Shown here in pieces: positions 1-64,000 of a stretch of DNA of 64,000 nucleotides. A model generated the notes under the pieces. The model did not search any database. It saw only the letters and a list, made by a program, of their open reading frames with translations, and had not been told where the DNA came from. The stretch spans positions 476,076 to 540,075 of the forward strand of contig NZ_LIUF01000004.1 in NCBI RefSeq assembly GCF_001280425.1, given 5' to 3'. A program made the position numbers and the translations under genes. The DNA is from Haloarcula rubripromontorii. GTDB taxonomy: Archaea > Halobacteriota > Halobacteria > Halobacteriales > Haloarculaceae. Positions within the stretch are counted from its first letter, which is position 1. Each line of letters begins with the position of its first letter.

Positions 1-90
1 GTACGCTGTCAGTAACAGCAAAAGCGAGGATGATACCCACGTCGGCAGTCCCAGGCTCGCACCCGGGTCAGCAGCTAACGATGGCCGTGG

Positions 91-360
91 TCAGCTGGAC
101 ATCGTGTCGAAATGCCAGCCCGGGTCGCTCCCGGTCTTGTCGATGTACTCAGACCGGCACGCGGGGCAGCAGTCAGGAACCGCGGATTTGGACCTGGGAA
201 CGTACACCGCGCCGTCGCACTCCACACAGGCGTCTGCGACGACAGTCACGCAATCCGAACAGAGATTGAAGTCGTCGACTGTGAGGTCTCGCAGGGGTTC
301 GAGTTGTTTGTCCAAGAGGTACTCGTCGATAGTCGCCTGACAGTTTTGGCACAGTTGCAT
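91..360 (-). CDS. small multi-zinc-ribbon protein
   Basis: An 89-residue protein beginning MQLCQNCQ. It carries four CxxC pairs: near residues 4-7, 34-37, 45-48 and 64-67. The fold is probably a double zinc ribbon or rubredoxin-like knuckle, and no enzymatic motif is visible. The open frame runs further upstream to about 531, but that extension overlaps the neighbouring methyltransferase and is basic, unlike haloarchaeal proteins, so the ATG at 360 is preferred. The function is not known; small zinc-finger proteins are abundant in haloarchaea and often have regulatory roles. The call is made from the cysteine pattern alone. Confidence 0.7.
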   Translation of the reverse strand: MQLCQNCQATIDEYLLDKQLEPLRDLTVDDFNLCSDCVTVVADACVECDGAVYVPRSKSAVPDCCPACRSEYIDKTGSDPGWHFDTMSS

Positions 361-484
361 AGCGATCCAACTTGACGCATGATACCACGACACAAATAGT
401 TGCTGCCCGGTTATCGATTGTGAAGTTATCGACGGATGGCTATTCAAGAACGGCATCACCGAGAAGTGACAGCTACGAGAAGGG

Positions 485-1102
485 CTACGGCGCACGGAAC
501 ACGCGAATGGTGTCCCGGGACGTGGGTTCACGGATTAGCTGCGCGAACCCGAGTTCCGAAAACACCTGCTTCCAGTTGCGGTGATACAGCGGGAACTCGT
601 CGTCGACGTAACTCACCGCAGTGTCTTCGCGTCCACGTTCGGGGCTGTTCCCCTCGTTTTCGGCGATGATGAGGAGGTCCCCGGCGATACGGGCGACCTC
701 TTCGAACACCCATGCGTCATCGGGGTGGATGTGCTGGAGCGTTTCGACCGAGTACACGACATCGAAGGCGTCGTCCTCGAACTCGGTGACGATGTCTTCG
801 AGGGCACCGGTGTGGAACGTCCCCGACTCTGCGAGTCGAGGGTAGTGCTCAGCCATTACGTCGAAGGATTCGTCGTTGATGTCGATGCCGAGGAGATTCC
901 CGTATCCGTTGGTCTGCAGGTGCGCCAGATGGCGACCCGAGCCACAGCCCAGTTCGATGATCCGGGCGTCGTCGTGGACGTAGTGGTCGAGTACATTGAC
1001 CAGCGTCTCACTCACCTCGTTCGGTCCGAGTTCAGCGTAGTACGCCGGCGAGAACTTCCCGGAACGGGAGGCCCAGTCGTTGCGAACGTCGTCCGGGTCC
1101 AT
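485..1102 (-). CDS. class I SAM-dependent methyltransferase
   Basis: A 205-residue protein with the SAM-binding motif I ELGCGSG at residues 50-56, the acidic loop after beta-2 (GIDIN, about residue 73), and a post-motif segment VVYSVETLQHIHPDD typical of small-molecule methyltransferases of the Methyltransf_11/25 type. The length is normal for a stand-alone catalytic domain. The substrate cannot be read from the sequence. It lies divergent from nothing and is followed on the same strand by the small zinc protein. Starts with ATG at 1102. Confidence 0.85.
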   Translation of the reverse strand: MDPDDVRNDWASRSGKFSPAYYAELGPNEVSETLVNVLDHYVHDDARIIELGCGSGRHLAHLQTNGYGNLLGIDINDESFDVMAEHYPRLAESGTFHTGALEDIVTEFEDDAFDVVYSVETLQHIHPDDAWVFEEVARIAGDLLIIAENEGNSPERGREDTAVSYVDDEFPLYHRNWKQVFSELGFAQLIREPTSRDTIRVFRAP

Positions 1103-1237
1103 ACCTACTGTTCACCGTTGCGGAATAAATGTACCACGAAGTGCGTGGCGGACAGTCGGTGGGCGCTAGCAACCGTTTACTGTGGTACAGGTGACGATCC
1201 AACCGGACTGAGAGCAGGTTAAACTGCCGGTGACGGC

Positions 1238-1525
1238 CTATGACTCGTACTGGAGCAATCGGTCAGCCCGTGTTTCAAGCTCAGTCTCGTCAATCTCGCC
1301 CGATGCGTACTGTTGTTTGAGCGTCTCCAGTGAATCCGGCTCGACGGTCGCTTCCCTCCGAAGCTGTACGTACAGCAAAGCACCGACCGCGATAGCAGTG
1401 ATGATGAATACTGCGAACAGCAGCCACCAACCGCCCGGAGTCATGCCCATACCCATTCCCCCACCATGGGGCCCCATCGGTCCGTGCTGGAGTAGTGCAG
1501 TTGTTACCGGTAGCATCTGGGACAC
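1238..1525 (-). CDS. SHOCT-domain small membrane protein
   Basis: A 95-residue protein. The first 30 residues are rich in Met, His and Gly (GPMGPHGGGMGMGM), followed by one membrane segment at about residues 32-53 and a C-terminal SHOCT-type helical hairpin (LETLKQQYASGEIDETELE). SHOCT segments are short oligomerisation modules found at the ends of many membrane proteins. The Met/His-rich head could bind metal, perhaps copper, but this is inference. No partner gene is adjacent. Confidence 0.8.
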   Translation of the reverse strand: MSQMLPVTTALLQHGPMGPHGGGMGMGMTPGGWWLLFAVFIITAIAVGALLYVQLRREATVEPDSLETLKQQYASGEIDETELETRADRLLQYES

Positions 1526-1668
1526 CTCTGTTTGTAGATACGAATCTCACGGTATAACCACGTGCGCTGGTTCCCACAGACTGAGAATACAGAGCGGGGC
1601 GAGTGGCTGTGAATGGAGTGCTGAAGGTGGGTTTGGAGCCAGTGGTATCAGTGGGTCGTGTCACCGGT

Positions 1669-2103
1669 TCACCCGACTCGGAATTCCCGTCCGTACCAGT
1701 CGTCGATTCGAAGTTCGTACGGCGTCGTCGTCGATGTGTCGTCCCAGCTAACTGGGTTCGGGGCGAACTGTGTGTTGCTGGCCAGCGAGGCAAGGGCCGG
1801 CTCTACCTCGTCGTACGTCGCCTCCGCCAGTTCACCCGTGACCACGACGCTCCGCCACACCGATTTAGGTTCGGTTTCCTCGTATACCGTGAACCCGACT
1901 GTGGCGTCTGCGCTCAGATACTGGTGTTTCTGGCTATCGTCACTCTCTGACAGGTGAAACGCCAGGCTATCCGTCGCTGGATCGTAGCCGAACGCCACCG
2001 GGATCGGATACGGGGCCGTCCCTGTTGGACTTGACAGTGCCAGCACGCCGATTCCGTTGTCGGTGAGGACATCGACGACCGCGTCGTCACTTAGTTCTTG
2101 CAT
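1669..2103 (-). CDS. pyridoxamine 5'-phosphate oxidase-like flavin-binding protein
   Basis: A 144-residue protein of the split-barrel, PNPOx-like family. It starts MQELSDDAV, runs through the typical first strands (GIGVLALSSPTGTAPYPIPVAFGYD) and ends with a short KSVWRSVVVTGE strand. Haloarchaea carry many such proteins, which bind FMN, F420 or heme, and the substrate cannot be told from sequence. The ATG at 2103 is chosen over a TTG 24 bases upstream. It diverges from the hemerythrin-fusion gene across about 100 bases. Confidence 0.8.
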   Translation of the reverse strand: MQELSDDAVVDVLTDNGIGVLALSSPTGTAPYPIPVAFGYDPATDSLAFHLSESDDSQKHQYLSADATVGFTVYEETEPKSVWRSVVVTGELAEATYDEVEPALASLASNTQFAPNPVSWDDTSTTTPYELRIDDWYGREFRVG

Positions 2104-2173
2104 CCCGAATACAACGCTATCTGGCAACTACTTGGGAATTAGACCGCATTTTCACTCGGTGGGAACGTGAGAG

Positions 2174-2190
2174 TTCCTTTTCAAATAATA
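2174..2190 (+). promoter_or_regulatory. TATA-like promoter of the hemerythrin-fusion gene
   Basis: The AT-rich stretch tccttttcaaataata lies about 16-32 bases before the ATG at 2206. This is the spacing expected of a TATA box on a leaderless haloarchaeal transcript, and it argues for 2206 rather than the GTG at 2167 as the start. Confidence 0.5.
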
Positions 2191-2205
2191 GGTAACAGAA
2201 CAGGT

Positions 2206-4041
2206 ATGGGCACAGACTCGACGGGGGCGTTCGCCGAGTGGGACGAAGAACGGTACAGCACCAATATCGAGCGGTTCGACGAGCAGCACAAGCGCCTGTT
2301 CGGGCTACTGAACGACCTCCACACGGCGATGAACGAAGGCCACTCGGAGGAAGAGGTCGGTGACATTCTCCGGGAACTGGAACGCTACACGGAGTACCAT
2401 TTCGGTGACGAAGAGGAGTTCATGCAGAACTGTGGCTACGCCATGGACTGCAGCGACTGTTTCTACAACCACCGTGAAATGCACGAGGAGTTCGCCGACA
2501 AAGTACGCGAACTCCGCGAGAAACACGAAAACGGGGAGTACGTCACGATGGAAGTCCTGACGGTCGCCCGGGACTGGCTCGATGCACACATCGCTGCCGG
2601 GGACGAAGACCAGAACTACGCGGACTACTTCCAGAACGAAGTCAGCGACGACTACGAGTACGAACCGGGGCAGCTCTATCATGACCGGACGGCATCAGAA
2701 GACCCGGTCCCAGTTGATCGCCAGAGCGAGGACGCCGGCGTTCGCCTCGACAGCGATATCTACGACGGGGGCTCGCTTTCGGTCCCGGAGGGGTCAGTAG
2801 CGGCCTGGTTCGAAGCTGTCGTTTCGGAGCACGGGGATCGGACCGCGGCGCTCGTCCGGGATGACGGCGAGTTCGTCGAGCGGAGTTTCGAGGAGCTGGC
2901 CGAGCGGGCGAAAGCAGTCGCTGGCGGCCTCCTCTCGACGGACCTACGTCCGGGGGACCGACTGGCAATCAGGGCACAGTCCCAGTACGAGTGGTCCGTC
3001 CTCGACTTAGCCTGTCACTTCGCCGGACTGGTCCCGGTCGCGCTCTACCCGTCTGCGAGCGATGACCGGGCAGCCCAGATTATCGAACGGACCGGCGCAA
3101 CCGGACTCGTAGCAGCGGGGGACGTGACCGAAGACCTCGCGCTGGCCGTCGAAACCGTGCTTGCTTTCGAGGACGTACCGACCGAGGAAGCGAGAGTGCT
3201 TCCCGGCCTACAGACGGACGGTGACGAGGTTGCGACAGTCGCGTTCGACGTGGCATCCCCTGCGGAGAAGGCCGGCTGCGCGCTGACACACCGAAATCTG
3301 CTGGCGGCCGCAGAGAGCCTCCGAGAGGCGCTTCCCACAGGCCCCGACGCCACCGGAACGTGTTCGCTCCCGCTTGCACATATCTATCAGCGCGTCTCGA
3401 CGTACTACCTCTGGGCGACCGGGAGCGCCGTCGCCTACCTCGGGGCCGATGAGTTCGTCGACCAGCTCGCGGCTGTTGAGCCGGATGTGCTCGTCGGTGT
3501 CCCGAAGATGTACCAGCAGCTCTACGGAACCGTTCAGGACCGTCTCGGCGACATGGGCTGGATGAAACGGAAGGTCGGCGGTCGAGTGGCGTCCTACGGA
3601 GAGGGTATCGTCGAGGGACGTGGGACGCCGCTGAAATACAGAGCCGCCAATCGCCTCGTCTACAAGCCGCTCCGACAAGAAGCGGGGTTATCGAACCTCA
3701 CTTACGCGCTCTCAGGGACGGGCCGGCTCGACGATCATCTGCTGTACTTCTTCCGGGGGCTGGGCGTTCCGATATGCGAGCTATACGGCTCCGTCGGCAC
3801 AACCGGTGTGGGCGCACTGAACTCGGCAAACTCCTACGTCGAAGGGTCGATTGGGGACCCGATGCCGGGCATTGAAATCGCCGTCTCCGAAAACAGAGAG
3901 CTACTGGTCCGAGGCCCCACCGTCCTTGGCGGGTTCCTTCACGACGATCAGACCGGCGCGCAGACGCTCCTCGACAACTGGTACCACACCGGCGAAGTCG
4001 GTGAAGTGGGACCGGATGGCACGCTTTCGCTCGGTGAGTGA
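2206..4041 (+). CDS. bacteriohemerythrin fused to degenerate, C-terminally truncated acyl-CoA synthetase domain
   Basis: A 611-residue fusion. Residues 1-142 form a complete bacteriohemerythrin with all diiron ligands visible: H28, H65, E69, H89, H93, H128 and D133. After a linker, residues from about 190 to the end match the N-terminal subdomain of AMP-forming long-chain acyl-CoA synthetases (LTHRNL, the PLAHIYQR region, VLVGVPKMYQQLY, WYHTGEVG). Key parts are altered. The ATP-binding SGTTG-type loop is replaced by FDVASPAEK, the usual YG-TE motif reads YGSVGTTG, and TGD reads TGE. The chain stops just after this point, so the C-terminal lid with the catalytic lysine is absent. No frameshifted remainder follows, because the next gene ends 57 bases on. 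Acyl-adenylate formation is therefore unlikely, and an O2-sensing or ligand-binding role is possible. Confidence 0.8.
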   Translation: MGTDSTGAFAEWDEERYSTNIERFDEQHKRLFGLLNDLHTAMNEGHSEEEVGDILRELERYTEYHFGDEEEFMQNCGYAMDCSDCFYNHREMHEEFADKVRELREKHENGEYVTMEVLTVARDWLDAHIAAGDEDQNYADYFQNEVSDDYEYEPGQLYHDRTASEDPVPVDRQSEDAGVRLDSDIYDGGSLSVPEGSVAAWFEAVVSEHGDRTAALVRDDGEFVERSFEELAERAKAVAGGLLSTDLRPGDRLAIRAQSQYEWSVLDLACHFAGLVPVALYPSASDDRAAQIIERTGATGLVAAGDVTEDLALAVETVLAFEDVPTEEARVLPGLQTDGDEVATVAFDVASPAEKAGCALTHRNLLAAAESLREALPTGPDATGTCSLPLAHIYQRVSTYYLWATGSAVAYLGADEFVDQLAAVEPDVLVGVPKMYQQLYGTVQDRLGDMGWMKRKVGGRVASYGEGIVEGRGTPLKYRAANRLVYKPLRQEAGLSNLTYALSGTGRLDDHLLYFFRGLGVPICELYGSVGTTGVGALNSANSYVEGSIGDPMPGIEIAVSENRELLVRGPTVLGGFLHDDQTGAQTLLDNWYHTGEVGEVGPDGTLSLGE

Positions 4042-4097
4042 GGGCGGCCCGTGAAGCCGAGGACAGTGCAATCGAGCGGTGCCGCGGTCACACCGGG

Positions 4098-4571
4098 TCA
4101 GACGAGCCGAAACCCGAGCGCGACAAGAGGCACAAGAACGAGTAGGTATCCGGCCGCCGAAATCGCCCAGTCGCGTCGGATGTCTGCGATTCGGGCCGAT
4201 GGCAGGCGGGAACGTGGGAGCACGACGAAGACAAAAAAGCCGACCATCAGCGTGTAGAGGACAGCGGCAGCGAGGACCGCTGCGACTATCGATGGCCCAC
4301 CCAGCAGCCCTTCACTGGTGAAAAGTACCCAGACGAACAGCGGGCCAGTCAGCCAGCCGGCAATGTAATGGACGACGCTCGCGAGCCGCTCAGGGGCGTT
4401 CTTCGGGGCGCTATCGGTCAATACGCCAGCGGCAATGAACGGTGGTGTTTCGCCTTCCGGCAGTCTGGCCATTACCAGATCCATCACAGCCGTCGCGACG
4501 ACACCTGCGGCCACGCCGATAACAAACCGGAGTGACACCGTAACCGCCGTGACGAGAGGGACCGACTCCAT
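4098..4571 (-). CDS. four-segment membrane protein, unknown function
   Basis: A 157-residue hydrophobic protein with about four membrane segments: residues 10-32, 63-82, 91-118 and 135-155. A short hydrophilic loop follows the first. The sequence MARLPEGETPPFIAAGVL after helix 1 and a conserved-looking HYIAGWLTGPLFVWVLF resemble uncharacterised haloarchaeal integral membrane proteins. There is no transporter or enzyme motif. It runs towards the hemerythrin-fusion gene, so the two are convergent. Confidence 0.7.
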   Translation of the reverse strand: MESVPLVTAVTVSLRFVIGVAAGVVATAVMDLVMARLPEGETPPFIAAGVLTDSAPKNAPERLASVVHYIAGWLTGPLFVWVLFTSEGLLGGPSIVAAVLAAAVLYTLMVGFFVFVVLPRSRLPSARIADIRRDWAISAAGYLLVLVPLVALGFRLV

Positions 4572-4677
4572 GTACTATTGAGAGGACGGACCCGTATTCT
4601 GTCTGACGGTTCGGGCCGACAGCGGTACCGATTTGTTGGGTGCGAAAGCCTCTAAGGCCGTACGTCGTAAACTGCGC

Positions 4678-5448
4678 ATGCGCACACAGGATGCGGGACA
4701 CCGAGCGGCGGCAGTCGACGCCATCGCTGACCGGGACTACCGGCGCGCCGGCGACGAGTACACGCGGGCAGGCTGGCGTGTTCTTGCGGATCCGCGAGAC
4801 GGTATCGAACCATTTGCGGCCGACGAGAAGGGGTGGGTCGGTGACGGGCTTCAGTACCTCGCGACGAGCGCGGTCTGTTACCGCGTCGCCGGACAGGATA
4901 CGCGCGCCACCCGTCGCGGTGTCGAGGGCGTCGCCGTGGCCAAGGATTTGACCAACGGGCTTGAACACCCGGTTCAGCACGCCTGTCTCAAGGAATTCGT
5001 CGCAGACTTCCGGGCCGTCGGGGGCCTCGACGGGGTCGAGACGGCATACCGCGAGGCTGAGGCGGCATACAACGACGCCGGAAGTGCTGTGGACAATCCG
5101 CAGGCGTGGGGGACAACGCCGCTGTTCGAGGCCGCTGCGACCCTCATCCAGCATGTCGCTCGTGGCCCGGCTAACGGCGAAATCGCTATTCCCTGGGAAG
5201 ACCTCCACGGCGCAGATCCGGACGACCCGGGCAGCTTCCTCGCACAGCGAGCCATCGTCAAGCGCCAACGGTTCCCGACTCTCGTCGAGCAGGTAAGCAA
5301 CGACGGCTTCCTCGCCACCCCTCGTGGAACCACGGAGTACGACACCGACCACCACCGCTGTCCACATTGTGATTCAACAGATGTGAACTGGGTCGCAGAG
5401 AGCGTCGTTTGCCTGCGATGTTCCCGTCCGACAGCCGAAACAGGCTAA
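4678..5448 (+). CDS. haloarchaeal protein with C-terminal zinc ribbon
   Basis: A 256-residue soluble protein. The first 200 residues are mostly helical and repeat-like (DYRRAGDEYTRAGWR, VCYRVAGQDTRATRRG), which suggests a TPR-like helical scaffold. The last 30 residues form a zinc ribbon, CPHC near 234 and CLRC near 249. The ATG at 4678 is chosen; an upstream extension to 4633 lacks the normal acidic composition. No enzymatic motif is present, and this is a conserved haloarchaeal type as far as can be judged. Confidence 0.7.
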   Translation: MRTQDAGHRAAAVDAIADRDYRRAGDEYTRAGWRVLADPRDGIEPFAADEKGWVGDGLQYLATSAVCYRVAGQDTRATRRGVEGVAVAKDLTNGLEHPVQHACLKEFVADFRAVGGLDGVETAYREAEAAYNDAGSAVDNPQAWGTTPLFEAAATLIQHVARGPANGEIAIPWEDLHGADPDDPGSFLAQRAIVKRQRFPTLVEQVSNDGFLATPRGTTEYDTDHHRCPHCDSTDVNWVAESVVCLRCSRPTAETG

Positions 5449-5471
5449 GACACACCGTCTTCTCCCAGAGT

Positions 5472-5597
5472 ATGGCGAAAGTTCGCAAGACCTTACCCAT
5501 ATTTTGGTTTTTAATTGTCGGTATTACGGGTATAATATTGTCTGAGGATTTTTGGCTCATTTTGGTACTAATCGGTCTCTCTTGGCCAGGTATGTAG
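5472..5597 (+). CDS. possible 41-residue membrane protein
   Basis: A short frame beginning MAKVRKTLPIFWFLIV encodes a basic head and two hydrophobic stretches (residues 9-22 and 27-38) separated by SEDF. The composition fits a small haloarchaeal membrane protein, but there is no recognised family and no clear promoter, so this is a candidate only. Confidence 0.3.
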   Translation: MAKVRKTLPIFWFLIVGITGIILSEDFWLILVLIGLSWPGM

Positions 5598-5656
5598 TTA
5601 TTCGGCCAGCAAGAATCGGCGAGTAGAGGACAACAGCTGTGCAGAGACTGCGTCGG

Positions 5657-6505
5657 TCACGTTGTCGGTTCGGACGACTCGGGCAGTGACGCCGAATCAG
5701 TACGCCCTTCGAGAAGCAATCGGCGATTAACAATGTGGTCGACAACAGTGGTACTGTCGAGGATTTCTGTGTCACCGTCGTGGGTTTCTGGGTCACCGGC
5801 GTACCGCCGGATCTTGAACGAATCCATCGCGTTCCGGTTCTCCGAGACTGGTTCGATGACTTCGAGGTACTCTCCGGTGGCGGAGTTGCGGTAGGTTTCG
5901 CCCGTGGCAAAGCCGACAACAGGGACATCCGCCGGCCATTCCCACGAAAACTGCCGAAGATACTGGTCGAACTGCCAGACGAGATGTGCCGGGTCGAGAT
6001 CGTCGTCAAGCGCACCGACAGTGGCAGAGTCGAGCGTCCGATCCCAGTAGTCGACGACGCACTCCCTGAGGTCGTCTTGCAGGCAGTCTTCGACCAGTTT
6101 CTGCTCGATCGGATAGCCGATCTCGATGGCAACGACGGCGTGTCTGTCAAGATGGGTGAGACAGCGCTGGCATTCGATCTCGAACACGGACAGGCCAAGC
6201 GGGTTATCAGCAGTCAAGTGCGCCAGTTCGTTCCCGCAACTGGGACACCAGAGAAACAAGACCCCGTTGTCCGCACCGGAGAGTTCGCCGAGTACGGTCA
6301 GATCCTCGAAGGTGGTGTCAGGGTCGGTCATCCGGGCCTCGGATGGCGACTCCGGAACGGGCGCTGTGTCATCGTCCGCGTACTTGGCCAGCTTCCTGTC
6401 TTTCAGTAGTGACTTGATAACCGAGTCATGCGAGGAATGCGACTCTGTGTCTCGTATTTTCTCTATCTGTTCTTTCGTCCAGTCGCGCACGCGAATGGTT
6501 GCCAT
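5657..6505 (-). CDS. ribbon-helix-helix plus zinc-ribbon protein (copy 1)
   Basis: A 282-residue protein. The N-terminus MATIRVRDWTKEQIEKIR followed by SHDSVIKSLLKD fits a ribbon-helix-helix (CopG/Arc-like) DNA-binding fold. A zinc ribbon follows, CPSC at about 87-90 and CQRC at about 113-116. The remainder has no recognised domain but ends with IRRYAG and a conserved VDHIVNRRLLLEG segment. A full-length sister gene, about 60 percent identical by eye and broken near its start, lies at 42545-43368 in the same orientation. The two bracket the selenium/molybdenum island. A regulatory role is likely; the target is unknown. Confidence 0.7.
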   Translation of the reverse strand: MATIRVRDWTKEQIEKIRDTESHSSHDSVIKSLLKDRKLAKYADDDTAPVPESPSEARMTDPDTTFEDLTVLGELSGADNGVLFLWCPSCGNELAHLTADNPLGLSVFEIECQRCLTHLDRHAVVAIEIGYPIEQKLVEDCLQDDLRECVVDYWDRTLDSATVGALDDDLDPAHLVWQFDQYLRQFSWEWPADVPVVGFATGETYRNSATGEYLEVIEPVSENRNAMDSFKIRRYAGDPETHDGDTEILDSTTVVDHIVNRRLLLEGRTDSASLPESSEPTT

Positions 6506-6589
6506 TTATCCCACATCCAAACCAGACTACAAAAACGTTTTCCTTTTATAATGAAGGTTAATTCTCCGCGCGACCACCGGGGAGGTTCG

Positions 6590-7510
6590 TCACTGACTGG
6601 TGCCAGTGATACGGCGCTTGATTTCGGCGTTTGAGACACGGATCTGATTTGCTGCTAGCCGATGAGTGACGAGGTCAAGGAGATCCAGCTCCGACAGTAA
6701 CCTCCGTGCGTGCGTCTGGCTCAACTCAAGCCGCTGGGTTACCTCGTCCAGAGACGTGGCCTGGGTAACAGTCTGTGCGAGCTCAGCCACCGTCACGTCC
6801 CGAGAGATACCGAGTCCATCGGCGACGAGATTGTCGTCGCTGTCCTGCGAGTCCGCCTCAGCGAGCAGTTCAGCGACAGATCTGGCTCCCAGTCCGTCCG
6901 GTCTTTCGGCTTGACTGGTGTCGCTCTCCCTGTCGTCAGAAGGGTCTGCCCCGTCGGACGGAGCGGAATCGGTGTCGGAATCACCCTGCACGTCTGCGAG
7001 GCTGAGTCCGCCTGCCTGTGGCGTCGTGTCAGTCGGGTCATGGATATCGTACTCCACCATGTACCGACGGACCGTTTCGGAGGTGACATCGGCGTCAAGC
7101 GCTTCGGTCATCTCCGGGAACGTATCGCAGGCGTCGTAGGCCGCCCGGAGTGCCTCGGGGTCTTTGTATGCTGGCACGGAATCCGACTGCGAGAGGGTGT
7201 CCGCCAGTTCGTTGGCCGTGTCATTCTCCCCGTCTGATGGAACCGGTATGTCGGTTCCGACGGGGACGGTAACAGTCACGTCAATCTCAATCCGTTTGTC
7301 AGTCACATCGAACTCCTCCGCGTCAACGGATACGTCATCGTGGATCGAGATCCCACCGAACACCGGCGTTGCGAGCGTCAGATCGGCGCTGATTTCATCG
7401 TTATCCGCGGTCGTCTGACCCTTCACTGAGACCGACTTGACCTCAGTGTCAGACGAGTCGAGGCATTCGAGTACCTGCGTGAAAGTCTCAAAGGCGTCAC
7501 TAACTACCAT
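6590..7510 (-). CDS. putative haloarchaeal HTH regulator
   Basis: A 306-residue acidic protein starting MVVSDAFETF. The first 90 residues form a beta-rich domain (VKSVSVKGQTTADN, VTVTVPVGTDIPVP). The middle holds a homeodomain-like segment (ALRAAYDACDTFPEMTEAL, then VTSETVRRYMVEYDI), next comes a long Asp/Ser-rich linker (about 175-215), and the end has a second helical HTH-like region (LDEVTQRLELSQTHARRLL). The MarR/HTH-like helices suggest DNA binding. It stands next to the catabolic island and is the nearest candidate regulator for it, which is inference. The ATG at 7510 is preferred over one five codons upstream. Confidence 0.6.
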   Translation of the reverse strand: MVVSDAFETFTQVLECLDSSDTEVKSVSVKGQTTADNDEISADLTLATPVFGGISIHDDVSVDAEEFDVTDKRIEIDVTVTVPVGTDIPVPSDGENDTANELADTLSQSDSVPAYKDPEALRAAYDACDTFPEMTEALDADVTSETVRRYMVEYDIHDPTDTTPQAGGLSLADVQGDSDTDSAPSDGADPSDDRESDTSQAERPDGLGARSVAELLAEADSQDSDDNLVADGLGISRDVTVAELAQTVTQATSLDEVTQRLELSQTHARRLLSELDLLDLVTHRLAANQIRVSNAEIKRRITGTSQ

Positions 7511-7814
7511 ATGACACTCACGCACACAGCCCCACTATTACATATGGGAACCAGAAATATTTGCTACAATATACTGTGTAGACAGATTTGGCCCCTCGTC
7601 CACGCTGGAGGGGAATACCGTGTGTACAGAATGTGCACATTGGCGGTGAAATCAGAATTCCAACCAATAATATACACCCTAAGGGTGTAAATATATGCGC
7701 TGTCGGAGAAGCGCCGTCACGAGAGATATCACCAAACTAAATTCACACACTAAGGATGTTATTGTTCGGGCCTGAACGGCAACAAGTGAGGATTACACCG
7801 ATCCGACAACGTGC
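7511..7814. other. 304-base intergenic stretch with palindromes
   Basis: No gene is seen here. The stretch holds a perfect 10-base palindrome (atgtgcacat, 7631-7640), a 17-base inverted repeat (7673-7689) and an imperfect copy of the latter at about 7745-7759. It would carry the promoter of the leftward regulator at 6590-7510, and it marks the left edge of the island. Confidence 0.6.
7673..7689. promoter_or_regulatory. 17-base palindrome tacaccct-a-agggtgta
   Basis: A perfect 8-base inverted repeat with a 1-base centre. A near copy, with one arm mismatch, lies at 46047-46063 upstream of rdfA, and a weaker copy sits about 60 bases further on, near 7745-7759. It is a probable protein-binding site; the protein is unknown. 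Confidence 0.5.
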
Positions 7815-9113
7815 TTACAACCGGTCCCAGAGTTCGGCACTCGCATCGCCGACGGCGGCCATGTCCGAATCGTCGACACCAGCGACGCCTGAGTTCTGGT
7901 CGTACACAGGCACCCCGTCGATAATCGTCCGGGTCACGTCCCCACGGCTTGCGGCGCTAACGACGTAGTAGGGCGCACTTTCGTCCAGCACCGGATTCGG
8001 TCCCAGATCCAGCGTGACGAAATCACCGCGTTTGCCGACCTCGATACTACCAACAGCGTCGTCCATTCCCAGCACCGCCGCACTGCCGATTGTCGCCCAT
8101 TCGAGGGCGGTGGCCATGTCGAAGCCGCTCGGGTTGCGTTGCTTGAGTTTGTGTATACCGACGGCCGAACGCATAGTCTCGAACATATCCGGATCCCACC
8201 CGTCATCACCGAGTCCGATTGTCATCTCGTGGGCTTGCATCGTTTCCACATCGGCGACACCGACGGCGTTGTTGATGTTAGAATAGGGGTTGTGAGCGAC
8301 GCTCACATCGTTTTCCGCGAGAATTTCGATTTCGGACTCGGTGGAATGGACGCAGTGGGCGGCGATGACTTCGGCGTCGAAAAAGCCCATGTCTTCTAAC
8401 GCTGGCACCGGTCGTTTCCCGTAGTCGGCAATGGATTCGTGAACGTCGACCAGTCCCTCTTCGAGATGTATCTGGATAGGGCGGTCGTCGTCGGTCGCCC
8501 TGTCGACGCACTCTCCCACGATGTCTTCGGTGTTGGTGAACAGCGTGTGGAGGCAGTAGTGGCCGGACACGGAGTCGTACCGGTCTTCCGCTTCGTCGAT
8601 GAATCGCTTGTTCTCCGCGATGCCGTCTCTGGCCTGGGCCTCGGAGTTTCGGGCTGTCGTCTCGAAGGAAATCATCCCGCGGATCGGCGTCTGTGACACC
8701 CCCTCGGCAACGGCATCGAGACCGCCCGGCAGCGTGTTCGGCCCAGAGTAGTTGTCACAGAACGTAGTGACGCCGCTTTGAAGCATTTCGGCACAGGAAC
8801 CCAGTGCAGACAGGCGAGCGTCACGTTCGGTAAACGCCTCGTCGACGTTCCACCAGATGTCGACAAGCGCTTCGTAGAAGCTCTCAGGTGACGCATCGAG
8901 GGGCGCGCCGCGTATCGGGAGCGCGTACATGTGGGTATGGCAGTTCACCAGTCCCGGAATAACGACTTCGTCAGTGGCGTCAATCACGTCGCCCCCCGAC
9001 GCGTAGCCGTCCTCGATAGCGACGATATCACCGTTCTCGACAACGACGTGTCCCTCCGACCGGACCGTTCGCTCATCGTCCATGGTGATGAGCGTCCCTG
9101 CGTTCAGTATCAC
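7815..9113 (-). CDS. SsnA-like amidohydrolase / chlorohydrolase-family deaminase
   Basis: A 432-residue metal-dependent amidohydrolase of the TrzN/AtzA/SsnA group. Metal-site signatures are visible: HTH at residues 59-61 (NCHTHMY), HLEE in the middle, AAHCVH and GLGDDGWDPD near the C-terminal half. In Escherichia coli, ssnA lies in the purine-linked yge/ygf cluster with yqeB, yqeC, ygfJ and xdhD, which matches the neighbourhood here. The closest functional guess is hydrolysis of an amino- or imino-substituted heterocycle; the exact substrate is open. It is transcribed leftward and diverges from the dihydropyrimidinase-like gene. Confidence 0.8.
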   Translation of the reverse strand: MILNAGTLITMDDERTVRSEGHVVVENGDIVAIEDGYASGGDVIDATDEVVIPGLVNCHTHMYALPIRGAPLDASPESFYEALVDIWWNVDEAFTERDARLSALGSCAEMLQSGVTTFCDNYSGPNTLPGGLDAVAEGVSQTPIRGMISFETTARNSEAQARDGIAENKRFIDEAEDRYDSVSGHYCLHTLFTNTEDIVGECVDRATDDDRPIQIHLEEGLVDVHESIADYGKRPVPALEDMGFFDAEVIAAHCVHSTESEIEILAENDVSVAHNPYSNINNAVGVADVETMQAHEMTIGLGDDGWDPDMFETMRSAVGIHKLKQRNPSGFDMATALEWATIGSAAVLGMDDAVGSIEVGKRGDFVTLDLGPNPVLDESAPYYVVSAASRGDVTRTIIDGVPVYDQNSGVAGVDDSDMAAVGDASAELWDRL

Positions 9114-9188
9114 AGGTAGGGGGAAACCATCAACCGACTAAAAGCTACGCCGCCCCAGAACAGCCTTAGCAGCCACTGTATCACAACC

Positions 9189-9222
9189 AGTGTGTGCGAC
9201 AGATGTGGCGTCTCACACACCA
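9189..9222. promoter_or_regulatory. TGTG-rich divergent promoter element
   Basis: Between the divergent genes starting at 9113 and 9256 lies gtgtg (9190-9196), atgtggc (9203-9209) and cacacac (9214-9220). The central heptamer fits the RTGTGKC motif shared by other promoters of the island. Confidence 0.4.
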
Positions 9223-9255
9223 ACTGTTTTCGTCATTCGCCCGGGCCGTTACAGC

Positions 9256-10599
9256 ATGACAGAGGTTCACATTACAGACGCACAGCTGGTGACGGGGGGA
9301 GGCGTTCAACACGGCGAAATAGCTATTTCCGGCGGGACGATAGACGCTGCTGGTCCGCCGTCGTCGGTCCCGACACCCAGTGACCCGGAGACTGTCATCG
9401 ACGCGGACGGCATGATCGCGCTTCCGGGGGCTATCGACGTGCACACGCACATGCACGACGACGAGCTGTTTCCGGACGGGATCGACTTCGCGTCACAGAC
9501 CGCGAGTGCGGTCGCCGGTGGAGTGACGACGGTCATCGAGTTACCGACGCAGACACCCATCACAACCCCAGAGGCACTGCAGGAGAAGGCGGAGACGTGC
9601 TCGGCGCTGGCCCACGTCGATTTCGGCCTCGTTGCGGGCAACGTGCAGGACCCGGACATCGACGTGGCCGGCATCATGGACGCCGGAACGGCAGATTTCA
9701 AGACATTTACCGCTGACCCGTATCTGGCTGACGACGAAACCATCGCTCGGCTCATGCGGCGTGTCAGCGATGCCGGCGGAGCAGTACGCGTTCACTGTGA
9801 GACGCAAGGACTGCTCGACGACGCACGGTCGACTATCGACGGCGACGAGCCCGACGTGTACATGGACTCACGACCGCTGGAAGCCGAACTTGACGCGATC
9901 TCTCGGGCAGGCTATGTCGCAGAATACGCCGACTGTCCATTACACGTCGTCCACATCTCAAGCGGGAGCGGCGCGCGCGAGGCCGGGCGCTTCAAATCAC
10001 GAGCCAACGTTCCGGTTACGCTCGAAACCTGTCCACAGTACCTGGCCTTCTCGAAGGGTGACGTTGCCGAAAAGGGACCGTTCTTGAAGGTCAATCCAAG
10101 CCTCAAATCCGACACCGAGCGAGAGCGGCTCTGGGATGCTGTACAGGACGGGACAATCGACCTTGTCGGCACAGATCACTTCCCGACTTACCGCGAGACA
10201 CGCGAAGCCGGCTGGGAGGACATCTGGGAGCCCTACGCCGGCCTCCCGGGCGTCGAAACGATGGTCGAGTTCCTCGTCAGCGACGGCGTCCACGAAGACC
10301 GCATATCTTGGCCGCGGCTCCGCGAACTCGTGTGTGCGGCTCCGGCCCGGAACGCTGGTATCTATCCCGAGAAAGGCTCGCTGCAGCCCGGAACAGATGC
10401 GGACTTGGTGCTCATTCGGACTGAGGAGTACGAGGTCACTGCCGACGACTATACGTTCGTCGGTGGCTGGACGCCATACGAGGGACAGCACTGGAGTGCG
10501 CGCGTGGACACAGTCATCGCTGGCGGTGAGATCGTCGCAACGGACCACGAGGTACAGTCAACAGCGGGCCGTGGCCAGTTTCTGGACCGCCCGCTGTAG
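9256..10599 (+). CDS. dihydropyrimidinase/allantoinase-type cyclic amidohydrolase
   Basis: A 447-residue cyclic amidohydrolase. It shows DVHTHMHDD (metal site), DFKTF with the lysine expected to be carboxylated and to bridge two metals, HVVHISSG, and GTDHFP. The family opens cyclic amides: allantoin, hydantoins or dihydropyrimidines. In this setting allantoin or a hydantoin made from purines is the best guess, because an allantoate/carbamoyl-amino-acid hydrolase lies 13 kb on. E. coli has a hydantoinase (hyuA) at the same type of locus. The ATG at 9256 (MTEVHIT) fits the family start. Confidence 0.85.
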   Translation: MTEVHITDAQLVTGGGVQHGEIAISGGTIDAAGPPSSVPTPSDPETVIDADGMIALPGAIDVHTHMHDDELFPDGIDFASQTASAVAGGVTTVIELPTQTPITTPEALQEKAETCSALAHVDFGLVAGNVQDPDIDVAGIMDAGTADFKTFTADPYLADDETIARLMRRVSDAGGAVRVHCETQGLLDDARSTIDGDEPDVYMDSRPLEAELDAISRAGYVAEYADCPLHVVHISSGSGAREAGRFKSRANVPVTLETCPQYLAFSKGDVAEKGPFLKVNPSLKSDTERERLWDAVQDGTIDLVGTDHFPTYRETREAGWEDIWEPYAGLPGVETMVEFLVSDGVHEDRISWPRLRELVCAAPARNAGIYPEKGSLQPGTDADLVLIRTEEYEVTADDYTFVGGWTPYEGQHWSARVDTVIAGGEIVATDHEVQSTAGRGQFLDRPL

Positions 10600-10670
10600 C
10601 GTTTTGCTGTCCGTCGACCTGATATTCAGTTCACAAATAGATGTGTGTCCTGTGCGGGGCGTGTGTGAGG

Positions 10671-10677
10671 GTGTGGC
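10671..10677 (+). promoter_or_regulatory. GTGTGGC motif upstream of threonine-synthase-like gene
   Basis: GTGTGGC lies 82 bases before the ATG at 10759 and about 48 before the TATA box. It overlaps the small inverted repeat gtggc-a-gccac (10673-10683). Part of the recurring island motif. Confidence 0.4.
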
Positions 10678-10724
10678 AGCCACGACAGAGGCGCTTCGCC
10701 TCACAATCGAGTTGGAGCCACAGT

Positions 10725-10736
10725 ACGGTTTTATGC
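10725..10736 (+). promoter_or_regulatory. TATA box of threonine-synthase-like gene
   Basis: acggttttatgc is centred about 28 bases before the ATG at 10759, as expected for a leaderless transcript. Confidence 0.5.
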
Positions 10737-10758
10737 CCGGTTGTACTCAGAGTGTAGT

Positions 10759-12018
10759 ATGGGCATGACGCAAGTCACAACCCTCGAGTGTACACTCTGT
10801 GGGGCGGAGTACGACCCGAACCAGGTCATCTACACCTGCCCCGAACACGAGGGCGTGAAGGGGATTCTCGAAGTAACGTACGACTACGACGCCATCGACG
10901 ACGCCTTCGACGGCGACCTCGGCGGGCCGATAGCGAGCCAGTGGAAGTACGAGGCGTTCCTCCCGGTCGCGGAAGACGCCGACGTGGTCACGCTCAACGA
11001 GGGCGGGACGGACCTCTTCGACGCGCCGAACCTCAGCGACGCGCTGGGCGTCGAGACGCTCGTCAAGGACGACGGCCGCAACCCGACGGGCTGTTTCAAG
11101 GACCGCGCCAGCGCTATCGCGGTCACGAAGGCCAGACACGCCGGCCGCGACATCATCACCTGCGCCTCGACGGGCAACGCCGCCGCATCGCTGTCGGGCT
11201 ATGCCGCCCGCGGCGGGATGGACTGTCGCATCTTCGTTCCCGGTGACGCTCCCACGGGCAAACTCGCGCAGCCGCTCGTCTACGGTGCGGACGTCCTCGC
11301 TGTCAACGGCAGCTACGACGAAGCCTACGACCTCAGCGTCGAAGTCACCGAGAAGTACGGCTGGTACAACCGCAACGCCGCCATCAATCCGTTCCAGGTC
11401 GAGGGCAAGCGCACCGTCGGTCACGAACTCGCTGACCAGTCCATCGCCCGCGGACACGTCCCGGACTGGGTCGTGTTCTCGATGGGTGACGGCTGTACGA
11501 TAGCCGGTGCCTGGAAGGGGTTCAAGGAGTTCTACGACCTCGGCTACGTCGACGACCACCCGAAGATGCTCGGCGTCCAGGCCGAGGGCGCGTCGGCCAT
11601 CCACGACGCCTTCCACGACCACGAGGACATCGACGACATCGCCGAAACGCTGGCCGATTCAATCGCGGTCGGACGGCCGCGGAACACGATCAAGGCCTGC
11701 CGCGCGCTGGAACAGAGCGGTGGAACGAGCGTGCTGGTCTCCGATGAGGAGATTCTGGAGGCCGAAACGCTACTTGGCAGCACCGAAGGGATCTATTCTG
11801 AGCCGGCGGGAGCAGCGCCTATTGCCGGCGTCCAGACGGCACTCGACCGGGGTATCATCGGACAGGACGAAACCGTCGTCGTAGTATCCACCGGTTTCGG
11901 TCTGAAAGACACGAAAAGCGCCGAGAAGGCGACCGGTGGAGTAGACCGAATCGACCCCAAAATCGCGGAGGTCGAAGGCCTGTACGGCACGGCCGAGGAA
12001 GCCGCGGCCGACGACTGA
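10759..12018 (+). CDS. thrC: threonine synthase-like PLP enzyme
   Basis: A 419-residue fold-type II PLP enzyme of the archaeal threonine synthase family. It begins with a cysteine pair (CTLCG), has the PLP lysine in NPTGCFKDR, the phosphate-contacting STGNAAASL loop and a C-terminal STGFGLKD. The family converts O-phosphohomoserine to threonine. Its place inside a purine-type catabolic island is unusual. The matching E. coli locus carries a different fold-II enzyme, diaminopropionate ammonia-lyase (ygeX), so this copy may act on another amino acid intermediate. The start follows a TATA box at 10725. Confidence 0.8.
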   Translation: MGMTQVTTLECTLCGAEYDPNQVIYTCPEHEGVKGILEVTYDYDAIDDAFDGDLGGPIASQWKYEAFLPVAEDADVVTLNEGGTDLFDAPNLSDALGVETLVKDDGRNPTGCFKDRASAIAVTKARHAGRDIITCASTGNAAASLSGYAARGGMDCRIFVPGDAPTGKLAQPLVYGADVLAVNGSYDEAYDLSVEVTEKYGWYNRNAAINPFQVEGKRTVGHELADQSIARGHVPDWVVFSMGDGCTIAGAWKGFKEFYDLGYVDDHPKMLGVQAEGASAIHDAFHDHEDIDDIAETLADSIAVGRPRNTIKACRALEQSGGTSVLVSDEEILEAETLLGSTEGIYSEPAGAAPIAGVQTALDRGIIGQDETVVVVSTGFGLKDTKSAEKATGGVDRIDPKIAEVEGLYGTAEEAAADD

Positions 12019-12250
12019 CGCTATCGGACGGTTGCCCCAGCACGGACCAGCACGCTTTCGTTTTGCGATCAGATTCGGCACACTGGCAAGACAAGCGGCT
12101 ACAGTTTGAAAGTGAAGCGGATCACATATCCGACAAATATCACCTGTTCGAGAGACAGACGAATAGGTATCTCGGGTAAAGTTAAACACATATATTGGTA
12201 TAAGGATTCTAGTAGGTGGATTGAAAAGACAGGCGACTGGATGGCGTCTC

Positions 12251-13657
12251 ATGAGCGGCCCGGAGAGAGAACAGCAATCAGTCGTACTGTACGATATCGA
12301 GGACAAACCGCCGCTGGGGAAGGCAATCCCGCTCGGCATCCAGCACGTGCTCGCGATGTTTCTGGGCAACGTCGCGCCCCCACTTATTCTCGCGGGGGCC
12401 GTCGGCTCAGTCACAGGTGAGACGACGTTTCTCGTCCAGATGGCGCTCATCGTCGCCGGTATCGCAACCATTGTTCAGGCGTACCCGGTCGGGCCCGTCG
12501 GCGCGCGGCTTCCGGTGGTCATGGGAACCAGCTTCGCGTTTCTCGGCCCACTTATCGGCATCGGCAACCAGTTCGGTATCGCCGCTGTCTTCGGTGCGTC
12601 GCTGCTTGCCGCGCCCGTCGAGGTCATCATGGGAGTTTCGTTCGACCGGTTCAGGCGGTTTTTCCCGCCGCTGGTCACCGGCATCGTCGTGATGCTCATC
12701 GGGCTAACGCTCATCCCCACCGGGATGAACTACGCCGCTGGGGCCTCGGCCGGCCCATCGGCGGAAGGGTACGGCTCTTTCGTGAACCTCGGCCTCGCGG
12801 GGCTCGTTCTGATTGTCACAGTCGGATTGAATCAGTTCTTCGAGGGGTTTCTCCGCGTCATCAGCGTGTTCGTGGGCATCGTCGTCGGCTACCTCGTCGC
12901 GCTCGCGCTGGGCGTGGTCGACCTCTCGGCCGTCGCCGCTGCCGGCTGGGTTACGGTTCCGGTCCCGCTCAAGTACGGCCTCGCCTTCGAGCCAAGCGCC
13001 GTCGTCACCGTGGCGTTCCTCTACATCGTCACCGGCATGGAGACTATCGGTGATATCTCGGGGACGGTGTCCGCCACCGGCCGGGACGCTACCCGGGAGG
13101 AAATCCGCGGCGGCCTCGTCGCCGACGGCGTGATGAGCGTATTCGGCGCTGTGTTCAACGCGCTCCCGAATACGTCGTTCTCGCAGAACGTCGGCCTGGT
13201 GAACTTCACCGGGGTCGCCAGCCGGTACGTCGCCGGCATCGGGGGCGTCGTCCTGCTGGCACTCGGGTTTGTCCCAAAAGTCGGCGCGGTCGTTTCAGCG
13301 ATGCCCGACGCGGTGCTGGGCGGCGGCGCGCTTATTCTGTTTGCGATGATATTCTCCTCAGGAGCACGCCTCATCACACAAAACGTCGAACTCGACCACC
13401 GTAACTCGACTATCTTAGCACTGTCGATGGCGCTGGGCCTTGGGGTCGCGTTCCGCCCAGAAATCCTCCAGAACTTCCCGTCAGAGGTTCAGACGCTGTT
13501 CGGGTCCGCGCTCGTCACCGGCGGGATGGCTGCCCTCGTTCTCAACATCGTGTTCCCGGGTGGGAGCGTCGGAACGGGGCCGACGGAATACACCGCCGGG
13601 CTGGAGCCGAGTCCGACCGACACCGGTGCCGGCGCGCCGCCGGTTGACGACGACTGA
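12251..13657 (+). CDS. xanthine/uracil (NCS2) permease
   Basis: A 468-residue membrane protein with 12-14 hydrophobic segments. It matches nucleobase:cation symporter-2 proteins: the first helix QHVLAMFLGNVAPPL, the GTSFAFLGPLIGIG segment, and the ATGRDATREEIRGGL-type loop after the ETIGD motif (METIGDISG, about residue 265). The FSQNVGLVNFTGVASR segment also fits. Members import xanthine, urate or uracil with protons or Na+. With two xanthine-dehydrogenase-like enzymes nearby, xanthine or urate is the likely substrate. The ATG at 12251 is chosen. It ends 2 bases from the convergent LLM gene. Confidence 0.88.
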   Translation: MSGPEREQQSVVLYDIEDKPPLGKAIPLGIQHVLAMFLGNVAPPLILAGAVGSVTGETTFLVQMALIVAGIATIVQAYPVGPVGARLPVVMGTSFAFLGPLIGIGNQFGIAAVFGASLLAAPVEVIMGVSFDRFRRFFPPLVTGIVVMLIGLTLIPTGMNYAAGASAGPSAEGYGSFVNLGLAGLVLIVTVGLNQFFEGFLRVISVFVGIVVGYLVALALGVVDLSAVAAAGWVTVPVPLKYGLAFEPSAVVTVAFLYIVTGMETIGDISGTVSATGRDATREEIRGGLVADGVMSVFGAVFNALPNTSFSQNVGLVNFTGVASRYVAGIGGVVLLALGFVPKVGAVVSAMPDAVLGGGALILFAMIFSSGARLITQNVELDHRNSTILALSMALGLGVAFRPEILQNFPSEVQTLFGSALVTGGMAALVLNIVFPGGSVGTGPTEYTAGLEPSPTDTGAGAPPVDDD

Positions 13658-13659
13658 GC

Positions 13660-14694
13660 CTACAGGTAGCCGTCGGCAAACTCGTCGATCAGCAGCCGCC
13701 GGTCGTCGCCCAGCGGGTAGAGAATGGGACACTGACAGCCAGTCTCTGCGTACTCCCGGACTTTCTCTCGGCACTGTTCTGGCGTGCCGCTGGCGGTGAG
13801 TTTGTGAACCACGTCGTCCGGAATGAGATGCATCCCCTCTTGAATGTCCTCGTGGTCAGCCGGCCACCCGCCGATTGTCTCGCCCACCTCGTCGATGAGG
13901 TCCTGGCTGACGCCGCTGGCCTTCATGATATGGGGCTGTTGCCCGAGGTACTGCGTGATGAGTTCGCGGGCGTTATCCAGAGCTTTCTCCTCGTCGTGGT
14001 CCATCGAACAGACGACCAGTTGTGGTCGGTCGATGTCGTCAAGCGAGCGGTCTCCGCGCTCCGCTCCGGTCTCCAGTGCATCAAGGGCCTTCTTGTTGTA
14101 CTCCGGACTGACGAGGTAGTTCAACAGCGCGCCGTCGGCGAAGTGACCAGTGAGTTCCAGCATCTTGAACCCGGTCCCGCCAACGTAGACTGGCACGGTG
14201 CGTGGCCCGTCGTCGCCGTGGACGACGTCCAGTTCCACGTCCCGCATCTGGACGAACTCGCCGTCGTAGGTGACGTTCTCCATATCGAGCAGGTCCTGCG
14301 TCACCTCGACGCATTCACGCATCGCCCGCAGTGCGCCGCTGCGGTCGATGCCGACTTTCTCAGCCAGTGGGTCCCACCAGGCCCCGATACCGCACATGAT
14401 GCGGTCCGGACCGGCGAGTTCTTCTAGCGTGCTCATCGACTGCGCTATCAGCGCCGTGTTACGCGTCCAGTTGTTGATGACACCGGTCCCGAGTTTGATG
14501 TCGTCGGTGACCGCGGCGTACGCGCCGAGCGGGGACACGGCGTCGCGTGCGAGTCGCGATTCGGCCTGCCAGATTTCGTCGATGCCCTGCTCCTCTGCGT
14601 ACTGCACGAGTTCTACGTTCTCTTCTAGCGAGTGTTTGTCCTGGAGGTAGAGACCGACACGGTCGCCTCTCTCGAAGACCTGATTGGCGCTCAT
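13660..14694 (-). CDS. F420-dependent LLM-class oxidoreductase
   Basis: A 344-residue TIM-barrel protein of the luciferase-like (LLM) group, close to methylene-tetrahydromethanopterin reductase. It shows EQGIDEIWQAES near the start, GTGVINNWTRNTALIAQ, and MCGIGAWWDPLA. These enzymes bind reduced deazaflavin F420 or FMN. The substrate is not deducible. The place beside the permease and ABC genes suggests reduction or oxidation of a ring intermediate, or electron disposal from the Mo hydroxylases, which lack an FAD subunit here; both are inference. The start at 14694 sits about 25 bases after a TATA box. Confidence 0.8.
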   Translation of the reverse strand: MSANQVFERGDRVGLYLQDKHSLEENVELVQYAEEQGIDEIWQAESRLARDAVSPLGAYAAVTDDIKLGTGVINNWTRNTALIAQSMSTLEELAGPDRIMCGIGAWWDPLAEKVGIDRSGALRAMRECVEVTQDLLDMENVTYDGEFVQMRDVELDVVHGDDGPRTVPVYVGGTGFKMLELTGHFADGALLNYLVSPEYNKKALDALETGAERGDRSLDDIDRPQLVVCSMDHDEEKALDNARELITQYLGQQPHIMKASGVSQDLIDEVGETIGGWPADHEDIQEGMHLIPDDVVHKLTASGTPEQCREKVREYAETGCQCPILYPLGDDRRLLIDEFADGYL

Positions 14695-14715
14695 GAGACA
14701 TGCGAGATTCAGCGA

Positions 14716-14729
14716 ATATGGATAAATAG
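14716..14729 (-). promoter_or_regulatory. TATA box of LLM oxidoreductase gene
   Basis: Read on the minus strand this is ctatttatccatat, 22-35 bases before the start at 14694. Confidence 0.5.
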
Positions 14730-14733
14730 ATTT

Positions 14734-14765
14734 GGCCACACACACGGTCTGTGGGAGGTGTGGCC
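14734..14765. promoter_or_regulatory. GGCCACAC...GTGTGGCC inverted repeat
   Basis: Perfect 8-base arms at 14734-14741 and 14758-14765, with an inner ctgtggg at 14749-14755. It lies just upstream of the TATA box of the leftward LLM gene and about 28 bases from the stop of the ABC permease. It is one of the strongest examples of the island motif. Confidence 0.5.
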
Positions 14766-14793
14766 GCCGATACTGGCGCGCGTCGCGGACCAA

Positions 14794-15786
14794 TCAATCC
14801 GTCTCGCGGCTATAGGACTGCAACAGCGCCGACGGGACCGCGAGCTGGTCGCTTTTCGTCCGGATGACGGCGTAGGCCAGCACGATAATCGTCGCCAGAT
14901 AGGGGTACGTCCCCATGATCTGTGGCGTCATGAGGAACTCGACGATCGGGTTAATAACCCCGGCGAGCGGCGCGTCAGGACCCAGCGTCAGCGAAATCGA
15001 CTGCGAGCGAATGCGCAACGCGTCGAGCAGCCCGAACAGGTACGCCCCGACGAGCATCCGGCGCGGCCGCCACTGCGCGAAAATGACCAGTGCAACGGCA
15101 ATCCATCCCCGGCCCGCGGTCATGCCGGGGACCCAGAGCTGTGAGAAGGCCAGCGAGAGGTGGGCTCCGGCCGCACCGGCGAACCCACCACCGATGAGTA
15201 CCGCCAGATACCGCAGCCGGAACACGGACACGCCCATCGTGTCCGCCATCTCGGGGTCCTCACCAACCGCAATCATCTCCAGTCCGAGGTTCGAGTGGTG
15301 TAGGAAGTACCAGACCACGACCAACAGGCCGAGGGCGAGGTAGTCCGTCGCCGTACTCCTGAAGAGCGCTTCGCCGATAACCGGGAGGTCGACGAGATAC
15401 TGTCCGACGAGCGGGAGGGTCATCTGCGGGAACCCGTCGATGGACTCCTCGACCCACCCGGAGCCGAAGAACGTCGTCAGCCCGGTCCCCAACAGCGTCA
15501 GCATGACGCCGCTGATGACCTGATTCGACTTCAGCGTGATACAGAGGAACGCATGGACCAGTGCCAGTACCATCCCGAGGAGGATGCCGACGCCGAATCC
15601 GAGCCAGTGGCTCCCCGTGACGACAGTGGTGATAAACCCACCAAGTGCGCCGACGAGCATCATCCCCTCGACGCCGAGGTTGAGGACGCCCGCCCGCTCG
15701 CTGATTAGTTCTCCCATCCCAGCGAGGAGGAGCACAGTCGCCGCCTGAACTGTGGCATCAAGCAGGCCGGCGATGAAGGTCACCAT
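14794..15786 (-). CDS. BMP-type ABC transporter permease 2
   Basis: A 330-residue integral membrane protein with about nine membrane segments. It has the family signature LLAGMGELISERAGVLNLGVEGMML near the start, as in YufQ/NupQ-type permeases that import nucleosides. Its ATG shares one base with the stop of the preceding permease (TGATG), so it is the last gene of a coupled three-gene unit of ATPase, permease and permease. Confidence 0.88.
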   Translation of the reverse strand: MVTFIAGLLDATVQAATVLLLAGMGELISERAGVLNLGVEGMMLVGALGGFITTVVTGSHWLGFGVGILLGMVLALVHAFLCITLKSNQVISGVMLTLLGTGLTTFFGSGWVEESIDGFPQMTLPLVGQYLVDLPVIGEALFRSTATDYLALGLLVVVWYFLHHSNLGLEMIAVGEDPEMADTMGVSVFRLRYLAVLIGGGFAGAAGAHLSLAFSQLWVPGMTAGRGWIAVALVIFAQWRPRRMLVGAYLFGLLDALRIRSQSISLTLGPDAPLAGVINPIVEFLMTPQIMGTYPYLATIIVLAYAVIRTKSDQLAVPSALLQSYSRETD

Positions 15787-16886
15787 CAGTCGTCACCCCG
15801 CTGTGGCTTGGCAGGCGTCTCTGCTGGCCCGCGTTTTAGATCGATACCGACGCGGTAGCTCTTGAAGAATTCCGCCGTGATCAGGAAGAGAATGACCAGC
15901 GCCTGAATGATCTCGACCAGCGCCGCGGGCACGCCGAACGCCACCTCCATGCTCGACCCGCCGACGAACAGGACGGCGAAGAACAGGCCCGCGAGCAGCA
16001 CTTTGACCGCGCTGTTGCGTCCAAGCAGCGCAATCGGAATGGCCGTAAAGCCGTACCCTGGTTCGAACCCGGCGCGGTACCGTCCCTGGGCACCGGCAAT
16101 TTCGCTGATGCCGCCCATAGCCGCGAACGCGCCCCCGACGACGAACACGAAGAGATACACGTAGTACTTGCTCATGCCCGCCTGCTGGGCGGCTTCGTCG
16201 TTCGAACCGACGAACGTGATCTCGAATCCGAGCCGCGTTCTCGTCATCAGGACGTAGGTCACCGCGACCATCACGATGGCGACGAGCAGACCGGCGTGGA
16301 CGCCGCTTACCAGTTCAGGAATCGTCGCGGCCTCGGAGAACCGCTCCGACTGCGGGAAGTTCCCGGTCCCGCCCTGCATCGGCCCGCGGAGCAGGTAACT
16401 CTGGAGTTCGAGCGCGACGAAGGTAAGCAGCAGCGACGTGATGATTTCGTTGACATCCCACTTCGCACGCAGGTACGCCGGGATACCAGCCCAGATACCG
16501 CCGGCTACGGCCGCAGCGACGAACATCAGCGGGACTAGCGCCAGACCCGGGAGCGAGACGTTGAGGCCGATCCAGGTCCCCGCGAGCGCGCCGGCGACGA
16601 GCTGGCCCTCGGCCCCGATGTTGAACAGGCCCGCCTTCAGCGGGAGATACACCGCAAGGCCGGTCAAAATCAGTGGCACTGCCTTCGTCAGCGTCTCAGT
16701 GAGGCCGAACTCGGTAACGAGCGTGTCGACGAACATCGTCGCGTACGCCGCGATAGGGTTCACGTCAAGGACGACCAGCGCGATAGCGCTGACCGCCAGC
16801 GCGGCGAGAACCGTGAACACGGGTGTCCCGTACGCCAACCAGACGGGAATGTCCTCGCGTGCGTCGACGGTTACTGCGACGTTCAT
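15786..16886 (-). CDS. BMP-type ABC transporter permease 1
   Basis: A 366-residue permease of the YufP/NupP type. It has about ten membrane segments and the family motif PLILTGLAVYLPLKAGLFNIGAEGQLVAG. Its start overlaps the stop of the ATPase by one base and its stop overlaps the next start, so the three are translated together. It would form a heterodimeric channel with the 14794-15786 product. Confidence 0.88.
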   Translation of the reverse strand: MNVAVTVDAREDIPVWLAYGTPVFTVLAALAVSAIALVVLDVNPIAAYATMFVDTLVTEFGLTETLTKAVPLILTGLAVYLPLKAGLFNIGAEGQLVAGALAGTWIGLNVSLPGLALVPLMFVAAAVAGGIWAGIPAYLRAKWDVNEIITSLLLTFVALELQSYLLRGPMQGGTGNFPQSERFSEAATIPELVSGVHAGLLVAIVMVAVTYVLMTRTRLGFEITFVGSNDEAAQQAGMSKYYVYLFVFVVGGAFAAMGGISEIAGAQGRYRAGFEPGYGFTAIPIALLGRNSAVKVLLAGLFFAVLFVGGSSMEVAFGVPAALVEIIQALVILFLITAEFFKSYRVGIDLKRGPAETPAKPQRGDD

Positions 16887-18550
16887 CAGCTCTCACTCCC
16901 CTGCGTGACTCCGGGGGAGGGCGGCGATGTGTCTACCTCGCCCCCATCGTCGCCACCACCGCCAGTCATCTCCAGACCGATCCGTTCCCGGTCGGCCTCG
17001 GCCGGTGTCGTCTCGTAGACGAACTCGCCCTCGTAGACGACGAGAATCCGGTCGCTCAGGTCGAAGATTTCGTCCAAGTCCTCCGAGAGGAGGATGATGC
17101 CGGTACCTGCCTTGCGCTGTTCGAGCAGCGTCTCCCTGATGAACTCGATTGCCCCGACATCGACGCCACGGGTGGGTTGGTTGGCGACGAGCAGGTCCGG
17201 GTCGCGGTAGATTTCCCGCGCCAGGATGAGCTTCTGGAGGTTCCCGCCGGAGAGGTCACCGGCTTTTGTCTCGGTCACGTCGCTGACACCGCGAACATCG
17301 AACTCATCGACCAGCGTTTCGGCGTAGTCACGGAGTTTCCCGTAGTCAAGGAACGGCCGGTCGCCGAACCGGCCGTCTCTGAAGTCCTTCATCGTGGCGT
17401 TGTGCATTACCGAGAGATCCTCCGCACAGCCATACTGGAGTCGATCCTCGGGGACGAACGAGACACCGCTGTCGACGAACGTCTTCGGTTTCGCGCCGGT
17501 GATATCTTCACCGTTGACCAGTATCTCGCCGGCCGTCACGTCACGGATGCCAGCCATGACCTCGGCGAGTTCTTTCTGGCCGTTGCCGCTTACGCCCGCG
17601 ATACCGACGATTTCGCCCTGCCGAACCGTCAGGTCGACGCCCGAAAGGGCTTCGATATTTCGGTTATCGGTGGCCTTTACTCCGCGTGCGCGCAGGACCG
17701 GGTCACCGAGGTCGACCGCGTCCCTGTCGATCTCGAACAGGACTTCACGGCCGACCATCATCTCCGCGAGGTCTGCACGGGTGACCGACGACACCTCGGC
17801 GGTGCCGACGTTTTTTCCCTCCCGGAGTACTGTCACCCGGTCGACGATAGCGTCGACCTCTGTGAGCTTGTGCGTAATGAAAATTATCGAGAGTCCTTCG
17901 TCGGTCAGCCGTTCGAGCGAGTCGAAGAGCCGCTCGGCCTCGGTCGGCGTGAGAACCGCGGTCGGTTCGTCGAGAATCAGGAGGTCAACATCGCGATACA
18001 GCGCTTTGAGTATCTCGACGCGCTGTTGCTGGCCGACATCAAGCTCCCAGATCTTTGCACTCACGTCGATGTCGAACCCGTACTGGTCCGCTAACGCCTG
18101 AATCCGTTGTTCGGGCACGTCGAGGCCTAACGAAAACTGGCCGGCAAGCGATTGGACGAGACTGTTGTTCCGAACTGCCGCCGGAAGCCAGCTGTCCGCC
18201 GAATCGCTGCGGAACGCTGTGGCCGGTTCGCGTTCACCGAGTACGACGTTCTCGGCGACGGTCAGGCGTGGTATCAGCATGAAGTGCTGGTGGACCATCC
18301 CGATACCGGCGTCGATGGCGTCCTGTGGCGACTCAAGATCGAGTCGCTCGCCGTCGAGATAGATGTCGCCGTCGTCCTGCGAGTAGAGCCCGTACAGAAT
18401 CTTCATCAGTGTACTCTTTCCCGCACCGTTTTCGCCGAGGAGGCCGTGAATTTCGCCGCGCTCGACGGAGAGGTTGACGTGGTCGTTGGCGACGACCCCG
18501 GGGAACTCCTTCAGAATCCCCTCCATCCTGAGCGTGGTGTGTTCGGACAT
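16886..18550 (-). CDS. BMP-type ABC transporter ATPase (double cassette)
   Basis: A 554-residue protein with two ABC cassettes. The first has Walker A GENGAGKST (about residues 39-47), signature LDVGQQQRVEIL and Walker B LLILDEPTA. The second has the atypical GVSGNGQKEL loop and NQPTRGVDVG that are normal for this simple-sugar/nucleoside family. It energises the two permeases downstream. It diverges from the two binding-protein genes. Confidence 0.9.
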   Translation of the reverse strand: MSEHTTLRMEGILKEFPGVVANDHVNLSVERGEIHGLLGENGAGKSTLMKILYGLYSQDDGDIYLDGERLDLESPQDAIDAGIGMVHQHFMLIPRLTVAENVVLGEREPATAFRSDSADSWLPAAVRNNSLVQSLAGQFSLGLDVPEQRIQALADQYGFDIDVSAKIWELDVGQQQRVEILKALYRDVDLLILDEPTAVLTPTEAERLFDSLERLTDEGLSIIFITHKLTEVDAIVDRVTVLREGKNVGTAEVSSVTRADLAEMMVGREVLFEIDRDAVDLGDPVLRARGVKATDNRNIEALSGVDLTVRQGEIVGIAGVSGNGQKELAEVMAGIRDVTAGEILVNGEDITGAKPKTFVDSGVSFVPEDRLQYGCAEDLSVMHNATMKDFRDGRFGDRPFLDYGKLRDYAETLVDEFDVRGVSDVTETKAGDLSGGNLQKLILAREIYRDPDLLVANQPTRGVDVGAIEFIRETLLEQRKAGTGIILLSEDLDEIFDLSDRILVVYEGEFVYETTPAEADRERIGLEMTGGGGDDGGEVDTSPPSPGVTQGSES

Positions 18551-18858
18551 GCTCTCTGGTCTTGGCCGGGTATCAACAATGTAGTGGCATAATTGTTTCC
18601 AAAGGTAGCCATATTCGCCGTCCAGACCGGGAAATGCCGGACATTTGCCAAGTATCAGTTGTCGTGTGCTAGCGACTGTTGTCGATCTGGGTTGCGTTTG
18701 TCGACGCCGACAATAGTATTAACATATAATCCAGATAGTTGCCAGATATAGCTATATTGGTCCAATTCTATAGCGGATATCTGAATAATAGGGTAGCGAA
18801 AGCTGCGTGAACGGAACAATTTAAGTCACTGATTCTGCAATGGCTACCCGGTTAGTCA
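18551..18858. other. 308-base divergent promoter region (ABC ATPase / binding protein)
   Basis: No gene is seen. The right half is AT-rich, with a 12-base palindrome atatagctatat near 18747 and gaacaatttaagtc at about 18813-18826, a TATA candidate for the rightward binding-protein gene. The RTGTGKC island motif is not present in exact form (gtgtgct near 18664 is the nearest). Confidence 0.5.
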
Positions 18859-20001
18859 ATGGTTGACAAGAGTCACACTAGATCGAGACGAGAGTTACTG
18901 GCAGCGCTTGGGGCAGCAGGAATTACCGGACTGGCCGGTTGCAGCGGTGGCGGTGATGACGGCGACAACGGGGGCGGGACCGGCACCGCCGACGGGGGAG
19001 CCGCTGCGGGGACCGGGACCAGCAGTGACGGCATGGATTCGGTCACCGCCGCGTGGGTGTACAATTCCGAGGTCGGTGACCTCGGCTGGTCCTGGGCACA
19101 CAATGAGGGTCGGAAGGCAGTCGCAGCAGAGTACGACTGGCTAGAGACAGAGTACACCGAGGCTGTTGCCCCCGCTGATTCCGAACGGGTGTTCGAGCAG
19201 TACGCACAGGGCGACGCCGACATCATCTTCGGCTGTACGTTCGAGTATCAGGACCCGATGGCGTCCGTGGCGGAGCAATACCCCGACACATACTTCGAAC
19301 ACAACACCGGCTACCTGACGATGGAGAACATGGGACGGTACATGGGCCGGATCTATCAGCCCCGGTATCTCGCCGGACAGGCCGCGGGGACCGTAACAGA
19401 GACCGACACGCTGGGATACGTGGCGGCGTTCCCGATTCCGGAGGTCATTCGTGGCATCAACGCCTACGCACTCGGGGCCGCGTCTGTCAACGACAGCGCG
19501 ACGCTGAAAGTCAGATGGACGAACTCCTGGTTCGACCCGCCGACCGAGAGCGAGGCGGCGAACGCCCTGCTGGACGAAGACGTCGACGTAATGGCCCAGC
19601 ACCAAGACTCCCCCGCAGCGCTCAGAGCGGCCTCTGATGCAGGTATCTGGGCGACCGGCTACGACGCTCCGATGGGCGACATCGCCGGCGAGAACTATCT
19701 CACCTCCCCGATCTGGCACTGGGAAGAGTTCTACGGTCCGACTATCGAGTCCGTCAGAGACGGGACCTGGGAATCCGACGCGTACTGGAAAGGCATCGAG
19801 TCGGGCATCTGTAGTCTGGACGACTGGGGGCCAGAAGTGCCCCAGGAAGCGAAAGACACCGTTTCGGAGTCACGAGCAGCGATACTCGACGGCGACCTGA
19901 ACATCTGGGCCGGTTCGGCATTCGAAAGCGAGGGCGACGAGTTCCTCTTCCAGGAGATGAGTAGCTACGTCGACGCCGTCGAAGGTGAGGTCCCGAACTG
20001 A
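18859..20001 (+). CDS. BMP-family substrate-binding lipoprotein 1
   Basis: A 380-residue exported lipoprotein. The Tat signal SRRELLAALGAAG is followed by the lipobox LAGC. A Gly/Asp-rich linker comes next, then a BMP (basic membrane protein/PnrA-like) domain with GDLGWSWAHNEGRK, FEQYAQGDAD and MGRYMGRIYQPRYLAGQAAG. PnrA/Bmp proteins bind purine nucleosides. It would deliver substrate to the divergent ABC transporter. A close tandem copy follows at 20197. Confidence 0.88.
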   Translation: MVDKSHTRSRRELLAALGAAGITGLAGCSGGGDDGDNGGGTGTADGGAAAGTGTSSDGMDSVTAAWVYNSEVGDLGWSWAHNEGRKAVAAEYDWLETEYTEAVAPADSERVFEQYAQGDADIIFGCTFEYQDPMASVAEQYPDTYFEHNTGYLTMENMGRYMGRIYQPRYLAGQAAGTVTETDTLGYVAAFPIPEVIRGINAYALGAASVNDSATLKVRWTNSWFDPPTESEAANALLDEDVDVMAQHQDSPAALRAASDAGIWATGYDAPMGDIAGENYLTSPIWHWEEFYGPTIESVRDGTWESDAYWKGIESGICSLDDWGPEVPQEAKDTVSESRAAILDGDLNIWAGSAFESEGDEFLFQEMSSYVDAVEGEVPN

Positions 20002-20196
20002 TCCCGCCACCGCTTTTCGACTGCAGTACTCGCCTGGGGGTTGCTGTGGTCCGCAGGCGTATATAACCACGTTCGTAGTACTATTCCGGATTGTATGGAG
20101 TTTCTGCCCAATTTTAATCAGATCTATTCGTTCGCTGCAAGGTCAAGAATGGTATCGCTTAAGTAGGAGTTTCCGCTACCTCTACCCAGTTCAGTA

Positions 20197-21315
20197 ATGG
20201 TGAATACCAACCGAACGATATCGCGGCGGGAGATGCTGGGCGCGCTTGGGGCAACAGGAGTAACCGCACTAGCCGGCTGTAGTGGCGGGAGCGGCGACGG
20301 TGAGACGACTGACGGGACAACGACCGGCGGCGATGGAGGCTCCGGGTCCGACTCCGTCACCGCCGCCTGGGTGTACATCTCAGAGGTGGGCGACCTCGGG
20401 TGGTCCTGGGCCCACGATGAAGGCCGAAAGACGGTTGACGAAAAGTACGACTGGCTGGAAACCGAGTACACAGAGGCTGTCGCGCCGGAAGACTCGGAAC
20501 GCGTATTCGAGCAATACGCGCAGGGTGACGCCGACATCGTCTTCGGGACGACGTTTGGCTACCAGGACCCAATGTTCAACATTGCGGAACAGTATCCCGA
20601 CACCTACTTCGAGCACGCGACCGGCTATCGAACCCGGGAGAACATGGGGCGGTACATGGGTCGGATCTACCAGCCCCGGTATCTCGCCGGGCAGGCCGCC
20701 GGGATGGTGACCGAAAACAACACCATCGGCTACGTCGCCGCGTTCCCGATTCCCGAAGTCATCCGTTCTATCAATGCGATGGCGCTCGGTGCGCGGTCGG
20801 TGAACCCGGACGCGACGTTCAAAATCCGGTGGGTCAACGCGTGGTTCGACCCACAGACCTCGAAACAGGCCGCCAACTCACTCATCGACGAGGGCTGTGA
20901 CGTTATCTCACAGGAGCAGGACTCTCCCGCTCCGGTCAGGGCCGCAAACGAGGCGGACGTGTGGGCCTCCGGCTACAACGCGCCGATGGGCGAGTTCGGC
21001 GGTGACAACTACCTCATTTCGCCGGTCTGGAACTGGGAAGAGATCTACGACCCGACCATCTCTGCGGTCCGGGACGGGACCTGGGAATCCGACGCCTTCT
21101 GGGGCGGCATGGAGACGAACCTCCCTGCGCTCGACGAGTGGGGGCCGGCGGTCCCACAGGAGGTCAAAGACACCGTCGCCGAAACGGAAGAGAAAATCGT
21201 CAACGGCGACCTCGACGTCTGGGCCGGCTCGCCGTTCGAGGGTGAGAGCGACGAGTTCCTCTTCCAGGAGATGAACAGCTTCGTCGACGCCGTCGACGCC
21301 GAGGTTCCGGAGTAA
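20197..21315 (+). CDS. BMP-family substrate-binding lipoprotein 2
   Basis: A 372-residue paralog of the preceding gene, about two-thirds identical by eye, with a Tat signal (SRREMLGALGATG) and lipobox LAGC. The mature domain keeps the same landmarks (GDLGWSWAHDEGRK, NMGRYMGRIYQPRYLAGQAAG). Differences cluster around residues that would line the pocket, such as TTFGYQDPMFN against CTFEYQDPMAS, which may mean a different ligand. It has its own 195-base upstream region. Confidence 0.88.
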   Translation: MVNTNRTISRREMLGALGATGVTALAGCSGGSGDGETTDGTTTGGDGGSGSDSVTAAWVYISEVGDLGWSWAHDEGRKTVDEKYDWLETEYTEAVAPEDSERVFEQYAQGDADIVFGTTFGYQDPMFNIAEQYPDTYFEHATGYRTRENMGRYMGRIYQPRYLAGQAAGMVTENNTIGYVAAFPIPEVIRSINAMALGARSVNPDATFKIRWVNAWFDPQTSKQAANSLIDEGCDVISQEQDSPAPVRAANEADVWASGYNAPMGEFGGDNYLISPVWNWEEIYDPTISAVRDGTWESDAFWGGMETNLPALDEWGPAVPQEVKDTVAETEEKIVNGDLDVWAGSPFEGESDEFLFQEMNSFVDAVDAEVPE

Positions 21316-21412
21316 GAGGGGTTCTTCCGTTTTGCAGTTCGACACCGCCGACCGGTAGCTAGCAGTCGGGCCGGTCAGTCACGGTCAGCCGGTGGCAACA
21401 GGCACCAGCCGC

Positions 21413-23128
21413 TCACTCGTCGACAGCGCGGTCGAGTTCCGGACGGGACGCCCCGCCCCACTCCTCGTAGGAGCGAAGCACGTCGCCGTTTCGCTCGCCG
21501 GTCAGTTCGCCGTCTCGGACGGCGATCTCGCCGCCGACGAGGACGTACTCCATCCCGTCGGAGAACTGGAACGGGTTCTCGTACGTCGCATTCGCCGACA
21601 CCGAGGTGAGGTCGAAAGCAACGAGATCCGCGACGTATCCCTCGCGGATGTAGCCGCGGTCCCTGAGGCCAAGGATATCGGCCGGGTTGCCGGCGGCCTT
21701 GTGGACCATCAGTTCCGGCGAGAGCACGTCCCGCTCCTGGACGTATCGTTCGAGGATGCGACTGAACGCCCCGATAGCCCGCGGGTGGGGCTTGCCGCCG
21801 AAGATCCCATCCGTACAGAACGTGCCGCGGTCGTCCGCGAGAAACCGCTCGATGTCCTCTTCGGCCATCACGAAGTCCGCCATCGTCACGTCCAACTCTT
21901 CCGCGACAAGCAGGTCACACATCGCGTCGACCGGCTCGCTGTCAACCTCGGCGGCGATGTCTGCGATGGTGTCGCCCTGATAGCGTCCGCTTCCCGTCCG
22001 CGTAATGAGGATGTTGTCCCACGAGCCAGCGGCGTACGCGAGATTCTCCCAGTCGCCCGGCTGAGAGATGTCGGCTGCGATGCGGTCCCGAACTGCTGTG
22101 GAGTTGAGGCGGTGACGGATGGCTTCCGAATCACCCTGTCGCGCCCACGGCGGCAATAGCGCGGTGAGCATCGTCGATCCGGCGGTGTAGGGGTACTGGT
22201 CGAAGGTGACCCGCTGGCCCCGGGCAACGGCATCGTCGAACAGGTCGAGGACAGCCTCGGAATTCCCCCAGTTCTGCTGGCCCCCGACTTTGAGATGGGA
22301 GACATGGGCGTGACAGCCGCCGCGGCGGCAGATGTCCAGATACCGGTCGATAGACTCAACCACGCGGTCCGTCTCGTTCCAGACGTGTGAGATCATAAAC
22401 GAGTCACGCTTGGCGAGCGTGTCCGCCAGCGCCACCAGTTCGTCGTCGCGGGCGTACGAACTCGGCGGGTATATCATCCCTTTAGACATACCGAACGCGC
22501 CTTCTTCCAGCGCTACTTCGAGCTCCTGTCGAATCGCGTCGAGTTCACCGGGCGCTGTGTCGTGGTCAGCCGTCGGTCTGTGCAGTCGATGACTGGTGAC
22601 TGGCCCGGCGGCGACGACGTGTTCACCGCTGAGTGGGCGGTCCTCGAATCCGGCCAGCATCGACCTGATGTTGCCATGTGGGGCGTAGTACGCACAGTTG
22701 ACGGCGGGTTCGGCGGACTCGAGCGCCTCGAGATAGCCGGAAACGGTGTGCCACGGCCACGTTTCGCCGAGCGTGCCGTCGAGTGACTTGACCCGTTCCG
22801 CCCACTCGTCAGTGAGGGTTGGCGGCACCGGCGCGACGCTGACACCGTCCTGGCCGAGGACTTCCGTCGTGATCCCCTGTGTCAGTTTCTCTTTTGCGCC
22901 GGGCTGTTCGAACAGTCGAAGCTCCGAATGCGCATGCATATCGATGAACCCCGGCGCGAGATAGGACCCGTCGAGATCGACGACGCGGTCGGCGTCAAGC
23001 GGGGCCTCGCTGACGGCATCGATTCGACCGTCGGCGACACGCACGCTCGCAGTGAACGGAGGGCGACCGCTCCCGTCCAGCACCCGCGCGTCTCGGAACG
23101 CGATAGACGCGACACTCGGCTCGGTCAT
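21413..23128 (-). CDS. N-acyl-D-amino-acid deacylase-like amidohydrolase
   Basis: A 571-residue amidohydrolase of the D-aminoacylase group. Landmarks are PGFIDMHAHSEL (metal HxH), HVSHLKVGG, and CTDGIFGGKPHPR near the C-terminal part. The family cleaves N-acyl or N-carbamoyl groups from D-amino acids. D-hydantoin products from the 9256 enzyme are possible substrates. The ATG at 23128 (MTEPSVAS) fits the family, and an upstream extension is basic and unlikely. It diverges from the M20 hydrolase gene. Confidence 0.83.
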   Translation of the reverse strand: MTEPSVASIAFRDARVLDGSGRPPFTASVRVADGRIDAVSEAPLDADRVVDLDGSYLAPGFIDMHAHSELRLFEQPGAKEKLTQGITTEVLGQDGVSVAPVPPTLTDEWAERVKSLDGTLGETWPWHTVSGYLEALESAEPAVNCAYYAPHGNIRSMLAGFEDRPLSGEHVVAAGPVTSHRLHRPTADHDTAPGELDAIRQELEVALEEGAFGMSKGMIYPPSSYARDDELVALADTLAKRDSFMISHVWNETDRVVESIDRYLDICRRGGCHAHVSHLKVGGQQNWGNSEAVLDLFDDAVARGQRVTFDQYPYTAGSTMLTALLPPWARQGDSEAIRHRLNSTAVRDRIAADISQPGDWENLAYAAGSWDNILITRTGSGRYQGDTIADIAAEVDSEPVDAMCDLLVAEELDVTMADFVMAEEDIERFLADDRGTFCTDGIFGGKPHPRAIGAFSRILERYVQERDVLSPELMVHKAAGNPADILGLRDRGYIREGYVADLVAFDLTSVSANATYENPFQFSDGMEYVLVGGEIAVRDGELTGERNGDVLRSYEEWGGASRPELDRAVDE

Positions 23129-23201
23129 GTCTGTCGACTCGCGGAACGGTCGTTTGGCTCTTTCGGTGGTCTCAACCGTGTGTGACAGCGGGCGAGCGCG
23201 T

Positions 23202-23230
23202 GCCACACTGCGTCTGTCAATCTGTGTGTC
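23202..23230. promoter_or_regulatory. GCCACAC...GTGTGTC pair in divergent promoter
   Basis: GCCACAC (23202-23208) and GTGTGTC (23224-23230) face each other between the divergent hydrolase genes; a further gtgtgtgac lies at about 23178-23186. It fits the island motif. Confidence 0.4.
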
Positions 23231-23277
23231 ACCACCCCGACGCAATCTTCAAGACGACACCGCAGAACAGCTACCCA

Positions 23278-24510
23278 ATGCCATCGGTCAGTCTCGATAG
23301 CGAGCGGTTCAGACGGCGCTTCGATACGTTTAACGAAATCGGCGCGACAGAGGCGGGCGGCGTGAACAGGCCGAGCCTCTCAGACGAGAACAAGGCGGCC
23401 CGGGACACGCTGGTCGAGTGGTTCCGCGAGGCCGGGCTGGAGGTCCGTATCGACACAATGGGCAACATCTTCGGTCGCCGAGAGGGGGCCGACGGTGACG
23501 CCGCGCCGGTCCTGTTCGGGTCACACATCGACAGCCAGTACAACGGCGGGCGGTACGACGGCGTTATCGGCGTCCTCGGTGGACTGGAAGTCATCGAGGC
23601 GTTCAACGACGCCGGGGTGACGACCGAACGCCCGCTAGAGGTCGTCGCCTGGAGTAACGAGGAGGGCGTCCGCTTTCAGCCGGATATGCTCGGCAGCGGG
23701 GTCTACTGTGATATTTTCGACTTCGACTACGCGTACGAGCGCGAGGACAAGGACGGGAAGCGGTTCGGCGACGAACTCGAACGCATCGGATACAAGGGCG
23801 AAACGCCCTGTGAAGCGGACGATATCCACTGCTACTTTGAGATGCACGTGGAACAGGGGCCGTTTCTCGAACAGCAGGACATCCCAGTCGCCGCTGTCGA
23901 AGGCGTGTTCGGCTTTTCCTGGCTGAACGTCACTTTCGAGGGCCAGGCAAACCACGCCGGGCCGACGCCGATGGATATGCGCCACGACGCCTTCGTAGCG
24001 ACGGCGGACGTAACCCGCGCTGTGCGGCGAATCACGGCGACCGAAGGAACGGACCTCGTCGGCACAGTCGGCAGTGTCGACGTGTGGCCAAACGCCATCA
24101 ACGTCATCCCCGAGACGGTGGAGTTCACGCTCGATTTCCGCTCATACGACGATGCCGTTGTCGATGCGGCCGTCGAACAGATCAGAGAGGAGATCGCCCA
24201 CGCCGCCGAGCGCGAAGGGCTTGAATACGAGGTCGAGGAAATCATGCGAGTCGATGCAGACCCGTTCGATCAGGGCTGCATCGATACGGTTGTCGAGGCC
24301 GCCGAGACGGTCGGCTGTGAGTACACGCGGCTGGTCAGCGGCGCGGGCCACGATGCGAACTACCTCAACAAGATAGCCCCGACGAGCATGATTTTCGTCC
24401 CGAGCGTCGACGGGATTAGCCATCGCGAAAGCGAGTTTACCGAGTGGGATGACATCGTCACCGGGACGGAGGTGCTGCTGAACGCCGTGCAGGCGAAGGC
24501 CGCCGAATGA
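23278..24510 (+). CDS. M20-family allantoate / N-carbamoyl-L-amino acid hydrolase
   Basis: A 410-residue Zn-dependent amidase. Metal and lid motifs are clear: GSHIDSQYNGGRYDG, WSNEEGVRFQ, HVEQGPFLE and FEGQANHAGPTPMDMRHD. These are the hallmarks of the allantoate amidohydrolase (AllC), ureidoglycine and N-carbamoylase branch. Together with the cyclic amidohydrolase at 9256 it could carry allantoin to allantoate to ureidoglycolate and ammonia, or a hydantoin to an amino acid. The ATG at 23278 (MPSVSLDSER) is chosen. Confidence 0.88.
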   Translation: MPSVSLDSERFRRRFDTFNEIGATEAGGVNRPSLSDENKAARDTLVEWFREAGLEVRIDTMGNIFGRREGADGDAAPVLFGSHIDSQYNGGRYDGVIGVLGGLEVIEAFNDAGVTTERPLEVVAWSNEEGVRFQPDMLGSGVYCDIFDFDYAYEREDKDGKRFGDELERIGYKGETPCEADDIHCYFEMHVEQGPFLEQQDIPVAAVEGVFGFSWLNVTFEGQANHAGPTPMDMRHDAFVATADVTRAVRRITATEGTDLVGTVGSVDVWPNAINVIPETVEFTLDFRSYDDAVVDAAVEQIREEIAHAAEREGLEYEVEEIMRVDADPFDQGCIDTVVEAAETVGCEYTRLVSGAGHDANYLNKIAPTSMIFVPSVDGISHRESEFTEWDDIVTGTEVLLNAVQAKAAE

Positions 24511-24546
24511 GCGGGTCCATTTACAGGAAGTATTTGTCACAGATTT

Positions 24547-24560
24547 GCCACATGTCACAC
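24547..24560. promoter_or_regulatory. GCCACAT-GTCACAC tandem motif
   Basis: On the minus strand this reads GTGTGAC ATGTGGC, two adjacent half-sites of the island motif. It lies about 105 bases before the TATA-like cctatatgag (24665-24674) of the first hydroxylase operon. Confidence 0.35.
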
Positions 24561-24664
24561 ATCACCCGGCACGTCTGTCGTAGCTGTGTCAGTTTAGTCT
24601 CATGTAGTGGGACGTGGCCGTGATTTCTTCTGGCAATATCGCAATCGAGTACCTGTGAAGCATA

Positions 24665-24674
24665 CCTATATGAG
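24665..24674 (+). promoter_or_regulatory. TATA box of first Mo-hydroxylase operon
   Basis: cctatatgag lies about 70 bases before the GTG start at 24743. This implies a short leader of roughly 45 bases, consistent with the Shine-Dalgarno ggaggg at 24731-24736. Confidence 0.4.
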
Positions 24675-24742
24675 AGAGTGCTGTACAGTTGTTCACTAAG
24701 AGGTGCGTGTGCGTATCGCATACCGCAACTGGAGGGACCCCT

Positions 24743-25297
24743 GTGGACATCGAACTCACAATCAACGGCGAGCGGACGACAGTCGAAGCCGGGTCGGCGG
24801 ACGACCTGGCGACGGTATTGAGACAGCACGGGTACATCGGCGTGAAATGTGGCTGTGACGGCGGAACGTGCGGCGCATCGAAGGTGTTCGTTGACGGCGA
24901 AGTCCGGATGGCTTGCGGAATGGCCGCAGTGGACGCCGATGGGAGTGAGATACAGACCGTCGCAGCGCTCGGGACACAGAACGACCTGCACCCGGTACAG
25001 CAGGCGTTCGTCGACAACTTCGCCGTCCAGTGCGGGTTCTGTATCCCGGGAATGGTTATCCAGGCGGTGGCACTGCTGGATTCGAACCCCGACCCAACGG
25101 AGCGGGAGGTCCGGGAGGCGCTAGACGACAACGTCTGTCGCTGCACCGGGTATCAGAAGCCGGTCGAAGCCGTACTCGACGCGGCAGAGCGAATGCGTGG
25201 AGCGCAGTCGGTAGCCGCCGACGGCGGCCACTCTGTCACTGTGTCGCCGAATGCGAACGAGTCGACCCGCTGCTGCGGAGGTGACTGCGATGAGTAG
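24743..25297 (+). CDS. Mo-hydroxylase [2Fe-2S] subunit 1 (one cluster ligand replaced)
   Basis: A 184-residue iron-sulfur subunit of the xanthine dehydrogenase/CoxS type. The GTG start follows ggaggg by 6 bases. The C-terminal cluster motif is intact (CGFC near 110, CRC near 146). In the plant-type N-terminal cluster the cysteines C36, C38, C43 and C58 are seen, but the CG-x-C cysteine is a serine (C43-G-A-S46). C36, in place of the usual Arg before GC, may compensate. The tail ends in a cysteine cluster, RCCGGDC. It overlaps the start of the large subunit by 8 bases, so they are coupled. Confidence 0.88.
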   Translation: MDIELTINGERTTVEAGSADDLATVLRQHGYIGVKCGCDGGTCGASKVFVDGEVRMACGMAAVDADGSEIQTVAALGTQNDLHPVQQAFVDNFAVQCGFCIPGMVIQAVALLDSNPDPTEREVREALDDNVCRCTGYQKPVEAVLDAAERMRGAQSVAADGGHSVTVSPNANESTRCCGGDCDE

Positions 25298-27740
25298 CGA
25301 CGACGAGGCACCCACGGCCGACGGGGGGACGGCCTCGCAATCGGAGGCTGTCGAGGATAGGCGGTCCGAAGAACACCCGCTCGAATGGGACGAACCAGAG
25401 AACAACGACAAGGCACCCGACGAACGCGACAGTGTCTCCCACCGGACGGAGAAGTACGACGACCGAAAGCTCGTCACCGGGCAGGCGAAGTACACCGCCG
25501 ACTACGAGGAGCGGTATCCCGACCTGGCGTACGCGGCGGTCGTCCGGAGCGACATCCCACACGGCCGCGTGACCGACATCGACACAAGCGACGCCGAGGC
25601 GATGGACGGCGTCGACGCGGTCTTGACACCCGAATCCGACGCAGTGCCGGACGGAAAATACACCAGCGCCGGACAGTCCTATCCTGAACCGAGCCCGTGG
25701 GATATGCACGTATTAAACAAGCACGTCCGGTATATCGGCGACCCGATTGCCGCCGTCGCCGCCGAGGACCGGACAACTGCAACGGCCGCCGTCGAGGCCA
25801 TCGAGGTGTCCTACGAGGAATACGACTACGTCACTGACCCGGAGGCGGCCTTCGACGAAAACGCGCCGCAGTTGTTCGAGGACGTCGAGGTCGAGAACGA
25901 GATCGTCGGCCACGATTACGACCGCAACCGGATGGCACACATCGGGGGCGAACTGGGCGACGTGGCCGCGGCGCTCGACGGCGAGACTCACGTCCACGAG
26001 ACCGAATGGGAGACGATTCGACAGTCCCACGCCAACGTCGAGAAACACACCTCGTTGGCGTACACGAACGAGGATGACCGCCACGTCCTCATCACCAGCA
26101 CGCAGGTGCCCAACCACACCCGGAGACAGCTCGCCCACCTGTTCGACATCCCCATCCGTGACATCCGTGTGCAGAAACCCCGCGTCGGCGGCGGGTTCGG
26201 CGGGAAACAGGCGATGGTGGTCGAGCCGATTCCGCTGGCGCTCTCGCTCGCAACCGACCGCCCGGTCCTGTACGAAGCCAGCCGCGAGGAGGAGTTCTAC
26301 GCGATGCGCTCGCGCCACCCGATGAAGGTCAAAGCGAAGACCGCCGTCACCGACGAGGGCGACATCGTGGCCATCGACATCTACGCGCTGTCGAACACCG
26401 GCGCGTACGGGAGCCACGGCATGACCGTCGCGGGCAACGTCGGGAGCAAGCCGCTGCCGCTGTACTCGAAGGTCCCCAACGCCCGCTTCGAGGCCGATAT
26501 CGTCCACACGAACACGCCACAGACCGGGGCGATGCGGGGCTACGGCGCGCCACAGGGCACGCTCGCGCTGGAAGGCCATCTCGACGAGGTGGCTCGCGAC
26601 CTCGGTCTCGACCCTATCGAATTCCGGCGGCGGCATCACATGGAAGTCGGCGACCTCGACGAGATCGCGGGAATGATGGGCGGGGAGGGAGCGAACCGCC
26701 GTATCCGCTCGTGTGGCCTCGACGAGTGCATCGAGCGTGGCAAGGACGCCATCGGCTACGACGACCTCGAACAGCCCGACGAGGACCATCTGCACCGCGG
26801 CATCGGGATGGCGCTGTCCGCACAGGGGACCGGCGTCGCCGGGGACGAACTCGGGGCCGCCCAGATAATGATGAACGAGGACGGGAGCTTCCATCTGCAG
26901 GTCGGCGGCGTCGACATCGGGACGGGCGCTGACACGGCGTTCCTCCAGATTGCCGCCGAGGTACTGGGCTGTGACGAGGACGACATAATCGTCAAATCCG
27001 CTGATACTGACGTAACACCCTTCGACTACGGGGCGTACGCCTCTTCGACAACATACATCAGCGGCATGGCCGTCAAGAAAGCCGCGGAGGATGCGAAAGC
27101 GCGAATTCTCCACTGGGGGTCGAAGCTGCTAGAGGAGCCAGTCGAGGAGCTGGAAACCGGCGACGGAACCGTGTACAGCGAGGCCAGCGGCGATTCGGTC
27201 ACACTCGAAGACATCGGCTACGAGGCCGCCTACGGCGGCGACGAGCGCGAACACATCTTAGGGAAGGGGACCCACTGCACCGAGGAGAGTCCCCCGCCGT
27301 TCGCTGCGCAGTTCGCCGACGTGACGGTCGACGAGACCACCGGGGAGTTCGAAGTTCAGAAACTGGTCGTCGCCGTCGACTGCGGCGTCGCAATCAACCC
27401 CGGCATGGCCGAGGGCCAAATCGAGGGCGCGAACCACATGAGCTACGAGATGGCCGTCAGCGACGGAATCACGCTCGACGACGAGGGACGGGCAGAGATA
27501 GCTGACTTCGACGAGTACGGCCTGCCATCGGCGACAGAGACGCCGCCAATCGAGTCGATTCTGGTCGAGACCCACGAACCGACCGGTCCCTTCGGCGCGA
27601 AGTCGGTCGCCGAAGTCCCGACCAACACGGTTCCACCGGCGCTGTCAAACGCCGTCAGAGACGCCGTCGGCGTCCGTATCCGGGAGATGCCGATTACCGC
27701 CGATAAGATCAAGACGCAACTGGACGAGCGCAACTCCTGA
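25290..27740 (+). CDS. Mo-hydroxylase large (molybdopterin) subunit 1
   Basis: An 816-residue molybdenum-binding subunit of the xanthine oxidase family, probably selenium-dependent by context. It has a charged N-terminal extension of about 50 residues, then the a/b hammerhead and Mo-cofactor domains: RVGGGFGGKQ, MRGYGAPQG, GGVDIGTGADT, and near the C-terminus PTGPFGAKSVAE with the catalytic glutamate. The start ATG at 25290 has a strong ggaggtga 4-12 bases upstream. No FAD-binding (CoxM) subunit gene accompanies it. Likely substrates are xanthine, hypoxanthine, nicotinate or another N-heterocycle. Confidence 0.88.
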   Translation: MSSDDEAPTADGGTASQSEAVEDRRSEEHPLEWDEPENNDKAPDERDSVSHRTEKYDDRKLVTGQAKYTADYEERYPDLAYAAVVRSDIPHGRVTDIDTSDAEAMDGVDAVLTPESDAVPDGKYTSAGQSYPEPSPWDMHVLNKHVRYIGDPIAAVAAEDRTTATAAVEAIEVSYEEYDYVTDPEAAFDENAPQLFEDVEVENEIVGHDYDRNRMAHIGGELGDVAAALDGETHVHETEWETIRQSHANVEKHTSLAYTNEDDRHVLITSTQVPNHTRRQLAHLFDIPIRDIRVQKPRVGGGFGGKQAMVVEPIPLALSLATDRPVLYEASREEEFYAMRSRHPMKVKAKTAVTDEGDIVAIDIYALSNTGAYGSHGMTVAGNVGSKPLPLYSKVPNARFEADIVHTNTPQTGAMRGYGAPQGTLALEGHLDEVARDLGLDPIEFRRRHHMEVGDLDEIAGMMGGEGANRRIRSCGLDECIERGKDAIGYDDLEQPDEDHLHRGIGMALSAQGTGVAGDELGAAQIMMNEDGSFHLQVGGVDIGTGADTAFLQIAAEVLGCDEDDIIVKSADTDVTPFDYGAYASSTTYISGMAVKKAAEDAKARILHWGSKLLEEPVEELETGDGTVYSEASGDSVTLEDIGYEAAYGGDEREHILGKGTHCTEESPPPFAAQFADVTVDETTGEFEVQKLVVAVDCGVAINPGMAEGQIEGANHMSYEMAVSDGITLDDEGRAEIADFDEYGLPSATETPPIESILVETHEPTGPFGAKSVAEVPTNTVPPALSNAVRDAVGVRIREMPITADKIKTQLDERNS

Positions 27741-27773
27741 CTCGGAACGGGGTGCCAGTCACGGCAAAACCCG

Positions 27774-27780
27774 GTGTGGC
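27774..27780 (+). promoter_or_regulatory. GTGTGGC motif before second Mo-hydroxylase operon
   Basis: GTGTGGC lies 82 bases before the ATG at 27856, and a TATA candidate gctatttacc at about 27808-27817 follows. The same spacing, motif about 80 bases before the start, is seen at 10671. Confidence 0.4.
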
Positions 27781-27855
27781 GGCGTGCCATATCGCAAATC
27801 CGCGATAGCTATTTACCGTTCTGTTCGTCACGTACCTGACATAGCTAGCGAGCTG

Positions 27856-28434
27856 ATGAGCCATATGGAAATCGAACTGGAACTGAACGGTGTGGAGCGG
27901 ACTGTCGAAGCATCGAAGTCCGATTCGCTGCTCGATGTCCTTCGACGGAACGGGTACACTGGCGCGAAGCGGGGGTGTGACACCGGCGCGTGTGGCTTCT
28001 GTACGGTACACGTCGACGGTGAGCCGGTGAAATCCTGCGTCGAGCCGGTGACGAAAGTGCAGGGCGCATCCGTCGAGACAATCGAAGGGCTGGGTACACA
28101 GGACGACCTGCATCCGGTGCAACAGGCATTCGTGGAGAATACTGCGCTACAGTGTGGGTTTTGCATTCCCGGGATGATTATGCGCTCAACGGCGCTACTA
28201 GAAGCGAATCCGGCCCCGACCGAACAGGAGGTTCGGGAAGCGCTGTCGGACAATCTCTGTCGATGTACTGGCTACAAGAAAATCGTCGAAGCGGTACTGG
28301 ACGCCGCCGAGCAGATGGACGACGGGACAGCCGTGGCCGCGGACGGTGGACGGGCACTCGATAGCGACGATGGAGCCACCACCGAAGTCGAGTGTTCACG
28401 CACCGACTGCGGCTGCACGGAGGGCGAGAAGTGA
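27856..28434 (+). CDS. Mo-hydroxylase [2Fe-2S] subunit 2
   Basis: A 192-residue iron-sulfur subunit with both clusters complete. The N-terminal set is C41, C46, C49 and C61 (GCDTGACGFC, then SC), and the C-terminal set is CGFC and CRC. It has a Cys-rich tail (VECSRTDCGC), like its paralog at 24743. The ATG at 27856 or the one at 27865 could serve. It ends with aagtga, and the next gene starts at the GTG within that string, so the two are coupled. Confidence 0.88.
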   Translation: MSHMEIELELNGVERTVEASKSDSLLDVLRRNGYTGAKRGCDTGACGFCTVHVDGEPVKSCVEPVTKVQGASVETIEGLGTQDDLHPVQQAFVENTALQCGFCIPGMIMRSTALLEANPAPTEQEVREALSDNLCRCTGYKKIVEAVLDAAEQMDDGTAVAADGGRALDSDDGATTEVECSRTDCGCTEGEK

Positions 28435-30911
28435 GCGATTCCGACCGTGCCCGGGAGACGGCCGAGCAGTCCGACAGGACAGGAATAGAGGAAGCGGATG
28501 CTGCCGAAGCCGAGAGGGAGGCAGCGGCGGACATCGCACGCGAACCCGACCGGAAAGCCGAATCCGAGCGCGACGCCATTACCGTGAACGAAGAGAAAGA
28601 CGACGCGCGGAAAATCGTGACTGGTGAAGCCCGTTACACGGCGGACTACCGCGACCGGTTTCCGGACCTCGCTCACGGGACGGTAGTTCGCAGCGACATC
28701 GCTCACGGCTACGTCGAAGCAGTCGATACGAGCGCAGCCGAAGCGATGGATGGCGTCGACGCCGTCATCACGCCGTTCGACGATGTGGTTCCGGACAAAC
28801 TGTACTCCAGTTCGGGCCAGTCCTACCCCGAGCCGAGTCCGTGGGATCTGAAAGTGTTGCGCGAACACGTCCGCTTCGTCGGTGACCCGGTCGCCGCAGT
28901 GGCAGCTGACGACCCGGAAACGGCCGACCGAGCCGCACGGAAAATCGAAGTCGAGTACCAGGAGCTGGACGCCGTCTTCGACCCCGAAGAAGCACTCGAC
29001 GAGGACGCGCCACAGCTGTTCGAAACCGACGACGTGGAGAACAAGCAGTCGGGCGCAGACTACAGCCGAAACCTCGAATCACACTTCGAGGGGGAACTCG
29101 GTGACGTTGCTGGGGCGGTCGAACGAGCGGAGAGTGAGGACGACCGGCACGTCATCGAGACGGAGTGGGAAACGCCGTACCAGTCCCACTGCGTCCCGGA
29201 ACCGCACACAACCATCGCCTACACGGACGAGGATGACCGGCACACGTTCATTACAGCGACGCAGGTCCCCTTTCACACCCGCCGCCAGATAGCACACCTG
29301 TTCGACGTGCCCATCCGCGACGTGCGAGTGAAGAAGCCGCGAATCGGCGCTGGATTCGGGTCAAAACAGGAGATGGCAATCGAGCCGATAACGTTCGCAC
29401 TGCATCTGGCGGCCGACCGGCCGGTCAAACTGGAGATGAGCCGGCAAGAGGAGTTCACCGCGCTTCGCTTTCGGCATCCGATGCAAATGCGGATGCAGAC
29501 CGCAGTGACTGACGACGGCGACATCGAGGCAATGGATCTCTACACACTGTCGAACTCTGGAGCCTACGGAACCCACGGCATGACTGTCGCAAACAACGTC
29601 GGAACGAAGCCGCTCCCGCTCTATCCACGCGTCCCGAACGTCCGCTTTTCCGGGGATGTGGTGCATACGAACCTCCCGATGGGGGCGGCCATGCGAGGGT
29701 ACGGCGCGCCGCAGGGCCATTTCGCCGTCGAGTCACACATGGACGAGGTGGCCCGCCGCCTCGACCTTGACCCAATCGAGTTCCGCCTGCAGAACGCGGT
29801 CCGCGAGGGTGATCTCGACCGGAGCGTCGCAATTCTGAAAGACGGTGACCGCTTCACCAGGGAGATTCGCTCGTGTGGCATCCGCGACTGTGTCGACCGC
29901 GGGAAGGAAGCCATTGGCTACGACGACCTCGAACAGCCCGACGAGGACCACCGCAAGCGCGGGGTCGGAATGGCGCTTATCGCCCAGGGAAGCGGCGTTG
30001 CGGGAAAGGAACTCGGCGCGGCACAGGTACAGATGAACGAAGACGGGAGTTTCCACCTGCAGGTCGGCGGCGTCGACACCGGCACGGGCGCGGACACGAT
30101 GTTCTCTCAGATCACCGCCGAGGTGCTGGGCTGCACGCCGGACGATGTCGTCGTCATCGCCGCCGACACCGATCTGACGCCGTTCGATTACGGCGCGTAC
30201 GCCTCCTCGACGACGTACATCAGCGGTCGAGCGGTGAAGAAGGCCGCAGAAGACGCGAAAGAGCGGGTGCTGGAGTGGGGGTCGAAACTGCTCGACGAGC
30301 CGCCGGAAGCGCTCGACACTGGCGACGGCGGCGTGTACAGCGAGCGAACCGGGAACCGTGTCTCGCTGGAGGAGATCGGCTACGAAGCGACCTACGGCGA
30401 CGACGAGCGCGAACACATCCTCGGTGACGGCAGCCACTCGACCGACGAGAGTCCACCGCCGTACGGTGCGCAGTTCGTCGACGTAACTGTCGATACGGAG
30501 ACCGGCGAGTACGAACTCAACAAACTGGTGTTCGCGGCGGACTGCGGCGTCGCCATCAATCCCGCGCTGGTCGAAGGCCAGATAGAGGGCGGCGAGCACA
30601 TGAGCCTCGAATACGCCACGAGCGGCGACCTGACCTTCGACGAGGACGGGAACCCGGACGTACTCGGCTTTCGCCAGTACGGGATGCCGCGGACGACCGA
30701 CCACCCAGAAATGGAGACGATTCTCGTGGAAACACACGAACCCACGGGTCCGTTCGGCGCGAAGTCCATCGCGGAACTCCCGACAAACGGGGTCCCGCCA
30801 GCCCTTTCGAACGCGATCCGCGACGCCGTCGGCGTTCGGCTGACCGAGCTACCGTTCACTGCGGACGACCTGAAGGCGGCATTTGATGAGCAGTCTGCAG
30901 ACGGTAGATAG
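28431..30911 (+). CDS. Mo-hydroxylase large (molybdopterin) subunit 2
   Basis: An 826-residue paralog of the 25290 gene, near 60 percent identical by eye. It begins at a GTG overlapping the stop of the Fe-S subunit by 4 bases, with ggaggg 6 bases upstream. Mo-site motifs are RIGAGFGSKQ, MRGYGAPQG, GGVDTGTGADT and PTGPFGAKSIAE. The first glycine loop differs from copy 1 (GGGFGGK against GAGFGSK), which may mean a different substrate. It is followed at 100 bases by the DsrE/F/H-XdhC-YqeB operon. Confidence 0.88.
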   Translation: MSDSDRARETAEQSDRTGIEEADAAEAEREAAADIAREPDRKAESERDAITVNEEKDDARKIVTGEARYTADYRDRFPDLAHGTVVRSDIAHGYVEAVDTSAAEAMDGVDAVITPFDDVVPDKLYSSSGQSYPEPSPWDLKVLREHVRFVGDPVAAVAADDPETADRAARKIEVEYQELDAVFDPEEALDEDAPQLFETDDVENKQSGADYSRNLESHFEGELGDVAGAVERAESEDDRHVIETEWETPYQSHCVPEPHTTIAYTDEDDRHTFITATQVPFHTRRQIAHLFDVPIRDVRVKKPRIGAGFGSKQEMAIEPITFALHLAADRPVKLEMSRQEEFTALRFRHPMQMRMQTAVTDDGDIEAMDLYTLSNSGAYGTHGMTVANNVGTKPLPLYPRVPNVRFSGDVVHTNLPMGAAMRGYGAPQGHFAVESHMDEVARRLDLDPIEFRLQNAVREGDLDRSVAILKDGDRFTREIRSCGIRDCVDRGKEAIGYDDLEQPDEDHRKRGVGMALIAQGSGVAGKELGAAQVQMNEDGSFHLQVGGVDTGTGADTMFSQITAEVLGCTPDDVVVIAADTDLTPFDYGAYASSTTYISGRAVKKAAEDAKERVLEWGSKLLDEPPEALDTGDGGVYSERTGNRVSLEEIGYEATYGDDEREHILGDGSHSTDESPPPYGAQFVDVTVDTETGEYELNKLVFAADCGVAINPALVEGQIEGGEHMSLEYATSGDLTFDEDGNPDVLGFRQYGMPRTTDHPEMETILVETHEPTGPFGAKSIAELPTNGVPPALSNAIRDAVGVRLTELPFTADDLKAAFDEQSADGR

Positions 30912-30964
30912 ATTTGTTTCGGGCAGTTTTCCGCTTCGTAATATCACACACGGAGTGTTTTTCA

Positions 30965-30990
30965 GTGTGTCGAGCAAACTATTAAGCGCT
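30965..30990 (+). promoter_or_regulatory. promoter of the DsrE/F/H operon
   Basis: GTGTGTC (30965-30971) is preceded by cacacac near 30944, and the TATA candidate aactattaagc (about 30977-30987) lies 25-35 bases before the ATG at 31012. Confidence 0.45.
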
Positions 30991-31011
30991 GTTCGGGAAA
31001 ACTTCGTCAGT

Positions 31012-31383
31012 ATGGCGTACATCGGTTTTCTGCTGACAGGGGGACCCTTCGACAGTGAGCGGTGGCGCACCGCCTACGAGCTGGGGCGGGCGGCGCTGGA
31101 TCAGGGCCACGAGGTGAGCTACTTCCACTATCTCGACGGCGCGCTCGTTCCTGTCGCGGACCAGACCCTGCCCGGCTGTTCGGACAGCGGGCTGTACGAC
31201 GAGATGCCGACAGAGAAGTTTCAGGAACTCATTGCGGACGGAGCGGCGGTCATCTGCTGTGGGCTCTGTGTCGACGCACGCGGCATCGACGCGCCCGCCG
31301 ACTACCCAGATGGCGTCGAAGTCGGGCTGCTGCCGGACCTTGCGGACATCATCGGCGAGGCCGACCGGGTGGTCTCGCTATGA
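31012..31383 (+). CDS. DsrE/TusD-like sulfur (selenium) relay protein
   Basis: A 123-residue DsrE-family protein (MAYIGFLLTGGPF). The motif AVICCGLCVDARGI places C86 where TusD/DsrE carries its persulfide cysteine, with C82 and C83 beside it. TusD forms a hexamer with TusC and TusB and passes sulfur from TusA. Here the gene heads a four-gene coupled operon (ATGA overlaps) ending in the XdhC-YqeB fusion. That ties it to Mo-cofactor sulfuration or selenation rather than to tRNA. The start at 31012 is preferred to an upstream frame that would overlap the previous gene. Confidence 0.82.
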   Translation: MAYIGFLLTGGPFDSERWRTAYELGRAALDQGHEVSYFHYLDGALVPVADQTLPGCSDSGLYDEMPTEKFQELIADGAAVICCGLCVDARGIDAPADYPDGVEVGLLPDLADIIGEADRVVSL

Positions 31384-31733
31384 AACGGGATGTCGTCGTC
31401 CTGCTCACCCGTGCGCCGTGTGGGCGTGTCCATATCCCGGAGGGGCTGCGCGCCGCCCGTGGTGTTGCGGCCGGCTTCGACATGCACGACGTGACCGTGA
31501 TATTCACACAGGACGGCGTGTACGGCGCTCGAAAGGCCGTCGACCGCAACGCGCTCAACATGGGCGGACACGTCGCCGATCTGGAAGAACAGGGCGGACA
31601 GATGGTTGCGGACAGCGTGGCGATGGCCGAGCGCGGTGTCGACGAGAGGGACATCGCCGACGACGTGGCCGTCTGGTCGGACGACCGCGTTACCGCCCGC
31701 ATCCGTGATGCCGACCGAACACTGGACTTCTGA
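31380..31733 (+). CDS. DsrF/TusC-like relay protein
   Basis: A 117-residue DsrE-superfamily protein beginning MKRDVVVLLTRAPCG. A cysteine at position 14 follows the first strand, and IPEGLRAARG, TVIFTQDGVYGARKAVD is the typical second core. The ATG overlaps the stop of the preceding gene (ATGA), so translation is coupled. It is the middle member of a DsrE-DsrF-DsrH order like tusDCB. Confidence 0.8.
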   Translation: MKRDVVVLLTRAPCGRVHIPEGLRAARGVAAGFDMHDVTVIFTQDGVYGARKAVDRNALNMGGHVADLEEQGGQMVADSVAMAERGVDERDIADDVAVWSDDRVTARIRDADRTLDF

Positions 31734-31735
31734 CA

Positions 31736-31981
31736 ATGCTGTATCTCATCGACAAGCCGATGGCAGAAATCGGGCTGCGTACCGCCGCCGGGGACCCCGA
31801 GGCACGCGTCGTTCTGATTCAGGACGGGGTCTACCTCACGCCGGATATCGACGCCCCCGTCTCAGCGGTCGCGAGAGACGTGGATGTGCGTGGCGTCTCG
31901 CTACCACCGGACATCGACCGAATATCATACGACACCGTAGTCGAGCATCTCGTCGAACAGGAGGTCAAGAGCTTCGTATGA
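31736..31981 (+). CDS. DsrH/TusB-like relay protein
   Basis: An 81-residue protein (MLYLIDKPMAEIGL) with VVLIQDGVYLTP, the DsrH/TusB pattern. It contains no cysteine, so it would be structural rather than a sulfur carrier. Its stop overlaps the start of the XdhC-YqeB gene (ATGA). The order matches tusD-tusC-tusB. Confidence 0.78.
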   Translation: MLYLIDKPMAEIGLRTAAGDPEARVVLIQDGVYLTPDIDAPVSAVARDVDVRGVSLPPDIDRISYDTVVEHLVEQEVKSFV

Positions 31982-33558
31982 GCCTGTTCGAACGACTCGA
32001 CGAACTGGCCGCGAAGGGAGAACCGGCAACACTCCTGACTATCGTCCGCAAGGACGGCAGTGCACCGCGGGACGTAGGAGACAAGATGATAGTCACAGGC
32101 GACGACGAGTACGGGACCATCGGGGGTGGCACGGTCGAGCATCTCGCCGTACAGGACGCCCGGTCAGTGCTTTCAGGGGCCGACGACCCCGGCGTCCGGA
32201 CGTACGAACTCGAACCCGGCGGCAACACGGGTATGGTCTGTGGCGGCGAGATGGACGTGTTCATCGACCGCGTTCGCGGGCAGGCACGGCTCTATATCGC
32301 CGGCGGCGGCCACATCGGCGTCGAGCTGGCTCCGCTGGCCGAGCGGCTGGGGTACGCCGTCACCGTAGTCGACGACCGCGAGGCGTACGCCGACCCGGGG
32401 CAGTTCCCAGACGACACGGACGTGATTCACGGCGACTACGGCGACGTACTCGGTGACCTCCCGATGGGGACGGAGACAGCCGTGGCCGTCGCGACGCGAA
32501 GCGGGACGTTCGATCAGGAGGCCGTCGCAGCGGCGCTGGACGGTGGGGCTGGCTACGTCGGCCTCGTCGCCAGCGAGACGAAGGCCGACCACGTCCTCGA
32601 CTCGCTCGTCGAGTCGGGGTACGCCCGACGGGACCTCAGCCGGGTCCGAACGCCGGTGGGACTCGACCTCGGCGGGAGCGGGCCGGCCGCCGTCGCGCTC
32701 TCGATTCTCGCCGAGGTCACTATGGACCGCCACGACGCGACCGGCGAGCGGGCGACACGGTTGAACCTCGACGACCTGGTCGTCGTCCGCGGCGGCGGCG
32801 ACCTCGGGAGCGGCGTCGTCTATCGCCTCAAGCAGGCTGGCTTTCCGGTGATTGTCACAGAGGTCGAACAGCCGACCGTCGTCCGGCGGGCGGTCGCCTT
32901 CGGCGCGGCGCTGTACGAAGACGAAGTGACGGTCGAAGGAGTCACTGGCCGGGCAGCCGCGGACATCGACGAGACACTGGAACTGCTTGCCGACGATGTC
33001 GTGCCGGTACTCGTTGACCCCGAGGCGGCCGTCGCCGACGAACTCGACGCCACAGTCCTCGTCGATGCTATCATGGCGAAAGGGACGTTCGACACCGGTA
33101 CTCGAAGGTCTGACGCCGACGTCGTGGTCGGAATGGGGCCGGGGTTCGAGGCCGGCGAGAGTGTCGACGCGGTCGTCGAGACTGACCGCGGGCACGAACT
33201 CGGTCGGGTGTTCTACGAGGGGACAGCGAGCGAGTACGACGGCGAGCCGGGCGAGCGTCGCGGCTACACCCACGAACGGGTGCTCCGCGCGCCGACTGAT
33301 GGTGAGTGGACCCCAACAGTCGCCATCGGCGATACTGTCACAGCTGGCGATGTGGTCGGTACGGTCGGTGACCGGCCGGTCGAGACAGAAATAGACGGGC
33401 TGGTTCGTGGCCTCGTTCACGCCGACCTCAGCGTCAGTGAAGGCACTAAGCTCGGCGATGTCGACCCCCGTGGCGAGTCTGTCGACCCGACGAAGATCTC
33501 CGACAAGGCGCTGTGTCTCGGCGGCGGGGTGCTGGAGGCAGTGCTGCGGTTGCAGTAG
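31978..33558 (+). CDS. XdhC-YqeB fusion, Mo-hydroxylase (seleno)maturation factor
   Basis: A 526-residue fusion. Residues 1-258 are XdhC/CoxF-like: the early VRKDGSAPRDVGDKM segment, TIGGGTVE, MVCGG with C88, and a Rossmann GGGHIG at 109-114. Residues 263-526 match YqeB, the marker of selenium-dependent molybdenum hydroxylase loci: RGGGDLGSG at 271-279, then VDAIMAKGT, GMGPGFEAG and LCLGGGVLEAV. XdhC binds Mo cofactor and guides its sulfuration; YqeB is needed for the labile selenium form. Fusion implies direct hand-over. It is the last gene of the relay operon and convergent with selD (17 bases). Confidence 0.88.
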   Translation: MSLFERLDELAAKGEPATLLTIVRKDGSAPRDVGDKMIVTGDDEYGTIGGGTVEHLAVQDARSVLSGADDPGVRTYELEPGGNTGMVCGGEMDVFIDRVRGQARLYIAGGGHIGVELAPLAERLGYAVTVVDDREAYADPGQFPDDTDVIHGDYGDVLGDLPMGTETAVAVATRSGTFDQEAVAAALDGGAGYVGLVASETKADHVLDSLVESGYARRDLSRVRTPVGLDLGGSGPAAVALSILAEVTMDRHDATGERATRLNLDDLVVVRGGGDLGSGVVYRLKQAGFPVIVTEVEQPTVVRRAVAFGAALYEDEVTVEGVTGRAAADIDETLELLADDVVPVLVDPEAAVADELDATVLVDAIMAKGTFDTGTRRSDADVVVGMGPGFEAGESVDAVVETDRGHELGRVFYEGTASEYDGEPGERRGYTHERVLRAPTDGEWTPTVAIGDTVTAGDVVGTVGDRPVETEIDGLVRGLVHADLSVSEGTKLGDVDPRGESVDPTKISDKALCLGGGVLEAVLRLQ

Positions 33559-33575
33559 AAGGGTCCTACTCGACG

Positions 33576-34613
33576 TTACGAACTGACTTCTTCGATGGTC
33601 GGGTCGTCAATCGTGACGCCGCGTCCGGCCGTAACGCGGCCAACAGCGCGATAGAACACGTCGGCGTCGTCGAACGCCGATTCGACGGCAGCAGTCGCAG
33701 CCGGTGGGACGGAGACGAGCAGGCCGCCGCTGGTCTCCGCGCTCTCTCCGTCAGGTAGCCCGTATCCGAAAAGCGTCGAGAGAGCGGGCGTCCCTGCGAT
33801 GACTGGCAGGTGCGTCAGGTCGATACCGACGTTCGATCGGGCGGCCACCACGCGGCTCTGGCCGGCGAGGCCGAAGCCGGTGATGTCGGTCGCCGCGGTC
33901 GCGTATTCGCGGCATGCGACCATTGCGTCCCGGTTCGGGGTCGTCATCCACCCGATGGCCTCCGAAGCAATGGTGTCGAGCGGGCGGTCAGTGGCGTCGG
34001 TGACTGTCTCGACAAACTGCTCGTCGGTCACACGGGTCGCCCCCATCGCCGGTTGTGTCCCGAGCGGTTTTGTCAGGTAGAGTCGGTCGCCGGGGCTAGC
34101 CCCTTGTGAAGTGAGCAGGTCGTCGGGTCGTGCTGTCGCCGAAATCGCTCCGCCGGCGAAGGGCCATGGACTCATGATGGTGTGGCCACCGGCGATGACG
34201 CCGTCCATCGTGTCCAGCGCGTCAGCCATGCCGGCGAGGATCGGTGCTGCGCTCTCGGTCAGTTCCCGCGGCAATCCGAGGACGACGAGGCAGTCAACGT
34301 TTTCGACCGCACCTGTAGCGAACCCATCGCTAGCGGCGTTACAAGCGGCGATACGGCCGAAGTCGTACGGGTCGTCGACGATAGGTGTGAAGAAATCCAC
34401 CGTCGAGACCAGCGCTATGTCGTCGGTAAGTTTCCGCGCAGCGGCGTCCTCACCGATGCCGAACAGCAGCGCGTCGCTCTCACCGGTGAGGCCGGCATCG
34501 GCGAGCAGCGAATCGAGGTCGCTCTGGCCGACTTTGCAGGAACAGCCGTGGAGTTCGGCGTACTCCGTCAGGCGCGTCGTCTCGTCGTCCTCAGTCGTCA
34601 CGTCGGTACCCAC
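33576..34613 (-). CDS. selD: selenide, water dikinase
   Basis: A 345-residue SelD, the normal family length. The N-terminal active site reads HGCSCK with C24, C26 and K27; Cys and Lys are the catalytic residues in E. coli SelD. It also carries the conserved DFFTPIVDDPYDFGRIAA ATP/Mg segment. It makes selenophosphate from selenide and ATP. No selA, selB or Sec tRNA is seen, so this is an orphan SelD of the kind tied to selenium-containing Mo hydroxylases, as reported for Haloarcula. The start codon is GTG, 2 bases after the tusA-like stop, so they form an operon. Confidence 0.93.
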   Translation of the reverse strand: MGTDVTTEDDETTRLTEYAELHGCSCKVGQSDLDSLLADAGLTGESDALLFGIGEDAAARKLTDDIALVSTVDFFTPIVDDPYDFGRIAACNAASDGFATGAVENVDCLVVLGLPRELTESAAPILAGMADALDTMDGVIAGGHTIMSPWPFAGGAISATARPDDLLTSQGASPGDRLYLTKPLGTQPAMGATRVTDEQFVETVTDATDRPLDTIASEAIGWMTTPNRDAMVACREYATAATDITGFGLAGQSRVVAARSNVGIDLTHLPVIAGTPALSTLFGYGLPDGESAETSGGLLVSVPPAATAAVESAFDDADVFYRAVGRVTAGRGVTIDDPTIEEVSS

Positions 34614-34615
34614 AC

Positions 34616-34864
34616 TCAGGCCTCCGACAGCGACGCCATCTCGGTCACCCGGAGTTCGAGTTCGAACTCGTTGGACTCGCCAGCGGTCTCCGCGGTCGTC
34701 ACGTCAATGCCGTGCGTCGTACACATCCGCCGAAGGTTCTCTTCAGCGGGGGGGTAATCGCCCCGCACGACGAGCGTCTCACCGGTATCAAGGTCCGAAA
34801 GCGCCTGTCGGACGATGAGCGCCGGCCGGGGACAGATTTCACCACGAACGTCTACGCGAGCCAT
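34616..34864 (-). CDS. TusA/SirA-like (YedF-like) sulfurtransferase
   Basis: An 82-residue TusA-family protein with the signature RGEICPRPA, where C11 in CPxP carries the persulfide or selenide. In many selenium-using bacteria the adjacent gene is yedF, which is a TusA domain fused to a DsrE-like domain. Here the TusA part stands alone beside selD, and the DsrE-like parts lie 3 kb away. It is probably a selenium or sulfur carrier between SelD and the DsrE/F/H complex. Confidence 0.85.
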   Translation of the reverse strand: MARVDVRGEICPRPALIVRQALSDLDTGETLVVRGDYPPAEENLRRMCTTHGIDVTTAETAGESNEFELELRVTEMASLSEA

Positions 34865-34872
34865 ACCGCTAC

Positions 34873-34937
34873 GTGTGTCACCATGTCACAAAAACGCTAT
34901 CACCGCCACACGCCGTTGCCCCGGTAAGCTATTTGTG
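34873..34937. promoter_or_regulatory. divergent promoter of selD operon and yqeC operon
   Basis: GTGTGTC (34873-34879) and GCCACAC (34905-34911) face each other, and the TATA-like aagctatttgtg (34925-34936) is about 25 bases before the yqeC ATG at 34959. The motif pair matches those at 23202 and 36846. Confidence 0.45.
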
Positions 34938-34958
34938 TGTCTTCCGCGGAGCCACCGT

Positions 34959-35744
34959 ATGCATCTGGCTGCTGCGCTGGGCTTGGGGTCCAGCGCCGCT
35001 GTCGCCTTTGTCGGGGCCGGCGGAAAGAAAACCGCGATGGGACAATTGACGGTGGAGGGAACTGACGAAGGGTACGACGTGGGCTACACGACGACGACAG
35101 CGATGCCACCGCCGTCTGACCTGCCGCTGACGGTCACCGGTCCGGGCGCGTGGCGCGCCGACCTCGAAGCACACGACCCACCGATTGCCGTCGCTCGAGA
35201 GGAAGTAGCCGACCCGGCTCGAGTCGACCGGAAGGTTCGCGGGTTCGAGCCGAGTGTAGTAGAACAGCTATCCAGTGCCGGACTGTTCGACTGGCTCCTC
35301 ATCAAGGCTGACGGGGCACGCAGGCGGGAGTTCAAAGCGCCTGGCGACGGGGAGCCAGTCGTCCCACGCACGGCCAGTCACGTCGTCCCGGTCACCTCGG
35401 TCACCGCCGTCGGTGAACCGCTGACGACAGACGTGGTCCATCGACCGGAGCGGGTAGCGGCTATCACCGGCCTCAGTGTGGGTGATACGATCACTGCGAC
35501 GGCTGTCGGAACAGTACTCACACATCCCGACGGTGGCCTCCGAAACGCGCCGTCCGGGGCGTCTGTGATACCGGTAATCAACAAAGCGGATACCGAGCCA
35601 CAGCAGCGTACCGCCAGAGACGCACTCACGCACTCGCTTTCACAGACGAAGCGGTGTTCTCGGGGCGTCGTCACGTCGTTTGCCTCCGATATCTGTGAGG
35701 TGGTCTCAGCAGCAGATCTGCAAGAGTCCGATAGCAATGACTGA
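34959..35744 (+). CDS. yqeC: selenium cofactor biosynthesis protein YqeC
   Basis: A 261-residue YqeC-family protein. It has a P-loop-like VGAGGKKT at residues 18-25, the WLLIKADGARRREFKAPG segment and PVINKADT near the C-terminus. YqeC is one of the genes that occur only with selenium-dependent Mo hydroxylases; its exact reaction is unknown but nucleotide binding is expected. The start is leaderless, about 25 bases after a TATA box. It is followed by the MocA-like gene 42 bases on. Confidence 0.85.
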   Translation: MHLAAALGLGSSAAVAFVGAGGKKTAMGQLTVEGTDEGYDVGYTTTTAMPPPSDLPLTVTGPGAWRADLEAHDPPIAVAREEVADPARVDRKVRGFEPSVVEQLSSAGLFDWLLIKADGARRREFKAPGDGEPVVPRTASHVVPVTSVTAVGEPLTTDVVHRPERVAAITGLSVGDTITATAVGTVLTHPDGGLRNAPSGASVIPVINKADTEPQQRTARDALTHSLSQTKRCSRGVVTSFASDICEVVSAADLQESDSND

Positions 35745-35786
35745 CGGTGAGGAAACAGCCAGTATTGGTTCGAGAGGGGAGCGAGC

Positions 35787-36404
35787 ATGACCGGTCGGCA
35801 CCAGACCGAAGTCGGCGGCGTTATCCTCGCCGCTGGTCGGAGCACACGGTATGAACCGGGTAACAAACTGCTGGCGACCACCGACGGGACGGCGGTCGTC
35901 CGGCAGGTGGCCGAAACCGCCAGCCAGTCACCGATGTCGGACGTTGTCGCCGTCCTCGGCTACGAAGGCAAGGCCGTCGCTGCGGCGCTCGATGGCCTCT
36001 CGCTGTCCCTCCGCCACAACAGCGATTACGCGACTGGGCAGAGTACGTCAGTTCGACACGGCGTCGAGTTCGCCCGTTCGGCCGGCTGGGACGCCGTCCT
36101 GTTCCTGCTTGGCGATATGCCGTTCGTCCGCGTCGAAACCATCGAGACACTTATCGAAACGTATCGTACAGGGTCGGCAACCATTGTCGTTCCCACACAC
36201 GATGGGAGGCGTGGGAATCCGGTGCTTTTCGACAGTTGCCATTTCGACGCCCTCGCCTCGGTCTCCGGCGACCGCGGCGGGCGAGACATCATCGAGACCA
36301 ACGAGAAGACAGCGTTCATCGAGGTTTCGGACCCCGGAATCCACTGGGACATCGACACTGCCGCAGACCGTGCCGAGTTCACCGACCGCCGCGACGGCCT
36401 GTGA
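35787..36404 (+). CDS. MocA/YgfJ-type molybdopterin nucleotidyltransferase
   Basis: A 205-residue nucleotidyltransferase. The N-terminal LAAGRSTRY and the following lysine bind CTP or GTP, with LLGDMPFVRVE as the second catalytic acidic site. Homologs are MocA (adds CMP to molybdopterin for the xanthine dehydrogenase family) and YgfJ, the variant tied to SelD/YqeB loci. It probably makes the dinucleotide form of the cofactor needed by the two hydroxylases. A clear ribosome site (gagaggggagcg) precedes the ATG. Confidence 0.87.
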   Translation: MTGRHQTEVGGVILAAGRSTRYEPGNKLLATTDGTAVVRQVAETASQSPMSDVVAVLGYEGKAVAAALDGLSLSLRHNSDYATGQSTSVRHGVEFARSAGWDAVLFLLGDMPFVRVETIETLIETYRTGSATIVVPTHDGRRGNPVLFDSCHFDALASVSGDRGGRDIIETNEKTAFIEVSDPGIHWDIDTAADRAEFTDRRDGL

Positions 36405-36436
36405 ATTTAAGATGCTGATGGTGGAACTCCCGATTG

Positions 36437-36817
36437 ATGAAACGGACTATCAGCACAACCGATGCCCCAGAGGCGGTCGGCGCGTACAGTCAGGCAACGA
36501 CAAACGGCTCGCTCGTGTTCACCGCGGGCCAGATTCCGATGACGCCCGACGGCGACTTGCTCGACGACGAGCCGATAGCGACACAGGCGGAACAGGCGCT
36601 ATCGAACGTCGAAGCGGTGCTGGCTTCCGAGGGGCTTGAGATGAGCGATGTACTGAAGGTGACGGTCTATCTCGACGATATCGACGATTTCGAGGCGATG
36701 AACGACACCTATGCCGGCTTCTTTGACGACGCGCCGCCGGCCCGGAGCGCAGTTGAGGTCGCTAATCTGCCGAAGGGTGTCGGCGTCGAAATCGAAGCCA
36801 TCGCAACGAGCGACTGA
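36437..36817 (+). CDS. ridA: RidA-family enamine/imine deaminase
   Basis: A 126-residue RidA/YjgF protein with the conserved AYSQA (residues near 16-20), the arginine of PPARSAVEV and VEIEAIA at the end. RidA hydrolyses reactive enamines and imines that PLP enzymes or purine and pyrimidine ring-opening make. The nearby PLP enzyme and ring hydrolases give it a clear job. The start is the ATG at 36437; a TTG three bases before is less likely. Confidence 0.9.
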   Translation: MKRTISTTDAPEAVGAYSQATTNGSLVFTAGQIPMTPDGDLLDDEPIATQAEQALSNVEAVLASEGLEMSDVLKVTVYLDDIDDFEAMNDTYAGFFDDAPPARSAVEVANLPKGVGVEIEAIATSD

Positions 36818-36845
36818 GGCCGACAGACACGTACTGCACTTGTGG

Positions 36846-36866
36846 GCCACACAGCCGGGGTGTGGC
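36846..36866. promoter_or_regulatory. GCCACAC-N7-GTGTGGC operator-like inverted repeat
   Basis: Perfect 7-base arms at 36846-36852 and 36860-36866. The element sits 41-61 bases before the ATG of the binding-protein gene. It is the cleanest copy of the island motif. Confidence 0.55.
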
Positions 36867-36906
36867 GCACCAAAGTTTCAAGCCCGGCGACTCGCATCGA
36901 AGCATA

Positions 36907-37782
36907 ATGCGACCCACGAGGCGTGAGTTCCTGGGTACAGCGGCAGCACTCTCCCTGTCGGGCTGTCTCGGCAAGACGGTGACGCCGACGCTAACGGTTG
37001 GCGTCGTGCCCGACGTGGACCCGGATACCGCCATCGAACAGAACACTGAACTCGCGACGTATCTGGCAACTGAACTCGACGTCGAAACCGAGCTACGCAC
37101 AGCGGCTGACTACGCCGGGATGGTACAGGCGATGGTCGCGGAGCAGGTCGATATTGCCTACTACGGCGGTGTGTCGTACATCCTCGCGCATCGTCGAGCG
37201 GGCGCAAAGCCAGTCGTCGTCGGGTCACGGAACGGACAGACCGAGTGGCACTCCGTGTTCATCGCCCCATCAGACAGTGACCTGACAGCGATGGCGGACG
37301 TGGTCGAAACCGCAAGCGAGACCGAGCTGGTATTCGGTGATCCGCTCTCGACCAGCGGGACCGTGATGCCGACGTATCAGCTGCAGACGAAGTACGATGT
37401 CACCACCGACGCGTTCGCACAGGTCACACACGTCGGTGCCCACGACGCAACGGCAGAGACAGTCGGTCGGACGAACGGGGTCGTCGGGGCGCTGAACGCC
37501 CGCATCTACGACAGACTGCTCGCAGACGACGCCGTTGAAGGAGTCCGAGAGCTGTGGCGAACACCCGGGTTCCCGGATTATCCGTGGGCCGTCGCCCCCT
37601 CGCTGGAGGCGACGACAGCGGACGCTGTGCGTACAGCGTTCACCAGCCTCGATTCGAAAGGACGAACGGACATCCTCAATCAGCAAGCCGTCGACCAGTA
37701 CGTCGAAGTGAGCCACGACGCGTTCACCTCGCTGGAAACGGCGGTCGAGATGGCTGGCATCGAGCAGGGAGGCGAGGAATGA
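36907..37782 (+). CDS. phnD: PhnD-type substrate-binding lipoprotein
   Basis: A 291-residue exported lipoprotein with a Tat signal ([16 protein letters not shown]; lipobox LSGC). The mature part matches phosphate/phosphonate-binding Phn[30 protein letters not shown] and [15 protein letters not shown]. With the coupled ATPase and permease it makes a PhnCDE transporter. The island context suggests that the real ligand may be an N-rich catabolite rather than a phosphonate; no C-P lyase genes are near. Confidence 0.83.
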
Positions 37783-38600
37783 AGAACGGGCACAGGGCGC
37801 GGTCAGAGGGAACACAGTCAGGGCACGGGCTCGTCTTCGACAGCGTCACCAAGCGTTTCGGCGGGAATGTCGCGGTGCGGGATGCCTCGCTCAGTTTGGA
37901 TCCCGGTGAACAGGTCGCCGTCATCGGCCCATCTGGTGCCGGCAAGACCACGCTTCTCAGGCTGGCAGCCGGTGCGTTGCGGCCCGATGCAGGTACGGTG
38001 ACGTTCAGCGGGAGCAACGGTGCGGGGTCGACTGCGACACTTGCGTATCAGGGGGAGACGCTCGTGGACCGGCGGACGGCACTGTCGAACGTCCTCACTG
38101 GGCGTCTCAGAGACCTGTCCTGGCTCCGCGGCTTCATCGAACCACTGCTACCCGCGCACCCAGAGCCGGCCCTCGAACGCCTCGATGCCGTGGGGCTGGT
38201 CGAGCGGGCCGATGTCCCCGTGAAATCGCTGAGTGCCGGCGAACGCCAGCGGGTCGCCTTCGCACGGGCACTCATGCAGGATGCCGAGGTCGTGTTAGCT
38301 GATGAGCCGACAGCGAACCTCGACCCCAGCTCCCGTCGGAACGTCATCGACGTACTCGACAACGCTCTGGACGGGGAACTGCTAGTCACCGTCCTTCACG
38401 ATGTTGACCTGGCACTGGAGCACTTCGAGCGGATCGTCGGCATGGCTGACGGCCGAGTCAGGTTCGATTCGCCCGCATCTGCGGTGACCGACGACCAGCT
38501 GGATGCCCTCTTTGCAGCGGGCGCATCTACGCCGAATACCGACACCGGGCGAACGGGGAGGAAAAGAGAGGGCGAGGCTCCGGTCCCGCGGTATGTCTGA
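37779..38600 (+). CDS. phnC: PhnC-type ABC transporter ATPase
   Basis: A 273-residue ABC ATPase. Walker A is GPSGAGKTT, the signature reads [15 protein letters not shown] and Walker [14 protein letters not shown]. The ATG overlaps the stop of the binding-protein gene (ATGA), and its end overlaps the permease start by 8 bases, so the three form one coupled unit. Confidence 0.88.
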
Positions 38601-39471
38601 GAAGTATAGCGGTCCAGACACGGCCCGGCCCGCTGCTCTCGGCCTGTCGAAGCGCCAGCTCACGACACTACTCGGCGGCTGTGTCATACTGGCCGGCGCG
38701 GCGTGGATCGCCGAAGTGGACCCGATAGCCCTGTTCGCAGCCGGGGCTCGTGAGCAGATAGTCGCGTTCGTCGCAGAGGGCGTCCCACCGGAGAGTAGCC
38801 GTGAATACCTGCTGGGACGACGTCTTCGGGACGGACTGCTGTGGGCTGTCGTCGAAACGCTGGCTATCAGCGTTGTCGGGACCACGCTCGCTGTCGCGCT
38901 TGCTGTGCCGCTCGGTCTGACCAGTGCCGCCACCGTCACCCATCGCGGCCCGCTGTACAGGAACGCCGCAGCCGGCCGTATCGCCGTCGGCCGCGGACTC
39001 TATCACCTCAGCCGAACCGTGCTCAGCTTCCTGCGCTCCGTTCCTGGCATCGTCTGGGGATTTCTGTTCGTCACCGCTATCGGCCTCGGCCCGTTTGCAG
39101 GCGTGCTCGCGCTGGCAGTTCACAACGCCGGTGTGCTGGGAAAGCTGTACGCCGACTTCCTCGAAGACACGGACCCGATGACGACCGAGGCAGTTGCCGG
39201 GAGTGGCGCGACGCGCCTGCAGGCGGTCTGTCACGGGATGGTCCCGCAGGTGACGCCCACAATCGCCTCGTACACGCTGTACCGCTGGGAGTGCACCATC
39301 CGGTCGGCCGCCATCCTCGGGTTCGTGGGTGCGGGCGGCGTCGGGTACTATCTCGTTATCACTATTCAGCGGCTGCAGTACGGGAAGCTCTCGACCGCCA
39401 TCGTCGCCGTGTTTGTGCTGGTCGTCACAAGCGACTGGCTCGGCTCGCGGTTGCGGACGCGGCTCGGCTGA
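38593..39471 (+). CDS. phnE: PhnE-type ABC transporter permease
   Basis: A 292-residue permease with about six membrane segments. It has the family features [15 protein letters not shown] and the coupling loop [29 protein letters not shown], then [13 protein letters not shown]-like [11 protein letters not shown]. It starts within the end of the ATPase gene. It is convergent with the amidohydrolase at 39494, 22 bases apart. Confidence 0.86.
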
Positions 39472-39493
39472 CGCTCGGGCGAGAGAACAGGCC

Positions 39494-40828
39494 TCAGGGC
39501 TTCTGTTGCTGTGCGGACTTGCGTTCTTCTTCGAGGTCCATCTCCAACCCCATTGTCGAGGCCCGAGAGCGGACTGCGTCAGCGTCGATGGCGGTTACGT
39601 CGCCGTGTTCCATGAGGACGTTCCCGTCGACCATCGTGAATCGCACGTCGTCGCCGTGTGCCGCAAACACCAGATGGGAGAGCACGTCGTGCAGCGGCGT
39701 CGCGCGCGTGAGGTCGGTATCGAGACCGACGATGTCAGCGCGCCATCCCTCCCGGATCGCGCCGAGTTCCTCGAACCCAGCGGCTTTCGCGCCGTTTCGC
39801 GTCGCCATCTCGAAGATCTCGGCCGCTGGCGTCACCGTCGGATCTAGCTGGTCGACTTTCTGGAGGAGACTCGCCTGCCGCATCTCGGTGAATGCGTCGA
39901 GCGTGTTGTTACAGGGCGGGCCGTCGTTGCCGATAGCGACGTTGATGCCGCGGTCGCGATAGTCCCAGATGGGCGCGATGCCGCTTGCGAGTTTCATGTT
40001 CGATGACGGGCAGTGTGTGACGTGGGTCCCCGTCTCAGCGAGGACTTCGCGCTCGCTCTCGTCAGTCCAGACACAGTGCGCAAGGACGACATCCTCGCCG
40101 GTGAGGCCCACCTCGTCGAGCCAGTGGATGTTGCGCATCCCAGTATCCGCTTTCACCGTCTCGATCTCGCTCTGATTCTCACTGGCGTGGGTGTGGATGC
40201 GGACGCCGTCGTATTTGTCCGCCAGTTCGCGCACTCCACGGAGACAGGCCTCGCTACATGAGACGGCAAAACGCGGGGTGACAGCGTACCGGATCCGGTC
40301 GTTGTAGGCGCCGTGATACTGCTGAATGAGGCGCTCAGATTCGTCCAGTGCGGCCTGTGTCTCCTCTAGCAGACCGTCCGGCGAGCGCTGGTCCATCAAC
40401 ACCTTGCCGAGCACGCCGCGGATACCGATCTCGCCCGCCGCTTCGAAGGCGCGGTCCGCGTGGGCAACCGAGAGGTGGTCGATACAGGTCGTGGTCCCGC
40501 TTTCGATCATCTCTAGATAGCCCAGTTTCGCCGCGACTTCCATCTCTTCGGCGGTCAGGGAGGCTTCCATCGGCAGAATGTAGTCGAACAGCCAGTCGAG
40601 CAGTTCCGTGTCGTCGGCGATGCCACGGCCGAGACTCTGCACGGAGTGGATATGGCCGCCGACGAGTCCCGGCAACAACACGTCGTAGGACTGGTGTTCG
40701 TGATCAGCGTACTGCGATTCGAGTTCGGCCCGTGAACCAACAGCTTCGATACGGTCCCCGGAGACGACGACCGCCCCGTCCTGCAGGACGGTCTCGGAAT
40801 CTGCAACGACAGTCCCAGTGAGTAACAT
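39494..40828 (-). CDS. guanine deaminase / SsnA-like amidohydrolase
   Basis: A 444-residue amidohydrolase of the TrzN/guanine-deaminase type: HIHSVQSLGRG (metal HxH), HTHASENQSE, LAHCVW and IGNDGPPCNNTLD. It resembles deaminases that turn guanine into xanthine, or adenosine-type substrates into inosine. Xanthine made here would feed the Mo hydroxylases. A paralog (7815-9113) shares the fold but has HTH and GLGDDG at these places, so the substrates probably differ. A TATA-like tataaag lies about 20-25 bases upstream on the minus strand. Confidence 0.82.
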   Translation of the reverse strand: MLLTGTVVADSETVLQDGAVVVSGDRIEAVGSRAELESQYADHEHQSYDVLLPGLVGGHIHSVQSLGRGIADDTELLDWLFDYILPMEASLTAEEMEVAAKLGYLEMIESGTTTCIDHLSVAHADRAFEAAGEIGIRGVLGKVLMDQRSPDGLLEETQAALDESERLIQQYHGAYNDRIRYAVTPRFAVSCSEACLRGVRELADKYDGVRIHTHASENQSEIETVKADTGMRNIHWLDEVGLTGEDVVLAHCVWTDESEREVLAETGTHVTHCPSSNMKLASGIAPIWDYRDRGINVAIGNDGPPCNNTLDAFTEMRQASLLQKVDQLDPTVTPAAEIFEMATRNGAKAAGFEELGAIREGWRADIVGLDTDLTRATPLHDVLSHLVFAAHGDDVRFTMVDGNVLMEHGDVTAIDADAVRSRASTMGLEMDLEEERKSAQQQKP

Positions 40829-40908
40829 ACGTTCTGCAAGACGGTCTCTGTATAAAGAAGGTCCTCATATGAGGGCGGCCGCTGAGTACAGACAAGCCGG
40901 GCACAAAC

Positions 40909-40936
40909 GTGTGGCACTCCGTGTGGCGCGTGTGGT
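40909..40936. promoter_or_regulatory. direct repeats of GTGTGG[CT]
   Basis: GTGTGGC at 40909-40915 and 40921-40927 and GTGTGGT at 40930-40936, upstream of the leftward amidohydrolase at 40828. This resembles the island motif but is tandem rather than inverted. The last copies approach the eS17-like gene. Confidence 0.4.
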
Positions 40937-40947
40937 TCGCGGTGGTC

Positions 40948-41145
40948 TCATGTTTTCGGGCCGTTTCGCGTCCGTTTCTCACGGGTGATGTATCTCGTGA
41001 GTCGGGTCTGAGTGCGAAACGAATCCACGCTGGCAAGTCGCTGAACGAGGCGAGTGTTTGTTTCGTACTGCTCAGTAAACAATTCAGGATACTCGGACAG
41101 TAGCCTGTCGCCGATGTCGATTATTTTCTGGGGGTCGGCCTGCAT
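40948..41145 (-). CDS. ribosomal protein eS17-like paralog
   Basis: A 65-residue protein. From recall of archaeal S17e, the length, the helix pattern GDRLLSEYPELFTEQYETN and the closing RLTRYITREKR line up with the family motifs LLERYP, DFETN and RIAGYVTRK. Charge is more mixed than in a bona fide ribosomal copy, and several conserved positions differ. This suggests an accessory or stress-type paralog, because the main rps17e gene normally lies in a different context. Function is inferred only. Confidence 0.65.
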   Translation of the reverse strand: MQADPQKIIDIGDRLLSEYPELFTEQYETNTRLVQRLASVDSFRTQTRLTRYITREKRTRNGPKT

Positions 41146-41290
41146 GGGTGTGAGAATCGCGGAGTGTCGCTGTTAACTGCTTTGCTCACAGAAACACCAC
41201 GGTTTGGCTCATACTGTTGGCCAGACTTGTTGCGTGAGATTTGCGGTCTCCGCGGTGGCGAAATACATCACAGGCCGACGGATGAGAGTG

Positions 41291-42139
41291 TCAGTTATCC
41301 ATTGAAGGCTTTGGTGGCGTGTGTCGCTTGTGGCGCGTCCTGGCACACCACTGAATCGTACGCTCAACGACAGATTCGCCAACACCGATTTTGTCGGCCA
41401 CCATCGACGCAGAGTAGTCTCTATCAATCGCGAAATGGAGGACGCTATCGAGGTCTTGCTGGTCTAAGCCCAGTTCCGCGGCATCAGTTGCCCCAGTGTG
41501 CCCCACTGGACGTGAAGACTGGTCAAGGAGGTCCGACGGGACAGCAAGTGCAGCAGCCAGAGCCTCAATCTCAGTCCGATAGAGATCGCCAAACAGTGAC
41601 AGATCCACGCCGTTCTCGCCGTGTTTCGTAACGGAGCCCAGCAGCCGGTCAGTCCGTGAGACCGTCCCGACGACCAGTTCGTTTCTGGTGTTTGCGACGT
41701 AGTACTTACACGCCATCCGGAAGCGCTCGCCTGCGTTTTGCATCGCCACGAGGTCGTCGGTTGGCTCACCGGTCTCACCGACGACTCGTTGGAACGCTGT
41801 AAGCACTGGCTGCAGGTGGATTCGGTGGCAGTCTATATCAAGCAGCGACGCGACGGTTTCAGCCGTCCGGGCAGGTCCTTCGTCGCTTAGCTGTACCGGC
41901 ATCACGAGTCCAGTCACGTATTCGGCCCCGATGCCGTCGACGGCCAGCGCCGCCGCAACCGTCGACTCGATGCTGCCGTCAAGTGGAACGACTAGTCCAT
42001 TGGCCTCTGCGTCGATAAGCTTCTTTTCCAGAAATGCTTGGAGAATCCCCTGTATCCGTCTCGTCGCTGCCGTCGACGTCGCCAATCCATGTTCCTCACG
42101 CGGGAGGGTGAGCGTGTGAGGGTGCGTTGATTTACTCAC
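41291..42139 (-). CDS. NadE-like protein with degenerate PP-loop
   Basis: About 282 residues from the GTG at 42139 (an ATG at 42205 is possible, giving 304). It aligns with archaeal NAD synthetase over its length: VTGLVMPVQ, RFRMACKYYVANTRNELVVGTVSRTDRLLG, TKHGENGVDLSLFGDLYRTEIEALA and AAELGLDQQDLDSVL. The ATP-binding SGG-x-DS loop is replaced by DGSIES, so normal adenylation chemistry seems lost. It may be a pseudoenzyme or a regulator that binds NAD intermediates. It is followed by the eS17-like gene on the same strand. Confidence 0.72.
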   Translation of the reverse strand: MSKSTHPHTLTLPREEHGLATSTAATRRIQGILQAFLEKKLIDAEANGLVVPLDGSIESTVAAALAVDGIGAEYVTGLVMPVQLSDEGPARTAETVASLLDIDCHRIHLQPVLTAFQRVVGETGEPTDDLVAMQNAGERFRMACKYYVANTRNELVVGTVSRTDRLLGSVTKHGENGVDLSLFGDLYRTEIEALAAALAVPSDLLDQSSRPVGHTGATDAAELGLDQQDLDSVLHFAIDRDYSASMVADKIGVGESVVERTIQWCARTRHKRHTPPKPSMDN

Positions 42140-42544
42140 TGCGATTCTCCCGCCCCCTGTCCAGAGGACACTTCGAGATGCGACTAACGAAACGCATGCA
42201 TCCAACCGGGCTACTCATACTGTGACGTAGGTCACTGGCCCGGTATAACTGTTGTCGACAAACGTCATGGGTGTCTTCGGTAGCCTCGATACACCTTATA
42301 TATTACTTAGAGGTATCAAAGATTTCAGCGAGGATTCTAACCAATATCGAGCCTATTTTGATCTATAATTTGAGACGCGCTGTACAATACTCGGGATGTT
42401 GTACGGATTTCAGGTCCCAAACCGATGCGAATAGACCTTTCGTCGAGTTCTACTCCGCCCCTCATCTCGGCTCCTGTCAGACCGCGTTCTGAAAGGTAGA
42501 CCAGCTCCACTAACAATAAGCCACGTCGGCTACCTCACGGTTCA
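42140..42544. other. 405-base gap, AT-rich, no gene
   Basis: No coding frame is convincing here. It contains promoter-like text (tatatattacttag near 42297) and separates the NadE-like gene from the frameshifted zinc protein. If the NadE-like start is 42205, the first part is coding. Confidence 0.4.
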
Positions 42545-43368
42545 CTACGTCGTGAGTTCGGTCGTTTCGATGGACTGCTCAGTAACAACCAGTTCACGGT
42601 TGACAATCCAGTCGACGAGCGTACTGCTGTCAAGCCGGTCCGAGATGACATCGCCATCTGCAGTGTAGCGTCTGATTTTGTAGGAATCCATCGCGTTCCG
42701 GTTCTCGGTGATAGCTTCGACGGCTTCGATTCGCTCGTCAGTCACAGTGTTGGAATACGTGACGCCCGGAACAAAACTGACAGTCGGGATATCAGTCGGC
42801 CAGTCCCAGTCGAACTGCTTGTGGTATTGGTCGAACTGCCACACGAGACGAGCCGCAGACGGCTCTGTTTCGACCGTCTCAGTAGTTTCCGCCTTCAGTG
42901 TCCGGTCCCAGTAGTCCATCACGCAGGATTTGAGATCCGCCTGGAGCTGTCCCTCGATCATCTTTTGTTCGATTGGATACCGCAGCTCGATAGCGACGAT
43001 GGCCTGACTGTCAAGATGGGTAAGACACCGCTGGCACTCCATCTCAAACACGGAGAGGCCAATCAGCTGCGTAACCGTGAGATGGACGAGTTCGTTTCCG
43101 CAGTTTGGACACCACAGGAACAACACGTCGTCGTGACTCCCAGTCAGTTCCGCCAGCACAGTCAGATCAGCGAATGCTTTGTCACTGTCGGTATCCTGTG
43201 ACTGGGGGGACTCGCCTATCGCGGTATGGCTGTCCTCGTCCGCGTACTTCGCAAGTTTATGATCTTTCAGTAGTGTTTTGATAACCGAATCGTACGATGA
43301 ATGCGACTCCGCGTTCCGTATCTCTCTCAGTTTTTTTTTGTCCATTCTTTTACCCGAACACTCGCCAT
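42545..43368 (-). CDS. ribbon-helix-helix plus zinc-ribbon protein (copy 2), 5' frameshift at poly-A tract
   Basis: A sister of the 5657-6505 gene, alignable from end to end (CPNC and CQRC zinc ribbon; MDSYKIRRYTADG near the end). The family start would be the ATG at 43368, reading MASVRVKEWTK, but the run of nine A residues (43331-43339 on the plus strand as T) puts a stop two codons later. A tenth A would restore KKKLREIRNAE. Downstream, ATG at 43345 (MDKKKLRE) opens the frame and would make a protein that lacks the first strand of the ribbon-helix-helix. Confidence 0.7.
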
Positions 43369-43524
43369 ATGATTGATAGATATCCCGGAACCCCATAGTT
43401 TCTTTGTATAATGGTCCTAAAATTGGAATTACATCTATGAGAGTTGCCTCGTTTCTCAGATAACAGCGGTATACAGTCGAACGCGAGACTGGGCGTCAAT
43501 CATGGAATGAGAACGTGGAAAGGC

Positions 43525-45315
43525 TCAGTCAGCCGAGGCCGCTTTCTCGTTCGCAACAGACCACTGTGTCGGGTCAATCTCGCGTCCGTCGAACGCGGTG
43601 TATTCCGGGTACGCAGTGAATACCAGATACTCGGTTCCCTGCTGCAAGTATTCGATAAGGGTGTGCAGATTGTCGTCATCGAGGCCGCCTAGCCCGTCGA
43701 CAAGCAAGAGCGGAACAGCGTCGCCGACATCGAACGACTGGCGGCCAGCCAGCGCTGCTACAAAACCGATGAGTTCGAGTTCCCCCTCGCTGAGGGCATC
43801 TAAGCTCGCTTCCTGGCCGTCGCGAGCGACCACGATATCGAAGTCAGCGGTGAGTCGGGCCGTTTCGAACCCCGTCCCAAATCGGGAGAGGATGTCCTGC
43901 ATCGCCGTGTCGAACGCTTCCCGTGACTCACGCTTGATTCGGTCTTTCCGGTTTCGAAGTTCCGCGAGGTCGTCCCGGAGCGATTCAAGTTCGGTCTCGA
44001 GCGTGTCGGCGCGGGCCGCTCTCGTTTCGAGTTGTGCCAGTTCGTCGGCGGTGTCTTCAAGCTCGGCCTCGCGGTACTTGATCTCACTCTCGACATCCGA
44101 AAGTTCCGCCACGGTCGCGTCAACGTGGTCTGAAAGCCGCTCTACGTCTTCCTGTGCCTGTTCGAGCCTGTGTCTGGCTGTGCCGAGGCTCTGTTTTCGG
44201 TCGGCCAGCGTCGTTTTCAACTCAGCGATATCTTCCTCTAGATCGGCCTTTCGCCGGCGAGCCTGACTGATTTCCTCGCGCTGTGTTTCCAGTTCCTCGA
44301 CAGTATCTCGGTAGGTCTCCTTCTGGGCGCGAAGCGCTGTGAGTTCGCTTCCGATTGTGTCAAGTTGGTCAGCCAAATCTGCTCGTGTGGTCTCACTGCC
44401 GCAGGTCCAACAGGCGACGGTGTCCCCGGCGATATCACGCTCCACCTCGGTCAGCAAGTCGAGTCGGTCTTCGCTGAGTACCATCTCGGTGGCCGAGTAC
44501 ACAGACTGGAGTACTTCAGCGTCGCGCTCCACCTCTGAGAGCCGTTCCCGCGCCTCCGAGAGCCTGTCCTCAATATCATTGTACTCCGGGATTTCGAGGG
44601 CGTCGAGGGCGTCTTGGCGGTCAGAGAGGCGCTGTTCCGTCCGCTCGATGCTTTGCTCCAGTCGTTCGACGCGGTTCTTGGCCTGATTCTGTTCAGTTCG
44701 TGCTTGACTGAGCTGCCGGCGCACCGACTCAGAACTGTCGTCGCTTCCCGCCTCGCTGTCGATTGTCTCACGTCTGCCCCGCAGGTCTTCGATTTCGTCT
44801 TCCAGTCGCGTCACCTTCTTCTGGACGCTTGGAATCCGCTTTTTTGCTTCGCGAGCCTGCGTGAGTTCCGTTTCAATCTGTTCTCGCTCCCGCTGTAACG
44901 TCTCGATCTGTGAGTCGATATTCTGGAAGTCGAGCGGCCGCAACAGCACATCCTCCAGGTTTTCTCCTGCTCGGACGGCACGACGGACCTCGTTTCGTTC
45001 GTCCAGGCACGCAAACAGTTCAGCGCGGATCACGTCGTACTCGTCACTGAGATACGGTTCACCGTGTCGGACCACGGTACCGTTCTCGCGGCTGAGCGTC
45101 ACGTCGTAGGCCCCAGTTGGCGTTTCGAGATGCACCGCACCGTTGTCTTCCCCTTCAGTCAGTTCAGTAGAAGTGCCAAGGGCCGTCTTGATGGATTCGA
45201 TGAAGCTCGATTTCCCCTGCCAGTTCGAGCCACGGACAACATTCAGTCCCGGTTCTATCGTCGCCGACCCCTCAAGTATCCCCGCGATTCGTTCGATTTC
45301 GATGTTCCAGCTCAT
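43525..45315 (-). CDS. archaea-specific SMC-related (Sph-type) ATPase
   Basis: A 596-residue Rad50/SMC-like protein. Walker A-like GSNWQGKSS (about 29-37), long coiled coil (about 135-480), a zinc-hook-like CWTC at 302-305, then LSEGELELIGF signature and a Walker B LLLVDGLGGLDDD near the end. It is short compared with Rad50 (about 900). In haloarchaea this type is paired with rdfA and linked to DNA or cell-shape control. The ATG overlaps the rdfA stop by 4 bases (ATGA), so the two are coupled. Confidence 0.85.
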   Translation of the reverse strand: MSWNIEIERIAGILEGSATIEPGLNVVRGSNWQGKSSFIESIKTALGTSTELTEGEDNGAVHLETPTGAYDVTLSRENGTVVRHGEPYLSDEYDVIRAELFACLDERNEVRRAVRAGENLEDVLLRPLDFQNIDSQIETLQREREQIETELTQAREAKKRIPSVQKKVTRLEDEIEDLRGRRETIDSEAGSDDSSESVRRQLSQARTEQNQAKNRVERLEQSIERTEQRLSDRQDALDALEIPEYNDIEDRLSEARERLSEVERDAEVLQSVYSATEMVLSEDRLDLLTEVERDIAGDTVACWTCGSETTRADLADQLDTIGSELTALRAQKETYRDTVEELETQREEISQARRRKADLEEDIAELKTTLADRKQSLGTARHRLEQAQEDVERLSDHVDATVAELSDVESEIKYREAELEDTADELAQLETRAARADTLETELESLRDDLAELRNRKDRIKRESREAFDTAMQDILSRFGTGFETARLTADFDIVVARDGQEASLDALSEGELELIGFVAALAGRQSFDVGDAVPLLLVDGLGGLDDDNLHTLIEYLQQGTEYLVFTAYPEYTAFDGREIDPTQWSVANEKAASAD

Positions 45316-45959
45316 GAGTTGTGTGCTGACAGGTTCGCGCTCCGGTGTTGCTTGCAGACGTACCCACGCTCAAGTGCGACGGCGAACGGAACACGAGTCG
45401 GACAGTCCGGGCATCCGAGTTGTATCTGAGCCTCTATCTCCGCGGTGTCACCGCCGTCGATGTCACCCTTGTTCGCGAGTGAAGACAGTGCTGTTTCGGC
45501 TTTCCGTTCGGCGACAGTTTTAGCCGTTGCCACGCTTTCTCGCTCCCAGTTCTTTGTCGCCTCCTGGGGCTCTTTTTCTCCGTCGAGACAGTCGTTGAGA
45601 TGCGTCCGCATCGTCCCCCACGAAACCATGTCATCGCGGATCGATGCACCGGGAATGCCAGTCGCCTGGAGTCGCTCTATCAGTTCGTCTCGCTGTAGAT
45701 CGTCTTGGCCCCGCAATGTCTCGTAATCACTGTCTATGCGGGTATCAAGGGCTTCACGCCCGTGTTCAGTGTAGACTTGTTTAAGTAGTCGTTTGTTGAA
45801 CCACGCCGTCAACGACCGATACCCCATTTCGGTCCGGTCATCAGCACCAGTCCAGCGTGCGAGCAGGCCATCGTCGAGGGAGTCATAGACAGGGTCTGCC
45901 GACGCCAACGCGTACTTGTCGATGACCGCGTCTACTTTGCAACCGGAATCAGCAGCCAT
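45312..45959 (-). CDS. rdfA: rod-determining factor RdfA family protein
   Basis: A 215-residue protein matching the haloarchaeal rdfA product: CKVDAVIDKYALASADPVYDSLDDGLLARWTGADDR at the start in pieces, GYRSLTAWFNKRLLKQVY in the middle, and a C-terminal zinc motif CPDCPTR and CKQH. RdfA was shown to be needed for rod shape in Haloferax volcanii. Here it directly precedes the SMC-like gene, as expected. An imperfect 17-base palindrome lies about 88 bases upstream. Confidence 0.82.
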   Translation of the reverse strand: MAADSGCKVDAVIDKYALASADPVYDSLDDGLLARWTGADDRTEMGYRSLTAWFNKRLLKQVYTEHGREALDTRIDSDYETLRGQDDLQRDELIERLQATGIPGASIRDDMVSWGTMRTHLNDCLDGEKEPQEATKNWERESVATAKTVAERKAETALSSLANKGDIDGGDTAEIEAQIQLGCPDCPTRVPFAVALERGYVCKQHRSANLSAHNS

Positions 45960-46513
45960 TGTCCAGTTGTTCCGGCCTGCTCAGTAATAGTTTTTGACGG
46001 TGGCGTGGCCACAGTCTGCTTTGCGTAGACACTCCCTACAAAAAGATACACCCTTAGTGTGTAATTTTGATATCGAGCTACAAAAACAGAGACGGAACTG
46101 TCTGCCAGCCACCAACGATGTAATATATGTGTCAGGAACTCTGTAATGAATTTTAACTGATATGATAGCGGCACTATTACAGGTCCACGATACGCGATAC
46201 CGTATTCGTTTTTCAGTCACCTTTCGCAGTAAGGCTGCATTGAATATGTACCACCTCTCACTGGGTTTGAGCGATGAAAGTGTGCTTTGAGTCTTACAAT
46301 ATTTCCAGATATATATCATTCCGAGAGGAGAGATCAACAAATGCCACTGGGGTAAAAGTTGTAATATCTAAATACATTCTAAGGATCAAAACTGCTCACT
46401 GGCTTGTCAGGAAGCGGATCCCCCCAGAGAGACAGGTAGTAGCAAACGTAGAACCATCGCGGCGTTGTAACCAAATTAAACGTTTATACCGTCTGTCTCG
46501 TAATTGATGTAGT
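45960..46513. other. 554-base divergent intergenic region
   Basis: No gene is convincing. It holds the rdfA promoter and the imperfect palindrome at 46047-46063, and the TATA box aaacgtttatacc (about 46478-46490) about 25 bases before the ATG of the sensor gene at 46514. AT-rich throughout. Confidence 0.5.
46047..46063. promoter_or_regulatory. palindrome tacaccct-t-agtgtgta
   Basis: One arm mismatch; otherwise it equals the 17-base palindrome at 7673-7689. It lies 88-104 bases before rdfA. Confidence 0.45.
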
Positions 46514-49500
46514 ATGCGGAAGTTGGCCGGTGAAACCGGGCCGGCATCAGCGGATAGTGGGACGGTCGCTTCGAGAATCAAGGTACTGTTAGTCGATGAC
46601 TACGGGGAGTTCCGGCGGACGACAGCGGAGTTGCTGGAACACGAAAACGACCGCATCGATGTCATCGAGGCCGCAAGTGTCGAGGATGCACTCAGCTACT
46701 TCGATTCCGAGTCGATCGACTGCATCGTCAGTGACTACGAGATGCCCGAAACTGACGGGATTGAGTTCGTAGAGACGGTGCGACAGTCCAACGGGGACCT
46801 CCCGTTTATTCTGTTGACAGGCCAAGGGAGCGAGAAACTCGCCAGCAAAGCGGTTTCCGCCGGCGTCACTGATTACTTCGTCAAAGGTGGCGGCCCGGAG
46901 CAGTACGCAGTACTCACGAACAGAATCGAGAACGCGGTCGAGTCATACCGGTTCCGCCGAGAAACTGCGCGGCTATCACGGATTAATTCACTGTTCCGGG
47001 AGATTAATAGGCAAGTACTACTGGCATCGACGGCAGAGGAAATCAAAGAAGCCGTCTGTGAGATTCTGACCAGTTCGGACGCCTACCAGTTCGCCTGGAT
47101 CGGCGAAAAGAACGAATCGGGTGATATCGTCCCCACTGCAGGCGGTGGGGACGCCTTCGAATACGTCGAGGCGATGCTCTCTAGATACGGCCGTTCGGCG
47201 TTCGACGACGGGCCGTTCGGCCACGCTATCGAAACCGGCGAACAGCAGGTGATGTCCGATATCCGGGTCGAATCGTCGGGCCAGCCCTGGCGCGAACTCG
47301 CATCGGAGTACGGTTTCCGGTCGATGATCGTCCTCCCGATCCAGTACACGGGATCAGTCCCGAGCGTCATTTCGATATACGCGGATACACCACACGCCTT
47401 TGACGAGGCGGAGCAGACCGTGCTGTCGGAGCTTGCGGAAATCGTCGCTGACGGGCTCCACTCAACGGCCACGCGTGCCGAACTCGAAATGCGCGAAGAG
47501 GTCCTGCGAACGATTACCGAAGTGTTCACCACGCGAGATGGGGCGCTACGAGAACAGATAGCTGAACTCATGCAAGTGGGCCGCAGCGTACTGGGAACCG
47601 AGTATGCGACGCTGTCACAGATCAGTGGGATGGAATACGGTTTCGAAGTACTCCAGACACCTGACGAAACGATCTTTTCAGGAGGGACCATTCCGTTGTC
47701 AGAAACGCCCTGTGAGAAGGTTATTGCGAGAGAAGAGACGGTCGTGATGACAGATGTCGATACCGAATGTGGCGACAGTGGTCGAGATCATATATGGGAC
47801 GGCGAAGTCAATCGGTACCTCGGGACACCACTCACTGTTGGCGAGAGTATCTACGGGACGCTCTGTTTCTACGGATCTGGGAGGAGCGGAACCGGGTTCT
47901 CGGACTGGGACGTGACGCTCGTGGACCTGCTGAGCAAGTGGATCGGAAACGAACTGCAGACACAGCGTGCGGAGATGGGCTTTACGCAGTTGTACGAAAC
48001 GGCAACGGACCTCTTGGGTGTGACATCAGAGGAGGAAGCCGCGAAAATCGTCGTCTCCCGGGCGCGCGACATCATCGGACTTCCCGAGGTCGTGCTGTAT
48101 ACGTTCGACAGCGATACGAACGCTTTCCGCCCGCTTGCGGCCACGGATACCGGATCGCACAGGGCGATCCCGGCAGACGAGGATAGCCCCGTGAGTTCAG
48201 CCTTTTTCGCCGAAGAAACGATATTGCGTGACGAGGAGTCGGCCGGTGCTGCGAACGGACAGACGATAGCCGACGGAAAAGCCGTGTTCGTCCCGCTGGG
48301 GGACCACGGCGTCCTTCGGGCAGGTGACACCACCGGCGGCGTGTTCGATACCCAGACTCACCGGATTACCGAGCTCCTCGGGGCGACGATTCGAACGGCG
48401 TTCGATAGGCTGACCTACGAGACGGAACTCGAAGACAGACAGCGCGATCTTGAGCAACAAACGGTTCAGCTTGAGCAGATGAATCGGTTGACAGAGCTGA
48501 GTCAGAAAATTCACGAGCGAGTCCTCAGGGCAGACAGTCGCTCCGAAATAGAGCAAGCGGTGTGTGACCAGTTGGTCGCATCTGACATCTGTTCGTTTGC
48601 CTGGATCGGCGAATACGAAGCCGATAACGACCGAGTCACACCACGGACGTGGGCAGGAACCGACCGTGGCTTTTTGGAAGAATCCCGCACGCCCTCGAAT
48701 GAGACGCCGCCTCCACCAGCAGTCCAGACAGCCCGGACTAACGAACAGACGCTGAACAACAACATCGCGGATGGCCTCAGGGGGAAAGGGTGGCAGCGAC
48801 GGCTACTGGAACGAGGGTTCCAGTCAGTCGTCAGTATTCCACTCAGCTATCAGCAGCTCTCCTACGGCATCCTGACCGTGTACGCGAAAACGCCGGACAC
48901 GTTCGATCTGCCGACACAGTCAGTGCTCGAAGAGGTGAGTGAGACCGTCGGATACGCCATTAACAGTATTGAGACGAAGCAAGGGCTCGTCGCAGATCGG
49001 GCTGTCGAACTCCAGTTGGAAGCAACGGAGTCCGACGATATCATTCATCGGATCGCAAGCATCGCCGATGCAGAGGTCACATTCGAGGGTATTGTTCCAC
49101 AAGGCGATACTAGCTGTATCGTGTTTTTCAGCACTGACGCTTCCCCCGATGACCTACAAGCATGTTTGGACACCGTTCCCCGGATTGAGCGACTAGAGTG
49201 TTTAACTGATACTGAAGACACGAGCTTGTTCGAGGCAACGGTCTCGGGAACACAACTCGCACTGACAGTCGCCGAACAGGGAGGGGCCCCGCAGTTACTC
49301 CGGTCCGACGGTGAGACGCTGGAGATACAGCTTGAGGTCCCACAGACTGTCGATATTCGCCAACTCATTGCTGAATTACGGCGTTCGTGTCCAGATATCG
49401 AACTCGTGAGCCGTCACAAGCGGGAGCGTGGTGTCCAGACCCGCGAGTCATTCCACTCGGAGTTGACGGCACAGCTGACCCCCCGGCAGTTCGAGGTCCT

Positions 49501-49678
49501 GCTTGCAGCCTACTATAGCGGGTTCTATCAATCTCCCCGGGACAAGACCGGCCAGCAAATCGCCGATACACTCGATATTTCACAACCAACGTTTAGCCAT
49601 CATCTTCGGGTCGCTGTCCGGAAACTACTTGAGCAACTGTTTAGCGAAGGTGGAACGACCCAGCATCTAGATAGATAG
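46514..49678 (+). CDS. receiver / GAF / Bat / HTH_10 signal-transduction regulator
   Basis: A 1054-residue protein. Order: response-regulator receiver (about 20-140; acidic pair D28-D29, phosphoacceptor D74, T102, K124), four GAF-like domains (about 165-315, 330-480, 490-640, 670-815, two of them of the FAWIGE type), a Bat-type beta domain (about 820-985) and a C-terminal HTH_10 (LTPRQFEVLLAAYYSGFYQ, then DTLDISQPTFSHHLR). Bat proteins control bacterio-opsin genes; this one has no PAS domain but senses several small ligands. No partner kinase is adjacent. A TATA box lies 25 bases upstream. Confidence 0.88.
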   Translation: MRKLAGETGPASADSGTVASRIKVLLVDDYGEFRRTTAELLEHENDRIDVIEAASVEDALSYFDSESIDCIVSDYEMPETDGIEFVETVRQSNGDLPFILLTGQGSEKLASKAVSAGVTDYFVKGGGPEQYAVLTNRIENAVESYRFRRETARLSRINSLFREINRQVLLASTAEEIKEAVCEILTSSDAYQFAWIGEKNESGDIVPTAGGGDAFEYVEAMLSRYGRSAFDDGPFGHAIETGEQQVMSDIRVESSGQPWRELASEYGFRSMIVLPIQYTGSVPSVISIYADTPHAFDEAEQTVLSELAEIVADGLHSTATRAELEMREEVLRTITEVFTTRDGALREQIAELMQVGRSVLGTEYATLSQISGMEYGFEVLQTPDETIFSGGTIPLSETPCEKVIAREETVVMTDVDTECGDSGRDHIWDGEVNRYLGTPLTVGESIYGTLCFYGSGRSGTGFSDWDVTLVDLLSKWIGNELQTQRAEMGFTQLYETATDLLGVTSEEEAAKIVVSRARDIIGLPEVVLYTFDSDTNAFRPLAATDTGSHRAIPADEDSPVSSAFFAEETILRDEESAGAANGQTIADGKAVFVPLGDHGVLRAGDTTGGVFDTQTHRITELLGATIRTAFDRLTYETELEDRQRDLEQQTVQLEQMNRLTELSQKIHERVLRADSRSEIEQAVCDQLVASDICSFAWIGEYEADNDRVTPRTWAGTDRGFLEESRTPSNETPPPPAVQTARTNEQTLNNNIADGLRGKGWQRRLLERGFQSVVSIPLSYQQLSYGILTVYAKTPDTFDLPTQSVLEEVSETVGYAINSIETKQGLVADRAVELQLEATESDDIIHRIASIADAEVTFEGIVPQGDTSCIVFFSTDASPDDLQACLDTVPRIERLECLTDTEDTSLFEATVSGTQLALTVAEQGGAPQLLRSDGETLEIQLEVPQTVDIRQLIAELRRSCPDIELVSRHKRERGVQTRESFHSELTAQLTPRQFEVLLAAYYSGFYQSPRDKTGQQIADTLDISQPTFSHHLRVAVRKLLEQLFSEGGTTQHLDR

Positions 49679-49748
49679 CGTCTGTAATCTCAGTTTGCTA
49701 GTCTGATAGAGTATATCCTGATACGGCAGTACGTCCATACAAAGAACA

Positions 49749-50012
49749 ATGAGTCTGGAGTGGAACGAGACAGAAACTGTCTTCTGGGCAAACCAGTACG
49801 AATCACCGAGTGAAGCAATTGTGACCGCGATTGCATCTAAAGAATCCGTTACAGAAACGAGCCTCCCGCCGTTATATAATCAAATCGACCCGGACGCCCT
49901 CGACACGCTTGTCACGGGGCAGTCCAACGACGATATACAGATCAGTTTCACATACAGTGGGTACACCGTTCGAATCCGAGACAGCGAGATAATCGAAATC
50001 ACGCCCACGTAG
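49749..50012 (+). CDS. HalOD1 output-domain protein
   Basis: An 87-residue protein with the HalOD1 pattern: ESPSEAIVTAIASKE, LPPLYNQIDPDALDTLV and DIQISFTYSGYTVRIR. HalOD1 proteins are found alone or at the ends of haloarchaeal response regulators. It follows the big regulator by 70 bases and is probably its downstream partner. The biochemical role is unknown. Confidence 0.8.
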   Translation: MSLEWNETETVFWANQYESPSEAIVTAIASKESVTETSLPPLYNQIDPDALDTLVTGQSNDDIQISFTYSGYTVRIRDSEIIEITPT

Positions 50013-50497
50013 CCGGACGGCAGCTTCCTACTTGTTCTTCAGTGAGTACACAACCAGTGCCACAGACCCCGATATATTATTAATAGGATACTACGTAGTT
50101 TCTGTCTGCTCTTGGTAGAGTGCAAGAGTGTAGTTCTAATATTTATATAGATACTAATAGAAGTAGATTCGGAGTCTGGTAGTGTGAATCAGAGGGTTGT
50201 CTCAACCGAGTACGAACCTACCGTAGGGCGCTTTCACCAGCATGCTTGTTTGTTGTCTACACTCAATCGTTGTAGTTTAGGTGTGTAGTATAGCAGATAC
50301 GTCCACATCGCAAGCACAGAGGTTATATGCTGACTGTGGCCGGTAAGTGACGGACAGAAATCTAATGCATCATACAAGTAGCTATTTCTTACTGAGGAAT
50401 TAGAGGGTAACGGGGGTGTAACAAAACGGTACCCCGGGTTTCGTGTATATATGTCGCTCTCGCGGCCTGAACATAAACCAATGCAGCAACAGAGGTC
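50013..50497. other. 485-base intergenic stretch, no gene
   Basis: AT-rich, with TATA-like runs (gatatattattaatag near 50070, atatttatatagatac near 50139). No frame matched a protein family. Confidence 0.4.
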
Positions 50498-51052
50498 ATG
50501 AGTGCACCGATGGCAGAAGAAGAACAAGAGCTCTCGCGCGACCAAATGTTCGATATCCTCAGCAGTTCTAGGCGTCGATACACACTTTATTATCTGCGCC
50601 AACAGATAGAACCAGTCCAGCTGACCGATTTAGCTGAGGAATTGGCTGCGTGGGAGAACGATACAACCGTCGAAGAACTCTCCTCGCAGGCGCGAAAGCG
50701 GGTGTACGTTTCGCTGTATCAGACCCATGCTCCGAAACTTCAGGAGGCAGGGCTAATAACGTATGACGCTGATACGGGTGAGATAGCTCTTCGAGAGGAT
50801 GCCCCGGAAGTTGAACCGTTCATCAGCAATGGCGATGACGAGTCGAAATGGTATCAGTACTATGGCGCAGTGGCGCTACTTAATGCCGTTTTGGTCATAG
50901 CAGCGATCGTCGGTGTACCTCTGCTCAGTGCCGTTAATCCGTTGGTTATTGGACTAGTCGTCATCAGTTCATTTCTCGTGCTTTCTATTGCTCACGCGGT
51001 TTCCAGACGCCGAGGAAAAAAGGACAAAACCTTTGATATCGGTGAGCCGTGA
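50498..51052 (+). CDS. winged-helix DUF7344-type membrane protein
   Basis: A 184-residue protein. Residues 12-110 look like a haloarchaeal winged helix domain: LSRDQMFDILSSSRRRYTLYYLR, then KRVYVSLYQTHAPKLQEAGLITYD. Two membrane segments follow (about 124-146 and 149-168) and a basic tail RRRGKK. This architecture is common in haloarchaeal regulators tethered to the membrane. The ATG at 50498 is preferred; the one 12 bases later is possible. Confidence 0.75.
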   Translation: MSAPMAEEEQELSRDQMFDILSSSRRRYTLYYLRQQIEPVQLTDLAEELAAWENDTTVEELSSQARKRVYVSLYQTHAPKLQEAGLITYDADTGEIALREDAPEVEPFISNGDDESKWYQYYGAVALLNAVLVIAAIVGVPLLSAVNPLVIGLVVISSFLVLSIAHAVSRRRGKKDKTFDIGEP

Positions 51053-51095
51053 ACGACGCTGTGGACTGGTTAAAGAGACACCCCCCAAGGGCGTG

Positions 51096-51215
51096 TTATT
51101 CTTCGTCGTCGGCCGCACCATCCGGCAGTAACTGATCGGGCGACCGTTTGTACATCGGAGTGCTCGCGAATTCCGAAATTCGTTCCATTTCGCTGTCGGA
51201 GATATGTTCCGGCAT
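51096..51215 (-). CDS. 39-residue haloarchaeal small protein
   Basis: A short frame reading MPEHISDSEMERISEFAST then PMYKRSPDQLLPDG and an acidic end. It has no low-complexity bias and resembles small conserved haloarchaeal proteins of the type MPEHIS-E-E-M-RI-EFA. The stop is at 51096-51098 and the ATG at 51213-51215. Function unknown. Confidence 0.55.
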   Translation of the reverse strand: MPEHISDSEMERISEFASTPMYKRSPDQLLPDGAADDEE

Positions 51216-52410
51216 ACACCGCTACGTGTAACTGTTACAGTTTAGTAATTGAGTTCATATTTGAGGTAGTCAGCTTCTTCTAGACGGCTGTCAGTTGTCA
51301 ACGTCCCGAGGCATACCTGCACCGGGCTTTCGGATGTTCGTTATAACTGTCTAAATTTTGTGGTCACTGAGGATCCTTTGCCCAGACGTTGGCGGTGAGA
51401 GGGTCCATGACATATTAGTAAGATTATAATATCTGGTCCTCTGTTACAATTTCGTGCTGCCCGTTGCACTGAGTCTGGTAGATACCAGTGACTGTCTCAG
51501 AACCGGGTCCTAATTTGAGAGGGCTGTAGTGTCTCAACAATAGTCAGGGAACTGGTGAAGCTATAGTAAAAGATTTGCCGTCAGTAGACACAACTAAGAA
51601 GCCGAGACCGGAGTGAGCCGGGAAACGGTGTGACCGAAGCCGCTCCGGCTCACTGTCAAAGTGGAGAGAGCGATCCGAGTCGACAGCGACTATACAGGGC
51701 ACGAGCGTCCCTGAGGGGGGTGGTAAGGATTGGGCCGGTGTTGTGGGTGTCGGGTAGCTGCCCTCTCCGTTAATCTCTTGTACGCAGGGGTGTATTGTTA
51801 TAGTCGTGTTATTCTGGCATAGCTGAGCTTACCACCACAACGTACTAGAGCACCGGTAGCTGCTCAGATGAGTCAAATGTCGAGGCCAATGAACGTCCCC
51901 ACTGACAACATTTGAGAGGGCGTTGTTGAATTGGAGGTTCAGGCGTAACGACCACAGCCAAAGACATGTACGGGACTGTCAATCAGAATCCGTAGATACA
52001 GAAGTTATTGGTGTGGATGTCCCAGAGAAGTTTGAGTGAGCTTTAGCTGACTTCAGTATTCACTTGTATACGTCACAGAACAATGTCATCCACAAGTCCC
52101 ATCCTGGCGAATAGCGAAGTAACTTTATCTTACTCGCGTGGATTAGGGGTTTTGTTGAGTTCGAGATCGTGGAATAGACTGGTAAGTAAGTAGAATGTAT
52201 TTGGTATAAAAATATTGTATATGGGGACGCAATATTTAATATAGTAATTACACCTTTCCGAGATATGCTCGATGTCAGCGCGGTAGAGAGTGGGTATAAA
52301 TATCGTCTTAATATGAGATTAGGACTATTGGACCGGAGTCAAGATTCACCGTTGACACACAAGTGTTTGAGCTTGTCAAGATCAGGATATTTGAATGGGG
52401 TAGCAACTGA
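51216..52410. other. 1.2-kb gene-free, AT-rich stretch
   Basis: No frame over 60 residues. Some short open stretches (around 51965-52080) look like decayed coding sequence, because they read well between stops, but no family was recognised. The stretch contains the three hairpins listed at 51612-51713. Its low GC and lack of genes contrast with its surroundings and mark the edge of the glycan region. Confidence 0.5.
51612..51713. ncRNA. possible structured RNA: three close hairpins
   Basis: Hairpin 1: 10-base arms agtgagccgg (51612-51621) and ccggctcact (51645-51654), with an inner cggt-gtg-accg. Hairpin 2: agtcg-acag-cgact (51678-51691). Hairpin 3: caggg (51695-51699) with ccctg (51709-51713). 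Three GC-rich stems in 102 bases within AT-rich sequence. No known archaeal RNA (SRP, RNase P) motif was seen, and strand and ends are unknown. Confidence 0.3.
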
Positions 52411-52611
52411 ATGATGACCTCAGAGGAGTGGGAAGACGTAGCAACAGACCCAGACTGGGAATCGGATCTAGGCTACGAGATGGAGGAACTCACTGTTGTC
52501 AAATCTTCGACCGATTCACAATTGATATTTTTACCGGAGCACGAGTCACAACTCGGCGAAGAAGAGTTCATTGTCATTCATTCGGATTCACTTCGAGATC
52601 TACGTCGATAG
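52411..52611 (+). CDS. 66-residue haloarchaeal protein
   Basis: Small acidic protein with EEWEDVATDPDWESDLGYEME and a C-terminal beta-strand pattern (FIVIHSDSLRDL). It reads as one of the conserved haloarchaeal hypotheticals found beside sugar-nucleotide genes; function unknown. The ATG at 52411 or 52414 could serve. Confidence 0.6.
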   Translation: MMTSEEWEDVATDPDWESDLGYEMEELTVVKSSTDSQLIFLPEHESQLGEEEFIVIHSDSLRDLRR

Positions 52612-52714
52612 CTGAACAGCGCTGGTGACCGAAACAATATGTAGTTCACCTATCCATTATAGGTTCTAATTAGTAGCAGCATTACAATGTGGCATCTGGG
52701 AAAGCGTGTGAGTG

Positions 52715-53467
52715 ATGAAAGCAGTAGTCCTCGCAGCCGGGAAGGGAACACGACTTCAGCCACTGACTGATGACCTTCCAAAAGCGTTAGTCAAGGTAGA
52801 CGGAGCGCCGCTTCTGACACACTGTCTTGACGAACTCGTTTCTCTTGATGCAGACGAGTTTGTTATCGTCGTCGGATATCGCCAAGAGCAGATTATCGAC
52901 TACTACGGAGACTCGTACGATGGCGTCCCGATAACGTATGTCCATCAGGAGGAGCCTGCTGGGCTAGCACACGCCTTGTTACAGGCTGAACAGGAAATTG
53001 AGGACGATTTTATGCTGATGCTGGGAGACAACGTGTTTCGAGGGAACCTCGACACAGTCGTGCAACGACAACAAGAGCAACGCGTCGACTGCGCATTTCT
53101 GGTAGAAGAGGTCCCTGAAAGCGAGGCATCCCGGTATGGCGTTTGCGTGACAAATAAATACGGTGAGATAACCGATGTGGTAGAAAAGCCAGACGACCCC
53201 CCATCTAATCTGGTCATGACCGGCTTTTACACGTTTTCCCCAGCAATATTCAAAGCATGCAGCCTGGTTCAGCCCTCTGATCGGGGGGAGTACGAACTCA
53301 GCGATGCCATTGATTTACTGATGGACAGCGGAAGAACCATCGACGCCGTTCGTCTCAACGGGTGGCGTATCGACGTTGGATATCCTGAAGATAGGGATGC
53401 TGCAGAACAGCGCCTTTCAAAAGAAGCAGCCACACCAGCCTCTAGCGGCGGCAATATCCCCCAATAG
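52715..53467 (+). CDS. sugar-1-phosphate nucleotidyltransferase
   Basis: A 250-residue enzyme with the N-terminal LAAGKGTRLQPLTDDLPKAL, GDNVFRGNLD, VVEKPDDPPSNLV and GWRIDVGYPEDRDAAEQ: the glucose-1-phosphate thymidylyl/uridylyltransferase (AglF/RmlA-like) family. It makes NDP-sugars for surface glycans. Length is normal. The ATG at 52715 (MKAVVLAAG) fits the family; a GTG three bases earlier is possible. It heads the glycan region. Confidence 0.87.
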   Translation: MKAVVLAAGKGTRLQPLTDDLPKALVKVDGAPLLTHCLDELVSLDADEFVIVVGYRQEQIIDYYGDSYDGVPITYVHQEEPAGLAHALLQAEQEIEDDFMLMLGDNVFRGNLDTVVQRQQEQRVDCAFLVEEVPESEASRYGVCVTNKYGEITDVVEKPDDPPSNLVMTGFYTFSPAIFKACSLVQPSDRGEYELSDAIDLLMDSGRTIDAVRLNGWRIDVGYPEDRDAAEQRLSKEAATPASSGGNIPQ

Positions 53468-53730
53468 CTTCGCCTCTGAGGAGGTAATAAACCACGTGGC
53501 GTTGATCGCTGTGACCCGATTGCGAAATACATGTGCTTCGATTCATTGTTTTAGAGTGCCAAATGCAAGAGTACGATTTTTGGGGCTTCTCAGCTGATAT
53601 CTCAGTTAGAACATCGTACACCGCAGCTATTCATACAGTAACTGCTGCTGGAAGCATCGCCCAGGTTTCTGGCCAGTAACACGCGCTAGTAATAGCATAA
53701 CAAAACAGGAAGGCATGTATTGACGTAGCT

Positions 53731-54006
53731 ATGTGCGCTGGCTGGGTTCGACAGTTTGTGGGCGTGTTCGTCGTCTGGCTATCAACGACGTTGGGGGGAC
53801 TGATGTCTATTGGTCGGTGGAACCCGTTATTGTATTACCTGCTCAGCTATGCGGGGTTTCTCTTTGCGGTCGAACTCAGTAAGCCAGATGGCGCCAGACC
53901 AAAGAATCACAGGCGACTACGCTGGGTTTCCATGGGTGGGTTTGTGGTGTTTGTTTACGGAGTTGTATCGTGGGTGCAGGCAGTTATTGCAACCATGCCG
54001 GCATAG
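53731..54006 (+). CDS. small multi-span membrane protein
   Basis: A 91-residue protein with about three hydrophobic segments (8-28, 32-50, 66-88) and short polar loops (KPDGARPKNHRRLR). Unknown family; its neighbours suggest a role in glycan transfer or assembly. Starts at ATG 53731. Confidence 0.5.
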   Translation: MCAGWVRQFVGVFVVWLSTTLGGLMSIGRWNPLLYYLLSYAGFLFAVELSKPDGARPKNHRRLRWVSMGGFVVFVYGVVSWVQAVIATMPA

Positions 54007-54092
54007 GCCAAAGTAACGAATGTTGTGCCTAATAATGACAGGTAGGCTATACTAATATATTGAACGCGATATCACCTTCATAGAAGGATTAC

Positions 54093-54899
54093 ATGGTATC
54101 GGTCAGCGTTGTCATCGCGACACTGAAGCCCCGAGATGAGATTGAAGCAATACAGTGCCTCGAGCAGCAGGCATTCGACGACTTCGAGGTTATCGTATGC
54201 GATGAGAGCCCAGTAACCAGAGCACGGAATGAGGGGATCAGACGTGCCTCAAGCGACAAGATCGTGTTTCTCGATGATGACTCCCGACCCCGACCGGGAT
54301 ATCTCCGAAAAGCCAGCGAGGTCCTCGAAACAGAGGCAGCCTACGCCGGTCGAACCATTCACCCAGCAGATGACGTATTTGCCCGACATTTCACCGGCCA
54401 CTACGATTGGGGAGACGATGCGTGCTACGTCAGACACTTCTGGGGGTGTAACATGGGCGTTCACAGGGACGTGTTCAGGACCGTCGGTGGGTGGGACGAA
54501 CAGATGGGGTGGGGTCACGAAGAAAAAGAACTCGCCAGGCGGGTCAGAAGCAAGTTTGATATTCTGTACGACCCCGAGCTCATTGTCGATCATCCGTACG
54601 CGTCTTCTATTACCGAATACTGGAAGAAACAGTATAAACTCGAAACGAAGAGTCCATACTACTGGTCAAAGTGCAACATCTCGCGAGCGGACCAGCTAAA
54701 GAATATTTTCTGTGAGGTATTTGACCCACTGAATTACCTCAGGATAACACCGACAGCTACCGTGGTAGAGGCCGGTAGTACTGTTGCAAAGACAGCTGGG
54801 CGTCTTCGGGGCTTCCTCGGTCATCTCCAGGACGAAGCGGAAAGGGGCGAGGCACCAGAGATTGATCGCTCTCCCCAATCCGTAGAACCGTCAGAATAA
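54093..54899 (+). CDS. family 2 glycosyltransferase
   Basis: A 268-residue GT-A glycosyltransferase: SVVIATLKPRDEI start, the DDDSRPRPGYL metal/nucleotide site (about 59-69), and GGWDEQMGWGHEEKELARR as the C-terminal acidic motif. The last 60 residues contain a possible membrane-associating helix. It transfers a sugar from an NDP donor, acceptor unknown. Starts at 54093 with ATG, preceded by a TATA-like ctatactaatatattg at about 54047. Confidence 0.85.
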   Translation: MVSVSVVIATLKPRDEIEAIQCLEQQAFDDFEVIVCDESPVTRARNEGIRRASSDKIVFLDDDSRPRPGYLRKASEVLETEAAYAGRTIHPADDVFARHFTGHYDWGDDACYVRHFWGCNMGVHRDVFRTVGGWDEQMGWGHEEKELARRVRSKFDILYDPELIVDHPYASSITEYWKKQYKLETKSPYYWSKCNISRADQLKNIFCEVFDPLNYLRITPTATVVEAGSTVAKTAGRLRGFLGHLQDEAERGEAPEIDRSPQSVEPSE

Positions 54900-54995
54900 C
54901 GTTACGCTGGATTCCATCAGTGTTGGATTTAGGCAACCGGGCAGCTACTGCCACAATTCTATCCGTAAGCAAAGTCGAGAGAGATTCCGCGCTAG

Positions 54996-55169
54996 TCACT
55001 CGCCGAAGCCCTGTTCACCATACCCATCCTCACCGTATCCACGATAGAAGATTTCCCGCTTTACAAGCACTGCAGCAATAAACGAGAGTCCAGTCGCGAC
55101 GAGGGCAAGAATGGTCCGTCGGGTGGCCTGCTCCGGTTCCACGGTCGTGGTCTCTTCATCTGAAGACAT
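54996..55169 (-). CDS. 57-residue membrane protein with YG-repeat tail
   Basis: Read on the minus strand: MSSDEETTTVEPEQATRR, one membrane segment (about 19-36), then the tail RGYGEDGYGEQGFGE. The frame has a clear ATG (55167-55169) and stop (54996-54998). The YG-rich tail resembles the end of the lipoprotein at 59749-61929 (YGMGGYGG). Small secreted or membrane partner of the glycan region; function unknown. Confidence 0.55.
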   Translation of the reverse strand: MSSDEETTTVEPEQATRRTILALVATGLSFIAAVLVKREIFYRGYGEDGYGEQGFGE

Positions 55170-55210
55170 CAGTACCGTGGGATAGTCCTGCTTGCTCCTG
55201 TAGCTACGCT

Positions 55211-55369
55211 ATGTCGGCGGCTATTTTGGTCCATCGCTATCAGGAATCCAATGACGGGGAGCGTTTTAGTAAACAGGCCATACTCTCAGCCATATTGTAT
55301 TCTATCCTGCTATTGATACCCATGTGGTTTGGACAGGGACCCAGTTACTACACACGTAGAGGTCACTGA
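55211..55369 (+). CDS. possible 52-residue membrane protein
   Basis: Frame MSAAILVHRYQESNDGE, then a hydrophobic stretch AILSAILYSILLLIPMWF and tail GPSYYTRRGH. It lies 42 bases from the divergent 57-residue gene. No family recognised; a candidate only. Confidence 0.3.
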   Translation: MSAAILVHRYQESNDGERFSKQAILSAILYSILLLIPMWFGQGPSYYTRRGH

Positions 55370-55666
55370 AAGTAAACGTCAACTTGTATGGCTGTCGTCG
55401 TGTGTTTGCTCGAGAGGGGGGTCAGGTGACGACGGAAGAGCTAGGTAGTTGTGATCTATGTGTTCTGATCGGGATCCCGGGGAGTCCGAGTTAACAGTCA
55501 TATAACCACATCATGTATGTTTCAAAACCCGATGAGATGGGGGCGTACTGATACAGAGTTTCAGCTATAGTCAGGATCGTGTTGAGAGAGCGGGGGGTCG
55601 TTGTAGACTGTTTGAGTGAACAGTACGAGGTTACTACTATTGAGGCTACTGTCCCACTCTCAACCG
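55370..55666. other. 297-base promoter region, no gene
   Basis: AT-rich in part (agtcatataaccacatcatgta near 55496-55517); no coding frame is convincing. It would carry the promoter of the oxidoreductase gene. Confidence 0.4.
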
Positions 55667-56803
55667 ATGACGTACACTGTCGCAGTCATTGGGACTGGTG
55701 CAGATCCGGACGACCCGGATACCGACGGGTTCGCAATGGCATACAGACATGCAGGCGCGTACAGGCGGTTAGATTCGTGTGAAATTACCGCCTGTGCCGA
55801 CGTCGTCCCGGAGAATGCGAAAAACTTCGGTGAACGATGGGACCTCCCGGATGGAAACGTCTACACGGATACTGAAAAGATGCTCGCGGCTATCGAACCC
55901 GACATCGTCAGTGTCTGTGTTCCGCCCCATATCCATGCACCTGTCGTGATGACGTGTGCTGAGAGTGGGGTAATGGACGCAATCCACTGCGAAAAGCCGA
56001 TGGCAACGAGATGGGAGGACTGTCAGACAATGGTGTCGGCCTGTAAGCGGGCCGGCATCCAACTCACATTCAATCATCAACGGCGGTTCGGAAAGCCCTT
56101 CCGGAAGGCCAAGTCGCTGCTTGAAAGCGGAAAGATAGGCTCTCTAGAGCGAATCGAACTGGGTGGAAAAAATCTATTTGACTACGGGTCACACCTGTTT
56201 GACCTTTGTGGGTACTTCACTGATCAAGCGATGTCGAAATGGGTGATGGCCGGAATCGAATACAGCGAGGAAAACGTACAGTTTGGGGCCCACAACGAGA
56301 ATCAGGCAATCGCGCAATGGCGATATACGAACGGTGTCAACGGGCTTGCATCGACAGGGGATGGTGGTATTGTCGACTGTCATATGCGACTGCTTGGTAC
56401 AGACGGAGTCATAGAAATCGGTGGAGAGGTTCCCCTACGGCTCCGGACCGGGAAAAACTGGACAACAATCGACACTGATGGAGAGGATGTACATGGGCCC
56501 AACGAAACAATATTTGACGCTGCAAAACAGAAGGTCAGCGCTCGAATACCGGGAGTCACTGTAGAGAACGCAAGACCGGAAACCTATATTGACCGTGCCA
56601 TTGCGGACACCGTCGACGCACTTACCACGGGCCGTGAACCCGAGCTTTCAGCAGACAATGCACTGCAGGCAACAGAGCTTATATTCGGATGCTGGGAGTC
56701 CGCTCGCCGGTGCGGGCGAGTCGATTTCCCACTGGAGATCGACGACAACCCGCTGGAGTCGATGGTCGAAAGTGGACAAGTACTCACCGCTGACAATCAG
56801 TAA
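55667..56803 (+). CDS. Gfo/Idh/MocA-type sugar oxidoreductase
   Basis: A 378-residue NAD(P)-dependent enzyme. The Rossmann loop is VIGTGADPDDPD near the start, the catalytic lysine lies in HCEKPMATRWED (about 125), and DYGSHLFDL supplies the active-site histidine (about 185). The family oxidises, reduces or epimerises sugars. It presumably prepares a sugar for the surface glycan. The ATG at 55667 (MTYTVAV) fits the family start. Confidence 0.86.
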   Translation: MTYTVAVIGTGADPDDPDTDGFAMAYRHAGAYRRLDSCEITACADVVPENAKNFGERWDLPDGNVYTDTEKMLAAIEPDIVSVCVPPHIHAPVVMTCAESGVMDAIHCEKPMATRWEDCQTMVSACKRAGIQLTFNHQRRFGKPFRKAKSLLESGKIGSLERIELGGKNLFDYGSHLFDLCGYFTDQAMSKWVMAGIEYSEENVQFGAHNENQAIAQWRYTNGVNGLASTGDGGIVDCHMRLLGTDGVIEIGGEVPLRLRTGKNWTTIDTDGEDVHGPNETIFDAAKQKVSARIPGVTVENARPETYIDRAIADTVDALTTGREPELSADNALQATELIFGCWESARRCGRVDFPLEIDDNPLESMVESGQVLTADNQ

Positions 56804-57027
56804 AACCCGATCCACTCGGCCAGTTGCAACCCAAAGAGGTCGGCAAGATACGCCCCGACAATTCAGGGGTGTCGCAGTTATTCCGTTCATAACAAACAGA
56901 TGGTATCCAAAGTGTGTAGCAACGGAGAGTCTATGCAGGCACAGCAATATAGAGTATTGCGTCGGAAAGACACATTTCAGTTTAGTATAGTGGCTCGGTA
57001 CAGACGTGACGAGGAGTTTGGACGGCG

Positions 57028-58533
57028 ATGTTAGATAAACTAAAACGATTGATAAAGCGGCTGCTCCCTGCCAGTGACGATGTCATGGAGCAGGCTGTCA
57101 AAAGTGGCGTCTGGGTCGGCGTAATGAACGTCACTGAACGGGGGTTAGAGCTGCTGTTGCTAGTCATCGTTGCTTCACTGTTGTCCCCACGTGCATTCGG
57201 GTTAATGGGGATCGCGCTGTTGACGCTATCCTCACTCAAAAAATTCTCGGAGTTGGGTATCAAGTCCGCTCTGATACAGGCGGAAGAGGACAACGTCGAC
57301 GACGAACTCAACACGGCTTGGACAATCGAGACAGCAAGAGGGACAGTAATTGGCTTGATCCTGTTCCTTGGGGCACCGTTTATAGCTTCGTTATTTAACC
57401 AACCTGCGGCGACCGACCTATTTCGGGTCATCGCCCTTTCGCCGTTTATTGTTGGGTTACGAAACCCTGCTGTCGTCTATTTCCAGAAGAGTCTAGATTT
57501 CCACAAAGAGTTCGTCTACAGAGTCAGCGGTGCGGTGGCATACTTCGTTGTCACCGTAGGCATAGCTCTCTATAATCCAACCGTATATGCCCTGGCAATC
57601 GGATTCATCGCCGGCGACGTCGCCCGGTTTCTCGTTTCATACGTCGCAGACGGATACCGGCCATGGCCTTCGTTTGATCTCGACGTTGCGAAAAAACGGT
57701 ACAGTTTCGGGAAGTGGGTTACGGCCAACTCGATCCTCTATTTCCTATACAGTAGAGGGGATGATGCGTTTGTCGGCTGGGCGCTCATGGCGAGTGCACT
57801 AGGGTTTTACCAGCTTGCCTACCGGCTCTCGAACGCGCCGGCGACCGAAATCACACAGACGATCTCCAGTGTGACGTTTTCGGCCTATTCGAAGGTTCAA
57901 AACGATATCGAGAAGCTCCGATCCGGTTATCTCCAGACGCTCAGGATGACTACTTTGGCTTCGTTCCCAGCAGCAATGGGTATCGCGGCGGTCGCACCCG
58001 CATTTGTCGAGGCATTTTTTACCCCAGAATGGCGGCCAATGGTCCCGGTAATGCAGTTGCTAGCTATCTATGGGCTGCTGCGTTCAATGGGTGCGACGAT
58101 GGGGCCGGTCTGGAAAGCGGTTGGACGACCGGACTATATTGCGAAACTCTCCGCTGTACGTGTGACCCTCATTGCTATATTCATCTATCCAGCTACGATG
58201 ATGTACGGAATTGAGGGTACCGCGGCCCTCATTACGGGCATCTACATCTTCCCGATGATGCCGATAGACACCTACCTTATTTCCCGGACTGTCGAGGCGT
58301 CTCCGGTTCGAGTGCTCAGAGAGGTCTCGTATCCACTGGCAGCAAGTCTTGGGATGGCAGCCGCAGTGACCTACGTCTATCAGACAGTGACTCTCAACGC
58401 GCCGGTATTGGAGTTTATTCTGATGGTTCTAGTCGGTATCGGAGTCTATGTGGCTCTGGCTCTGGCTCTCATGTTTAGTTTCAACTGGGAAGTCAAGCAG
58501 AATCTCGAATCAATATTCGATACGTTGGCGTGA
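57028..58533 (+). CDS. polysaccharide flippase (Wzx/MATE-like)
   Basis: A 501-residue integral membrane protein with about 14 hydrophobic segments. It fits the polysaccharide-synthesis exporter family: ASLLSPRAFGLMGIALLTLSSLKKFSELGIKSALIQ early on, and FYQLAYRLSNAPATEIT in the middle. It would flip lipid-linked glycans across the membrane. It follows the Gfo/Idh gene by 225 bases and precedes a small unknown gene by 58 bases. Confidence 0.85.
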   Translation: MLDKLKRLIKRLLPASDDVMEQAVKSGVWVGVMNVTERGLELLLLVIVASLLSPRAFGLMGIALLTLSSLKKFSELGIKSALIQAEEDNVDDELNTAWTIETARGTVIGLILFLGAPFIASLFNQPAATDLFRVIALSPFIVGLRNPAVVYFQKSLDFHKEFVYRVSGAVAYFVVTVGIALYNPTVYALAIGFIAGDVARFLVSYVADGYRPWPSFDLDVAKKRYSFGKWVTANSILYFLYSRGDDAFVGWALMASALGFYQLAYRLSNAPATEITQTISSVTFSAYSKVQNDIEKLRSGYLQTLRMTTLASFPAAMGIAAVAPAFVEAFFTPEWRPMVPVMQLLAIYGLLRSMGATMGPVWKAVGRPDYIAKLSAVRVTLIAIFIYPATMMYGIEGTAALITGIYIFPMMPIDTYLISRTVEASPVRVLREVSYPLAASLGMAAAVTYVYQTVTLNAPVLEFILMVLVGIGVYVALALALMFSFNWEVKQNLESIFDTLA

Positions 58534-58591
58534 TCAAAATGAAACAGGCACTCCAGAGCGATTGGCTTGGCGAACGGGGAGGTAAAGCGCG

Positions 58592-59092
58592 ATGAAGCGA
58601 CGAACAGTGCTTGCTGGCGTCCTTCCGTCACTACAGGGCGGGCGCTGGTTAGAGCAGTTGTTGCTCGTTAATCAGGGTGAGATCGTTCAAAAGCGGTTCG
58701 TCGGTATCGCAGCGGGGGAATCGACTGAGATCGCTTCCATTGACGGCGATGGGACGACTGTTTCGTCCAAGCACGAGGGTCAGCTTGAGCAATCACCTGA
58801 AGAAATATCGGCAACGGTCGCAACTTCGCTTCGAGAAACGTACGACTCATTACGGTTCCATGTCACAGTCGCCCATGATGACGGTAGTCTCAAGATGTTC
58901 AGCCGGACGGGGCTGGTAGAATACCGGACATCAAGAGCGCTCTACAACGGGATCACAGTGGGCGATCACATTTCGTTTCAGACATCTCTCCTGAACAGCG
59001 ATACCATCATCTCGTTGTCGTGTCTGGCAGAGGAGGAGGAGTCCCTACAGCGCCGGTGTCGGGTTGGAGTCGAAGACCCGACTGCGGAGTGA
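58592..59092 (+). CDS. haloarchaeal protein of unknown function, Tat-like start
   Basis: A 166-residue protein with the start MKRRTVLAGVLPSL, which looks like the beginning of a Tat signal but lacks a following hydrophobic core or lipobox. The rest is beta-rich (GESTEIASIDGDGTTVSS, VTVAHDDGSLKMF). No family recognised. It lies between the flippase and the glycan-binding lipoprotein gene, so a surface role is possible. Confidence 0.6.
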   Translation: MKRRTVLAGVLPSLQGGRWLEQLLLVNQGEIVQKRFVGIAAGESTEIASIDGDGTTVSSKHEGQLEQSPEEISATVATSLRETYDSLRFHVTVAHDDGSLKMFSRTGLVEYRTSRALYNGITVGDHISFQTSLLNSDTIISLSCLAEEEESLQRRCRVGVEDPTAE

Positions 59093-59748
59093 GAAAGGGT
59101 AGAGACCTATTCTAAAATATTGTGTAGAGCGTGGCCGCAGTTTTCCGGAAAATGTCCCGGGGTATTCTCATGGGCCGGTACCACCAGCAAGTTGTTTTCG
59201 AGTGTATCACCACGTTCCAGAGTGTCAAATACTGGCGTACTGACTCGCGAGAATCTAGTATTGCCGTAGTTATCTAATGGAGATAACTACTAAGCCGAAG
59301 ATACTCTAGAAGCCGAACGGTTCAGAGCTAAAAGGCGGGAGCGACAGTCATCGTATAATCATTGCTGAGAACGGCAGAGACAGCCATGGGCTGAGAGCAA
59401 GGGAGAACCTATTCGTGAACTGTTCGGGGATGTTGTATCCACGAGAAAGCAGAACAGGCAATCTCGTGCTCTCTGAAAGAACACTCGTAGCGTGGGGCGG
59501 TTTACGTATCACAGAACGAGTCCGGTGGCTACGAGTGAGATTGATTTCGGGTGGTAGCATCTCCTTAACATTCAAAATATCCAGCAGAACAATTATGCTA
59601 AATGGAAAATGATTTCTCAAGTGCCATTTTCAGCCATAAGATTCGGTTTAAATATGGTATGCAAGAAAGTACCTCGTGGGCAAAAAGTTATGTAAACGAA
59701 ACTCAAGCGGTAACAACGGATAAAATAGTAAATAGGGATTACTGGAGT
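59093..59748. other. gap before the carbohydrate-binding lipoprotein gene
   Basis: No gene other than a possible 5' extension of the next one. It includes a perfect 10-base inverted repeat at 59266-59290 and TATA-like text (taaaatagtaaata, 59721-59734). Confidence 0.4.
59266..59290. repeat. inverted repeat gtagttatct-aatgg-agataactac
   Basis: Perfect 10-base arms with a 5-base loop. No T-run follows, so it is more like a protein-binding site than a terminator. Confidence 0.4.
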
Positions 59749-61929
59749 GTGACCAACGAAGAACAGAATCGCTCGCACGACAGTGGTGATGTGTCGCGAG
59801 ATAATAGTAGTTCGGCGGGAAAGACCGTCGTAGACCGCCGCACGTGCATGAAATTAGCAGGTGTAGCCGTTGCTTCCTTGGCAGGCTGTGCCGGTAAAGG
59901 TGATCCTACCACTGGAGGGTCGGCAGCAACATTCGGCTATGGCGGTGAGCCGGCAGTTACGACTCAGCTCAGCGCAGTCGATGTTTCGCAGGTGGCCGAA
60001 GACACCAGTACGGCACGGTCGGTCAGCAGTCTCAGTATCGATTCCCCACTCTCGACAACACTGTCTCCAGGTTCCGCTGATCTATTTGCGTTCACCCCCG
60101 ACAGCGAGGACCTGGCGGTTGAATTCACGCCGAGTACAGACACAGGTGTTGCTGCGCTCGGATTGTTCAATCCAGACGGTGAACTCCTCTCCCAGGCGTA
60201 CGCGAGTTCGGATGCACCAGTGTATCTCCCGGAATCTCTCTCGACCAGTGGCACACACTATCTGCAAGTCATGGACGTCAGTCGAAGCGGTGGCGATTAC
60301 TCACTGACTGTTTCAACGGATAGTACGACGCAGTCGCAGTCGCCGTACGAGGGATCTGTCAGAGCGATTCCCGGCCGTATCCAGGCACAGAATTTCGATA
60401 TCGGTGGCGAAGGTGAGGCGTACCACGACACGTCTGGCGGAAATATATACGGTTCTGCAAACCGAGATTCTGACGTTGATATCCGGCCAACAGGAGACAA
60501 GTCCGGAAAGTACAACATCGGCTACTTCCAGGCCGGAGAGTGGCTCGAGTATACAATTGATGCCACATCTGGAACGTATGATATCAGTGTCCGAGTGGCG
60601 TCGGCACTTTCTGACGGGCAACTCGAACTGTCTATTGGAGATCGCACCATCACAACTGTCACTGTCCCCAACACGGGCGACTGGACCTCGTGGGAGACAG
60701 TCACCGTAGAGGACATCGAAATCGAGTCCGACCAACAGGCGACGCTTCGCGTCGAAGCGCTGGATTCCGGTGTGGAATTCAATTGGATCGAATTCGAGAA
60801 AGTCGACACACAGAAACCGTACGAGGGGACTCAAGTCACGATTCCCGGACGCATCGAGGCTCAGAACTTCGACACAGGTGGCGAAGGAGTATCATACTCC
60901 GATACGACCGCTGGGAACGAATACGACACCAGTTATCGTGACACCGATGTCGATATCCGAGAGACCCAAGACGACTCCGGCGAGTACAACATCGGGTACT
61001 TCGAGGACGGCGAATGGCTCGAATACTCGGCTGATGTTTCGCCCGGGCAATACGACCTCAGGGCCCGCGTTGCAACAACGCGAGACGATAGACGGCTCAG
61101 GTTCTATCTCGGCGATCAGGAGTTAGGAACCGTTGACGTTCCTAATACGGGAGGCTGGACGGCGTGGGAGACTGCCACGCTAGAAGACGTGACCATCGAA
61201 GCCGACGGACAGCGAGTGCTTCGGGTCGAAGCCGTCGGGTCCGGTATTGATTTCAACTGGGCTGAGTTTGAAGTCGCCGAGAACCAACCGTTCGACGACG
61301 TTCCGACGCTTCCCGGTAGGATACAGGCCCAAGCGTACGACTTAGGCGGCGAAGGCGTGTCGTATCATGATACCACTGCTGGTAATGAGTACGACCTCGG
61401 CTATCGGGATTCTGACGTCGATATCCGGGAAACGAAGGACAGTTCCGGCACGTACAACATCGGGTATTTCGAGGACGGCGAATGGCTCGAATATACCGTT
61501 GAGGTGCCGGCCGGAACGTACGATATCAACGTTCGCGTCGCAACGACACGCGATAACAGGCAACTGCAGGTCAGCCTCGACGGTGATAAACTCGGGACAG
61601 TAGACGTGCCGAACACCGGTGGCTGGACAGCATGGGAGACAGCGACCCTTCCTGACGTAACGGTTCAGGACGGTGGCACCCACGTCCTCCAGGTGAAAGC
61701 AGTCGGCTCTGGCATCGACTTCAACTGGTTCGAATTCAGTGAGGTAGCAGAGACGGAGACAGCGACTGAAACAGAGACATCGACAGAAACCGAGACGGCG
61801 ACTGAAACAGAGACATCGACAGAAACCGAGACGGCGACTGAAACAGAGACATCGACAGAAACCGAGTCTGGTACTGACGACTTCGGCAGCGAAAGCTACG
61901 GAATGGGTGGGTACGGGGGTACCCAATAA
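59749..61929 (+). CDS. secreted lipoprotein with three carbohydrate-binding repeats
   Basis: About 726 residues from the GTG at 59749 (an ATG at 59602 would give 775). A Tat signal (DRRTCMKLAGVAVASLAGC) ends in a lipobox LAGC. Next comes a beta-sandwich region like a pre-peptidase C-terminal domain, then three copies of about 140-150 residues of a CBM6/CBM35-type module (each with QAQNFD or AQAYDLGGEG, YNIGYFxxGEWLEY, and FNWxEFE), then a Thr/Glu-rich repeat and the tail YGMGGYGG. It would be anchored at the surface and bind polysaccharide. A TATA box at 59721-59734 supports the 59749 start. Confidence 0.82.
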   Translation: MTNEEQNRSHDSGDVSRDNSSSAGKTVVDRRTCMKLAGVAVASLAGCAGKGDPTTGGSAATFGYGGEPAVTTQLSAVDVSQVAEDTSTARSVSSLSIDSPLSTTLSPGSADLFAFTPDSEDLAVEFTPSTDTGVAALGLFNPDGELLSQAYASSDAPVYLPESLSTSGTHYLQVMDVSRSGGDYSLTVSTDSTTQSQSPYEGSVRAIPGRIQAQNFDIGGEGEAYHDTSGGNIYGSANRDSDVDIRPTGDKSGKYNIGYFQAGEWLEYTIDATSGTYDISVRVASALSDGQLELSIGDRTITTVTVPNTGDWTSWETVTVEDIEIESDQQATLRVEALDSGVEFNWIEFEKVDTQKPYEGTQVTIPGRIEAQNFDTGGEGVSYSDTTAGNEYDTSYRDTDVDIRETQDDSGEYNIGYFEDGEWLEYSADVSPGQYDLRARVATTRDDRRLRFYLGDQELGTVDVPNTGGWTAWETATLEDVTIEADGQRVLRVEAVGSGIDFNWAEFEVAENQPFDDVPTLPGRIQAQAYDLGGEGVSYHDTTAGNEYDLGYRDSDVDIRETKDSSGTYNIGYFEDGEWLEYTVEVPAGTYDINVRVATTRDNRQLQVSLDGDKLGTVDVPNTGGWTAWETATLPDVTVQDGGTHVLQVKAVGSGIDFNWFEFSEVAETETATETETSTETETATETETSTETETATETETSTETESGTDDFGSESYGMGGYGGTQ
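61756..61863 (+). repeat. 36-base tandem repeat, three copies (Thr/Glu linker)
   Basis: Three nearly identical 36-base units (61756-61791, 61792-61827, 61828-61863), each encoding a 12-residue ETATETETSTET-like unit, at the C-terminal stalk of the lipoprotein. Such repeats vary in copy number by slippage. Confidence 0.85.
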
Positions 61930-61941
61930 CGCAATAGACCA

Positions 61942-63201
61942 ATGGCAGAACGATACAACACGCCCGCAGAGGGCACGCTCGATTGGCACGTACCGCTTAA
62001 CGAAAACTTCGAGAAGCTCGACAACCACGTCGAGCTCCGGGATGCTGAGTCGAACATCAGCCAGTACGAACCGAAGACAGGGTCGAAGTTCCTGGCGACC
62101 GATACCGGCACGGTATACATTGGCGACGGCAGCAACTGGAACCGTGTGGGGAGCCTCAGTGCATCCGACGATTCAGTGTCTGAGGCCGACGACGGGTCGC
62201 TCATCGCACCGCCGGGCGACGTACAGTCTGTGATCGATCAGGCGTCGAAGTCACATACTTGGGCACAGGGCCCGAGCCGAACAGTAAAGCTCGTCTCCGG
62301 CGAGAACTACTTCCCCTCGGACACTATCAAACTGAAACGGAACGTCCGGCTCGAATGTAACGGTGCTCGGATCATTCCGGAAGGCGATTTCAACGTTATC
62401 GAGATGTACCGTGGGACGCAACTCATCAATCCGTTCATTGATACCCGGTCGGTTAACTGGAATTCGACCCAGGTCGTCGTCGGCGCACCGGACGCGGACA
62501 AGGTCGAACTGGCGAACCGCGCAACCGTTGAAAACGCCTATCTCTGGGGAACTCCCGGCGAGGGCATCGGACTCCAGTTCTTGGGCGGCTCGAGACCCTG
62601 CTCGATGCAGGTCGCTAGCGGAACAATACACGGGTTCGATATCGCGATCGATCTTTATGCCAGCGGGGACGATTACAGCGGACAGGGGGACTGGTCGAAC
62701 GGGAACCAGTTCTACGGCTCACTGGAAGCCTTCCGTGTCGGCGTCAACCAACGCTCTGAAGGCGCGGAAGTCTCGGGGAACGTTTTCAAGCTGATGGTCC
62801 AGCCCGACAACGACGTGAGCGAGTGGCTCTGGTACATGGAGGACGATCCCCGATCCGACAGCGACCGAGACGACAATATGTACCGGAAGTCCGGGAACAC
62901 CATGATGGTGTATCCGTGGGACAACAACAATTACATGGACAACAATCCGTTTGCCGAGAGCGGCGACCGGAAACCGCCGATATGGTACATTGGCGAGGGA
63001 ATAAACTACGGCAATTCACTCGTTGACCAATCCGGAAAACTGGGGAACCAGTACATCGTCAACAATTCGGATTACCCGGATCGGAACGGGATTTTCACCT
63101 ATCACGGTGGAAAGGTTACCGGCACCAGACAGTTCTCACACCCGCCTGCGTACCAGCGGAACAGCGATAGTCGGATGTGGCACGAGGACTCGAAAAACTA
63201 G
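61942..63201 (+). CDS. beta-helix / tail-spike-like glycan-active protein
   Basis: A 419-residue protein without a signal sequence. The start MAERYNTPAEGTLDWHVPLNENFEKLD and VYIGDGSNW resemble phage tail-fibre and glycan-binding proteins. A right-handed beta-helix of the pectate-lyase type is likely (ARIIPEGDFNVIEMYRGTQLINPFIDTR, GGSRPCSMQVASGTIHGFDIAID). It may be a polysaccharide-acting enzyme or a surface protein. It starts 13 bases after the lipoprotein gene stop. A paralog in opposite orientation lies at 63248-64000. Confidence 0.75.
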   Translation: MAERYNTPAEGTLDWHVPLNENFEKLDNHVELRDAESNISQYEPKTGSKFLATDTGTVYIGDGSNWNRVGSLSASDDSVSEADDGSLIAPPGDVQSVIDQASKSHTWAQGPSRTVKLVSGENYFPSDTIKLKRNVRLECNGARIIPEGDFNVIEMYRGTQLINPFIDTRSVNWNSTQVVVGAPDADKVELANRATVENAYLWGTPGEGIGLQFLGGSRPCSMQVASGTIHGFDIAIDLYASGDDYSGQGDWSNGNQFYGSLEAFRVGVNQRSEGAEVSGNVFKLMVQPDNDVSEWLWYMEDDPRSDSDRDDNMYRKSGNTMMVYPWDNNNYMDNNPFAESGDRKPPIWYIGEGINYGNSLVDQSGKLGNQYIVNNSDYPDRNGIFTYHGGKVTGTRQFSHPPAYQRNSDSRMWHEDSKN

Positions 63202-63247
63202 CCGTCTGAGGGGTCACCAGACGAATATAGTCACAAGGGACGGTCTA

Positions 63248-64000
63248 CTACTCAGTTCGCGACTGCGGGTGCCACTTTCGGCTATCGTTTTGCTGATACG
63301 CTGGTTTTGTCTCGAACTCTGTTGTACCGACGACGAAGCCACCGTGTGCAGTGAAGATACCGTTTCTGTCAGGCGTATCTGAATCGTTGAGTACGTACTG
63401 ATTTCCGCGCACCCCGCTCATATCCAGAAGTGAATTCCCATACCGGCGACCACGCCCGATGAACCAGAATGGCGCATCCCGGTCACTCTCTGAATAATAC
63501 GAGTTGTTCTGTTTGAACGACGAGACGTCCCAGGGATATGCCATTACCGTATTGCCTTTCATAACGTACATGTTATCCTCTCGGGACTCACGTGGATCGT
63601 CCTCCATTTTCCAGAGCCACTCACTTACTTCTGGTTCAGGTTGTGTCTGGACGCGAACGGTGTTCCCGCTTACCTCTGCACCGTCAGAGCGCATGCTAAT
63701 CCCGATCCGGAAGTCCTGTATCCGTCCCCAGAACTGGTTCCCGTTCGACCAGTCGCCCTGTGGATCGCGGTTCTCACCAGCAGCGTAGAAATCGATGGCC
63801 CGGTCAAATCCATCGATGGTTCCGTTTGCGACCTGCATCGAGCACGGTTTCGAACCACCACGGAACTGTATGCCGATGCCCTTGCCTGCATCTCCAAGGA
63901 GGTATGCGTCTTGTACCCAAGCGCGATTGGCTGTATCTAACTTTTGTGCGTTTTGAGGGCCGATAACGACTTGTGTCGAACTCCAGCTTTTGCCGCGAGT
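63248..64000 (-). CDS. paralog of the beta-helix protein, cut by the window end
   Basis: The C-terminal 250 residues of a protein highly similar to the 61942-63201 product (WSNGNQFWGRIQDFRIGI, NMYVMKGNTVMAYPWDVSS, RKWHPQSRTE). The reading frame stays open to position 64000 and, before the ATG at 63838, encodes IGIQFRGGSKPCSMQVANG, which matches the paralog. So the ATG at 63838 is internal, and the true start is outside the window. It faces the first copy tail-to-tail with 46 bases between them. Confidence 0.78.
   Translation of the reverse strand, partial: TRGKSWSSTQVVIGPQNAQKLDTANRAWVQDAYLLGDAGKGIGIQFRGGSKPCSMQVANGTIDGFDRAIDFYAAGENRDPQGDWSNGNQFWGRIQDFRIGISMRSDGAEVSGNTVRVQTQPEPEVSEWLWKMEDDPRESREDNMYVMKGNTVMAYPWDVSSFKQNNSYYSESDRDAPFWFIGRGRRYGNSLLDMSGVRGNQYVLNDSDTPDRNGIFTAHGGFVVGTTEFETKPAYQQNDSRKWHPQSRTE

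Follow-up and report, generated by a model that had tools for sequence, protein, structure and literature searches.

A DsrE/DsrF/DsrH trio coupled to XdhC-YqeB as a candidate selenium-delivery complex for molybdenum hydroxylases in haloarchaea

Why should proteins resembling DsrE, DsrF and DsrH be encoded together with XdhC-YqeB, a putative selenium-insertion factor for molybdenum (Mo) hydroxylases as judged from its profile matches, and what might they deliver to it? The question arises from the window, the whole stretch of 64,000 nucleotides analysed here (bases 476076-540075 of the large contig C4 of a Haloarcula-like genome), in which the reading frames of dsrE, dsrF, dsrH and xdhC-yqeB, all on the forward strand, occupy 31012-33558 (Table 1). 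The dsrE/dsrF and dsrH/xdhC-yqeB joints are 4-base ATGA overlaps at 31380 and 31978, and dsrF and dsrH are separated by 2 bases (31734-31735). The preliminary description had claimed an ATGA-coupled operon of these four genes, and the frames and joints proved to be as it described them.

Table 1. Features of the window around the four-gene operon, with the evidence for each
Feature	Position	Strand	Evidence and remarks
First Mo-hydroxylase pair, [2Fe-2S] and Mo-binding subunits	24719..27740	+	Mo subunit by profiles; Fe-S subunit and exact starts placed by synteny with H. marismortui
Second Mo-hydroxylase pair, [2Fe-2S] and Mo-binding subunits	27865..30911	+	Profiles; coordinates via H. marismortui alignment
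TATA-like box AACTATTAAG	30977..30986	+	About 26-35 bases before dsrE start
DsrE/TusD-like, 123 aa, ICCGLCV motif	31012..31383	+	PF02635 71 bits
DsrF/TusC-like, 117 aa, without conserved Cys	31380..31733	+	PF02635 37.5 bits
DsrH/TusB-like, 81 aa, without Cys	31736..31981	+	PF04077 23.5 bits; TIGR03011 E 5e-5
XdhC-YqeB fusion, 526 aa	31978..33558	+	TIGR03309 373 bits (cut-off 220); XdhC_C 123 bits
SelD, selenide water dikinase	33576..34613	-	NF010705 312 bits (cut-off 291); TIGR00476 266 bits (cut-off 125)
TusA-like, CPRP motif	34616..34864	-	PF01206 60.6 bits; 2 bases upstream of selD, same strand
YqeC	34962..35744	+	PF19842 117 bits; start from H. marismortui yqeC alignment
MocA/YgfJ-type nucleotidyltransferase	35787..36404	+	PF12804 127 bits; synteny

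The joints were compared across 27 haloarchaeal loci, which come from at least 21 distinct genomes together with plasmid records and include some species twice; the decayed locus of genome G073 was excluded. Both 4-base overlaps were found in all 27 loci, and the dsrF/dsrH gap measured 2 bases in 25 of them and 1 or 3 bases in the other two. Gene order was kept at all 22 intact haloarchaeal loci, and because order and joints are both conserved the arrangement is not a matter of chance. The 5' neighbour of dsrE is usually a Mo-hydroxylase subunit and elsewhere an adenine deaminase or a permease; the upstream gene thus varies around a constant quartet, which stays together as a unit while hydroxylase genes change place. 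The TATA-like box recurs ~30 bases before dsrE in most of the 27 aligned loci despite their differing upstream genes, being weak or shifted in loci L187, L188, L195 and L196, and from its placement it is likely to be a promoter belonging to the four-gene operon itself, whose transcript would be nearly leaderless.

Searches of the PDB with profiles paired each subunit with its own counterpart: DsrE matched DsrE 2hy5_A (E 0.003) and DsrF matched DsrF 2hy5_B (E 1.1e-5), both from the Allochromatium complex 2HY5, and a seven-sequence DsrH profile matched TM0979 (E 1.2e-6), which we take to be a DsrH-type structure. The DsrH score in Table 1 lies just under the PF04077 cut-off of 24.4 bits, and DsrE and DsrF are the sole PF02635 proteins in the source genome. 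All three stay below the cut-offs of the TusD, TusC and TusB equivalog models (TIGR03012, 20.1 vs 89 bits; TIGR03010, 27.7 vs 94; TIGR03011, 23.4 vs 49). The trio shares with DsrEFH/TusBCD its three homologous subunits, in the order of E. coli tusD-tusC-tusB, and an active-site cysteine in DsrE with none conserved in DsrF or DsrH; by homology, it would assemble as an alpha2-beta2-gamma2 heterohexamer. It differs in the extra cysteines of the CCGLC motif and in its candidate acceptor, XdhC-YqeB. Cysteines C56, C82, C83 and C86 of DsrE are invariant in 23 distinct haloarchaeal sequences, and C86, the residue that had been singled out for mutation in the preliminary description, coincides with E. 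coli TusD Cys78 in the best profile alignment, which makes Cys86 (and Cys83) candidate chalcogen-carrying residues. A DsrE model whose input alignment had been filled out with YedF domains was unusable (single chain, pLDDT 60).

Sulfur delivery to tRNA, the role known from E. coli, was rejected as the main function of the trio, because the source genome holds no PF04358 match for a DsrC/TusE acceptor and only short matches of ~20 bits to the MnmA model TIGR00420, whose cut-off is 237. A near relative among described systems is DsrEFH type II (ISME J 2026), in which persulfide is transferred from TusA onto one DsrE cysteine (PMC13293266). There too the trio is associated with a tusA gene; unlike the window trio, it is tied to DsrAB sulfur metabolism, and selenium, molybdenum and Halobacteria gave no match when the main text of that paper was searched (PMC13293266).

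The fourth protein of the operon belongs in part to the XdhC family, whose members act in sulfuration and bind the Mo cofactor. Its AlphaFold model is confident within domains (pLDDT 89.7) and not confident in the arrangement of the domains (pTM 0.60), and Foldseek with this model gave the XdhC-family structure 2we7 as the best PDB match (E 4e-17). C88 and C513 are invariant in haloarchaeal XdhC-YqeB. C513 was rejected as a universal selenium acceptor of YqeB proteins, cysteine being present at that position in 21 of 82 aligned sequences. A different cysteine, a few residues earlier and just before TISDKA, is carried by most YqeB proteins of bacteria (68 of the 82) and is absent from the haloarchaea; the two may be alternative acceptor cysteines. 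By phmmer matches, YqeB is apparently fused to a selenocysteine-lyase-like domain in a Robinsoniella MAG (L157:7998-9965) and to a YqeC-like domain in Merdimonas (L154:7917-9464). In C. difficile, loss of YqeB mimics loss of SelD in selenium-dependent purine use (PMC11448449).

Beside the operon, the window encodes the sole SelD above cut-off in the source genome, with HGCSCK conserved, and a TusA-like protein whose C11 and C48 are invariant in haloarchaeal sequences. The two genes (33576-34864, reverse strand) converge on the trio operon, and therefore the order SelD, TusA, DsrE/F/H, XdhC-YqeB put forward in the preliminary description holds as a proposed relay, but not as one transcript. SelD, YqeB and YqeC, the last a second marker of the selenium-cofactor trait, are found together and adjoin Mo-hydroxylase genes, as at a locus for the maturation of selenium-dependent molybdenum hydroxylases (SDMH). 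Profile searches of the source genome gave no SelB and no YbbB above cut-off, which leaves its SelD unexplained by selenocysteine or selenouridine, again as for SDMH; H. marismortui is stated in published passages to be without both systems. The window agrees in genes and locus type with the SDMH maturation locus (SelD, YqeB, YqeC, MocA) as outlined in passages of Haft and Self 2008 and Zhang 2008, and its exact arrangement is that of the case published from H. marismortui plasmid pNG700. Both Mo-hydroxylase pairs of the window are likely clients of the selenium maturation.

The SelD/TusA/YqeB/YqeC/hydroxylase locus was thus published in 2008 for Haloarcula marismortui (PMC2276186, PMC2432076), and only the part of the trio is new. 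The passages on SDMH in those two papers say nothing of DsrE/F/H genes at this locus and contain no test of a carrier step, and in a full-text search, with most subscription papers outside its scope, no paper came up that connects DsrEFH with YqeB or with the insertion of selenium. The view in the preliminary description that this use had not been described accordingly stands for the trio, but not for the locus around it.

To see how closely the trio follows selenium use, we surveyed 292 Halobacteria genomes with profile cut-offs (TIGR03309 for YqeB). YqeB, intact DsrF and SelD were above cut-off in the identical 22 genomes; the DsrE proteins of these genomes also took the top 22 places when PF02635 was searched, and SelD scores fall from 238 bits in the lowest of them to 97 in the next genome. 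The preliminary description had held that a trio widespread without YqeB would tell against its relay; among Halobacteria the trio accompanied YqeB in 22 of 22 positive genomes and was intact in none of the 270 others. In genome G073, DsrF and YqeB are present only as broken-frame pieces (locus L197) and no SelD is above cut-off; this is a decaying locus, in which the trait as a whole has been lost naturally.

XdhC reached its cut-off in 121 of the 292 genomes, and 99 of these are without the trio, which therefore tracks selenium use and not ordinary Mo-hydroxylase sulfuration; a general part in such sulfuration is unlikely. A narrower role for sulfur would be that the trio gives XdhC-YqeB a persulfide, the resulting Mo=S being later exchanged for Se, or that it scavenges sulfur and so keeps selenium from being displaced. 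The sulfuration role of the XdhC family speaks for this reading, as does the handling of sulfur by characterised DsrEFH/TusBCD complexes (e.g. PMC13293266), but in view of the same 99 genomes and the exact tracking of SelD by the trio we regard it as rather improbable.

The 22 genomes span four families, and the cluster is also present in Haloarcula hispanica. It is patchily distributed and, to judge from plasmid-sized contigs and from 15 plasmid records with the same genes, mostly plasmid-borne. Because the whole cluster may be transferred together, the 22 genomes do not count as independent events; linkage itself inflates the co-occurrence, and a moving block would yield part of the pattern. 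The constant joints, and the constant place of the trio amid reshuffled neighbours, are not explained by block transfer. The plasmid location and patchy occurrence could also mean that the trio is carried along as a passenger on a plasmid-borne purine gene island and works as a sulfur relay for something else (e.g. tRNA); this is very improbable, given that TusE is absent and MnmA not above cut-off, that joints and order are unchanged across loci of four families while neighbours are reshuffled, and that an intact trio was never found without YqeB.

Outside the haloarchaea, a comparable place is taken by YedF, a fusion of a TusA domain and a DsrE domain whose CGxC is invariant. Among the best 80 bacterial YqeB loci (genes within 8 kb), YedF was found at 42 and SelD at 42, the two sets overlapping almost fully, and at 19 of the 80 YedF ends at most 18 bases upstream of the yqeB start or overlaps it. 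Bacterial YedF is located between SelD and YqeB, often near selD and near sclA, which encodes a selenocysteine lyase. In profile comparison, haloarchaeal DsrE matched the DsrE domain of YedF across the CCGLC/CGxC region (E 3e-6); CGxC is common to YedF and to haloarchaeal DsrE, with its invariant CCGLC, whereas TusD has one cysteine there. As a selenium signature CGxC was rejected, since other haloarchaeal DsrE paralogues carry CGTC. YedF is a single chain, whereas the haloarchaeal TusA and DsrE are separate proteins whose genes lie on opposite strands, and DsrE is accompanied by DsrF and DsrH. The YedF model TIGR03527 (cut-off 110) is the nearest NCBIfam model of the window TusA, which stays below cut-off at 36 bits, and window DsrE gave no match to it.

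Archaea are said to lack YedF (PMC5322559), and haloarchaeal TusA and DsrEFH seem to take its place. The earlier suggestion of a 'split YedF' is strengthened by this likeness: in both cases a TusA-type domain and a CGxC-bearing domain of DsrE type are encoded near SelD, and often immediately ahead of YqeB. DsrF and DsrH have no relatives at the best 80 bacterial YqeB loci. In two other archaea with YqeB, the 16-18 kb that surround yqeB contain no SelD, TusA or trio; the genes of the DsrE family are scattered in these archaea, two of them beside a TusA gene, and without DsrF or DsrH. As YqeB thus occurs without DsrF and DsrH in bacteria and in these archaea, the trio is lineage-specific and not a general requirement. 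Of the dedicated chalcogen relay to the Mo site envisaged in the preliminary description, the genomic side is borne out, by operon, co-occurrence and the parallel with YedF; selenium as the atom carried, a flow from SelD through the trio to YqeB, and contact between the proteins are proposals.

Taken from gene context and homology, the trio are strong candidates for a selenium-delivery complex, and we consider it moderately probable that the DsrEFH complex is dedicated to maturing selenium-dependent Mo hydroxylases and that, jointly with TusA, it fills the role of bacterial YedF. On the most likely route, selenium activated by SelD, or perselenide from TusA, would be held on the CCGLC cysteines of DsrE (C86, with C83), DsrF and DsrH acting as scaffold; the atom would be passed from DsrE to the co-translated XdhC-YqeB, which would bind the Mo cofactor and replace the sulfido ligand of the neighbouring hydroxylases with Se. 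We infer complex formation, selenium as the cargo, the direction of transfer and XdhC-YqeB as the acceptor. The position of TusA beside SelD and of the trio beside XdhC-YqeB fits a chain that passes SelD. The full sequence of steps, in which haloarchaeal DsrEFH is a selenium-specific carrier that receives selenium from SelD, directly or by way of TusA, in the form of a cysteine perselenide and conveys it to XdhC-YqeB and on to Mo, is advanced more tentatively, as a plausible though somewhat doubtful route.

The main rival reverses the first part of this route: TusA and DsrEFH would act upstream of SelD, feeding it selenide or perselenide collected from a donor, possibly a cysteine desulfurase or a selenocysteine lyase, and XdhC-YqeB would take selenophosphate directly. 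We think this unlikely, since translational coupling ties the trio to XdhC-YqeB and not to SelD, and since in bacteria yedF is in many cases coupled to yqeB; yet tusA lies directly upstream of selD, bacterial YedF is often near both selD and sclA, YedF also occurs in users of Sec and SeU (PMC5322559), and such proteins are placed 'prior to selenophosphate synthesis' in a passage of Haft and Self.

The work of 2024 in C. difficile describes a selenophosphate origin of the labile selenium as itself unsettled (PMC11448449). A carrier locked to YqeB, and absent from haloarchaea without selenium use, makes the delivery of selenium from SelD to the Mo site testable. Haloarcula hispanica is a genetically workable species, and its possession of the cluster offers a direct way to test the delivery step. 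Should the proposal for DsrEFH be true, selenium-dependent Mo hydroxylases would have their missing delivery step, the range of cargo known for DsrEFH complexes would grow with the first complex of this type devoted to selenium, and the YedF family would gain a likely role.

Further genes adjoin or interrupt the cluster. An NpdG-like (F420:NADPH oxidoreductase) gene recurs beside the haloarchaeal selenium-hydroxylase loci L189, L190, L194, L195, L196, L056, L058, L059 and L060; in L195 it lies between yqeB and selD, and an npdG-like insertion at that place was noted in genome G044. In the window, a phosphonate/phosphate-type ABC transporter (36862-39471) adjoins the cluster; a passage of Haft and Self suggests that a transporter of this type may import selenate. 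Genes for BMP-type nucleoside-binding proteins, amidohydrolases and an M20 peptidase lie at 18859-24510 and 39494-40828, and are consistent with an island for purine or hydantoin breakdown.
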